In this document: one piece after another, positions 1 through 64,000 of the stretch
Layout of the letters: the number at the start of each line of letters is the position of its first letter
Position numbering within the stretch: position 1 is the stretch's first letter
From: Antedon mediterranea
Taxonomy: Eukaryota; Echinodermata; Crinoidea; Comatulida; Antedonidae
DNA: 64,000 nucleotides
Direction of reading: 5' to 3'
Assembly: GCF_964355755.1 (NCBI RefSeq)
Contig: NC_092671.1
Location: forward strand, 15,967,501 to 16,031,500
The notes under the pieces: model-generated
What the model was told of the DNA's origin: nothing
What the model saw: the letters and a program-made list of their open reading frames with translations, nothing else
Database searches by the model: none
Made by a program: the position numbers and the translations under genes

Positions 1-114
1 TGCTTACCAAAAGTGGCCCACTGGGCACTCGCATTCGTCGCCCGGCTCCAATCGAGCGAGTCGGACTTCTTACCAATTTAAAGTTTGAGAATAGGTTGAG
101 GTCGTTTCGGCCCC

Positions 115-145
<31 letters not shown>

Positions 146-160
146 AACTGCGTTCGAGCG

Positions 161-213
<53 letters not shown>

Positions 214-1292
214 AGTCTTTCGCCCCTATACCCAAGTTTGACGATCGATTTGCACGTCAGAATCGCTGCGGACTTCCACCAGAGTTTCCTCTGGCTTCGT
301 CCTGCTCAGGCATAGTTCACCATCTTTCGGGTCCTAACGCACACGCTCCTCCTCCGCCTCGCCGACAGAGCGATCGAGACGGGGCAGTGGTGCGCCCGCC
401 GCCGAGCGACGGGATCCCACCTCGGCCAGACGGAATGGCCTTCACTTTCATTGCGCCTTCGGGCTTCGAAGTCCCTACGACTCGCGGGCGTGTTAGACTC
501 CTTGGTCCGTGTTTCAAGACGGGTTGGGTGGGCTACTGACCTCGCTGACCGACCCTGGGCACCTGTTGAGACCGGACCTGCGCAGCCGAAAGCTGCACCG
601 AAACGACACTGAGAACAGTCCCGCTCCGATCCAACTCGCGGGAGACAGGCGGCCCAGCCCTCCCGAAAGAGGGAAGACGCGGATTCCCTTCCTCGACCGG
701 GCGTCCAGCCGCTGGAGATCGGCTATAAGCTCTCCCGGGCCGCGAACGACCGTGGGAGGAACCTGCCGATCGGCATTCTGGTGGACTACCGGCCGGTCGT
801 CAGCTCTACGCACGCAAGAAGTGCACGCGACGGAGGCACGAGCCGTCACTCGGCCGGTCCTTGCGGATCCTGCAGAGAGACGGACGTGCTCCCGAACGCG
901 CTAAATCTTTCGTGCCACATTGCGGGCCCACCCGTTTGCTTCTTAGCGGTTTCACGTACTTTTTAACTCTCTCTTCAAAGTTCTTTTCAACTTTTCCTCA
1001 CGGTACTTGTTCGATATCGGACTCGTGCCAGTATTTAGCCTTGGATGGAGTTTACCACCCGTCTTTGGGCTGCATTCCAAAACAACCCGACTCCTGAAAA
1101 CCGTGGTCCGCACGCGGCCCAGGCCGTGGGGGCCTGACACCCTCTATGGGAAGGCCTCGATCAGAAGGACGTGAGCCCGAGCACACGCGCGGAGTAGGGC
1201 TTTCTTACGCCACATTTTCCGCGTACCGTTCAGGCACGGGGATTCGGCGCTGGGCTGTTCCCGCTTCACTCGCCGCTACTGAGGGAATCCTT

Positions 1293-1339
<47 letters not shown>

Positions 1340-1361
1340 ATTCTCGCCCGATCTGAGGTCG
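1..1361 (-). rRNA. 28S ribosomal RNA, 5' part (partial)
   Basis: The reverse complement reads as the 5' third of a eukaryotic large-subunit rRNA. The start is recognisable around 1310-1361 as the conserved segment leading to 'AAGCATATTACTAAGCGG' and 'AAAAGAAACTAACAAGG'. It runs through the conserved D1-D3 region to the window edge, so the gene continues beyond position 1. No interruption is obvious by eye. Short open frames over this block are not genes. Confidence 0.95.
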
Positions 1362-1621
1362 AGTTGGTAGGTCTAGTGTGCCGTGTTGAGAGGCCAGGCC
1401 GATGCTTCTGCGCGGCTCCGAGAGATGGTGCTCGATCCGCGGGCGGAAGGTTCCCCTGCCAGTCCAACCGCCTCTTCCTCTCGGAGGGAAGCGGCCTGAG
1501 AAACATGCTGCATCTGAATTCACCCGGCTCGACAGGCTGAACGTGCAGCCGCCGTGCTCAGTCGGGCGCTGGTCCGCGTCCGTTCCGTCTTGTGTAAACG
1601 GAACGGGCGCGATGCGTCGCA
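1362..1621 (-). other. Internal transcribed spacer 2 (ITS2)
   Basis: This is a GC-rich spacer of about 260 bp between the 5.8S 3' end and the 28S 5' end. Borders are set by the flanking rRNA genes and may be off by several bases. Confidence 0.85.
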
Positions 1622-1732
1622 TTGCCGACCCTCAGACGGACGTGGTCCGGATCGCGAGGACCCGGGCCGCAATGTGCGTTCGAAGTATCGATGATCAATG
1701 TATCCTGCAATTCACATTAGTTAACGCAGCTG

Positions 1733-1771
<39 letters not shown>

Positions 1772-1781
1772 ACTAAGAATT
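1622..1781 (-). rRNA. 5.8S ribosomal RNA
   Basis: The reverse complement contains the hallmark 5.8S words 'GGTGGATCACTCGG', 'GATGAAGAACGCAGC' and 'TGTGAATTGCAG' in the right order. The length is about 160 nt, as expected. It appears complete and shares the orientation of the 28S. Confidence 0.95.
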
Positions 1782-1954
1782 GTTCGCAACTTGCGTTTTA
1801 AACGCTTACAGAGTGCGACAAAAAAAAAAAAAGATTTTCGTTTGAGAAAAAACAAAGAACGGGAGCGGAGGCGCCGGTCCGGGCACGTCCTTCAAGCAGA
1901 GCCACCGAACCAGACCACGGGCGGCCCCGAAAAGCATCCCGAAAACCTCGGAAG
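1782..1954 (-). other. ITS1, truncated
   Basis: GC-rich spacer continues upstream of 5.8S (in transcript direction) until about 1953, where composition switches abruptly to AT-rich. No 18S rRNA follows. The ribosomal unit is therefore broken in ITS1, where the retroelement LTR appears to start. Confidence 0.7.
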
Positions 1955-2137
1955 TGTAGTGTTGTACAGTTTATAAATGGGTTATTTAGTAAACACATCC
2001 TGGCAACGCCAAACTCGTGTAGAATACGCATGCGTGCAGGACACGCTGTAGTACCAAACAGCATGTAATAAAAAAGATAGAACTGCATTTATAGTGTCTA
2101 CCGAATCTTTATTAAAGTCATCATAAACAATATTACA
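1955..2137 (+). repeat. Probable 5' LTR
   Basis: This AT-rich block of about 183 bp starts TGTAGTGTTG and ends AATATTACA, compatible with TG...CA termini. It contains an AATAAA at 2067-2072. With no 3' LTR in the window the left border is inferred from the composition change at the end of ITS1. Confidence 0.55.
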
Positions 2138-2156
2138 CTGGCGACGAGTAGGATCA
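2138..2156 (+). promoter_or_regulatory. Putative primer-binding site
   Basis: The stretch CTGGCGACGAG directly follows the LTR end and begins with the TGGCG typical of tRNA primer sites in invertebrate Ty3 elements. The priming tRNA was not identified. Confidence 0.45.
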
Positions 2157-2163
2157 AGTAAAA

Positions 2164-3237
2164 ATGGAATCCACACTGGCAAACTTCCCGAACTTCAAAA
2201 TACGAAATTCCGGCGACGATGCGCAAGAATTCGAAAAATACGCAGGCCGACTCGAAAATTTTTTCACGGCTATGAACATCCGGGACGACAAGAGGAAGAG
2301 AGCACTGTTGCTTCACTATGCAGGTGAGAAGGTATACGATATTTTTGGAACTTTGCAAAATACAGGCAATACTTATGATGAGGCCAAACTAGCAATGAAA
2401 AACTACTTTGAGCCCAAGAAGAATATTCCATTCGCCATCTACACCTTCCGTCAGTTAAGCCAAAATGCCAGCGAATCGATTGACGACTACGTCACACGCT
2501 TACGTCAGGCTGCTAGGACATGCTCGTTTGCGGACGTTGATGGTGAAATAAAAATGCAAATAATATCTCACTGTTGCTCGCCAAAGCTTAGACGTGCGGC
2601 TCTACGAGATCCTACGCTAACGCTAGACAAGATCTTGGAGTGAGCGCGCGCAATCGAGGCATCGCAAAAACAAGCGTCTGAGATTGAAAGCAAAAAGGGA
2701 AATCCCCAGTACGTCAATTATTCTGCAGCGGCGACGACGACCAGCAAGCAGAGGACACATGCTAAGCATACTGGTAGTAGTAGTAGGCATAGCTACACTT
2801 CCAAGCAAACCAAAACTAACAATATCTGTCGTAGATGTGGAGGTAACTACCCACACACTGGTTCCTGTCCAGCCATGGGCAAGTCTTGTAATTTGTGCAG
2901 CAAACCTAATCATTTTGCAAGCGTATGTAGATCTAGTGGTAGTAATGTAGCAGCCAAGTCAAGTAGGCCCCCTTCCAAAAGGGCAGTTAATGCTATGAAT
3001 AGCGATGATCGAAAAGCTGAATCATCAGAGGATGAGTATCTTTTCTCGTTGAAAAATGAAACCAAAGCGAAGCTACCAAAAGCAACACTGAAGGTAAACA
3101 ATGTTAGTTTACAATTGCTAATCGACAGCGGATCGACAGTCAACATCGTGACTGAAGACGTAGCCAAAAAGCTTAAGGTGAAAATAGGTAAAACGAACAC
3201 GAAGATATATCCTTATGCTGCCGACACCCCACCTTAA
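2164..3237 (+). pseudogene. Retroelement gag and protease region
   Basis: The frame opens at 2164 with a capsid-type region of about 159 codons ending at a TGA (2641-2643), and continues in the same frame after that stop. Two zinc knuckles follow at about 2842-2928: one spaced CX2CX5HX3C, the second CX2CX4HX4C. A retropepsin-like active site LIDSGS lies at about 3118-3135. The frame then ends at a stop near 3235 because of a frameshift around 3225-3235, and polymerase continues in another frame. Gag-like protein would package the RNA and protease would cut the polyprotein, but this copy cannot make the full product. Confidence 0.85.
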
Positions 3238-5543
3238 AGTTCTGGGTGGATTCAACGCGATGGTGGAATCGAGCAAAAAGGTTGTCCTCGCGGATTTTGT
3301 TGTTGTAAAATGTGGCCCCACTCCAATTATCGGATACAGCACAGGGGTAGAGCTTGGAATCATTGACATAACATGTAGCATCCCACAACAACCCATGACG
3401 GACATAACCGCAAAATACGAGAATGTGTTCAAAGGACTGGGTAAGATGAAAGATGCAACAATCAAATTGCACATCAACCCCGACGCCAAGCCTGTTAATC
3501 AAATTCACCGCAGAATACCATTCCACCAACGCGCCGTAGTGGAAAAATGCCTTGACAGAATGCTGCAAGATGAAGTTATAGAGCCAGCACCTGGACCACA
3601 CACCTGGATTAATCCGATCGTACTTGTACCCAAAAGCAATGGTAAAACGCGAATGGTTGTGGACATGCGTGAGGCAAACAAAGCGATAGGACGCGAGAGG
3701 TACTTAACGCCAACGCTAGATGATATAATTTGCAAGCTAACAGGCGCTACCGTGTTTAGCAAAATCGACATGAACAGCGGGTACCAACAACTACTTCTGC
3801 ATCCTGATTCGCGCAACATAAGTACATTCTCTACGCACAAAGGACTGTATCGTTACAAGCGATTATTTTACGGCGTCAACGCTGCGCACGAGATCTTCAA
3901 TGAAAAAGTCAAAAACATGCTGAGCGGAGTACAGAACCAACTCAACATAAGTGATGACATTATAATTTTTGGTAAAGACACTAAGGAACATGATGAAGCT
4001 TTAAATGCTGCATTTGAATGTTTGCGTGATTCTAACGTTACAGTAAACAAAGATAAATGTGAATTTTACAAGTAAAATATCACGTTTTTTGGCATGGTTT
4101 TTTCCAAGGAGGGAATTTCCCCAGATCCTAGGAAAGTTACTGCGATCAAAGCATTAAAGGCCCCAGAATGCATTACAGAATTGCGTTCTCTTTTTGGTAT
4201 GGTTAATTTTCTCAGTCGGTTCATTCCAAATTATGCCACTATTACAGCACCTATGCGTAAGTTGCTACAAAGTGACACCAAATTTGAATGGGGTGAAGAG
4301 CAAAACAAAGCTCTAGAAATGCTCAAGGATAAGCTCAATTCTGATTGTGTTATGGCATATTTCGACCCCACACAAACCACCAATGTTTATGTAGACGCTA
4401 GTCCAGTGGGTCTAGCTGGAATCTTAATGCAAGATGACAAAGTCGTTTTCTGTGGTAATAGGTCATTAACAGCCACTGAAAAAAGGTATTCCCAAATTGA
4501 ACGGGAGGCATTGGCCATAGCATGGGCGTGCCATTATTTTCGACTGTTTCTAGTTGGCAAACCATTTAGAGTCTTTACTGACCACAAACCGCTACTTTCA
4601 CTGTTTAACAACCCACGGTCCAAACCCTCTCTCAGAATAGAAAATTGGATACTAAGGTTGCAAATGTTTCAGTTTGAAGTATGTTTCCAAAAAGGTTCGA
4701 CTAATCCTGCCGACTATATGTCACGGTACACATTAGATAAGTGTAATGAAGTAAATAACTGTGTGACTGACAGTGCCACTGCATATGTAAATATGTGTAT
4801 TGAACAAGCTAAACCTAATGCAATGACTATTGCCGACATTCAGTTAGCAACAGAGTCTGATAAAACGATTCAATGTGTTCTTAAGTTTATGCTAAATGAT
4901 AATTGGGATATGGCCAAGTTGAAGCCAGAAGACCTAACTGATGTTGATCTAGAAGACCTCAAATCATATATGAATGTAAAAGATGAAATAATTTGTTCTG
5001 ATGATGGCAAAATATTATTAAGAGGCAAAAATATCATTATCCCCCTTAGCTTAAGACGTAAAGTTGTTGACCTTGCTCACGAAGGGCACCAGGGGATAGT
5101 TAAGACAAAGAATTTATTGCGTTCTAAGGTCTGGTTCCCTGAGTTAGACAAACTTAGTGAAATAGTTGTAAAGGAGTGTATGTTGTGTCAGGCTGCAACT
5201 CCTCAGTCAGTACGAGCCCCACTCAAAATATCTGGTTTACCACAAAACAGATGGGAGCAGGTTAGCATAGATTTTGGTCATGTTAACAATGAATATGTAA
5301 TGGTTGTAATCGATGATTACTCACGGTTCCCTGTTGTCGAGCTCCTAACTTCAACTTCAGCAAATGCTGTGATTCCGAAAATTGACAAAATTTTCAGCAT
5401 GCTAGGGGTTCCCAAGGTTGTCCGGTCAGATAATGGCCCACCCTTCAACAGTGATGCATTTGATAAATTTTCAAAATATCTTGGTTTCCATCATAGGAAA
5501 GTAACTCCATTGTGGCCCGAGGCCAACGGTGAAGTCGAGCGCA
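3238..5543 (+). pseudogene. Retroelement pol: RT, RNase H, integrase (broken)
   Basis: RT motifs are visible: VDMREANKAI (about 3658), FSKIDMNSGYQQ (about 3757) and the catalytic ISDDI (about 3946). A TAA stop at 4073-4075 interrupts the frame, which then resumes unchanged. RNase H follows with the YVDAS aspartate (about 4388), IEREALAIAWA and FTDHKPL. Integrase has an HHCC zinc finger (about 5076-5190) and the DDE core: first Asp near 5270, SDNGPPF near 5428, and the Glu in EANGEVER near 5530. The reading frame leaves retroelement sequence a few codons after that Glu and runs into satellite DNA (stop at 5549-5551). Confidence 0.9.
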
Positions 5544-6134
5544 TGATTTAGAAAAAGAAAGTAGCAATAAAAGAGAAAGAATTTGTAACAAATCGGTTAA
5601 AAAATATGCTATAAAAAGGTATTTCTTATTTTATTTAAAAAATCATGAGTCTCCTCTCCTTAATTGCCTAAGTCACACAGCTGACTTAAGCAGAAACACA
5701 AAAAAACGATCTGAGCATGTGCAAATGTATATAAAAGCACTCAGATAATGTACAGAGGGCAGTATAAAGATATAAGCAGTGAGTTAGGCAGATCATAAGT
5801 CAGCTCTCCTTAATTGCCTAAGTCACACAGCTGACTTCGGCAGAAACACAAAAAATATAGTATATTGATAAAAGCAGTGAGTTAGGCAGAAAAAAAATTA
5901 TGACTTAGACACTTTTGTTATGAGGCTGTCGATATCATCTATATACAAAAATTGCTACCTTTAAGTAACAAAACTTAATAGCATCAGCTCTTCAGATTAA
6001 AATTAACACTGATGATTTTAGAAAAGGAAAGTAGCAATAAAAGAGAAAGAATTTGTAACAAATGGGTTAAAAAATATACTATAAAAATGTATTTCTTATT
6101 TTATTTAAAAAATCATGAGTCTCCTCTCCTTAAT

Positions 6135-6162
6135 TGCCTAAGTCACACAGCTGACTTAGGCA
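6135..6162. repeat. Hairpin of the array (example copy)
   Basis: TGCCTAAGTCA and its exact reverse complement TGACTTAGGCA are separated by the 6-nt loop CACAGC. The same 11-bp stem occurs once or more per monomer across the array. Many copies carry one or two stem mismatches (ttcggca, ttgggca, taaggca). Confidence 0.85.
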
Positions 6163-6430
6163 GAAATACAAAAAATATAGTATATTGATATAAGCAGTGA
6201 GTTAGGCAGATCATAAGTCAGCTCTCCTTAATTGCCTAAGTCACACAACTGACTTAGGCAGAAACACAAAAAATATAGTATATTGATATAAGCAGTGAGT
6301 TAGGCAGAAAAAAAAATTATGACTTAGACACTTTTGTTATGAGGCTGTCGATATCATCTATATACAAAAAATGCTACCTTTAAGTAACAAAATTTAATAG
6401 CATCAGCTCTTCAGATTAAAATTAACACTG

Positions 6431-9400
6431 ATGATTTTAGAAAAGGAAAGTAGCAATAAAAGAGAAAGAATTTGTAACAAATGGGTTAAAAAATATGCTA
6501 TAAAAATGTACTTCTTATTTTATTTAAAAAATCATGAGTCTCCTCTCCTTAATTGCCTAAGTCACACAGCTGACTTAGGCAGAAACACAAAAAAAAAACG
6601 ATCTGAGCATGTGCAAATGTATATAAAAGCACTCAGATAATGTAGAGAGGGCAGTATAAAGATATAAGCAGTGAGTTAGGCAGACCATAAGTCAGCTCTC
6701 CTTAATTGCCTAAGTCACACAGCTGACTTAGGCAGAAACACAACAAATATAGTATATTGATATAAGCAGTGAGTTAGGCAGATCATAAGTCAGCTCTCCT
6801 TAATTGCCTAAGTCACACAGCTGAATTGGGCAGAAACACAACATATATAGTATATTGATATAGGCAGTGAGTTAGGCAGAAAAAAAAATTATGACTTAGA
6901 CACTTTTGTTCTGAGGCTGTCGATATCATCTATATACAAAAAATGCTACCTTTAAGTAACAAAATTTAATAGCATTAGCTCTTCAGATTAAAATTAATAC
7001 TGATGATTTTAAAAAAGGAAAGTAGCAATAAAAGAGAAAGAATTTGTAACAAATGGGTTAAAAAATATACTATAAAAATGTATTTCTTATTTTATTTAAA
7101 AAATCATGAGTCTCCTCTCCTTAATTGCCTAAGTCACACAACTGACTTAGGCAGAAACACACAAAAATGATCTGAGCATGTGCAAATGTATATAAAAGCA
7201 CTCAGATAATGTACAGAGGGCAGTATAAAGATATAAGCAGTGAGTTAGGCAGATCATAAGTCAGCTCTCCTTAATTGCCTAAATCACACAGCTGACTTCG
7301 GCAGAAACACAAAAAATATAGTATATTGATAAAAGCAGTGAGTTAGGCAGAAAAAAAAATTATGACTTAGACACTTTTGTTATGAGGCTGTCGATATCAT
7401 CTATATACAAAAAATGCTACCTTTAAGTAACAAAATTTAATAGCATCAGCTCTTCAGATTAAAATTAACACTGATGATTTTAGAAAAGGAAAGTAGCAAT
7501 AAAAGAGAAAGAATTTGTAACAAATGGGTTAAAAAATATGCTATAAAAATGTATTTCTTATTTTATTCAAAAAATCATGAGTCTCCTCTCCTTAATTGCC
7601 TAAGTCACACAGCTGACTTAGGCAGAAACACAAAAAAACGATCTGAGCATGTGCAAATGTATATAAAAGCACTCAGATAATGTAGAGAGGGCAGTATAAA
7701 GATATAAGCAGTGAGTTAGGCAGATCATAAGTCAGCTCTCCTTAATTGCCTAAGTCACACAGCTGACTAAGGCAGAAACACAAAAAATATAGTATATTGA
7801 TATAAGCAGTGAGTTAGGCAGATCATAAGTCAGCTCTCCTTAATTGCCTAAGTCACACAGCTGACTTGGGCAGAAACACAACATATATAGTATATTGATA
7901 TAAGCAGTGAGTTAGTCAGAAAAAAAAATTATGACTTAGACACTTTTGTTATGAGGCTGTCGATATCATCTATATACAAAAAATGCTACCTTTAAGTAAC
8001 AAAATTTAATAGCATTAGCTCTTCAGATTAAAATTAATACTGATGATTTTAAAAAAGGAAAGTAGCAATAAAAGAGAAAGAATTTGTAACAAATGGGTTA
8101 AAAAATATACTATAAAAATGTATTTCTTATTTTATTTAAAAAATCATGAGTCTCCTCTCCTTAATTGCCTAAATCACACAACTGACTTAGGCAGAAACAC
8201 ACAAAAATGATCTGAGCATGTGCAAATGTATATAAAAGCACTCAGATAATGTACAGAGGGCAGTATAAAGATATAAGCAGTGAGTTAGGCAGATCATAAG
8301 TCAGCTCTCCTTAATTGCCTAAGTCACACAGCTGACTTAGGCAGAAACACAAAAAATATAGTATATTGATAAAAGCAGTGAGTTAGGCAGAAAAAAAAAT
8401 TATGACTTAGACACTTTTGTTATTAGGCTGTCGATATCATCTATATACAAAAAATGCTACCTTTAAGTAACAAAATTTAATAGCATCAGCTCTTCAGATT
8501 AAAATTAACACTGATGATTTTAGAAAAAGAAAGTAGCAATAAAAGAGAAAGAATTTGTAACAAATGGGTTAAAAAATATACTATAAAAATGTATTTCTTA
8601 TTTTATTTAAAAAAGCATGAGTCTCCTCTCCTTAATTGCCTAAGTCACACAGCTGACTTAGGCAGAAACAAAAAAAAAACGATCTGAGCATGTGCAAATG
8701 TATATAAAAGCACTCAGATAATGTAGAGAGGGCAGTATAAAGATATAAGCAGTGAGTTAGGCAGACTATAAGTCAGCTCTCCTTAATTGCCTAAGTCACA
8801 CAGCTGACTTAGGCAGAAACACAACAAATATAGTATATTGATATAAGCAGTGAGTTAGGCAGATCATAAGTCAGCTCTCCTTAATTGCCTAAGTCACACA
8901 GCTGAATTGGGCAGAAACACAACATATATAGTATATTGATATAGGCAGTGAGTTAGGCAGAAAAAAAAATTATGACTTAGACACTTTTGTTCTGAGGCTG
9001 TCGATATCATCTATATACAAAAAATGCTACCTTTAAGTAACAAAATTTAATAGCATTAGCTCTTCAGATTAAAATTAACACTGATGATTTTAGAAAAGGA
9101 AAGTAGCAATAAAAGAGAAAGAATTTGTAACAAATGGGTTAAAAAATATGCTATAAAAATGTATTTCTTATTTTATTTAAAAAATCATGAGTCTCCTCTC
9201 CTTAATTGCCTAAGTCACACAGCTGATTTAGGCAGAAACACAAAAAAACGATCTGAGCATGTGCAAATGTATATAAAAGCACTCAGATAATGTAGAGAGG
9301 GCAGTATAAAGGTATAAGCAGTGAGTTAGGCAGATCATAAGTCAGCTCTCCTTAATTGCCTAAGTCACACAGCTGACTAAGGCAGAAACACAAAAAATAT

Positions 9401-12400
9401 AGTATATTGATATAAGCAGTGAGTTAGGCAGATCATAAGTCAGCTCTCCTTAATTGCCTAAGTCACACAGCTGACTTGGGCAGAAACACAACATATATAG
9501 TATATTGATATAAGCAGTGAGTTAGTCAGAAAAAAAAATTATGACTTAGACACTTTTGTTATGAGGCTGTCGATATCATCTATATACAAAAAATGCTACC
9601 TTTAAGTAACAAAATTTAATAGCATTAGCTCTTCAGATTAAAATTAATACTGATGATTTTAAAAAAGGAAAGTAGCAATAAAAGAGAAAGAATTTGTAAC
9701 AAATGGGTTAAAAAATATACTATAAAAATGTATTTCTTATTTTATTTAAAAAATCATGAGTCTCCTCTCCTTAATTGCCTAAATCACACAACTGACTTAG
9801 GCAGAAACACACAAAAATGATCTGAGCATGTGCAAATGTATATAAAAGCACTCAGATAATGTACAGAGGGCAGTATAAAGATATAAGCAGTGAGTTAGGC
9901 AGATCATAAGTCAGCTCTCCTTAATTGCCTAAGTCACATAGCTGACTTAGGCAGAAACACAAAAAATATAGTATATTGATAAAAGCAGTGAGTTAGGCAG
10001 GAAAAAAAATTATGACTTAGACACTTTTGTTATTAGGCTGTCGATATCATCTATATACAAAAAATGCTACCTTTAAGTAACAAAATTTAATAGCATCAGC
10101 TCTTCAGATTAAAATTAACACTGATGATTTTAGAAAAGGAAAGTAGCAATAAAAGAGAAAGAATTTGTAACAAATGGGTTAAAAAATATACTATAAAAAT
10201 GTATTTCTTATTTTATTTAAAAAAGCATGAGTCTCCTCTCCTTAATTGCCTAAGTCACACAGCTGACTTAGGCAGAAACAAAAAAAAAACGATCTGAGCA
10301 TGTGCAAATGTATATAAAAGCACTCAGATAATGTAGAGAGGGCAGTATAAAGATATAAGCAGTGAGTTAGGCAGACCATAAGTCAGCTCTCCTTAATTGC
10401 CTAAGTCACACAGCTGACTTAGGCAGAAACACAACAAATATAGTATATTGATATAAGCAGTGAGTTAGGCAGATCATAAGTCAGCTCTCCTTAATTGCCT
10501 AAGTCACACAGCTGAATTGGGCAGAAACACAACATATATAGTATATTGATATAGGCAGTGAGTTAGGCAGAAAAAAAAATTATGACTTAGACACTTTTGT
10601 TCTGAGGCTGTCGATATCATCTATATACAAAAAATGCTACCTTTAAGTAACAAAATTTAATAGCATTAGCTCTTCAGATTAAAATTAACACTGATGATTT
10701 TAGAAAAGGAAAGTAGCAATAAAAGAGAAAGAATTTGTAACAAATGGGTTAAAAAATATGCTATAAAAATGTATTTCTTATTTTATTTAAAAAATCATGA
10801 GTCTCCTCTCCTTAATTGCCTAAGTCACACAGCTGATTTAGGCAGAAACACAAAAAAACGATCTGAGCATGTGCAAATGTATATAAAAGCACTCAGATAA
10901 TGTAGAGAGGGCAGTATAAAGGTATAAGCAGTGAGTTAGGCAGATCATAAGTCAGCTCTCCTTAATTGCCTAAGTCACACAGCTGACTAAGGCAGAAACA
11001 CAAAAAATATAGTATATTGATATAAGCAGTGAGTTAGGCAGATCATAAGTCAGCTCTCCTTAATTGCCTAAGTCACACAGCTGACTTGGGCAGAAACACA
11101 ACATATATAGTATATTGATATAAGCAGTGAGTTAGTCAGAAAAAAAAATTATGACTTAGACACTTTTGTTATGAGGCTGTCGATATCATCTATATACAAA
11201 AAATGCTACCTTTAAGTAACAAAATTTAATAGCATTAGCTCTTCAGATTAAAATTAATACTGATGATTTTAAAAAAGGAAAGTAGCAATAAAAGAGAAAG
11301 AATTTGTAACAAATGGGTTAAAAAATATACTATAAAAATGTATTTCTTATTTTATTTAAAAAATCATGAGTCTCCTCTCCTTAATTGCCTAAATCACACA
11401 ACTGACTTAGGCAGAAACACACAAAAATGATCTGAGCATGTGCAAATGTATATAAAAGCACTCAGATAATGTACAGAGGGCAGTATAAAGATATAAGCAG
11501 TGAGTTAGGCAGATCATAAGTCAGCTCTCCTTAATTGCCTAAGTCACATAGCTGACTTAGGCAGAAACACAAAAAATATAGTATATTGATAAAAGCAGTG
11601 AGTTAGGCAGGAAAAAAAATTATGACTTAGACACTTTTGTTATTAGGCTGTCGATATCATCTATATACAAAAAATGCTACCTTTAAGTAACAAAATTTAA
11701 TAGCATCAGCTCTTCAGATTAAAATTAACACTGATGATTTTAGAAAAGGAAAGTAGCAATAAAAGAGAAAGAATTTGTAACAAATGGGTTAAAAAATATA
11801 CTATAAAAATGTATTTCTTATTTTATTTAAAAAAGCATGAGTCTCCTCTCCTTAATTGCCTAAGTCACACAGCTGACTTAGGCAGAAACAAAAAAAAAAC
11901 GATCTGAGCATGTGCAAATGTATATAAAAGCACTCAGATAATGTAGAGAGGGCAGTATAAAGATATAAGCAGTGAGTTAGGCAGACCATAAGTCAGCTCT
12001 CCTTAATTGCCTAAGTCACACAGCTGACTTAGGCAGAAACACAACAAATATAGTATATTGATATAAGCAGTGAGTTAGGCAGATCATAAGTCAGCTCTCC
12101 TTAATTGCCTAAGTCACACAGCTGAATTGGGCAGAAACACAACATATATAGTATATTGATATAGGCAGTGAGTTAGGCAGAAAAAAAAATTATGACTTAG
12201 ACACTTTTGTTCTGAGGCTGTCGATATCATCTATATACAAAAAATGCTACCTTTAAGTAACAAAATTTAATAGCATTAGCTCTTCAGATTAAAATTAACA
12301 CTGATGATTTTAGAAAAGGAAAGTAGCAATAAAAGAGAAAGAATTTGTAACAAATGGGTTAAAAAATATGCTATAAAAATGTATTTCTTATTTTATTTAA

Positions 12401-13912
12401 AAAATCATGAGTCTCCTCTCCTTAATTGCCTAAGTCACACAGCTGATTTAGGCAGAAACACAAAAAAACGATCTGAGCATGTGCAAATGTATATAAAAGC
12501 ACTCAGATAATGTAGAGAGGGCAGTATAAAGATATAAGCAGTGAGTTAGGCAGATCATAAGTCAGCTCTCCTTAATTGCCTAAGTCACACAGCTGACTAA
12601 GGCAGAAACACAAAAAATATAGTATATTGATATAAGCAGTGAGTTAGGCAGATCATAAGTCAGCTCTCCTTAATTGCCTAAGTCACACAGCTGAATTGGG
12701 CAGAAACACAACATATATAGTATATTGATATAGGCAGTGAGTTAGGCAGAAAAAAAAATTATGACTTAGACACTTTTGTTCTGAGGCTGTCGATATCATC
12801 TATATACAAAAAATGCTACCTTTAAGTAACAAAATTTAATAGCATTAGCTCTTCAGATTAAAATTAACACTGATGATTTTAGAAAAGGAAAGTAGCAATA
12901 AAAGAGAAAGAATTTGTAACAAATGGGTTAAAAAATATGCTATAAAAATGTATTTCTTATTTTATTTAAAAAATCATGAGTCTCCTCTCCTTAATTGCCT
13001 AAGTCACACAGCTGATTTAGGCAGAAACACAAAAAAACGATCTGAGCATGTGCAAATGTATATAAAAGCACTCAGATAATGTAGAGAGGGCAGTATAAAG
13101 ATATAAGCAGTGAGTTAGGCAGATCATAAGTCAGCTCTCCTTAATTGCCTAAGTCACACAGCTGACTAAGGCAGAAACACAAAAAATATAGTATATTGAT
13201 ATAAGCAGTGAGTTAGGCAGATCATAAGTCAGCTCTCCTTAATTGCCTAAGTCACACAGCTGACTTGGGCAGAAACACAACATATATAGTATATTGATAT
13301 AAGCAGTGAGTTAGTCAGAAAAAAAAATTATGACTTAGACACTTTTGTTATGAGGCTGTCGATATCATCTATATACAAAAAATGCTACCTTTAAGTAACA
13401 AAATTTAATAGCATTAGCTCTTCAGATTAAAATTAATACTGATGATTTTAAAAAAGGAAAGTAGCAATAAAAGAGAAAGAATTTGTAACAAATGGGTTAA
13501 AAAATATACTATAAAAATGTATTTCTTATTTTATTTAAAAAATCATGAGTCTCCTCTCCTTAATTGCCTAAATCACACAACTGACTTAGGCAGAAACACA
13601 CAAAAATGATCTGAGCATGTGCAAATGTATATAAAAGCACTCAGATAATGTACAGAGGGCAGTATAAAGATATAAGCAGTGAGTTAGGCAGATCATAAGT
13701 CAGCTCTCCTTAATTGCCTAAGTCACATAGCTGACTTAGGCAGAAACACAAAAAATATAGTATATTGATAAAAGCAGTGAGTTAGGCAGGAAAAAAAATT
13801 ATGACTTAGACACTTTTGTTATTAGGCTGTCGATATCATCTATATACAAAAAATGCTACCTTTAAGTAACAAAATTTAATAGCATCAGCTCTTCAGATTA
13901 AAATTAACACTG
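6431..13912. repeat. 7482-bp super-repeat, copy 1
   Basis: It contains 14 monomers with lengths 572, 471, 569, 471, 570, 569, 471, 570, 569, 471, 570, 569, 569 and 471. Most follow a repeating triplet (569+471+570 = 1610 bp). Every phase mark here reappears exactly 7482 bp further on. Confidence 0.93.
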
Positions 13913-16900
13913 ATGATTTTAGAAAAGGAAAGTAGCAATAAAAGAGAAAGAATTTGTAACAAATGGGTTAAAAAATATACTATAAAAATGTATTTCTTAT
14001 TTTATTTCAAAAAGCATGAGTCTCCTCTCCTTAATTGCCTAAGTCACACAGCTGACTTAGGCAGAAACACAAAAAAAAAACGATCTGAGCATGTGCAAAT
14101 GTATATAAAAGCACTCAGATAATGTAGAGAGGGCAGTATAAAGATATAAGCAGTGAGTTAGGCAGACCATAAGTCAGCTCTCCTTAATTGCCTAAGTCAC
14201 ACAGCTGACTTAGGCAGAAACACAACAAATATAGTATATTGATATAAGCAGTGAGTTAGGCAGATCATAAGTCAGCTCTCCTTAATTGCCTAAGTCACAC
14301 AGCTGAATTGGGCAGAAACACAACATATATAGTATATTGATATAGGCAGTGAGTTAGGCAGAAAAAAAAATTATGACTTAGACACTTTTGTTCTGAGGCT
14401 GTCGATATCATCTATATACAAAAAATGCTACCTTTAAGTAACAAAATTTAATAGCATTAGCTCTTCAGATTAAAATTAATACTGATGATTTTAAAAAAGG
14501 AAAGTAGCAATAAAAGAGAAAGAATTTGTAACAAATGGGTTAAAAAATATACTATAAAAATGTATTTCTTATTTTATTTAAAAAATCATGAGTCTCCTCT
14601 CCTTAATTGCCTAAGTCACACAACTGACTTAGGCAGAAACACACAAAAATGATCTGAGCATGTGCAAATGTATATAAAAGCACTCAGATAATGTACAGAG
14701 GGCAGTATAAAGATATAAGCAGTGAGTTAGGCAGATCATAAGTCAGCTCTCCTTAATTGCCTAAATCACACAGCTGACTTCGGCAGAAACACAAAAAATA
14801 TAGTATATTGATAAAAGCAGTGAGTTAGGCAGAAAAAAAAATTATGACTTAGACACTTTTGTTATGAGGCTGTCGATATCATCTATATACAAAAAATGCT
14901 ACCTTTAAGTAACAAAATTTAATAGCATCAGCTCTTCAGATTAAAATTAACACTGATGATTTTAGAAAAGGAAAGTAGCAATAAAAGAGAAAGAATTTGT
15001 AACAAATGGGTTAAAAAATATGCTATAAAAATGTATTTCTTATTTTATTCAAAAAATCATGAGTCTCCTCTCCTTAATTGCCTAAGTCACACAGCTGACT
15101 TAGGCAGAAACACAAAAAAACGATCTGAGCATGTGCAAATGTATATAAAAGCACTCAGATAATGTAGAGAGGGCAGTATAAAGATATAAGCAGTGAGTTA
15201 GGCAGATCATAAGTCAGCTCTCCTTAATTGCCTAAGTCACACAGCTGACTAAGGCAGAAACACAAAAAATATAGTATATTGATATAAGCAGTGAGTTAGG
15301 CAGATCATAAGTCAGCTCTCCTTAATTGCCTAAGTCACACAGCTGACTTGGGCAGAAACACAACATATATAGTATATTGATATAAGCAGTGAGTTAGTCA
15401 GAAAAAAAAATTATGACTTAGACACTTTTGTTATGAGGCTGTCGATATCATCTATATACAAAAAATGCTACCTTTAAGTAACAAAATTTAATAGCATTAG
15501 CTCTTCAGATTAAAATTAATACTGATGATTTTAAAAAAGGAAAGTAGCAATAAAAGAGAAAGAATTTGTAACAAATGGGTTAAAAAATATACTATAAAAA
15601 TGTATTTCTTATTTTATTTAAAAAATCATGAGTCTCCTCTCCTTAATTGCCTAAATCACACAACTGACTTAGGCAGAAACACACAAAAATGATCTGAGCA
15701 TGTGCAAATGTATATAAAAGCACTCAGATAATGTACAGAGGGCAGTATAAAGATATAAGCAGTGAGTTAGGCAGATCATAAGTCAGCTCTCCTTAATTGC
15801 CTAAGTCACACAGCTGACTTAGGCAGAAACACAAAAAATATAGTATATTGATAAAAGCAGTGAGTTAGGCAGAAAAAAAAATTATGACTTAGACACTTTT
15901 GTTATTAGGCTGTCGATATCATCTATATACAAAAAATGCTACCTTTAAGTAACAAAATTTAATAGCATCAGCTCTTCAGATTAAAATTAACACTGATGAT
16001 TTTAGAAAAAGAAAGTAGCAATAAAAGAGAAAGAATTTGTAACAAATGGGTTAAAAAATATACTATAAAAATGTATTTCTTATTTTATTTAAAAAAGCAT
16101 GAGTCTCCTCTCCTTAATTGCCTAAGTCACACAGCTGACTTAGGCAGAAACAAAAAAAAAACGATCTGAGCATGTGCAAATGTATATAAAAGCACTCAGA
16201 TAATGTAGAGAGGGCAGTATAAAGATATAAGCAGTGAGTTAGGCAGACTATAAGTCAGCTCTCCTTAATTGCCTAAGTCACACAGCTGACTTAGGCAGAA
16301 ACACAACAAATATAGTATATTGATATAAGCAGTGAGTTAGGCAGATCATAAGTCAGCTCTCCTTAATTGCCTAAGTCACACAGCTGAATTGGGCAGAAAC
16401 ACAACATATATAGTATATTGATATAGGCAGTGAGTTAGGCAGAAAAAAAAATTATGACTTAGACACTTTTGTTCTGAGGCTGTCGATATCATCTATATAC
16501 AAAAAATGCTACCTTTAAGTAACAAAATTTAATAGCATTAGCTCTTCAGATTAAAATTAACACTGATGATTTTAGAAAAGGAAAGTAGCAATAAAAGAGA
16601 AAGAATTTGTAACAAATGGGTTAAAAAATATGCTATAAAAATGTATTTCTTATTTTATTTAAAAAATCATGAGTCTCCTCTCCTTAATTGCCTAAGTCAC
16701 ACAGCTGATTTAGGCAGAAACACAAAAAAGCGATCTGAGCATGTGCAAATGTATATAAAAGCACTCAGATAATGTAGAGAGGGCAGTATAAAGGTATAAG
16801 CAGTGAGTTAGGCAGATCATAAGTCAGCTCTCCTTAATTGCCTAAGTCACACAGCTGACTAAGGCAGAAACACAAAAAATATAGTATATTGATATAAGCA

Positions 16901-19900
16901 GTGAGTTAGGCAGATCATAAGTCAGCTCTCCTTAATTGCCTAAGTCACACAGCTGACTTGGGCAGAAACACAACATATATAGTATATTGATATAAGCAGT
17001 GAGTTAGTCAGAAAAAAAAATTATGACTTAGACACTTTTGTTATGAGGCTGTCGATATCATCTATATACAAAAAATGCTACCTTTAAGTAACAAAATTTA
17101 ATAGCATTAGCTCTTCAGATTAAAATTAATACTGATGATTTTAAAAAAGGAAAGTAGCAATAAAAGAGAAAGAATTTGTAACAAATGGGTTAAAAAATAT
17201 ACTATAAAAATGTATTTCTTATTTTATTTAAAAAATCATGAGTCTCCTCTCCTTAATTGCCTAAATCACACAACTGACTTAGGCAGAAACACACAAAAAT
17301 GATCTGAGCATGTGCAAATGTATATAAAAGCACTCAGATAATGTACAGAGGGCAGTATAAAGATATAAGCAGTGAGTTAGGCAGATCATAAGTCAGCTCT
17401 CCTTAATTGCCTAAGTCACATAGCTGACTTAGGCAGAAACACAAAAAATATAGTATATTGATAAAAGCAGTGAGTTAGGCAGGAAAAAAAATTATGACTT
17501 AGACACTTTTGTTATTAGGCTGTCGATATCATCTATATACAAAAAATGCTACCTTTAAGTAACAAAATTTAATAGCATCAGCTCTTCAGATTAAAATTAA
17601 CACTGATGATTTTAGAAAAGGAAAGTAGCAATAAAAGAGAAAGAATTTGTAACAAATGGGTTAAAAAATATACTATAAAAATGTATTTCTTATTTTATTT
17701 AAAAAAGCATGAGTCTCCTCTCCTTAATTGCCTAAGTCACACAGCTGACTTAGGCAGAAACAAAAAAAAAACGATCTGAGCATGTGCAAATGTATATAAA
17801 AGCACTCAGATAATGTAGAGAGGGCAGTATAAAGATATAAGCAGTGAGTTAGGCAGACCATAAGTCAGCTCTCCTTAATTGCCTAAGTCACACAGCTGAC
17901 TTAGGCAGAAACACAACAAATATAGTATATTGATATAAGCAGTGAGTTAGGCAGATCATAAGTCAGCTCTCCTTAATTGCCTAAGTCACACAGCTGAATT
18001 GGGCAGAAACACAACATATATAGTATATTGATATAGGCAGTGAGTTAGGCAGAAAAAAAAATTATGACTTAGACACTTTTGTTCTGAGGCTGTCGATATC
18101 ATCTATATACAAAAAATGCTACCTTTAAGTAACAAAATTTAATAGCATTAGCTCTTCAGATTAAAATTAACACTGATGATTTTAGAAAAGGAAAGTAGCA
18201 ATAAAAGAGAAAGAATTTGTAACAAATGGGTTAAAAAATATGCTATAAAAATGTATTTCTTATTTTATTTAAAAAATCATGAGTCTCCTCTCCTTAATTG
18301 CCTAAGTCACACAGCTGATTTAGGCAGAAACACAAAAAAACGATCTGAGCATGTGCAAATGTATATAAAAGCACTCAGATAATGTAGAGAGGGCAGTATA
18401 AAGGTATAAGCAGTGAGTTAGGCAGATCATAAGTCAGCTCTCCTTAATTGCCTAAGTCACACAGCTGACTAAGGCAGAAACACAAAAAATATAGTATATT
18501 GATATAAGCAGTGAGTTAGGCAGATCATAAGTCAGCTCTCCTTAATTGCCTAAGTCACACAGCTGACTTGGGCAGAAACACAACATATATAGTATATTGA
18601 TATAAGCAGTGAGTTAGTCAGAAAAAAAAATTATGACTTAGACACTTTTGTTATGAGGCTGTCGATATCATCTATATACAAAAAATGCTACCTTTAAGTA
18701 ACAAAATTTAATAGCATTAGCTCTTCAGATTAAAATTAATACTGATGATTTTAAAAAAGGAAAGTAGCAATAAAAGAGAAAGAATTTGTAACAAATGGGT
18801 TAAAAAATATACTATAAAAATGTATTTCTTATTTTATTTAAAAAATCATGAGTCTCCTCTCCTTAATTGCCTAAATCACACAACTGACTTAGGCAGAAAC
18901 ACACAAAAATGATCTGAGCATGTGCAAATGTATATAAAAGCACTCAGATAATGTACAGAGGGCAGTATAAAGATATAAGCAGTGAGTTAGGCAGATCATA
19001 AGTCAGCTCTCCTTAATTGCCTAAGTCACATAGCTGACTTAGGCAGAAACACAAAAAATATAGTATATTGATAAAAGCAGTGAGTTAGGCAGGAAAAAAA
19101 ATTATGACTTAGACACTTTTGTTATTAGGCTGTCGATATCATCTATATACAAAAAATGCTACCTTTAAGTAACAAAATTTAATAGCATCAGCTCTTCAGA
19201 TTAAAATTAACACTGATGATTTTAGAAAAGGAAAGTAGCAATAAAAGAGAAAGAATTTGTAACAAATGGGTTAAAAAATATACTATAAAAATGTATTTCT
19301 TATTTTATTTAAAAAAGCATGAGTCTCCTCTCCTTAATTGCCTAAGTCACACAGCTGACTTAGGCAGAAACAAAAAAAAAACGATCTGAGCATGTGCAAA
19401 TGTATATAAAAGCACTCAGATAATGTAGAGAGGGCAGTATAAAGATATAAGCAGTGAGTTAGGCAGACCATAAGTCAGCTCTCCTTAATTGCCTAAGTCA
19501 CACAGCTGACTTAGGCAGAAACACAACAAATATAGTATATTGATATAAGCAGTGAGTTAGGCAGATCATAAGTCAGCTCTCCTTAATTGCCTAAGTCACA
19601 CAGCTGAATTGGGCAGAAACACAACATATATAGTATATTGATATAGGCAGTGAGTTAGGCAGAAAAAAAAATTATGACTTAGACACTTTTGTTCTGAGGC
19701 TGTCGATATCATCTATATACAAAAAATGCTACCTTTAAGTAACAAAATTTAATAGCATTAGCTCTTCAGATTAAAATTAACACTGATGATTTTAGAAAAG
19801 GAAAGTAGCAATAAAAGAGAAAGAATTTGTAACAAATGGGTTAAAAAATATGCTATAAAAATGTATTTCTTATTTTATTTAAAAAATCATGAGTCTCCTC

Positions 19901-21394
19901 TCCTTAATTGCCTAAGTCACACAGCTGATTTAGGCAGAAACACAAAAAAACGATCTGAGCATGTGCAAATGTATATAAAAGCACTCAGATAATGTAGAGA
20001 GGGCAGTATAAAGATATAAGCAGTGAGTTAGGCAGATCATAAGTCAGCTCTCCTTAATTGCCTAAGTCACACAGCTGACTAAGGCAGAAACACAAAAAAT
20101 ATAGTATATTGATATAAGCAGTGAGTTAGGCAGATCATAAGTCAGCTCTCCTTAATTGCCTAAGTCACACAGCTGAATTGGGCAGAAACACAACATATAT
20201 AGTATATTGATATAGGCAGTGAGTTAGGCAGAAAAAAAAATTATGACTTAGACACTTTTGTTCTGAGGCTGTCGATATCATCTATATACAAAAAATGCTA
20301 CCTTTAAGTAACAAAATTTAATAGCATTAGCTCTTCAGATTAAAATTAACACTGATGATTTTAGAAAAGGAAAGTAGCAATAAAAGAGAAAGAATTTGTA
20401 ACAAATGGGTTAAAAAATATGCTATAAAAATGTATTTCTTATTTTATTTAAAAAATCATGAGTCTCCTCTCCTTAATTGCCTAAGTCACACAGCTGATTT
20501 AGGCAGAAACACAAAAAAACGATCTGAGCATGTGCAAATGTATATAAAAGCACTCAGATAATGTAGAGAGGGCAGTATAAAGATATAAGCAGTGAGTTAG
20601 GCAGATCATAAGTCAGCTCTCCTTAATTGCCTAAGTCACACAGCTGACTAAGGCAGAAACACAAAAAATATAGTATATTGATATAAGCAGTGAGTTAGGC
20701 AGATCATAAGTCAGCTCTCCTTAATTGCCTAAGTCACACAGCTGACTTGGGCAGAAACACAACATATATAGTATATTGATATAAGCAGTGAGTTAGTCAG
20801 AAAAAAAAATTATGACTTAGACACTTTTGTTATGAGGCTGTCGATATCATCTATATACAAAAAATGCTACCTTTAAGTAACAAAATTTAATAGCATTAGC
20901 TCTTCAGATTAAAATTAATACTGATGATTTTAAAAAAGGAAAGTAGCAATAAAAGAGAAAGAATTTGTAACAAATGGGTTAAAAAATATACTATAAAAAT
21001 GTATTTCTTATTTTATTTAAAAAATCATGAGTCTCCTCTCCTTAATTGCCTAAATCACACAACTGACTTAGGCAGAAACACACAAAAATGATCTGAGCAT
21101 GTGCAAATGTATATAAAAGCACTCAGATAATGTACAGAGGGCAGTATAAAGATATAAGCAGTGAGTTAGGCAGATCATAAGTCAGCTCTCCTTAATTGCC
21201 TAAGTCACATAGCTGACTTAGGCAGAAACACAAAAAATATAGTATATTGATAAAAGCAGTGAGTTAGGCAGGAAAAAAAATTATGACTTAGACACTTTTG
21301 TTATTAGGCTGTCGATATCATCTATATACAAAAAATGCTACCTTTAAGTAACAAAATTTAATAGCATCAGCTCTTCAGATTAAAATTAACACTG
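13913..21394. repeat. 7482-bp super-repeat, copy 2
   Basis: The same 14-monomer order and lengths as copy 1. Only a few point differences were noticed, for example a C/T in the 'tgta(c/t)ttctt' word at about 6509 versus 13991, and an A/G in the A-run near 9248 versus 16730. This indicates a very recent tandem duplication or an assembly duplication. Confidence 0.93.
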
Positions 21395-22437
21395 ATGATT
21401 TTAGAAAAGGAAAGTAGCAATAAAAGAGAAAGAATTTGTAACAAATGGGTTAAAAAATATACTATAAAAATGTATTTCTTATTTTATTTCAAAAAGCATG
21501 AGTCTCCTCTCCTTAATTGCCTAAGTCACACAGCTGACTTAGGCAGAAACACAAAAAAAAAAACGATCTGAGCATGTGCAAATGTATATAAAAGCACTCA
21601 GATAATGTAGAGAGGGCAGTATAAAGATATAAGCAGTGAGTTAGGCAGACCATAAGTCAGCTCTCCTTAATTGCCTAAGTCACACAGCTGACTTAGGCAG
21701 AAACACAACAAATATAGTATATTGATATAAGCAGTGAGTTAGGCAGATCATAAGTCAGCTCTCCTTAATTGCCTAAGTCACACAGCTGAATTGGGCAGAA
21801 ACACAACATATATAGTATATTGATATAGGCAGTGAGTTAGGCAGAAAAAAAAATTATGACTTAGACACTTTTGTTCTGAGGCTGTCGATATCATCTATAT
21901 ACAAAAAATGCTACCTTTAAGTAACAAAATTTAATAGCATTAGCTCTTCAGATTAAAATTAATACTGATGATTTTAAAAAAGGAAAGTAGCAATAAAAGA
22001 GAAAGAATTTGTAACAAATGGGTTAAAAAATATACTATAAAAATGTATTTCTTATTTTATTTAAAAAATCATGAGTCTCCTCTCCTTAATTGCCTAAGTC
22101 ACACAACTGACTTAGGCAGAAACACACAAAAATGATCTGAGCATGTGCAAATGTATATAAAAGCACTCAGATAATGTACAGAGGGCAGTATAAAGATATA
22201 AGCAGTGAGTTAGGCAGATCATAAGTCAGCTCTCCTTAATTGCCTAAATCACACAGCTGACTTCGGCAGAAACACAAAAAATATAGTATATTGATAAAAG
22301 CAGTGAGTTAGGCAGAAAAAAAAATTATGACTTAGACACTTTTGTTATGAGGCTGTCGATATCATCTATATACAAAAAATGCTACCTTTAAGTAACAAAA
22401 TTTAATAGCATCAGCTCTTCAGATTTAAATTAACACT
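21395..22437. repeat. Start of a third super-repeat copy
   Basis: Two monomers (about 573 and 470 bp) match the first two monomers of both super-repeat copies. After 22438 the next monomer no longer matches the expected type, so the third copy is truncated here. Confidence 0.8.
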
Positions 22438-24795
22438 GATGATTTTAGAAAAGGAAAGTAGCAATAAAAGAGAAAGAATGTGTAACAAATGGGTTAAAAA
22501 TATACTATAAAAATGTATTTCTTATTTTATTTAAAAAATCATGAGTCTCCTCTCTTTAATTGCCTAAGTCACACAGCTGACTTAGGCAGAAACACAAAAA
22601 AATGACCTGAGCATGTGCAAATGTATATAAAAGCACTTAGATAATGTACAGAAGGCAGTATAAAGATATAAGCAGTGAGTTAGGCAGATCATAAGTCAGC
22701 TCTCCTTAATTGCCTAAGTCACACAGCTGACTTAGGCAGAAACACAAAAAATATAGTATATTGATAAAAGCAGTGAGTTAGGGAGAAAAAAAAAATTATG
22801 ACTTAGACACTTTTGTTATGAGGCTGTCGATATCATCTATATACAAAAAATGCTACCTTTAAGTAACAAAATTTAATAGCATTAGCTCTTCAGATTAAAA
22901 TTAACACTGATGATTTTAGAAAAGGAAAGTAGCAATAAAAGAGAAAGAATTTGTAACAAATGGGTTAAAAAATATGCTATAAAAATGTATTTCTTATTTT
23001 ATTTAAAAAATCATGAGTCTCCTCTCTTTAATTGCCTAAGTCACACAGCTGACTAAGGCAGAAACACAAAAAATATAGTATATTGATATAAGCAGTGAGT
23101 TAGGCAGATCATAAGTCAGCTCTCCTTAATTGCCTAAGTCACACAGCTGACTTGGGCAGAAACACAACATATATAGTATATTGATATAAGCAGTGAGTTA
23201 GTCAGAAAAAATAATTATGACTTAGACACTTTTGTTATGAGGCAGTCGATATCATCTATATACAAAAAATGCTACCTTTAAGTAACAAAATTTAATAGCA
23301 TTAGCTCTTCAGATTAAAATTAATACTGATGATTTTAAAAAAGGAAAGTAGCAATAAAAGAGAAAGAATTTGTAACAAATGGGTTAAAAAATATACTATA
23401 AAAATGTATTTCTTATTTTATTTAAAAAATCATGAGTCTCCTCTCCTTAATTGCCTAAATCACACAACTGACTTAGGCAAAAACACACAAAAATGATCTG
23501 AGCATGTGCAAATGTATATAAAAGCACTCAGATAATGTACAGAGGGCAGTATAAAGATATAAGCAGTGAGTTAGGCAGATCATAAGTCAGCTCTCCTTAA
23601 TTGCCTAAGTCACACAGCTGACTTAGGCAGAAACACAAAAAATATAGTATATTGATAAAAGCAGTGAGTTAGGCAGGAAAAAAAATTATGACTTAGACAC
23701 TTTTGTTATTAGGCTGTCGATATCATCTATATACAAAAAATGCTACCTTTAAGTAACAAAATTTAATAGCATCAGCTCTTCAGATTAAAATTAACACTGA
23801 TGATTTTAGAAAAGGAAAGTAGCAATAAAAGAGAAAGAATTTGTAACAAATGGGTTAAAAAATATACTATAAAAATGTATTTCTTATTTTATTTAAAAAA
23901 GCATGAGTCTCCTCTCCTTAATTGCCTAAGTCACACAGCTGACTTAGGCAGAAACACAAAAAAAAAACAATCTGAGCATGTGCAAATGTATATAAAAGCA
24001 CTCAGATAATGTAGAGAGGGCAGTATAAAGATATAAGCAGTGAGTTAGGCAGACCATAAGTCAGCTCTCCTTAATTGCCTAAGTCACACAGCTGACTTGG
24101 GCAGAAACACAACAAATATAGTATATTGATATAAGCAGTGAGTCAGGCAGAAAAAAAAAATTATGACTTAGACACTTTTGTTATGAGGCTCTCGATATCA
24201 TCTATATACAAAAAATGCTACCTTTAAGTAACAAAATTTAATAGCATTAGCTCTTCAGATTAAAATTAACACTGATGATTTTAGAAAAGGAAAGTAGCAA
24301 TAAAAGAGAAAGAATTTGTAACAAATGGGTTAAAAAATATACTATAAAAATGTATTTCTTATTTTATTTAAAAAATCATGAGTCTCCTCTCCTTAATTGC
24401 CTAAGTCACACAGCTGACTTAGGCAGAAAAACAAAACAAATATTATGACTTAGACACTTTTGTTATGAGGCTGTCGATATCATCTATATACAAAAACTGC
24501 TACCTTTAAGTAACAAAATTTAATAGCATTAGCTCTTCAGATTAAAACTAATACTGATGATTTTAGAAAACGAAAGTAGCAATAAAAGAGAAAGAATTTG
24601 TAACAAATGGGTTAAAAAATATACTATAAAAATGTATTTCTTATTTTATTTAAAAAATCATGAGTCTCCTCTCCTTAATTGCCTAAGTCACACAGCTGAC
24701 TTTGGCAGAAACACAAAAAAACCATCTGAGCATGTGCAAATGTATATAAAAGCACCCAGATAATGTACAGAGGGCAGTATAAAGATATAAGCAGT
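22438..24795. repeat. Divergent monomers at the array edge
   Basis: Monomer starts at 22438, 22910, 23329, 23800, 24275 and 24557 give irregular lengths (472, 419, 471, 475, 282). Private substitutions and deletions are more frequent than inside the array, as expected at a satellite edge that escapes homogenisation. The first monomers (5543-6430; 469 and 419 bp) are similarly irregular. Confidence 0.85.
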
Positions 24796-25193
24796 GAGTT
24801 AGGCAGATCATAAGTCAGCTCTACTTAATTGCCTAAGTCACACATCTGACTTAGGCAGAAACACAAAAAATATAGTATATTGATATAAGCAGTGAGTTAG
24901 GCAGATCATAAGTCAGCTCTCCTTAATTGCCTAAGTCACACAGCTGACTTAGGCAGAAACACAAAAAATATAGTATATTGATATAAGCAGTGAGTTAGGC
25001 AGATCATAAGTCAGCTCTCCTTAATTGCCTAAGTCACACAGCTGACTTAGGCAGAAACACAAAAAATATAGTATATTGATATAAGCAGTGAGTTAGGCAG
25101 ATCATAAGTCAGCTCTCCTTAATTGCCTAAGTCACACAGCTGACTTGGGCAGAAACACAAAAAATATAGTATATTGATATAAGCAGTGAGTGA
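24796..25193. repeat. Pure run of the 98-bp subunit
   Basis: The word GAGTTAGGCAGATC recurs at 24796, 24894, 24992 and 25090, and a last subunit breaks off at about 25188. Spacing is exactly 98 bp. This is the subunit whose gain or loss makes the 471- versus 569-bp monomers. Confidence 0.93.
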
Positions 25194-25489
25194 GCGCTTA
25201 AAATTGCCTGAAATGTACTCTTATTTCATCGAAAATAAATTTTGAAAATTTTAAGCGTGCGTACGCATGCGTTACATGCGCTACGCACGTAATTGTATTG
25301 CCATATGATGATTTATGCCCTGAAATTTATGATTACCAAATTTTATTTAATTGTGATTCATGGTTCTGAAGATATGATTACAAACGTGATTTCGTTAAAT
25401 CGTGCGTAGACCGCGTAATTTTTGTATTGCGCACCGTGAAAACATAACCACATCGATTCCTGGCCATAAGGAATATACTGTGAAAAATT
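25194..25489. other. Unique AT-rich flank
   Basis: No gene is seen. An imperfect palindrome of alternating purine-pyrimidine character (GCGTGCGTACGCATGCG and a near-inverse) lies at about 25255-25290. Confidence 0.5.
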
Positions 25490-26289
25490 GACTTATAGTG
25501 TAGGCCACTATGTAATTTCGTGTCATTTTTTTGTTAAAAGCAAAATTCCAGCTGATTTAGTGTCTTTAGGATGTAAAGTAATGAAAAAAATATGTTGCCA
25601 TTTTTTTAAAAAAGCTTAAGGGTGTCAAATTCAAGATGGCCGCCAATACGTAAAATATCCAATAAATGTACCATATTGGACAAAGTAACACCCATTATGA
25701 ATAATATTTTAAGTTCATATGGGTTCTCTGCTATATAAGAATTATTATAAACCTATATTCATTAGTATTCTGACATTTTGAATTTCAAAATGGCCGCCAT
25801 TTTTTAAAAATGGATTAAATTTCTTATTAAAACATGTGCAAGTTATGACGTTGATTGAAATCACATAAAATCAAATAAAACAACATTTTTTTTTTAAATG
25901 GGTTAAATTTCTTATTAAAACTTGTTAAATAAAATTAGATTGAAATATACAAAATGATATGCTTATGACAACAACATGGTGATTAACACAAAATGTTGAC
26001 CATCAGGAGGTCTATAGTACTGACTGTATACTTCTTCATATTAAAACATCTCATAAACTTCTTCAGTTAAATGACAACTAACTCCGCCAAAGTCCTTCAA
26101 TGAAATATTTCTAATCTTGAATGCGATACAGTAAGTTGACCTTCCTTCGTTCTCTACTACTGTATCCATCAAACTTCCACAGACTGATCTCCGTTCCCAA
26201 CAACCTTGTTCAGAAACAAATTGGCAAAATAACTGAAAGACCTCATTTCACCGGCAAATAATCTCTATAGGAGTCTTCTTTTACTTTGA

Positions 26290-27050
26290 TAAGTTTGTCA
26301 CCTGTATTCACCGTCATATATATTTTTTTGCCAAAATTCGTCTTTTTCTTAGGATCCCATATAGACAGTTTGCCTTCTACAAGACTTTTACCAATGCCTC
26401 AAACATTTTCTGTCCAATTTCATCATGCCATGGCCAACAAACACCTTTGTGCGAATTGCAGCATTCTTCATTAACCGGGATATCATCTCTCTTTAAATGT
26501 TAACTAGATTTGCCAGCTCTGATGAAATCATTAATTTGTGTTATTCCAATGATACCATGCTCAATGACCCTGATCAATTGGTGTAAATCCAGCAAGTCCC
26601 ACACATACATGTCCTCTCATATACATACTTAACTTAGAATCTCTTTCTCCGTCTGCATTTGTAGAAGCAAGTTGTAGAGAGAAAGCAGAATTAGTGTGGT
26701 TTTGTCCTTTACAGATGTTTTCCATTTAAGATATTTGTGTCCCGATTTGTGTCACTGGTTGTATAGGTAATACAAGTTCAGTTTCAACAAAAGCACCTGC
26801 CTCAACACTATTCTCACAATGCTACATGTCCAAAAGCCATATAGTTCACCGGGTCGACATACTAATTGCTTTTTGATGTCAGCTCTGTCCACCTCCACTC
26901 ATATTGGGCAAGAGTCATCACCAGGCATTCTTGTCTTTCCCTAGTACATGAGTTTTTATACCACAACCATGTGCACTCATCAACCCAGTGTATAATGCTG
27001 GTCTGTCTGTAGGGGGTACATATCTAATGAAATTGGTTGAGATTGTAGAA
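26290..27050 (-). pseudogene. Decayed reading frame, family not recognised
   Basis: Read on the minus strand, stretches of protein-like sequence persist across stops and frameshifts, for example YVPPTDRPALYTGLMSAHG near 27010-26960, MYMRGHVCVGLAGFTPIDQ near 26625-26570 and a later stretch rich in Cys and Trp near 26470-26400. Composition looks once-coding. I could not assign a family. Its place between inverted arms suggests it is the remains of a transposon protein. Confidence 0.35.
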
Positions 27051-27904
27051 GATGAGAAGTAGGAGTTCATTCATTTACAAGGTTATTTATAGGCAGAGGT
27101 GTATCTGTATTTCCTTCAAGCTTCTGCCAAAAGTTGACAGGTTGAAAACTTACCAACCATACTGGTGACTATGGCCCTGAAGGTTCAGACATTGAATTAC
27201 ATAGCAATAACGCATTTATTATTTAACATATTTATACAGGATTTCACAATAAGTTATAAATGCACTTGTTGTATATTGTGGTCCTGTCTCCTGTCAAGTT
27301 TCAGGTTCATGAAAAGAAATGAGATTTGTAATTTAGAATCTATATATAAATTATGGTTAATTCTGACATAGGCGAGCACAATGGAAAAACTTTGGAACAA
27401 ATTTCTGCCTTGGATACCTACCTGAATTATCTCAGGTGTACCACGAAATGTAAAACAGTTTTTACCATTACGATATTGTTCCATATTTCTATCTTAGGAA
27501 TATATTATAAAGAGTTTTTAAACAAAATTTCTGATTCATCGGTAGATTTTCAACTCAATTTCAATTGTACGCGGTCAAAGTAATTTCCAGGTTCACGATG
27601 AGTTCACAGGTTCACCTTGCAACTACCTGGTTTCAGTTAAGTTGGTCGTTAGTGGCTATAGCTATTTTAGTTTTTTGTTTATTTTCGGATCGGACCGCGC
27701 GTGTGAAGGTACAGTAGTTAAAAAATAAAATCCCGATAGCCGAGTTTTATTGAGTAAGCTGGCAGGAATTACTGTAGGCTATCTATGTCCCATTAGGGCC
27801 CATATTGCAAGCAGTCTAAAAACATCTTCCTTCTTGGGCCGAAACGGCCTACACTGTCGCGGAAGTTAGTTTTAAAAGATGTTTAAATGAAATAATGTAT
27901 TATG

Positions 27905-28260
27905 ATGGTATTTATTTGAATAAACGCCTCCCAATAAAACATCACTTTGAATAATAATCGCCTACACCACCCCCCCCCCCCCACCTACCCAACTATCTAA
28001 TAAACGCCCATCTACATTAATTATACACACAATATTGTATATACTATTTATAATAGAATTCATTACACTGTTAACTATAATTTACCAAGCATTTGTTATA
28101 ATTTTTTACCACTTTTCATATCTATTAGAGGATTTTATTTGATTATAAATGTTACGATATTATTAAAACTAAAAAATTCCTCGAATAAGCTTTTCCCTCA
28201 AATGAACTCTGCCTCCCCACCTCCGCCCTATTAAACAATAAACACTATACTTTAAAATGT
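27905..28260. repeat. Dispersed AT-rich repeat with 'AATAAACGCC' blocks
   Basis: It shares layout and words with 34575-34890: AATAAACGCCTCC-type blocks at the ends, a C-rich stretch, and 'ATAGAATTCAT..' followed by 'TTACTATGCATTT'-like sequence inside. A poly-C run lies at about 27969-27982. No coding capacity is seen. Confidence 0.45.
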
Positions 28261-29097
28261 TATTAATCATCTAAGACACTGTGAAACAGAGTAGGTTTAG
28301 TTTTTCGAATGTCAAGCATTTTCAATAATGGTAACCGACAGAAAACGTACAAGGAGAACGTCCTTCTAAAACATTTTTACCCGAGTCATTATCCTTCCGA
28401 GAACCTTCGTTTACACTTCCTAGAGGGGAGCGAGCGAACTAGAGGTCTAACCCTCTAGTTAGACGTAATTGATGTTGAATATTTGATATAAATTGTTAAT
28501 TTGTTCCATACTTTTGCAACTTCAACTTTGAACGATTATTTAATTTAATAGTCATAGTGGGGTATTATATATCTGTTATACAGGACATTGACAACTTTAG
28601 CCTTATATTTACAGTTTACAATCCTGTGAGAAGTGACAACAATTTTAGAACATTGTGTACAAACAACAATTTATGCACACATTTAAAAAATATTATTTAA
28701 AGAATTTAATTTTTAGTGGCGGCCATTTTGAAATCCAAGATGGCCGACAGATTATCGCTTTACATAGTTAGGATTGTATAATGGGTACAGTAATACCATC
28801 AAAACGGACTTGTTCCACATTCATAATTTGTATTATTGGTGATATTCTGATTTTTAATAGGGTTATTTGAATGTTGGCGGCCATCTTGAATTTGGTCCTT
28901 TAAAGGTCTTTTGAAAAAATGGCAACATATTTTTTTTCATTCCTTATATTATCAAGATATGAAATAAAGTCAAAGTTTGCTTTTAACAAAAAATATACAC
29001 GACATTCATATAAACGACATACCAGCCTACACTATTAGCTAGATTAAACTGATATCAAGATAAGGTCAGAAAGCGATAAATCGCATAGTGATACCGG

Positions 29098-29157
29098 ACC
29101 GACAGACAGACCGACAGACCGACAGACAGACCAACAGACCGACCGACCGACCGACAT
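29098..29157. repeat. (GACA/GACC)n tetranucleotide microsatellite
   Basis: Runs of GACAGACAGACC and GACCGACCGACC are followed by a perfect hairpin-like GTCGCGTCCACGCGAC (29171-29186). Such a tail could mark the end of a mobile element, but no family was identified. Confidence 0.8.
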
Positions 29158-29546
29158 AGTGAACTATAGAGTCGCGTCCACGCGACTAAAAACTAGAAAA
29201 ATAAATAAAGTTAAAATAAGCAAGAAATATTTCTTACAAAAAACGTAGCTCGTTTGAATGTGTCATTTTATTGTCACATTAAATAGTTATTCACGTTAAC
29301 CAAACAATTATTCACCTGAAAAAATGTAATTTAAAGAAAAAAATACTTAAATTGTACAGACAATGGTTTTTGGGTTATAATCAAACGTTTCTTTTCTCTT
29401 TTTATACGTGAATAAATATTGTTTTTTGTTACATGAGAAGTGAATAACTTTCTGCTGCTTGCTTTCAGCTTCTGAATGAGTTGTCTTCTTAGGACGCGTG
29501 CTGGCTAAAGCAGCAGCGTGAAAAAAAAAACACCACTGACTCTCAC

Positions 29547-29643
29547 CATTGAGAAGTTTTCCTCCAGGCTCAATACTCGAATGAACGCCAACTTTAGTGA
29601 TCCATCTGATCTCTACTGCTGATAAACTGAACTCATCGGCCAT
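29547..29643 (-). other. Possible orphan first coding exon
   Basis: On the minus strand an ATG in good context (ttcATGGCC) opens MADEFSLSAVEIRWITKVG and reaches an AATG|GTGAGA splice-donor match after 97 nt. The frame runs on without a stop to 29347. No partner exon was found further left, where repeats dominate. The protein is not recognised, so it may be chance or a broken gene. Confidence 0.25.
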
Positions 29644-29989
29644 GAACCATTATTAATACATAAACCCGGCCACAGCCCTAATTGAAACTAATAATATTGG
29701 ATTAATAACCAGATCGACTGCTCGATGTATCAACAAACCAATAGGCCTATACGATGATTGTATCATGATAATTATGCGTTTTTGGCTATTATAACTTAAG
29801 CTATACGTACAAATGACAAATGAAAAGATAAGCACAACATCTGTGCTTATCTTGTCATTTCGTTTTTTTCTCTCTCTTAATTCGGATCCAACCTGTGTAT
29901 CATAATCATAGAACTTAGAAAATGTATTAAATTTATGGAAAAGACGTAACCTAAGTTTTTTTGGTAAAATTACTATTATAAAAACACTA

Positions 29990-31312
29990 GCAATATCAAG
30001 GTTTATCTATACTGCTAGTATTATTGAGGTGCCTAAGGAAATAATTACAAAAATAGAAAAACTGTTATATGACTTCCTTTGGAGTAATAAAAAAGAAAAA
30101 ATAAAACGAACAACATTAATTAGAAATGTGGAAGAAGGTGGTTTGAATATGCCAGATCTCACTTCGGTGATAGAATCGCTCAAACTAACCTGGGTAAGAG
30201 ACTCTTAAGCCCAGATCCAGGTAAATGGAAATGCATTCCAAAGTTTTACCTTCAACCTATTGAATATACAGTTAACATAACGCAGTTGAATTTAGAAGAG
30301 CATGCTAACCTGGGCAGTATGCCTTTATTTTATAGAAATATGATGAAGTCTGTTGTAAAATTAAACAATATCATACATGTAAAACCAAAAACTACCATGG
30401 AAATAAAGAGCCAACAATTATGGGAAAACAGACATATCGTATTGAACAATAAATCTATGTATTTTAAAGTATGGTTATCTTCTGGGTTTAAAACAATCGG
30501 TGATATTTACATGATTGATAGAGTACTTTCACCTTGTGAAATATTTTCTAAACTGTATAAACGGCATAACGCCTTAATTGAATATATGCAATTGTTAAAA
30601 GCCATACCAAAAGAGTGGAAAGAAATTATTGAAAAAGGTAATACAAAAAAGGAAGACAATAGTATTCCTAGTCTACGACTTTATATGAAAAATAAAGGAA
30701 CCGTCTTCTATAATCATTTTATTAATAGATGTTCAAAAATACCAAATTCACAAACAAAATGGGAAATAGAACTAGGTAAGGTAGACATTGATTGGAGTAA
30801 TGTTTGGTACTATAAAGTTTATAGACTAAAACATATACCCAAAGTTGCTCAATTTAATTTTAAACTTCTGCATAGAATACTACCATGTAAAAAACGATTG
30901 AAAATCTGGAACTTAGCAGGTAATGATTTATGTGATAAATGTATAAACAAGGTTGAAACTGAAAAACACATGTTATATAAATGCAGTGTAATTCAATGGA
31001 TATGGCTTAAATTTAAAAATGTCATAGCTAAGAGCTTTTCAAACGAAGACCCAATAACTTGGACTACAATGATTACTGGATCAAATAACATAATTGTAAA
31101 TGAATTGATTTCATTATTTGTATTCTCTATATATAAGTTGCATATATTAACAAAACCTGAAAAAAAAAGGAAACAACTATGAAAAAAAGATCTGGAATCT
31201 TTTTATTACTGAAGTAAAGCATTTAATTGAAAATGAGTATAAGTGCTACTACTTTAAAGCTCAATGTAAATGGGGAGATATAAAGCAAAATCTCCTTAAA
31301 TTAATGAAATAA
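29990..31312 (+). pseudogene. LINE ORF2 C-terminal part (L1/Tx1-type), 5'-truncated
   Basis: The translation starts with the region just after the RT domain (motifs like IEKLLYDFLWSNKK and EEGGLNMPDL at about 30050-30160). After a one-base frameshift near 30196 an open frame of 298 codons follows (30286-31182). It contains the zinc-binding C-terminal motif around CDKCINKVETEKHMLYKC (about 30930-30985). A further frameshift in the A-rich stretch near 31160-31180 separates the last 40 or so codons, which end at the TAA near 31312. The RT core is missing, as in a 5'-truncated insertion. Confidence 0.8.
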
Positions 31313-31934
31313 AAAAAATGCTATTTTTATCTCTTAAATACATTGTATATAGGCCTAGTAACTATATTAGTTTTAAGATATGTCATCCGGGTATGAAGCG
31401 ACTCACATACACACAGAGCCAAAATATTACCTTGGACTTGCACTGTGTATGGACTCTAACCTTACGGTTTTCATTATATATATCATTCCATCCTATCCAT
31501 TCTAAACACCCTTTTTTCAAGCTTTTGCATTCTTCGTTTTCATCTCATCCATTTTTTTCTTGGTGAAAAGGGAAGATTCTTTATATTCTTCCCCTGAGTT
31601 TATAGCCTCTCTACCCAGACAACGGACACGAACAGAATAAAACAACAATAATAACTTTTTCATAAGTACGTTTTTTTTAAATCAATTTTTATCGTCAGTT
31701 TACTGCCATCGACATATTTTAATTAATTGTATTTTTAAAAATGTATGAATGTAAATGTGGTTACTTCTTAACATCAAAATAATCTTAGTCTTATGTATAT
31801 ACTGTTCAAAAGATATGTCTTTTTTAACAATGTACCTTATAAATAAGAGAATTATATAAATGTGCATATATACATATATTATTTATATTTATATAATAAA
31901 AGTGGGACGAACCCACACAAGACAAAAAAAAAAA
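31313..31934 (+). mobile_element. Probable LINE 3' UTR with A-tail
   Basis: AT-rich non-coding sequence follows the LINE stop codon and ends in AATAAAAG (about 31896) and a poly-A run at about 31923-31934. This is consistent with the 3' end of the same insertion. No gene is seen here. Confidence 0.45.
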
Positions 31935-32126
31935 TAATCATAGAAGATCTTTAGTGTTAATCCGGGGAGGGTTTTAGGCATTTATATATTATATCCGCTT
32001 CCGTCGAGGTGTCTGGAATCTATGGTGCCAATCAAACTTTTGGAAAACATAATGTGCAATCGAATTAAAGACTTCTCCGCTAATCTAGAATCGTTGGCCA
32101 TGGATTGGTCATAACTATGTATCCGG

Positions 32127-32168
32127 TATATATAAAAACAAAACACGTATGTTTAAAATCGTTATTCA
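32127..32168 (+). promoter_or_regulatory. Core promoter of the antistasin-domain gene (TATA, initiator-like)
   Basis: A TATATATAAAAA box lies at 32127-32138. About 30-37 bp downstream is TTCAGTT (32165-32171), an initiator-like match with the predicted start near 32160-32168. That places the ATG at 32149 at or before the transcript start and favours the ATG at 32179, which begins a clean signal peptide. Confidence 0.55.
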
Positions 32169-32178
32169 GTTGAATAAG

Positions 32179-35100
32179 ATGGCTAAGACATTACAGTTAG
32201 TTATCACGGCCAGTCTGCTCTGTGCAGTAAGCATAGCACATCCATACGTAATTGGTAAGTACACACGTCATTACATTTTTATGTTTTTTCATAAAATACA
32301 TACGAATATCATACCTTTAGATTTCAAGACAATTATCAGTAGAGAAGAACAAGAGGTAATGTATATGCCTATGTTTTCAATTATCGGTAGGTCTAATGTT
32401 GTAGTAAAACATTACCGTATCACTGGAGAAGTGGGTGGGGGCGGGGGATGGCTACTATGAGCAAACCCAATTAGTTACTTCACGTTCGTCGAATTCAAAT
32501 GTAAGACGAATAGGTCAAGGGTAATTAAACCACGGTCATTTTATTATTTCCCCGTCTTAATCGTTTTGCTTAAGTCAATTAATAATGCTTAAGTGAAAAC
32601 TGAAGCTTTATTAATGTTACTAACAGTTTATTTTTATTTGGCTTTAAAAGAAACAAATATGTACACATTATTTTTGCTTACGTTATTTTAAAAAAAATGG
32701 GTTTTTTTAAACAAGTCTATGATGTATTTCCACTTAATCTTCAATGTGGGTTTGATACCTTAAAAGTGGGTGTTAGGAAGGAAACAGATACTTGTATCCA
32801 ATCGTAATAGAAAGGGAAGTACGCAATGCATTGGGTTTCGGCGATTGTATTGTCTCAACGATGTTTGAACATCCTTTCTGAATGCATAAATATTTATCTT
32901 TAAGAATCATTGGTTTTACAAGGTCTTAGAAATCAATAATACAAAATGGCAAAACCTGAAAAAACAAATTCTTTAAAATGTGAAGAAAAAAGCAAACTTT
33001 CACTTCGTCATTATTCTTTTTCTTTTTTCTGTTGATTGTTCAGCGGTTACAGGCGCCCTGAATTTTGCGCTATATTAAATTTAACTTTATTTTTATTAGT
33101 ATATGATTGTCTAAACTACATTCACCAACCCTATGACCGTATTCACCAATCACACTTAAGTGATATATCAACCTTAAATATTTTAAGTATTTCACTTAAC
33201 TCAATATTTAAGTTTTTCCCTTAGATTGTATTCACTTAGATTGTTTTAATTGTAAGGGTAAATGTTTCCCTTAGCTTAAGTGTGAATGGTGAATATACCG
33301 TCACTGGTCCTCAGAACCCACTAATTGTTTTGCTCAGGTGAGGAATCAACTACACCCAGACCATGTCCGGGGCTTGACTGTCCATTACTTGATTGTCTGC
33401 TGTACGGATACGCACGCGATGAATACGGTTGCCAGATATGCGAATGCGCTACGGGTAAGTGATGATAACAGACTGAATAAATGAAAATAGAATACATTAA
33501 GCTCGGTCTACACTATCAAACTAATTTGAAAAACAAGTTTGTGCCCAAATATGGTAGTGTGTGCCTAAATATGGTAGTGATAGTCTATATATGGGCACAT
33601 CACATTTGTTTGTCACATAAACTTTGACAGTGTAGATAGAGCTTTACAGAATGAATAATAGAATAGAAAAACAGAATTTTCATGACTGGTGTTGCTATCC
33701 AAATGACACCCCCCATAAAGTCAACTAATCTACATTCCTTTTTCTTAGAATATTTTAACATTCAATTGCAATATTTAAGAGTTGGGTTTAATTATTTTTT
33801 ATTTAACTATATTTTGTTAGGCCCAGGCGAGGAATCAACTACACCAAGGCCCTGTCCAGGTCTTACCTGTCCATTGCTGGATTGCCAGTACGGCTATGCA
33901 CGCGAAAACGGTTGCTACATATGCGAATGCACAGCGGGTAAGCCATATGATAACAGATGATAAATAACATAAATAAAACAACATTTACAGAATGAATGAA
34001 CAGTTTATGAATTATTAAGGAACGAATAAATGAATGAGCGTATATAGACGAAAGAATATGGAGATAAATATGAATGAATGAATAAACGAATGTATGAATG
34101 AATAATAATATTAATATATGAAATAAACGAATATAATCGGAACAAATACTGCTGAACATTGATGAATTTAATGAACGAATATAATGAACAATCTAACAGC
34201 AATAAATAAATAAATAAAAGAGCTATTGTATTATTTTTAGGTCCATGTCCTGATTTAGATTGCCTTTTTAATTGTCCATTTGGGTATTTAAGAGATGAAA
34301 ACGGATGTGAAACATGCAAATGCAGGCCGGGTAAGTTGAATTGCTGCCCTCAGCTTAAGTCGTATAACCATAGATATGAAAGCCTAAGCCTATATTATTC
34401 TATCTCTATTTGTTAGGTAAATCATGTATGATACCACCAAACTTTCGAGTTAAAATCAAGATTGTGAAGCATTTGATAAATAGGCAAACTGCCATAAAAC
34501 ACCGTGTTTCGAGAAACTATTCTCATCATCAGAACAGAAATCAACGCCAAGAGTACTTATATACCAATAAATACGTATACCATCATTTACTCGAATAAAC
34601 TCCGCCACTAATACACGCTCCCCCCACTCCCCCTCTGCACCCCCTGAATACTGTATTATAACACATTTTGTAGTAGAATTCATGACTTTCAAGATCTACA
34701 ATTTACTATGCATTTTGACACAATTTTTACTGTATTTTATTAGTGATATTAGGCCTTAGTTATGTTGTATTTTTTCATGGAGGGAGCAATTTGATGATAC
34801 ATAATCACGCCCAAAATAAACGCCTCCTTCGAATAAATTAACTCTCCCTAAAACCCCTCCAGAACAATAAATGATTAAATAAGGTACCTTAAACAGATAT
34901 TGCAATCATATTATATATTCGTACACTGTACAATTGTATTATATAGATGAAAGTTGCGACGCCTCCAAAATATGTAAGAACAACCCGTGTGCACCTGGAG
35001 TCGTCTGTCCATGGAAAATATCAACAGTGTGTGTGTAAGTTAAATACAATCTTATTCCTACAATTATAATTAAAAAATCATGTCGTTACAGTTTTAAACT

Positions 35101-38100
35101 AATGAGAAATAAGTCCATGAACTAATTAAGGAGGTGGTCGAGTAGTCGCGGATTAAAATCCTGACGACGTATAGGCCTATATTTATATTTGCACAGGGAA
35201 AAGTGAAATTACACTTTTCACTCTTCCCTGATTTACGGGAATCCAGAAGAATTTGACGCAAACGATTCTTTTAACATATCAATTGTTATGATTTGCTTAA
35301 AGCAAAGAAAAGTTAAATTACAACTGATTTCACTCTTCCTTGCATTCAAATAAACCCTAAACAAAACCCAAATTGAAAAAAAAAGATATTGAAATACAGA
35401 AAATTCAGAAAAAAATGAATGCCAATGTTTACGAATGGTATGACAATAAGTATGATACTAAAGCTTAAAATTATGAGGGAAAACAGAAAAAAAAAAAAAA
35501 AAAAAAGGTAGAACATGTTTAGAAATAATTATGTAGGGCCTAATGAAACATTGAATAAATAAAGGAGGTAGTAAAAGATTTTAAAATGTTTCGTTTCACC
35601 TTAATTAATACTACTACTGGTTTGATCTTATTTACTTAAAGGTTTGTATTGTTTATTATTACTTTATACAATTATTATTATTAGTTATTTTGTTAGCTTA
35701 TTTGGTCTTTTACAGGCTTTGCGTCTTTTATTTAATACTTAAGCTGTCATAACGTATCAAGTGATGCATTGTGAAATAAAAACGAATGAATGAATAGTTC
35801 TTAGAGTACGTTATACATCAATTCGTAAACGTAAACGAACAAAATACATCGGATGTGATTTAATTCAATTCTTAGAACAATCGCATATTTTCAAGATGGA
35901 TAAAACTTACACAAAAACATATGTTAATTGGTATAGGTCCGGCACTTATAATTATAAGTATTAAAGAACAAACTATTTGGAATTAACTATATAATATATT
36001 CGTCTTAATGAACGGATAGTTAAAATCCAGAGGAAGTGGAGTGGCGTACTTAGGAAGTCTTCAACTATTTAGCAACTAATCATAAGTGAATCGTAATACA
36101 AAAGATATGTTGAAGTAGGAAGTAGAATCTAATCCATTGTACGTATTAACAATATAGGCACGACTGAGTCAACTACTTTAGGTGAAGGAAAGTGGTTTAA
36201 CCGTACTCAGAGTTCCGTTATGATCGGCTCTGGTTGTTGAACTTCGGTTTTCAGTGGAAAACAGTAATATGAACATCTAAGGAAAATGAATACAATTGCA
36301 CATTGGGATCCACTAGAGACGAAACACAAGGACGTAACGCAACGTAAGTTGACCAATCACAAGCAATGAATTATTCGAACTGTCGCTTGTCATTGGTCAA
36401 CACGCTTGCGTTGCGTTTACGCTCTTGCGTTACGTCCTAGTGAGAACCAAGCTTAAGGTTCGAAATTCGATTGTGGATTAATAACATAGAAACACAATTC
36501 ACATTGTGGAGGAAGAGATGGGCGCGATTATAATATATATATATATAAGGTTGAATATGCGATAATATAGTTATTAGTACATTACATTATCTTTTCTATG
36601 ATATTATTTTTATTTATATTTTAGGCCAAGTAATTGTGATTGTAAACCACATTTTTATGATATTGGTGGAAGAGAAGTGGAATGCACAGGTATTTAAAAA
36701 ATATTGTGACACAATCATATCCATAATGAATATAATATTTATTGTTTAGTATCAAAACTTTACATACATAGAAAAAAATATGTAGCAAATGCATGTGTTG
36801 TGTTGTGCATATATTACAAAAGATACAACATTGAATGGATGACTTGCTGGTAGACCTAGACATAAATTATGCTTTATTTATTTAACAACTTCTATATACA
36901 GGATTACACAATCAGGCAAAAGAAAACCGGTTTCGCATCGGGGTCCTGTCTTGATACAAACAAATCAGGAAAAAAAAGTTTAGTTTTGTGAAAAAAATGA
37001 GATCGATATCTAGCTTTGAATGAAGCAATGTTTAATTTCAGTTGGTAGGTTATTCCATATTTTAGAGCCTGCAACTTTGAACGCCGAGTTCATTTTACTA
37101 ACTTACTTATAGTAGGGTACCGTATTGTTATATTTAGGCGTGCCATTTATATTCTTATTTTCTTAGCTGTGACATTGGATGCATGTGAGAGTGGTGATAA
37201 CTGTTTGAATGGAGGAGTTTGTGTAGAAGATCCAACAATCGCCCGTGGCTTTACATGTGACTGTCCAAAGTGTTACAAAGGTCGTCGATGTGGAAGAAGT
37301 AAGTTTATAATGACAATCATTGTATTCTAAAGCTCTGTCTACAGTATCAAACTAGTTTGACAAAAAAAGTTTGATGTGCCCAAATATGGTAGTGATATGC
37401 CAAATATGGTAGTGATATTACATTATCGTGTCCATATATGGGCACATCACATTTTGTTGTCACATAAAGTTTGATAGTGTAGACAGAGCTTAATGCGTCC
37501 TCACACAATAGTATTCATTGATTTGTCAAATGTTCTGTATACTTTATGGATGTTTTAAAACTCCGGATACCAATATTATCACTGTTTTTATCAATGCCTA
37601 AAAAAATATTGATATTCATAATTATTCATTATACAATTTAGTGTTTTACGTTACGTAATTAAGGGACAGTCGTCATATCTAAACTATTTTAACATCATTG
37701 CCTACAAATTATTAAAATTCATAATTATTCATAATAATAATTCAATTCAAAGTGTTTTGAAATTGAAATTGATTGAAATTGATTGATTGAAATATATATT
37801 TATACTGGGTAACCTCTTCAGTCAAAGACTGGTCTCCCAGAGGGCCCAGTTGGTGATCAGTGGCTGTGATGTACTAATAACCCCCTACTCGTCTCGAAAG
37901 ATGTACTAGGTTCTTTAAAGTGCACACGAGCAAGTTGTGTACACTGGACCTACGGTTTATAGTCCTTATCCGAGAAGACTCGTTCTACCACCAGAACCAT
38001 GGAGTGAGTGAGCCTCGAACCCCTGCCGATGTTATGGCTACGTGATTACGGTTCCACTGTCTTAACCGCTCGGCCACTCACCCACGTAACGAAGGGACAG

Positions 38101-41100
38101 CCGTCATATCTAAAATATTTTATTACTATGATACATATACCTTAATAATACTATTTTCCCCCAGAGAACTGTCCTTTCAACTACTGCAACAAAAAATGTC
38201 CCTTTGGTTATGCCACGGATGACTGTGGCTGTGACATTTGTGTGTGTCTACCAGGTAAGTAAGGCCTACATAGCTACATTAATGAATATTTCATATCATC
38301 AGGCTAACTACCTGCCTATAGGCCTAATGTTTTTCGCCACATGATGGGAAAAACTAAGTACCATCCAAGTATTATGGCTATATGCGGTACACACTGATAA
38401 TTAATTAATTGTGCAGTTATTAATCGAGGCTTCTATATCGAGCGTTATTTTTCTCCCTAATGAATGATAACTCGGTACAATTTGTAGTCGTAGTTATTCG
38501 TGATTATTATGTTTCCAGAGCCATGCGATCCTCCCGCTACATGTCTAATCGACCCATGTGATCCAGAGTTCTTTACATGCAATCTCAATCCAAATGCCGT
38601 TTGTGTGTAAGTATTATAGGCACTATACTTTAATTATATTTTTTTTTCATTTGAATTTTCTAAATTTAAAGTAAGTTTTTGTAATATTTTCAGTATATAT
38701 TGAATCATAATTACTTTGTAACACATGCAAAATTGATATCGGTGGTGTGAAAGTGAGATCAGGGCTAATAAGTGTTTTAGTTTTTAGGCCTTTTGCCATA
38801 TACCAAACTTGTTAGCACGCCAATAAAGTTATAAGCCATTCAATGTTGTATTACCATTCCATTTTAATTATCATTTGTAGCCCAAACAACTGCGATTGCA
38901 CTCAAGAGTTTTACACACATTCTGGTAAATTAGCAGTGTGTGGTAAGTTTATATTTCTCTTCAATGTAAAGTAGATTTTCGAAAATAATAAATACATGTC
39001 AGTATATAATACAATTACATACACATGTTCATATATCCATTCTTGTGTCACAAAAAACACACAAAATAAGATGCCATCTTTCGTACTTTGATATCTGCAG
39101 AGTGTCCGCCAGTCTGTGAAATAGCCTGTGAATTTGGAAATGTTCTTGATAAAAACGGTTGTCCAACGTGCGAATGCAAGCCCGCACCACGTAAGTTTAA
39201 ACCGTAAGGCCATATCCTATATGTACAATTAAGTATACAATGTTATTTTGAAACTTCAATATAAACCCACTTTAGTTTACTGTATTAATAGTGGGTCCCT
39301 TATTACTCAAAATTAGTTTCACAACAGTATGCACATTTTAATGTGCATAAGAGCTGTTAAAAAAGCTCTTATCTCTCCCAAACCTTCTGTTCATATTCCA
39401 TTAACGAAAGCTTCGTCAAACGTGATGCGACAAAAAATGTGATGTGCCCATTGATGTCATATCACTACCATATTTGAACATATCATTTCCATATTTGGGC
39501 ATATCACACTTTTTTGTCAAACTAGTTTGGTAGTGTAGACAGAGCTTTACAATAATATCCCATTATTAATATCTGTAGTTTATAGTTGAAAATAAACCTT
39601 TTTATGTTCAGCTTGTGAACTGGTTTCTTGTGGAAATAAAACGTGTCCATTCGGTTACGTGACAGACAGGAGAGGCTGTCCGACCTGTATCTGCTTACCA
39701 GGTATTGCAATTGATTGTATTTGTACGTTAATAAATATAATGTATTAAAATATTCCCAACCAAATCACACCATTAATACATATGGCCTATTGTTTCATAG
39801 TTTTGGTTTTATAAGTTAAAAGAATACAGGTCATCGATTAAATAACCTTAAAACAGATTTCTAACGATTTCACTGCCCGATTATTACTGTGAATCTGTTT
39901 ATAGATAAACCACTTTGATTATGCTTTTCAAACACAATATGTATAACAATAATAAAGACATAGGCCTAATAACTATCTGAAATCTACATCAATATACAGT
40001 TATATGTTATTGATTATAATATTGCTACTGTATAGAGCCTTGTGAAAACCCACCATTCTGTTTCATTGATCCTTGCGACAAACGTTTCTTCACCTGTGAA
40101 CTACAACCAGACGCAATTTGTGTGTAAGTTAAACCCTAAACAACCTTTTAAACTTGTCGAGTATTTAAAACAACATTATCAACTTTTTAACTTATAATTA
40201 GCCTCAATAAGACTGGTTTCAGGATTCTATTTGGGAAGGTGTGGGCCGGAACTATGGTTTGGGATACCTATGTGTAGGCCTACTCATTCTAATTATGGTT
40301 TAATGGTTTTAACCATTCAATTTAGACATTTATGTTCTCATAATATTGAACTTCGTTTTTAAAACCTACTTCTAGTTGTTTTTGTAAGGTTTAACGGTAC
40401 AAATATATCGATTTTCAGCGCTTCTTGTGTCTGTACTCAAGAATTTTATACACGAGATGGTGAGCTGGCGATCTGTGGTAAGTTTGACTATAATGAAGAA
40501 AGGTGATAAGATTGTAATAGTGATGACGAAAAGGATGAATATAATAAAGAGAGTGATACGATTGTAATAGTGATGACGAAAAGGATGACTATAATGAAGA
40601 GAGTGATAAGATTGTAATAGTGATGACGAAAAGGATGAATATAAAGAAGAGAGTGATAAGATTGTAATAGTGATGACGAAAAGGGTGACTATAATGAAGA
40701 GAGTGATAAGATTGTAATAGTGATGACGAAAAGGATGAATATAAAGAAGAGAGTGATAAGATTGTAATAGTGATGACGAAAAGGGTGACTATAATGAAGA
40801 GAATGATAAGATTGTAATATAGTGATGACGAAAAGGATGAATATAAAAAAGAGAGTGATAAGATTGTAATAGTGATGACAAAAACGATGACTATAATGAA
40901 GAGAGTAATAAGATTGTAATAGTGATGACGAAAACGATCAATATAAAGAAGAGAGTGATAAGATTGTAATAGTGATGACAAAAACGATGACTATAATGAA
41001 GAGAGTGATAAGATTGTAATAGTGATGACGAAAAGGATGAATATAAAGAAGAGAGTGATAAGATTGTAATAGTGATGACGAAAAGGATGAATATAAAGAA

Positions 41101-44100
41101 GAGAGTGATAAGATTGTAATAGTGATGACGAAAAGGGTGACTATAATGAAGAGAGTGATAAGATTGTAATAGTGATGACGAAAAGGATGACTATAATGAA
41201 GAGAGTGACAAGATTGTAATAGTGATGACGAAAAGGATGAATATAAAGAAGAGAGTGATAAGATTGTAATAGTGATGACAAAAAGGGTGACTATAATGAA
41301 GAGAGTGATAAGATTGTAATAGTGATGACAAAAACGATGACTATAATGAAGATAGTGATAAGATTGTAATAGTGATGACGAAAAGGATGAATATAAAGAA
41401 GAGTGTGATAAGATTGTAATAGTGATGACGAAAAGGATGAATATAAAGAAGAGAGTGACAAGATTGTAATAGTGATGACGAAAAGGATGACTATAATGAA
41501 GAGAGTGATAAGATTGTAATAGTGATGACGTAAAGGATGGATATAAAGAAGAGAGTGACAAGATTGTAATAGTGAGGACGAAAAGGATGAATATAAAGAA
41601 GAGAGTGATAAGATTGTAATAGTGATGACGAAAAGGATGACTATAATGAAGAGAGTGATAAGATTGTAATAGTGATGACAAAAACGATGACTATAATGAA
41701 GATAGTGATAAGATTGTAATAGTGATGACGAAAAGGATGAATATAAAGAAGAGTGTGATAAGATTGTAATAGTGATGACGAAAAGGATGAATATAAAGAA
41801 GAGAGTGATAAGATTGTAAAAGTGATGACGAAAAGGATGGATATAAAGAAGAGAGTGATAAGATTGTAATAGTGATGACGACAAGGATGACTATAATGAA
41901 GAGAGTGATAAGATTGTAATAGTGATGACGACAAGGATGACTATAATGAAGATAGTGATAAGATTGTAATAGTGATGACGTAAAGGATGAATATAAAGAA
42001 GAGAGTGACAAGATTGTAATAGTGATGACAAAAACGATGACTATAATGAATAGAGTGATAAGATTGTAATAGTGATGACGTAAAGGATGAATATAAAAAA
42101 GAGAGTGACAAGATTGTAATAGTGATGACGACAAGGATGACTATAATGAAGAGAGTGATAAGATTGTAATAGTGATGACGTAAAGGATGAATATAAAGAA
42201 GAGAGTGACAAGATTGTAAAAGTGATGACGAAAAGGATGACTATAATAAAGAGAGTGACAAGATTGTAATAGTGATGACGAAAAGGATGAATATAATGAA
42301 AAGAGTGATAAGATTGTAATAGTGATGACAAAAAGGATGACTATAATGAAGAGGGTGATAAGACTCAACTTGTGAAAATGCAACTTCCTTTATTTTTTAT
42401 TTTGAAAAATAAAACACTTTTTGCAACTGATTCCAATAATCCCGGAATAGATGGATGATAAAATATTGTTATGATTTTACTGATTATAACACCCTGTCTG
42501 TGTCAATGTAATAATGATGCCTTTATGGATGGAAATGTTTCGACAGTTCATGAGCTTTCTTTACATGATCTATTCTCTATCGAAGTTAAATAGCGGACTA
42601 TCAGAGTTCCATTTCGGTTCAGTTGGTTCTTAAACCTATCGAAGATAGTTACACACCTCTGAAACCCATCGGAGTATCAGAGGCGAATCGGATATCAGAG
42701 GCGAATCGGAGTTACATCGAGGTTAACGAAACCAAGTTACCGGTAACGAGTTAACTCAAGTGCGTGTAAACACTATGGATGTGTGCAGTTTGACCACATG
42801 CATTTCGAAACAGCTGAAGTGATGACGAAAAGGATGACTATAATAAAAACAGTGATAATATTTTAATAGTGATGACGAAAAGGATGAATATAATAAAGAG
42901 AGTGATAAGATTGTAATAGTGATGACAAAAAGGATGACTATAATGAAGAGAGTGATAAGATTGTAATAGTGATGACGAAAAGGATGACTATAATGAAGAG
43001 AGTGACAAGATTGTAATAGTGATGACAAAAAGGATGACTATAATGAAGAGGGTGATAAGATTGTAATAGTGATGACGAAAAGGATGACTATAATAAAGAG
43101 GGTGATAAGATTGTAATAGTGATGACGAAAAGGATGACTATAATGAAGAGGGTGATAAGATTGTAATAGTGATGACGAAAAGGATGACTATAATGAAGAG
43201 GGTGATAAGATTGTAATAGTGATGACGAAAAGGATGACTATAATGAAGAGGGTGATAAGATTGTAATAGTGATGACGAAAAGGATGACTATAATGAAGAG
43301 AGTGACAAGATTGTAATAGTGATGACAAAAAGGATGACTATAATGAAGAGAGTGACAAGATTGTAATAGTGATGACAAAAACGATGGCCATAATGAAGAG
43401 AGTGATAAGATTGTAATAGTGATGACGAAAAAGATGAATATAAAGAAGAGAGTGATAAGATTGTAATAGTGATGACGAAAACGAGGAATATAAAGAAGAT
43501 AGTGATACGATTGTAATAGTGATGACGAAAACGAGGAATATAAAGAAGATAGTGATAAGATTGTAATAGTGATGACGAAAAGGATGAATATAATAAAAAC
43601 AGTGATAATATTTTAATAGTGATACATTGGTTGTATTTCTCTTTTAGAACCGACCACGTGTCCACCAGTTTGTGATATATACTGTGAGTTTGGAAATGTT
43701 CTCGACGAAAATGGTTGCCCCACCTGCGTATGCGAACCAAGTTAGTATAAATGATGATAATTATAAAAATAATACCAATAAATTATGAAAAGTGTTAATG
43801 TGTAATTAGGATAGCAGTGGTATGATATGGAACTTTAATATTTCAGAACCGACGTGTCCTCCTTTATGCGAGAAATTCTGTTTGTATGGAAATGTTCTCG
43901 ATGAAAACGGTTGTCCAATATGCACATGCAAACCAAGTGAGTTTACACGACCATACTAATTACCATAATCTATGATATTATACTTACTTCAAAGAATAAT
44001 TGATGATAATGGTGCCGTGCTTTTCCATTCTTAGAGCCATGTCCTCCCGTTTGTGCAATATTCTGTGAGTTTGGAAACGTTCCCGATGAAAACGGTTGTC

Positions 44101-47100
44101 CCACATGTTTATGCAGACCAGGTGAGCAGGCCTAAGCTAATTTTAATTAAAAACACATTACACGGTCCACAGACTCCTACTTGTGAAAATGCAACTTCCT
44201 TTATTTTTTATTTTGAAAAATAAAACACTTTTTGCAACTGATTCCAATAATCCCGGAATAGATGGATGATAAAATATTGTTATGGTTTTACTGATTATAA
44301 CACCCTGTCTGTGTCAATGTAATAATGATGCCTTTATGGATGGAAATGTTTCGACAGTTCATGAGCTTTCTTTACATGATCTATTCTCTATCGAAGTTAA
44401 ATAGCGGACTATCAGAGTTCCATTTCGGTTCAGTTGGTTCTTAAACCTATCGAAGATAGTTACACACCTCTGAAACCCATCGGAGTATCAGAGGCGAATC
44501 GGATATCAGAGGCGAATCGGAGTTACATCGAGGTTAACGAAACCAAGTTACCGGTAACGAGTTAACTCAAGTGCGTGTAAACACTATGGATGTGTGCAGT
44601 TTAACCACATGCATTTCGAAACAGCTGAAGGTCAGGTCTTCGGTGGTGTGAACCTGTGAATCTTCCAAGCCAAAAGAGCCGAAAAAGAGATATCACCCAG
44701 ATAAATCTTCACCCATGAATCCTGCGGCTACAAGCGCCTCACTCTTGTTTATTCTGTAACTTTATTATCTATAAACCTGTATTTACACGCACTAGAATTA
44801 ACTCTGTTCTATTGTATACATGCTTAGGCTACTGCTCATCATATCCGAGTTACATCCGAGGTAAGTGGCCGTGCGATCAGTTAACTCTCTTACCTCCTCG
44901 TCGTTAACCGCGATATAACTCCGATGTAGCAGCTCTGTTTTGGGGTTAAAAATTACTTCTATATTCCCACCTCCACCTGTTTCGTTTACGTAAAATTAAA
45001 ATAAGATTGTTGGGCGTTTAGGCATACACTATCATAGGTTTGTTATAATTAACTTTCGCTCATTCATGCTATATAAGTACATTTATTTGTTTGGAGAAAA
45101 CATCATCCACTGTTCGACATTTGTATAGTTGTGCTAATATCAAAATAACACACCAGGAAATTTTCACAAAATAATTTGCTTTATGTGCAAGATATGTTTT
45201 ATATATTAAACAGCTCCTCTGATTGGTAGACCCTGTGCACCAGGAACACCCGGATGTGAAAATGGTGGTACGTGCGTACCAAACCCAGACGACAGTGGAT
45301 TTACGTGTGAATGTCCTAAATTATACTACGGAGAAATTTGTGAAAATGGTTTGTTTCTTCTTAAATATATAATTTAAAACAATTACAAATAAAGTTTAAA
45401 ACAAGATTGTGCAGACTGATTCCAATAATATACTAATAATGTGTTAATAATGTTCTTATTTCTATTCTAACAGCCTGCCCGTCTTTGTGCAAAAAATTGT
45501 GCCCTTATGGAAACGTTCTAGACGAAAACAACTGCCCAATTTGCGAGTGTAAACCAAGTAGGTTCAGTTATTATTTATACAATATAAAGTAAGGGTTGCG
45601 GTACACTAAGTTTCCAAAATGAAATACACGTCTCCACGTTTCAATTACAATCGTTCTTATGAATTAAAGAAGACGATTGCTACACAACCCAATCTCAAAG
45701 GCATTCACAACGTTTTAACTTGTTAATGTCCAATCGTTATGCAAACCTTTAGACAATCTTAATACAATAGTATAAACTAAAAAAACATTGATGTGACCAA
45801 CTGTCTTACCGGCAATATACTATAGTATATCTTAATATCAGGTATGGATATATTATGATCCATGTGTTAATCATTAATAAAACTGAAATTTTACCGGTGG
45901 AGAGAAAACAAAACAACGTTACAATATTTCAATAAAATGCTATAATCTCTATAAATTATAGTCAATTTTTCGTAACATAAAAAGTACTGTATATGACAAG
46001 ATACATGTTTTGTTTCCTTAGATCCCGCTTGTCCAATCCTTACATGTTTCAAATGTCCATACGGATTTGTGGAAGACAACAATGGCTGCATGACGTGCAT
46101 TTGTAAACCAAATCCAATTCCAGGTAATATACAATATAGTATTTACTAACATTATTTTCACTATTCAACAAAGGGCCAAACCACAAAAAACAACCCGTAA
46201 TATAACTAGATTTGATACTCGTCAACAACTGTAATACTTTTGTCGTTTTGTCCTGTACACATTATATTTTAGGAACAAATGTTTATTTTCATAAATGCGC
46301 AAAAAGTGACGCAGTAACAGACAACATATACAATTGGGCATCTCAATGACTATGATTAATTATGAATTGTTTTTTTTTTCTTAGACCCTGTTATTTGTCC
46401 CCTGTACAAATGTCTCCCATGTTCATTTGGTTATGAGTTGGATTCAGACGGCTGTCAGACATGCAAGTGCAAAACAGATCCAGGTAAGATAAGAATTAAT
46501 TACCTAGGCGTATTCAATTTGTTTTCTTTTGAAATTATTTCATCCATATCAAAAAAAATCTAATAGAAAGAAAAGGAAAAAACAAATTTGCATCATTTAG
46601 AAAACTCTAAAGCTGAAATATATAGAATACTTCTTCGTCTACAATATATCACATTGCAAACACAGATGCCAAGAATATTCAAAATACGTTGCATAAAACT
46701 ATCAATAGATTTTCGCATATTCTCATTAAAAGAAGGGATGCCATGTTCAATAAACATACAGGCACTACTGCTTCTTGAGATATTCAGTATACAGCGCAGA
46801 ACATTATTGTAGCATACATTAAGTGATCTAATAGTCTTATTAATATAGTCACACCAAATGGCAGCACAATACAGATTATTACAATATGATCTAAAGGGGC
46901 AACATTTAACATTAGTAGAGCATTTCATAAATTTGCGATTGAGTGAGTTGCTTCTAATACACAAAGACCCGTACTATACCTTCAAATATCGGCCTCATCC
47001 CTGCATATATTATATACAAACACTATGTTACCCTTTTGTGCTAAATCAACTATATACTACTTTATATAAACAGGCCCTGTGATTGGTAGACCCTGTGCTC

Positions 47101-50100
47101 CAGGAACACCCGGATGTGAAAATGGCGGGACATGCGTACCAAACCCAGACGACAGTGGATTTACGTGTGAATGTCCTAAATTATACTACGGAGAAATTTG
47201 CGAAAATGGTTTGTAGTTTGTATGTTTTAAATGAATTTATAACAAAAGTTCGTTCGATAATCTAAATATAGAAAGAAAAAAAAATATGATGAAAATGGAG
47301 TTGTGAGTTGATGACAAAGATGGTTGTTGAGAATGATGATAATACGTTGATGCGTCGATGTCGACGTCACTGTTGGTACGGATGATGAGTTGAGATTGAG
47401 AATGATGACGCTGATGATAATAATAATAATATAGTTGATATAGGAATGATAATGATGATGAAGATAACAATGATATAGTTGATAAAGAATGATAATGATG
47501 CTGTTGAGCATGATGACGATCTTTTTGGTGTTAAAATAAATATTACTTTTGTTTTTATTCTGATTATATACAGCCTGTCCGCCTTTGTGCAAGAAATTGT
47601 GCCCTTATGGAAACGTTCTAGACGAAAACAACTGTCCAATTTGCGAGTGTAAACCAAGTAGGTTCAGTTATTATACAAAATAGTAGATTTTATGTATAGT
47701 ATTAATTTAATAGTATGGGTCCGGCTTACAGCATGGAGGGAATATATATATATATATTGCACTGATGAAGGGCTAGTGTTGCCCGAAAGCTCTGCTAACT
47801 TTTCTGGCTGTTTTACTTCTCGTTTTGATTTAGCTTTTTGCTTTTATTTTGTATCTCCATTGAGATCCAGCCACTGATACCCACAGCATTGTCATTTTGT
47901 CAGTAATTTGCCTTTGGATTTATATATATATATATATATATATATTCCATGCTTACAGTAATATACGTAAAAACAAGTAAAGTACATCATCAGAAACACA
48001 GGTAATATACACATGAGAGTAAAAATAAATAATAACCCATTAATAGACTTTAATCTTCATATCAAGATAATGCATTCATACGTAAACATATAGACACACA
48101 TAGTAAGACTGTAAATAAACACATTGATGTGACCCTAGCCTGTGGAACATACTTATCGGTATGAATATGGTCCACGTCCTTATCACTAATCGAACTGAAA
48201 CTGAACCGGCAGAGAACACAAACATTGCAATAATATACTGTTTAAAAATCTCTATAAATTATGCAATTATATAACAAGTAGTACAAGACATGATACATGT
48301 TCTGTTTCCTTAGATCCCGCTTGTTCAATCCACACATGTTTCAAATGTCCATATGGATTTGTGGAAGACAACAATGGCTGCATGACGTGCATTTGTAAAC
48401 CAAATCCAAGTAAGTCCAGTACATTGACAACGTATCATCCACTAATTAACAAATAAAAAGGGTTACACAATGAAACCATAGAATAGGTTTACTATTAACT
48501 GGTCCTCTAGTAAACCCAGAACTATAATAATAATTGCTTAATAATGTTATATAGACAAGATAAAGGGGAAAGTACGATCACAAATCATATATAGTAAACT
48601 CAGAATCGTCTTCGTCGTCGTCAAAGCAAACTATGATAACAGCGTGGCTTCTCTAACAGTATTCTGAAACCTTCTCCTGTCTTCTGCCATCCTACTTGCT
48701 TGCTCCATAGAGCCAAACACATCTGCTATAATCTTCTTCCATCTTGGTCTTCCTCTTTTTCTCTTCCCTGGAATGTAAGCCTCCAAATTCTCTTCTCCAT
48801 TCCATCTTGTCGTTTAATGTGACCAAAGTAGCACAATTTCTGCTTTCTAACATAGTAAATGCGCAATATGGAATATGTTGTGTAAGAACAACACCACGTT
48901 CTTTAATGACTACCATTAATAAATGATTCATCTAGGAATTTTTTCCCCTCAGACCCTGTTATTTGTCCCGTGTGTGAGTACCAATGTCCATTTGGACATG
49001 AGTTAGATTCAGACGGTTGTAAGACTTGTCGATGCAAACCAAACCCAGGTAAGATTCACCAAAACTAATATACACGTAACCAAATCCGATACAAATCAAA
49101 CGGGTGTCACAAAAACTAACACTACGGTTACAATATGTGATAGGAGCCAAAAAATAGCTTTCGGTAATCGAAGTTTGACTCCTGTAATCTATCCTTATAA
49201 CTTCCAACCCGTGAAATTGGCTCAAATGGCAATCGATACAAAACGTTCCTGCGAATTTGGTTATCCGCAGCTGCTTAATCTATATCTAAGGAGTATATTA
49301 TTATTAAGCTACATTTTACACTTGTTCCATTTCACGGAACGGAAGACGGGATCGTTAAATTCTTGATAAATTTCCCATTATTTAATAAACGACGCCGCCT
49401 TGTGTGAATGCAGCTTTATTCAGTGAATATAAATTTTATTTTATAATACAGATCGTTGTCCTGGATCCAATGTTCCTACAGCTGATTGTAAGAATCCCTG
49501 CAAAGGGACGCGATGTCTCCTCGATGATTCTGCCATATGTGTGTAAGTAAAACTATAAAACTCGATGATGACGACAAAATGACCGCGAGAAAACACTGAC
49601 AAATAAAACTGTTGGCATTAAGAAATTACGATAGATAAGCAATTTATTATGTACAAATATTATCTTTCAGGCCTAACTTTTGCGGTGGATGTCACTACGA
49701 GTATTACGATGACAGCGCTAATTTAGTAGATTGTAAAGCTGGTATGTTTTTTTATTTGTTTTTACAGATAACACCTCAATGGACACCTAAATTAAGGGGA
49801 CACTAAGCAAGAGTCCCCTTAATATAGGGTTCATTTGCATTACCTCGAGTTATTGCAGAAAATGAATGGTGCGAGAATTAATACAACATCTAAACAATTA
49901 TAATAATTCTTTATTTTTTTTAAAGGTCATCCCTGCTACGATGGGTCACATAAGTGTTCCAGTGAATCAACATGTCGACCAAAAAACCCAGACCCATCTG
50001 ACCCACATTACACATGCGAATGTCCACCACAACTCACTGGAAAATATTGCAATGAAGGTACGTGCGGATGATGATTTCAATTTAATAGTAGGCCAACAAT

Positions 50101-52229
50101 ATATACATTAAAGTATTATCAGATTGTGCAACATTAGCCCGAGAAACTTCTATAACAGATAATTATAGTTAACTATAACATCATTAGTAAAATAACATGT
50201 TTGTGCCATGTTAGGCCTCAATTAATTTTGAATCCCGCGGTTTGTTCGAGTTTGGATAATAGGAGCAAAGCTGGCATTGGCATAACTAACATAACATAAG
50301 ATTGTTAGATCATAATAGCGCACATGCAATATAGGCTAGGCCTTTATATATATTTTTATAAGTTTTACAGTTTTTTAATGGGAATATAAATACAATAATA
50401 ACATAGTACTTTTATATGGAATTGATGTGTGTTTGAATAAATCTTTTTTATAAATCGTAATTGTATCTATGTATGATGTAACTGTGAACGTTTTGTTTGT
50501 TTTACCATATTTCTGTCTAGAAAAACAATTTTTCTAAGTACACATTTTTATATGGAAAAAAAAAAGATCTGATTTGATTTGATTGCCTAAAGCATGAACA
50601 GTTATTAATACACATGCATTTCAGAGACAATTTATACATTTTAATCCACCAGATGTTGAACTTGAAGACAGTACCTGTGAAGGCGATACGGAACTTAGCA
50701 CGTGTGCAAGTGCTTGTGGTATAACTACCTGCGAGGAAATACGACAAGGAGATATCACTTTTTGTACACAGCAGTGTGTCCTGGGATGTGTTTGCCCAAA
50801 TGGTGGCGTACTGGACAAGAATAATAGGTGTGTGGCTCAAGAAGAATGCGGCTGCATTTACAATGATGTTTACTACTCGGTAAGATATATCTCGAACGCT
50901 ATTTTAGGCCTAATGGTTTATGGTTTATTTACAAAATATGATAATAGGGACTTTACGAAACACGGCGGTTAGGGGAGGACGACGAATATATCCTGTGTTT
51001 GCTAGAGCGTAAAATATATTATATATACATTATTTCTAGTCGTATGGCAACTTTATCATCCTCAAAAAGTTAAGACGACGGAATTTCACGCTAAGCTCCA
51101 CCCACTTTGTTAAAGCTCTCACCGTCCTGTGGCTTCCCGTCGTGTTTCGTAAGTCCCTAATTTGACTTGATGTCATATCAGGGAAGAGTTAAATTATATT
51201 TTAATTGCAATTTAACTATTCCTTGTCATATGGAGGTACTATTCGTATACGTTGAATTTGTCAAGTCGTCCGACCCAATTCTAGGTTCTGGTAAAACATG
51301 CGCATTTGAACCTTTTTTTTGGCGTACTGTCGTCACGAATAAAACGAAATTATTTTGACAGAACTTCGCGGTTTTGACAAATGACGTATTGTACAATTTA
51401 TAAGTCTTGGTGTTCTATACGTCGTCGCAAATGGAAAGTATATTATTAGACATTCTGAACGAACGCTTACACACAAAATAAACATGAGTGAAGAAAATTA
51501 AATTTAAATAAAAGACTGTAACTTAAAATAACAAGATATATATATATATATTCTGGTTACTGAAAGCTGAGAGTTGTTAAACTTGCTGAAAATGGTTTCT
51601 TTTACAAATCAAACTAAATTGGGGGTCTGTTGAGCCGTGAAATGTGCAAAAAGTCATATTTTTGCAAACAACCATATTTGAGCAAACATTTGGTTCTTAA
51701 ATGTACAAACAACATTTGTGCAAACATGGCACCATCAAATGTGCAAATGTGTAAAAATGCATAATCTACCAATTGCACAAACATCACGCTGGTAATTGCA
51801 AAAACGATCAGTTTTGGCGTTAAATGTGCATAAGAAATTTTCAAAAAGTTTATTTAAAATTAAAATGATAACCTAATTCTAAATACTGCAAATGCTTAGT
51901 TATATGTAAGCCATGATGGATATGGTATTATTATCATATGATACTAAATACACAGAGAACCTATTTTTAGAATGTACAAATCAATAAAAAGATAAAGTAT
52001 AATAGGCCTAATCACTTTGAAGTTTGAAGTTGCAAAAATAGAAACGCCCGTGATTGGTTAATCTTTTAGGCTATTTATAGAAATATCTATATATAAAATG
52101 AAATGTTATCTTTTGCAGGTAAACGAATCGTACGAGGATCAAAGGCGTATCTGTGTGTGTCGTCAAAATACCCAATACGGTTCGACAACATCTATGACGT
52201 GTCAAAGAAAAAGATCAGGAAAAATATAA
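32179..52229 (+). CDS. Secreted multi-domain antistasin/EGF/TIL protein, 30 exons
   Basis: Joined by GT-AG splicing with continuous phase, 30 exons give 2985 nt, about 994 residues plus stop. Order: signal peptide; three antistasin-type domains; cysteine-rich module; EGF; antistasin; module; two antistasin; module; three antistasin; EGF plus three antistasin; the same cassette again; module; EGF; ten-cysteine TIL domain; short VWC-like tail ending ...RKRSGKI. Antistasin and TIL domains are known serine-protease inhibitor folds, so a multi-headed inhibitor or extracellular matrix/adhesive protein is likely. No transmembrane segment is seen. I do not recognise a named orthologue. Exon borders are by eye; single borders could be wrong, but the phase agreement through 29 introns supports one gene. 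Confidence 0.85.
33136..33301. mobile_element. MITE, family 3 (intron 1)
   Basis: Terminal inverted repeats ACCGTATTCACCAATCACAC and the near reverse complement at 33276-33301 bound an AT-rich element of about 166 bp without coding capacity. It ends only about 37 bp before exon 2. Confidence 0.65.
33498..33648. mobile_element. MITE, family 2, copy 1
   Basis: Ends AAGCTCGGTCTACACTATC and its near inverse (TGTAGATAGAGCTTTA). Core has repeats of AAATATGGTAGTG and TATATGGGCACATCACA. Sits in intron 2. Confidence 0.7.
34575..34890. repeat. Dispersed AT-rich repeat, second copy (intron 4)
   Basis: CGAATAAACTCCGCC, a C-rich run, and AATAAACGCCTCCTTCG with related inner words match the layout of 27905-28260. 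Confidence 0.4.
35570..35800 (+). mobile_element. Possible LINE 3' end with GAAT tail
   Basis: A TTATTATTA-rich stretch ends in GTGAAATAAAAACGAATGAA followed by GAATGAATAG, the form of a retroposon 3' end with a short tandem tail. No coding part is visible. Confidence 0.3.
36303..36456. mobile_element. MITE, family 1, copy 1
   Basis: Inverted ends GGGATCCACTAG and CTAGTGAGAACCAAGCTT with the palindromic core shared by the family (GGACGTAACGCAACG, TTGACCAATCACAAGC and inverses). Sits in intron 5. Confidence 0.7.
37329..37493. mobile_element. MITE, family 2, copy 2
   Basis: Ends AAAGCTCTGTCTACAGTATC and TAGTGTAGACAGAGCTTAA. Same core words as copy 1. Sits in intron 7. Confidence 0.75.
37755..38094 (-). 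mobile_element. tRNA-derived SINE (intron 7)
   Basis: On the minus strand the element starts with a tRNA-like head: box A TGGCCGAGCGGTTAAGA and box B GGTTCGAGGCT, correctly spaced for a Leu/Ser-type tRNA. A body follows with words like TTAAAGAACCTAGTACATC and GAGTAGGGGG that resemble conserved central domains of metazoan SINEs. It ends in a tail of TCAATTTCAAT-type repeats at about 37755-37800. Confidence 0.75.
39407..39549. mobile_element. MITE, family 2, copy 3 (inverted core)
   Basis: The right end GTAGTGTAGACAGAGCTTTA is intact, while the left end is degraded. Core words appear in the opposite orientation (CACTACCATATTTG). Sits in intron 11. Confidence 0.65.
40485..42362. repeat. 50-bp minisatellite, block 1 (intron 14)
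   Basis: About 37 copies of a 50-bp unit that includes GATAAGATTGTAATAGTG, GATGACGAAAAGGATGA and either CTATAATGAAGAGAG or ATATAAAGAAGAGAG. It begins only about 8 bp after the exon 14 donor site. Minus-strand open frames of up to 247 codons arise from the repeat itself. Confidence 0.95.
42367..42820. repeat. 455-bp duplicated segment, copy 1 (inside the minisatellite)
   Basis: From ACTTGTGAAAATGCAACTTC to GAAACAGCTGAAG it is nearly identical to 44178-44630, with at least two substitutions (for example TATGATTTTAC versus TATGGTTTTAC). It contains a short direct repeat ATCAGAGGCGAATCGGA. Weakly similar ends suggest but do not prove a transposon. Confidence 0.85.
42821..43622. repeat. 50-bp minisatellite, block 2
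   Basis: About 16 more copies of the same unit resume after an unrelated 455-bp segment and end about 25 bp before exon 15. Confidence 0.93.
44178..44630. repeat. 455-bp duplicated segment, copy 2 (intron 17)
   Basis: Near-identical to copy 1. Downstream sequence to about 44940 carries related words (GAGTTACATCCGAGG, CAGTTAACTC, ATAACTCCGATGTAGC), so the full element may be longer here. Confidence 0.8.
45214..46483 (+). repeat. Four-exon cassette, copy A
   Basis: Exons 18-21 (EGF plus three antistasin domains). The EGF exon differs from its copy (exon 22) at about 8 of 135 positions and exon 19 from exon 23 at about 4 of 84. Flanking intron sequence is also related (for example after exons 19/23 and before exons 20/24). 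Confidence 0.85.
46593..46964 (-). pseudogene. LINE RT C-terminal fragment (CR1/L2-like), intron 21
   Basis: An open frame of 123 codons on the minus strand has the pattern [51 protein letters not shown], which is the form of the region after RT in CR1/L2-type LINEs. It is a scrap in an intron. Confidence 0.6.
47074..49048 (+). repeat. Four-exon cassette, copy B
   Basis: Exons 22-25, tandem duplicate of copy A. It is longer because a decayed LINE piece and other repeats lie in its introns. Confidence 0.85.
48600..48880 (-). pseudogene. Decayed LINE C-terminus (intron 24)
   Basis: Across frameshifts, the minus strand reads [13 protein letters not shown], then [17 protein letters not shown] and [20 protein letters not shown], the typical post-RT end of RTE/CR1-type elements. 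It ends in a run of GACGACGACG. Confidence 0.65.
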
Positions 52230-52287
52230 ATCAAACGACAATTACATGTCTAAACTTAACTATTAACTAACATTTTTCTTTTTACCT

Positions 52288-52373
52288 AATAAATTATTTG
52301 TTAATATAAATTGTATTCTTTCTGGTTATATTATATTATTATATGTATTTATTCTTTTGTGAATTAAAATAAA
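52288..52373 (+). terminator. Polyadenylation signals of the antistasin-domain gene
   Basis: AATAAA at 52288-52293 and at 52368-52373 lie 59 and 139 bp after the stop codon, giving a short 3' UTR. Confidence 0.6.
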
Positions 52374-54571
52374 TATTCCTTTCGACTAAACTTATTTTCT
52401 TGGTAAATGAAGTGTTGCCTGAAAATGTGTCTAAACGTGTTTTGCCTACTGAAGTTGGTATACGGACAAACGAAAATGAAATCAATACTGAAAACGATAC
52501 TGAAAAACGAAAATCAACGCAAATATAGTCTAATAATAGAAACTAGCCAATCATGTGTATTTATGGGAAAACATTAAACATTTCAAATTGCAATTTTAAA
52601 GACTAGGCCTAACATAGATGCACATGTGACTATCACGACGCGTACACACACGTGACGAACACGTTCGCATATAGTTTAGTACGTCTAGTTTTGAAATGAT
52701 TAAAGAATATTAAAATTGTTTCCAAAATAATCTTCTTGGGGTCTGCACGACTTTTTTTGATATGGATTCTGATATCCGATAAATAAATAAAGAGAATAAA
52801 GAGAAAAGAAAGAAAATAAAATAAAATAAATAGGTATGAATTACAAGGAAAGAATAAATATACACATAGAACAACTGTGAAAAATGGTTAGAAACACCAG
52901 ATCTAATTCAATAAGAAAATTGGGCTGCATGCAGTGTTTATATTATTATTTTGTACATCAAATATATCTATATAGTATAGTGTACAAGTACGATAACAAA
53001 ATATAAAATACTACGAAAGTCAATATTTTACTCATCATCCGAATGTCGCTTGATTGATAGTTACTATAGCCTACAATTTGACGATGACATACTGTTATCT
53101 ATATAATCTAGTTACTGATCGATTGATTGAACAATTGACCAAATAATAGACAAGCGTTATTAACACATAGTCTCTGACCTTTATAATTCTCAATGTCAAA
53201 TATCCAAGTCTAACACATCAATAATACCTATGTATTATAAGAGTCTGATATAAACACATTTTACAACGATAATAAAGTAAATACTGCACAGTTATGGTCA
53301 GGTCAGGTCAGGTTAAAAGGTAAACAAATACATAGTTAAGCTTGGTTCTCACTAGGACGCAACGCAACGACGTAAGCGAAACGCAAGCGAGTTGACCAAT
53401 GGCAAGCGAATAATCCATCGTTTGTGATTGGTCAAATTATTTGCGTTGCGCTTATGTTCTTTACAAAAGTCAGCGCTGGGATTGTGAGACAATGAAACAA
53501 TGATATATTTCATCAATTTAGATTACGGTACCTTTTAGAATGGGCGTGTATCAATTCATGAGAGAAAGAAAATTGGGGTGTGTGTGAAAAAAAGAACATT
53601 TTCTTGAATTTTGGAAAAATACAATTTAGAATAAATCTTCGTCATTTTCCACCAGACTGGAACACTGATGGCAATAGGTCTCCGAGGTATTACAGATTAT
53701 GTTTGTGTTTATGTAACTCTCTTACATGCTTTTAAAATGATTCAATACGAGGTATTTAAACATGTTTTACTCAAATATTATTAGGTAATAAAACCGATAA
53801 CAGTTAGGTACCAGTATACTATGCATTAGTTTGTCTTTTCAACACTTTCAAAAAAGAAATGATACTATGACTATTTTATAACTATTTTTCTAACCATTTC
53901 AACTCTCAACAAACGCCCTAAATACAACCTACCAGGGAACTTATGCAGCTGTTTGAAACGACTCTAACCGTAGTTAAAGAAACCGCACACATCCTATTGA
54001 CTCTGGTTCGATTCTTTCCGAACCAGAGATAATGGAGATATACACATTTTATCTTTTGAAGCACCTATGTTAACTACCGCTCTATTCTATAAATAAACTA
54101 AACCATTTGTAGGTTGTTGACCAGTTCAGTCCCAGATACTGATTTTGTTTAATCGCCCCATTTGATGAAAAAATATATTTATATATAGCAAATATAACTC
54201 CCTTTCTGAGTTGTGTCCAATCATGCTGCAGCCATATTCCTTAATTGTCTATCGCTTAGTTACCTTATAATTATATCATGTATTATTTACTTGACCGCCA
54301 CATTACCCAAGATAGTGAGTTAATAATTAGTTTCTTGTCGGTATTTTTAGCATATAAATCTATTTTAAGCTCTACCATCTCTTGATACTTTAAGTGGGTT
54401 TGAAAATCCATACCCCGCCCCTCTAGGTTTACGCATGCGTGTTTCTTGCACTCATACTCATGTATAAATAAAATGCAATATTGTAATTGCTTTTCATAGT
54501 TCTATGGCAGTTACAGACAGATGGTTTCACATTTTACAACATTTTAAAAGAACAAAACCTTTTTTCTCAAG
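52374..54571. other. Intergenic region between the two genes
   Basis: AT-rich. Apart from one MITE (53336-53465), a short GGTCAGGTCAGG repeat near 53297 and low-complexity AATAAA/GAAAAG runs near 52790-52830, I see no gene. The missing 5' exons and the promoter of CPT1 should lie here but could not be recognised. Confidence 0.5.
53336..53465. mobile_element. MITE, family 1, copy 2 (right end lost)
   Basis: The left end AAGCTTGGTTCTCACTAG is well preserved, with the core CGCAACGCAACG and TTGACCAATGGCAAGCG. The right terminal repeat is missing. Confidence 0.65.
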
Positions 54572-57500
54572 ATGACGTATATAAAATATAAGCGAATTTT
54601 ACCATTTCGAAATCGTGTGCTGTAAGTAATTCAACAATTAAAATAGATAATTGCGATATTATCGTTTCAGTCAGAGTTTAAACGAGTTCACGGCACTGTG
54701 TTTTAATGTAATTTCTTTTATATCTGTACAAATAATTGTATTTAATTTCAGGACGCCTATTCGTAATTTTCTTTGGCCTTCGTCACTATTGGATCTTGTG
54801 GGTTCGATATTGGTCGTTTTCACGATAGTTGAAACAAAGGTGGCATTTTTGGAGCGATGGCGTGAACTACTTTGTGAAGTTGGTGATTACCTGTACGCAT
54901 ATAAAGGTAAGATTGTGAAGTTGGTGATTACCTGTACGCATATAAAGGTAAGATTGTGAAGTTGGTGATTACCTGTACGCATATAAAGGTAAGATTGTGA
55001 AGTTGGTGATTACCTGTACGCATATAAAGGTAAGATTGTGAAGTTGGTGATTACCTGTACGCATATAAAGGTAAGATTGTGAAGTTGGTGATTACCTGTA
55101 CGCATATAAAGGTAAGATTGTGAAGTTGGTGATTACCTGTACGCATATAAAGGTAAGATTGTAAAGTTGGTGATTACCTGTACGCATATAAAGGTAAGAT
55201 ATAGAATTGTTCATACAATGGAAGAAAGTCGTATATCTTTCTGGATGCCTGAGATGGAAGTGGCTCTGAAGGCTCATGCCAAAGGATGTAGGCCTAACAC
55301 TTTAACACTCTTTACTCTTTAACTTTCTTTAAGATGATCGAACATCCATCGCAAATCAGCTGAAGTTATCCGTTGTACTGGGTACTTTGATGTTTGCTGT
55401 TCTTCTCTACATTCGAAAGCTCCTCCTAAGATTATTCTTGTCTTACAAGGGATGGCTATGTAAGTATGCTTACTATTTTTCAAGTTTAGACTTTAGACTT
55501 TTTATTTGCATTTTGCGAAGAAAGCGAAATAAAAGTACTATTACCTGCGAATGTCTAAAATGCAATAGGCGTTCTGTAAAACGACAATAATAATAATACG
55601 TATTATTACTATAGATGAACCTCCGAAGAATGTTTCTAAATGGACCGTTGCTTGGATGTTAATTGTCCGTGTATTGGGAGGATGGACGCCTTCAACATAC
55701 TCGTGTCAGTCTAGTCTTCCGCGCATGCCCGTACCAATCCTAGGCTCCACGATAAGAAAGTTTATGAAGTCAGTGAAACCCGTACTGAGCAAGGAAGAAT
55801 ATGAACAGTTGAAGGAAGAAGGAAAGGTAACTCTTTATGTTTTGTTACTTCACAAAATCTGTACATGAATAATTACCAAATAAACGAAAATGACTCGTGT
55901 ATTGTTTGGCCTATACATAGAATTATCAAAAAACTAAAGTGAATTTTGTTTTCTTATGTTAAAGGAATTTACAAAAACGTTGGGTACAAGTTTGCAATTT
56001 TTGCTGAATCTGAAGGCATGGTGGTCACCTAACTTCGTGTCGGACTGGTGGTAAGAACGTGTTATTGTTTCACCAATCATTTATATTTTTCCCCTTTCTA
56101 TTTATGCTACAAATATTTTCATAAGTTTCATTTTTCTTTCAACAGGGAAAAGTATGTATATTTAGCCTCTCGTTCGCCTCTTCCAATAAATAGTAACTAC
56201 TATGGCTTTGGTAACTTTACTGATCGTCCAACAAACATTCAAAGTGCAAGGTAAATTCAGTCATTTTTTTTTTTCATTAGATAAATAGTTCAAGTGTTTA
56301 ATATTAAATTAACTCATATACTTTACTCAAATTATCAATAAAATTGAAATAGGTAAGCCTAAGGCCTCATTGTCAAATGATTGACAGTATCGTACAATTT
56401 ATCTATACAGTATATTCGAAGTAGCCCTGTTACCAATCAAAATTCATCGTCATATTGTTTTATTTTACAGGGCGGGTGCAATAATACATTACAATCTGTT
56501 ATTTATGCTAATGATCGAAAATGGTGAATTGCCCGGTACAATGATTCGAAACGCCATTCCATTCTGTATGAACCAATACAAACGCGTATTCAGCACAACA
56601 AGGTTGGTTTTATTTTCTAAATTTTCCAAATTGGATATTGGTTGAAAATTTGTCCTTTCTTTTTGTCTTTAAATATATTTGATTAATAAAATTAAACAAT
56701 AATACCTTTTTTGGCAAAGGCCAAGATACCTTTCTGATGAGATAGGGTGTGGAGTAGCCCATTATTTACTTTACATATCTAAAACTCTGTCTACACTATC
56801 AAACTTTATGTGACAAAAATATGTGATATGTCCATATATGGACATGATGATGTCCTATACTGCCAAATTTGGACAATCTGTCAAACTAGTTTGATAGCCT
56901 AGGCTAGGCTTTAGTAACAGTATATGTATTTATTAAAGATCTAATACACCGAATCAGAGTTTTTGCTGACAGTTTTAACACTTTATTCAAAATATTTCAA
57001 TAGAGTTCCCGGTGACGAAATTGATGAACTAGTGCACACCAAATTTTCTGATTCTAAGGTAGGCCTACAACTCAATGAATTATTTTAGTTAATGGTCGTT
57101 ATTGTTACTATTCTAAATCTTTTTTTTTCACTACAAATACATTCACTAAATCCTATCACTCTCTGTCGTTCTTATATAGTACATTGTGGTAAACAGGAAA
57201 GGTGTGATGTATAAATTGGATATCTTTGATAGCTCTGGTCAACTTCTTTCGCCGAAATCATTTCAGGATCAAATTCAATGGATAATTGAAGATGCAGATA
57301 GTAATCAAGGTAGGACATTATTTAAACTTTAACACACAAGAACATACCAAATATTTTAAAACATGCTGAATGCAAAACGAAGGAGTAAGAAAGGATAATT
57401 ACTGAAATGTATCTCCTGATCATTAAACACCTTAACCATTCTGGATCAACATACAGTGTAACCAAGTAATTAACGTAAAGACTATAGACATTCACTGACA

Positions 57501-60500
57501 ATAAATAAATATAACTGAACAAATAAACAAATAAATAATTGATTGAAAATGTTCATCTGGTTTGTAGGTATAAGTATGTTGAAAATATTCTTTTTTCCAA
57601 ACCAATAATTAGTAACAACTAACCTTGACAGTTTCGCTGTCCTGATCGGACAGCTTCTTCAGAAATAATGACGATCTATCATCAAACAGACTGACCTCTA
57701 GAGGGCCTATTCTGTTTAATGACAGGGTCATACACGTGACTGAGTTGGTGGGTGCCCTCGTCTCTGTTGATGATTTGGTTTCCTCGTCTGCGGATCCAGA
57801 TGGCTTCTCTGATGCGTCGGTTGTTTGTATCTGGTTCTCTGTCGATGATTTTAGGTTGTGTCCAGTCTATTATGTGATTTAACTTGGTAACCTTTGACCT
57901 TTCAATTCACTCTTCTATTAACATAGATAAGGCAACACAAATACCATCGCTAACCGGAATGGAACGTTCTGATTGGTCACAAGTTCGAAAGCAATACCTT
58001 ACATCTGGATCGAACAAAGAAATACTTCGCACAGTGGAAAGCGCAGCTTTCTATGTAAGTAGTCGATATTACTTTGAGAAGGCAACTAATTTCGGGTTAT
58101 GGGATTAGTAAAACAATGGGGACACAAGTAAGTAAGGTAGTAAATCTTACTCCACGTTCTATTAATATAATATAGACTGAACTCTTAACTAATATGTAGA
58201 ATCAGCGAATCGACAGGGTCTTAAGATGACATTTAAAAACAAATATAATTTTTGTTATAGATAATACTTGATGAACGTGCTCCCAAGGATATGACAGAAC
58301 AGGGTAAATTCTCAATAACAGGCGACTGTAAAACTGTTTGGTTCGACAAATCTGTATGTGTAATCTTCTACGAAAACGGTAAATTTTGTGTCAACGCAGA
58401 ACATACACCAGCAGACGCACCAGTCTCTGCTCATTTCTTAGAATGGGCAATGGTCAGAGAGTAGGTTTTTTTAATGGTTATGATTTGTTTTATTAGATTT
58501 ACAGTTGGACTATTCATTCGAGGCTATAGTGCGCACGAATACAGATTAATTCACTTAACTATTAATACATTCACAGATTGGGAAGTTACGATGACAGTGG
58601 CAACTGCAAACCATCTAAACAGTCAGTAACTTCTAAACCAACTTTATTAGAATGGGAGATGAGCGAGGAACTCAACTGGCACACTAAACGTGCCTTCAAC
58701 TTTATACAAAGGGTAGGAATAATTTAAAAATTCACATTCTAAATTGAAGGAGAGAATGTACTTCTGTAATTCAATTCCTTTGCATTGGGCATTATAGCTT
58801 GGTGGGAGTTATGGCATGGTACACACGTAGTAGCAGCAGTAATAAGAATGCAGTTTACATTAAGGGACCTAATTTTGAATTTTAGAATAACGATTAGATA
58901 CCATTTAAATGTCGTGAAAGTGTCTAATGTATAAATGGGGACTTTCTTATTCCATCCTATTTATACACATTGCCATGTTGGGAGTACGTAGAAATAGCTT
59001 TATTGGCTGATTATAGACACCAAGTGCATATTAACAAGTTATTACGTATATTTTGCATACAGAACAATAAAGACTTCGACACCATATCAACAAACTTTGA
59101 TGAATACGGCAAAGGATTCATGAAGAAACAAAAGGTAAACATAGAGCTCATTTCAAACATCAATGTTTTGACAATTCTGTTATCCAACCATTCTAAACTT
59201 TACCTCTCTGTTTCACCTGCAATTCATTGCAAATTTTTACAAGAATTCACACGTGTTATTTCTAACAGGTGAGTCCGGACGCCTATGTTCAACTTGCGTT
59301 TCAACTGGCCTACTACCGAGAGACAGGAAAGACACCACTTACGTACGAATCATCAATGACCCGTCTATACTTACATGGACGAACGGAGACGATCCGTTCT
59401 GCCACTTCACAGTCGGTTGAATTCGTCAAGTAAGTTCATATTTGGTTTGAAGCGAAGTGCCACTAATTGATTAAGCAGCCTGGTTCCGACTAGAAAAAAA
59501 TCCTTCCACAACGCAACGACGAAAATAATCAACAATTTCGGATCCCCAAAGTTGCGAAGTACGCAAAAGAACATTTTTCCCCAAATGAAAGATGGGTTTG
59601 TGTCGATAGAGTTCAGGCACGTTCCCAAGGGTGCCGTTATGGCTTTTAACTTTGAGAAGCACTTTGCGTTGATTATTGCGTCTACGTCCTAGTGGGAAAT
59701 GTTTAACTATATCATTTTGTTATAAAAACTATAGGGCGATGGTTAACAATCACCCAAGAAAAGAACGAATTTCACTCCTGAAGAAAGCAACAGATACGCA
59801 CACTTTACTATACAAGGAAAGTATGACAGGGAAGGGATGTGACCGTCATCTCTTTGCTCTATACATCATGTGCAAGGCTATCCATCAGGTTAGTGCATCT
59901 AACTTCTAACTCCTTATTTGTCTACATATAACATTAACTGAAATACAAGTCACCAAATACAAAAGTAAAGAGAGAAACATTATACCATGGAGGAATTTCT
60001 TCATGATTAAAAAGTACTTATCTTGTTCTAAACACATCCTGGTATCTTACATGCCTTCACCTATTTAGTAATTCTTACTAAAATGAAATAGACTAGATGT
60101 ACTTACTATATATTTGACCATACGTGCACTTTGGTATATTTCATATAGCGTTTTACATTATTGTATCATTTAATATTTCAGGAAAGCCCCTTTTTAAAAC
60201 ATGCTTTATCACTCCCATTCACACTATCAACGAGTCAAACACCACAAGGACAAGCCGACCGACCGCCGTTTACAATGGAAACACGGGATAGGGTAAGTAG
60301 TGAAAGTTAGCTATGACAATTTAAACCTACTTAATTAAAGAAACGATGCTACCCAAAATCTCCTTTCGTAAACTCAATAGAACACTATACATTAGGCAAA
60401 AAGATGATTAAAAGGAGGGTTTGATATACAGCGTTCGAAATTCAAACATAAAATAACAATAGGGCCTATCACCTGAATAAAATCAAACGTTCCAAAAATA

Positions 60501-60788
60501 GTATGTATCGACTACTGTACAAATTACTGGATTTATTATTGGTTAACCTTGACAAAGAATGAGAAATTTCCATTAATCGCAACATTATTTCATTGACAGG
60601 CTTCACCAGGAGGAGGCTTTGGGCCGACATCTGATCAAGGGTACGGAGTCTCGTACATGTTTCCAGAAGATTCCAGATTATTTATCCACGTAGCATCAAA
60701 ATATAGTTGTCCGGAGACAAATTCAACTCGGTTTTCTGAGTCAATATCTACTGCTCTCCAAGACATGCGACAGTTACTGGAAGGTTAA
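54572..60788 (+). CDS. CPT1: Carnitine O-palmitoyltransferase 1 (CPT1), 17 exons recognised
   Basis: CPT1 moves long-chain acyl groups from CoA to carnitine at the mitochondrial outer membrane. Joined exons give 2202 nt (733 residues plus stop) against about 773 for vertebrate CPT1. Two membrane segments are visible ([31 protein letters not shown]), followed by the conserved SYKGWL. The catalytic His is in [10 protein letters not shown] (residue about 441). Further family marks are [22 protein letters not shown] and [13 protein letters not shown]. Alignment of the catalytic His suggests about 32 or more N-terminal residues are missing. The first exon given here (54572-54621) is the least sure: it could be an internal exon, since CCTTTTTTCTCAAG just before it resembles an acceptor. 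Confidence 0.9.
54871..55199 (+). repeat. 41-bp tandem repeat spanning a CPT1 exon/intron border
   Basis: The exon end (GAAGTTGGTGATTACCTGTA..CATATAAAG) plus donor GTAAGATT is repeated at exactly 41-bp spacing. Donor-like GTAAGA sites lie at 54907, 54948, 54989, 55030, 55071, 55112, 55153 and 55194. The first copy is the coding one ([11 protein letters not shown]). Reading on past the first donor meets a stop at 54957-54959. Confidence 0.93.
56779..56914. mobile_element. MITE, family 2, copy 4 (in CPT1 intron)
   Basis: Left end CTGTCTACACTATCAAAC; right half contains CAAACTAGTTTGATAG. The core is shortened and diverged. Confidence 0.6.
57927..60788 (+). other. CPT1: CPT1 exons 10-17
   Basis: 57927-58054, 58261-58460, 58577-58712, 59063-59134, 59269-59429, 59735-59888, 60182-60292, 60600-60788. 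The second of these holds the catalytic His. 59269-59429 has [19 protein letters not shown], 60182-60292 the STS motif, and 60600-60788 the C-terminal FGP...GYGVSY and stop TAA at 60786-60788. Confidence 0.9.
59477..59705. mobile_element. MITE, family 1, copy 3 (in CPT1 intron)
   Basis: Ends CTGGTTCCGACTAG and CTAGTGGGAAATG, inverted; near-terminal CAACGCAACGACG and GCGTCTACGTC. The interior differs from the other copies. Confidence 0.5.
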
Positions 60789-61460
60789 ACACGTTTCCGA
60801 ACTGGTCTAAATAAACCACATCAAACTCTGTTCGTAACGAACCGAAGAAAAACTTAATCCACAAACTGAGAAAAGAGTCGGACATAAACGGACACTTTGA
60901 AAATGTTCACCGATAGTGTTTATCCATCTAATTTCCAATACAATTTACTGGATCACAATAGCAATATATTCCAAAGAGTCCATATTGCTGTATATGGTTT
61001 AAGTAAACCTCTTTAGATGTATATATAAATATGTAAATATTCTCTTTTTATATCCTTTACACACTATATTACAAATACAGTATGTAGTAACTATGTTTGA
61101 TTTGCGATTTTTTTTGTGAATAGAAAACATGAGCAGTGAGACGCCTGTTTTTGCTTCCGACATGGCTGATATTCCTCACAAATAATATAATTTAAAAATA
61201 GCAATATTAATCTTTTTTAATGAAGCTTGGTTCCCACTAGAAAGTAACGAAAGGACGTAAACGCAACACAAGCATTTTAACCAATGACAAGCAAAGTTAT
61301 AGACAGTTAGCAATCACAAGCGAATAAGCCATCGCTTGTGATTGATCAATTTACTTGCGTTGCGTTACGTCCTTGTGTTGCGTCGCTAGTGGGAACCACG
61401 CTTTAGTTCTTGTTAATATTTTTCTGTAATTAATGTAATGTGTATTTGTTTGACAATAAA
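60789..61460 (+). terminator. CPT1 3' flank with polyadenylation signals
   Basis: AATAAA occurs at 60810-60815, close to the stop, and at 61455-61460 after a MITE. Which is used is not visible. No other gene is seen. Confidence 0.4.
61222..61406. mobile_element. MITE, family 1, copy 4
   Basis: AAGCTTGGTTCCCACTAG and the near inverse CTAGTGGGAACCACGCTT. Palindromic core with CAAGCGAATAAGCC. No reading frame of note. Confidence 0.75.
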
Positions 61461-61562
61461 AGAATAATATACTGTACAAAATGCAATTTTTAAAAAACAA
61501 ACTGATATCTTGGTACCGCAAGCGTTCTTTTAACTGATTTAAAACATCAGTGGCGTCTTTAT

Positions 61563-61775
61563 AAAGCTTAGTTCTCACTAGCGACGCATGGTAACGCAAC
61601 CTACCAAAATGCCCTTCCAATAATTGTGTTTTCCCCCGCCTGTATGAAATCAAACCTGCAATTTCTTCAGCGCTGTTGCGTCGTCGGTTCCCACTTGTGA
61701 TTATATCAAGTTATTTCACTTGTTCTTTGTGTCAATACGTTGCTGTGATTCGTTCTAGTGGGAACCACGCTTTAC
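61563..61775. mobile_element. MITE, family 1, copy 5
   Basis: Ends AAGCTTAGTTCTCACTAGCG and CTAGTGGGAACCACGCTTTA. The interior differs from copy 4, which lies only about 160 bp away. Confidence 0.7.
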
Positions 61776-64000
61776 TTTGGGATCGTCATCGATTCGGAAA
61801 CCATTGTAGGCCTACTCACCAGATCAGATCTGTACTAAAGTAAAGTGTTCTGTCACATGACGATAGGTAACCAATAACCGACACGCATAGAGTCTGCCAA
61901 TAGAGTATATGCATGTTAATGCATCACAAGTATAAATATCCAATCGCATATGTTTGTAATATTGTTTTTAATTACCAATTTTGCGTAGGCCTTAAATTAC
62001 ACACAGATATATTATATATTAATATTGCATTTAAAAATTTACCATACATTTACATATATTCTATATACATGAATAGTTAAGCTTTAAACGAATTTCAAAA
62101 AATGGTTATATATTGTATACTGTGTAAGCATTTCGGACAGGCCAAACATGTATTTCTCTATATCATACAAATATATTGAGTTGTAAAATAAATAATTCTT
62201 TTATAAAAAAAAAAAAAAAACAGGTTTGTGCAAAATGAATTGTTGCTTTAGACAAATGAGATTAGGAGTAAGTTACAATCTTACTTTATGTTTATATTTT
62301 GGGTGTTCTCAAATGTAAAAATTGTTCCAAAAGTCCCACAAAACATGCAAGGTCTAAATTTACTGGCTGCAGCCAATTATATGCATACCAAATTTCATGG
62401 GAGTGCACTTACTGTACCCACCTCTTCCGTGATACCGAAATTTGTTAAAAAATTACTATAATTGGTCCTATTTGAACAATTTCAAGTTAAATGAAACAAA
62501 AGTTATTGTTTCTACCTGCAGGATTTTGATCTATTTTGTTATGACACGCCAAATGTGCTAAAAATGTTTTCTTTATACAAATATTAAGCCAAATCGCCAT
62601 TTATAACCTGGACTACAATAGCTAATATGCATTACATTCAGCTACATATGGCATTTATCGATTCTAGCAGAAGCGCTGACACTATCAAACTAGTTTAACA
62701 AAAAAGTGTCTACCAAATATGGTAATGATATGCTTAAATATGGTACTGATATGACATCATGTCGATATATAAGCACATCACATTTGACAAATGTTCTGTA
62801 TACTTTTATATTATGTTGTGTGAAACAAAACTTGACAATAAAAGTACTAGTGATGGACATTTAGCTTTAAATGGCATTATCGACATAAATGCATTCTCAA
62901 AAGTAGATGACATCATATTAGGAAGGATTTTAATTGCAAATACTGTACTACTACTAATTTTCCAAAGCTATTCAATTTTACAATTAGATGCTGTAAAATT
63001 CAAAATTCAAATTCAAATCAAAGATATGCTAAAAAGTATTTGCGGCCACTGCATGGAATCAGTCCATCAATTTTATACTACCAATGACAAGACAGTCTTC
63101 TTATGTGAATATGCAAAAAGTTATTTTCATTGTAATAAAAAAATTAATTCAGCAACGACAATAGTATATTAAGCAAACTGTTGATGCGGCATAAACTGAG
63201 TGATGAATAGTAGGCCGACACTGTATAAATAATTCATACACCGTGTACGCCTAGGAATGAATATGTTATACAGTACTATCCAGAATTGAGTAACGTTTTT
63301 TTTTTGGGTAAAATAAATGATGGATTTTTATATAATACACACACTATAATATTCCCCAATAACCTTAAATACAAGTTGTACATTCTTTAAAATCATAGCT
63401 ACTTTAAGCAGTAGCCAAATAACTATGATGAAATACACCTCATTTTAATGTATAGAGCACCATATAAAATGTTTACATCTCTTAATCTTTCCCCAAAATA
63501 TAAGAACTATGTACAGTACCATCTGGTAACATATTATTTTTACCAGTTTTGAGAAGAGTAGAATAGAATATATGCCGCAGATCCTTGCTGTAATTATAAA
63601 CGAGAAAGAAATCATTTATCATGTTGTCCATTTACCAAATTTCACATAATTAAATGGTTTATTACTTTCATTATTACACTTTTAGTAGAGGAATATTCTA
63701 TTTTAGTAGGAAATCTAAACAGCGGATCAGGGTTCCAACTCTAATGTGTATAGAACAAGTTTTTATGATCATGAAACAGAAGAGGAAGGACAGGTACTTT
63801 TCAACCACAGAGTCATTATCCATCATGATTACCAGTTTACCAAATCAAACCACCCAAATTTATTTTTTTTTAGCTTTTATTTTATTTTTTTTTTAAATTG
63901 CTCCGTATTCCAACGTGTTGCATAAAATCAATATTTGCCCTAACTAACAAACATGCTTATAAAATTTATTGAGTGTAGTTTATAAGGCATATTAGAGACG
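61776..64000. other. AT-rich DNA without a recognised gene
   Basis: It contains one truncated MITE (62670-62790), a poly-A run near 62205-62220 and homopolymer T runs near 63300 and 63890. The 137-codon frame at 62759-63172 begins inside the MITE and resembles nothing I know. Confidence 0.5.
62670..62790. mobile_element. MITE, family 2, copy 5 (truncated)
   Basis: GACACTATCAAACTAGTTT, AAATATGGTAATGATATG and AAGCACATCACATTTG are present in family order. The right end is missing. Confidence 0.55.

Follow-up and report, generated by a model that had tools for sequence, protein, structure and literature searches.

What does a secreted protein with 15 antistasin modules do—i.e. is it a battery of protease inhibitors, or a chain in which most of these modules serve as building blocks—and does a single gene encode it? 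Both questions are raised by positions 32179-52229 (+) of the window, by which we mean the whole 64,000-nucleotide stretch of DNA analysed here. Prediction from the genomic sequence alone yields a single model of 30 exons, with a coding sequence of 2985 nt including the stop codon, 994 amino acids, and no stop before the last codon. The encoded protein comprises a signal peptide, 15 antistasin (AS) modules, 4 EGF modules, 4 two-exon modules designated N, and a C-terminal TIL. Reassembling the model returns the 30 exons, 994 residues, and end points given in an earlier note on this DNA, whose description of a secreted modular protein agrees with the signal-peptide exon and the Pfam modules lying in one reading frame.

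Gene model and its unity

The exons, and the repeats in one large intron, are as follows.

32179..32254 (+) exon 1: start codon plus signal peptide (25 protein letters); sole first exon of signal-peptide type here
33338..33454 (+) exon 2: AS1, P1 Pro, 4-residue loop (Pfam and loop alignment)
33821..33937 (+) exon 3: AS2, P1 Pro, 4-residue loop
34241..34330 (+) exon 4: AS3, canonical loop, P1 Leu
34947..35034 (+) exon 5: N module 1, first half
36625..36689 (+) exon 6: N module 1, second half
37167..37298 (+) exon 7: EGF1
38165..38254 (+) exon 8: AS4, canonical loop, P1 Asn
38519..38606 (+) exon 9: N module 2, first half
38881..38942 (+) exon 10: N module 2, second half
39101..39190 (+) exon 11: AS5, P1 Glu
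39612..39701 (+) exon 12: AS6, P1 Gly, 4-residue loop; weak donor GTATTG
40036..40123 (+) exon 13: N module 3, first half
40419..40477 (+) exon 14: N module 3, second half
40485..43623 (no strand) 50-bp minisatellite and transposon-like copy, within the N3-AS7 intron (40478-43647, ~3.2 kb)
43648..43740 (+) exon 15: AS7, P1 Asp
43847..43936 (+) exon 16: AS8, P1 Glu
44035..44121 (+) exon 17: AS9, P1 Ala
45214..45348 (+) exon 18: EGF2, opens the duplicated 4-module block; donor GTTTGT
45474..45557 (+) exon 19: AS10, P1 Lys
46022..46123 (+) exon 20: AS11, P1 Phe, 2-residue loop
46385..46483 (+) exon 21: AS12, P1 Leu, 2-residue loop
47074..47208 (+) exon 22: EGF3, copy of EGF2
47574..47657 (+) exon 23: AS13, copy of AS10, P1 Lys
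48314..48409 (+) exon 24: AS14, copy of AS11, P1 Phe
48953..49048 (+) exon 25: AS15, copy of AS12 with diverged loop, P1 Glu
49452..49542 (+) exon 26: N module 4, first half
49671..49741 (+) exon 27: N module 4, second half, CGGC motif retained
49926..50057 (+) exon 28: EGF4
50653..50879 (+) exon 29: TIL module, VWF/mucin type
52119..52229 (+) exon 30: E/TILa-like tail, ending in the stop codon

A regular expression for antistasin-like cysteine spacing matches 14 times in the window, always within the gene region and on the plus strand, while 30 first-order Markov resamplings of the window yield no match at all, so the pattern is not a product of chance. When acceptors and donors are picked by consensus score only, with phase disregarded, the AS and EGF exons show phase 1 at 19/19 acceptors (binomial P = 9e-10) and 18/19 donors (P = 3e-8); as such, the splice structure is not imposed by site selection. 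Each AS or EGF module corresponds to one 1-1 exon, and each N module to two exons, 1-2 then 2-1. The last exon has a good acceptor upstream, and an AATAAA signal lies ~60 bases past the stop, near 52288.

Between 32.0 and 52.3 kb, just one candidate first exon on the plus strand both resembles a signal peptide and ends in a phase-1 donor, and the minus-strand control over the same interval holds none. That this first exon is the sole one on the plus strand favours one gene. The 50-bp repeat and transposon-like copy filling the intron at 40478-43647, together with the fact that phase-1 modules can be freely joined, leave some room for two genes wrongly joined, with their boundary at this 3.2-kb intron between N3 and AS7. 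We consider such a split very improbable, however, given that a second signal-peptide first exon is not found in the region, that AS5 and AS7 share 82% DNA identity across the gap, and that a strong in-phase donor ends nearly every AS and N exon.

The minisatellite has a 50-bp unit present in >50 copies and two blocks, and its open minus-strand frames of up to 250 codons are repeat artefacts. Segments 42341-42754 and 44147-44692 form a near-identical transposon-like pair, one in each of neighbouring introns. Elsewhere in the window, the minus strand at 1-1781 carries the 5' part of a 28S rRNA, cut by the window edge, and a complete 5.8S rRNA; a zinc-knuckle gag-like frame occupies the place expected for the 18S (~2.8 kb), so the rDNA unit looks interrupted. 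A large tandem array spans 5700-24800, with minus-strand frame copies spaced 1040, 1610, 1610, 2179, and 1043 bp and a higher-order unit of ~7482 bp, and a degraded LINE with reverse-transcriptase C-terminal-like frames (29912-31182) lies just upstream of the gene. Searches for marker genes find the core of bindin, an echinoderm sperm protein, in the genome (E = 2.3e-28), which supports an echinoderm source. They find no cellulose synthase match in the genome, where a tunicate would be expected to have one, and no COX1 match in the assembly.

Antistasin modules and their reactive loops

The Pfam profile PF02822 recovers 15 antistasin stretches above its cut-off (whole-protein E = 3.8e-76), the number counted in the earlier note. 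Six Cys and a Gly are invariant among them, and an Asp is kept in at least 90%. Each module is a 6-Cys core (7 Cys in AS4) carried by one exon of 28-40 residues. Solved leech inhibitors, e.g. hirustasin, have 10 Cys in two subdomains; the 4-Cys subdomain that would precede an AS module, and with it the full 10-Cys leech-type domain, is absent from the gene model.

To place P1, we aligned the leech inhibitors bdellastasin, antistasin, guamerin, and hirustasin to a profile built from the 15 modules. Their known P1 residues (Lys34 in bdellastasin, Arg34 in antistasin, Met36 in guamerin) fall on the position that directly follows the second Cys. From AS1 to AS15, the P1 residues read P, P, L, N, E, G, D, E, A, K, F, L, K, F, E, while the loop to the third Cys measures 3 residues in 9/15 modules, 4 in 3/15, and 2 in 3/15. 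Taking P1 in the set KRLMFYA as a yardstick, a choice made in this analysis, only AS3 (Leu), AS9 (Ala), AS10 (Lys), and AS13 (Lys) combine it with the standard 3-residue loop—i.e. 4/15, compared with 46/48, 20/32, and 8/10 in the arrays on contigs C3, C9, and C11 of this genome (together 74/90; Fisher P = 3.6e-5). Judging from the loop residues, then, ~4 of the 15 heads look able to block proteases. The proposal of a "multi-headed inhibitor" is only partly supported, with these four loops looking inhibitory and the remaining 11/15 lacking a standard loop with a usual P1. Modules with P1 Glu, Asp, Asn, or Gly could nevertheless act on proteases of another specificity.

P1 also ranks second in variability among the positions of the 15 AS modules (entropy 3.06 bits), the pattern that diversification of reactive sites for inhibition would give. 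The block EGF2-AS10-AS11-AS12 has been duplicated as EGF3-AS13-AS14-AS15, with exons 79-94% identical (BLAST) and introns 54-62%. Over 132 codons of the duplicated modules, dS is 0.248 and dN 0.048, and the resulting dN/dS of ~0.19 indicates that purifying selection holds the modules and that the gene is constrained; gene conversion between the block copies may shift the dates, the ratio not much.

Could most of the 15 heads nonetheless act on different proteases, with the variety at P1 being adaptive? Such a true multi-headed inhibitor is a possible reading, and a rather unlikely one. Variability peaks at P1 and the adjoining positions both in the window gene and in its C11 paralogs, AS12 and AS15 have diverged mainly in the loop since the block duplication (CPLYKCLPC to CPVCEYQC), and strongly inhibitory-looking AS arrays exist elsewhere in the genome, with P1 Met/Leu in C3 and Phe/Tyr in C9. 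Set against this, 6/15 loops have the wrong length and the four named above are the only ones to unite standard length with a usual P1, the modules are 6-Cys units of 28-40 residues where leech inhibitors have 10 Cys, and the TIL, as described below, is of the VWF type.

The other modules and related loci in the genome

The Pfam scan gives 4 EGF domains (E = 3.9e-11), as counted in the earlier note, and no match above the cut-off for the 4 modules that the note calls novel. These N modules follow the pattern C...C..[ND]PC....C...P.A.C..NYCGGCNA.FYD..G..V.C and have no credible match among Pfam, NCBIfam, and PDB profiles, EB and TIL_2 being weak and below the cut-off. Searching the whole genome for NYCGGCNA with a degenerate DNA pattern yields nine N exons, and the reversed control yields none. 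The four modules had been taken as novel to this protein; N recurs elsewhere in the genome, including a cluster at C2:7.16-7.20 Mb. As a recurrent and unnamed module, with no match in the searched Pfam copy, it could be described as a domain.

The C-terminal piece matches TIL (PF01826, E = 3.1e-10, 40.5 bits against a cut-off of 24.5) and has the ten-Cys profile. Compared with solved structures, the TIL-E exon pair scores 8.9e-15 for VWF, 3e-11 for mucins, and 0.012 for an inhibitor-type TIL (insect 1ccv); it is not nearer to inhibitor TIL than to VWF TIL, as the standalone inhibitor type would be. The label "TIL head" is misleading, since the TIL sits C-terminally and runs on into an E/TILa-like tail in the last exon, and VWF far outscores TIL inhibitors. 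The TIL-E segments of VWF and mucins are parts of assemblies, not inhibitors. A study of limpet pedal mucus mentions that TIL and C8 are disulfide-linked to VWD (PMC7333891).

EGF and cysteine-rich modules are common in matricellular and signalling proteins, and CRIM1 combines antistasin-like repeats, thought to be spacers, with VWC repeats. A protein of this kind, in which EGF and N would bind receptors or growth factors and AS would be spacers as in CRIM1, is nevertheless an improbable reading: the Pfam scan of the protein finds no VWC, IGFBP, or transmembrane part (nor VWD or C8), and the most closely related family in the genome is arranged as a tandem cluster, an arrangement not shared by conserved single-copy signalling genes.

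Searching the genome (354 Mb, 18 contigs) reveals that antistasin exons form several clusters. For example, ~40 near-uniform canonical AS domains, with P1 mostly Met or Leu, occupy ~10 kb at C3:2156208-2166014, and the C3 cluster has ~46 AS domains with a canonical loop. This count runs counter to the earlier statement that antistasin proteins carry few repeats. Such an array would be in keeping with a very large inhibitor of elastase or chymotrypsin type. The pairing of AS with TIL, also thought odd, occurs at five or more sites of contig C2 apart from the window; two loci with this pairing lie at 39.586 and 39.604 Mb.

The C2:7.164-7.196 Mb cluster, for which no published name was found, is the most similar in organisation. 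There, AS, N, EGF, and TIL exons alternate in three apparent genes. Like the window gene, the cluster has all four module types, AS alternating with N, and TIL near the C-terminus, and its N modules have an intron at the same codon and phase (phase 2) as the window N. By contrast, it has 1-3 AS per apparent gene and more EGF or N, and its N modules keep NYCGGCNAVFYD-like motifs that the window N1-N3 have lost. With AS, N split by a phase-2 intron, and a C-terminal TIL, the window gene has the features of this AS-N-EGF-TIL family, and the related clusters indicate that it is the AS-rich member of an existing set.

The closest AS sequences (CPPLC...), up to 81% identical over single modules, are at C11:2.040-2.049 Mb, where P1 is mostly Leu or Lys; unlike the window gene, this cluster is AS-only, with N, EGF, and TIL not found within ~10 kb. 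N modules at C6:17.68 and C10:3.69 Mb have no internal intron; the former (C6:17680001-17688000) form a tandem run just downstream of an antistasin cluster, and the latter (C10:3690001-3696000) occur with EGF. About thirty TIL exons lie in tandem at C3:38097898-38151248, with ~1.7-kb spacing.

The antistasin core is thus used in two ways in this genome—i.e. in homogeneous arrays with inhibitor-like loops (C3, C9) and in a loop-degenerate mixed chain that is joined to EGF and VWF-type modules. These two uses make possible a clear test of whether antistasin repeats in marine secretions act as protease inhibitors or as building blocks.

Proposed function and comparison with known systems

The reading that we favour, to which we give about an even chance, is a secreted structural or mucus/adhesive-type chain of small knots, in which AS modules are mainly spacers and a few heads are inhibitory. 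The signal peptide would direct the protein to the secretory pathway, and it would work outside cells. A disulfide-rich chain of small knots would probably be stiff and protease-resistant, the EGF modules and the VWF/mucin-type TIL-E tail may serve protein-protein contacts or assembly, and the AS modules would mostly be structural spacers. AS3, AS9, AS10, and AS13 may dock into serine proteases, protecting the secretion. Such a chain would resemble echinoderm and mollusc secretions in which antistasin occurs with WAP or EGF. A more speculative version, to which we assign only a small chance, would have diversified protease-docking loops, rare acidic P1 among them, shield a secretion against many proteases simultaneously while the TIL-E tail tethers the protein to a mucus or adhesive network.

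Related secreted echinoderm proteins are footprint proteins of the sea star Asterias rubens, namely Sfp8, which has repeated WAP and antistasin domains and whose gene is expressed in adhesive cells, and Sfp3, which has EGF repeats and WAP/antistasin-type domains (PMC9382459). Like these, the window protein is a large secreted echinoderm protein with antistasin-type domains. However, Sfp8 and Sfp3 have FAMeT and WAP domains, neither of which is found in the window protein, and its N module and C-terminal TIL-E have no counterpart described for them. Among molluscs, WAP is combined with antistasin in limpet shell proteins (PMC3374290) and pedal-mucus proteins (PMC7333891).

The literature searched on antistasin with TIL or with echinoderm terms holds no protein of this architecture, in line with the earlier note, which knew of no named one. 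We file the window protein as a variant of modular antistasin-repeat proteins, its architecture being unnamed in the papers searched. It has in common with antistasin, hirustasin, bdellastasin, and guamerin the six-Cys core and the position of the reactive loop; the leech proteins differ in having one or two 10-Cys domains with P1 Arg, Lys, or Met, compared with 15 six-Cys modules of mixed loop length. Its C-terminal tail matches the TIL plus E-like segment of VWF and gel-forming mucins (most closely VWF, at the E-value given above), although these have VWD and C8 with their TIL and neither is found beside the window TIL. The missing 10-Cys and VWD/C8 features weaken its membership in the leech-inhibitor and VWF families, and leave the resemblance in parts unaffected.
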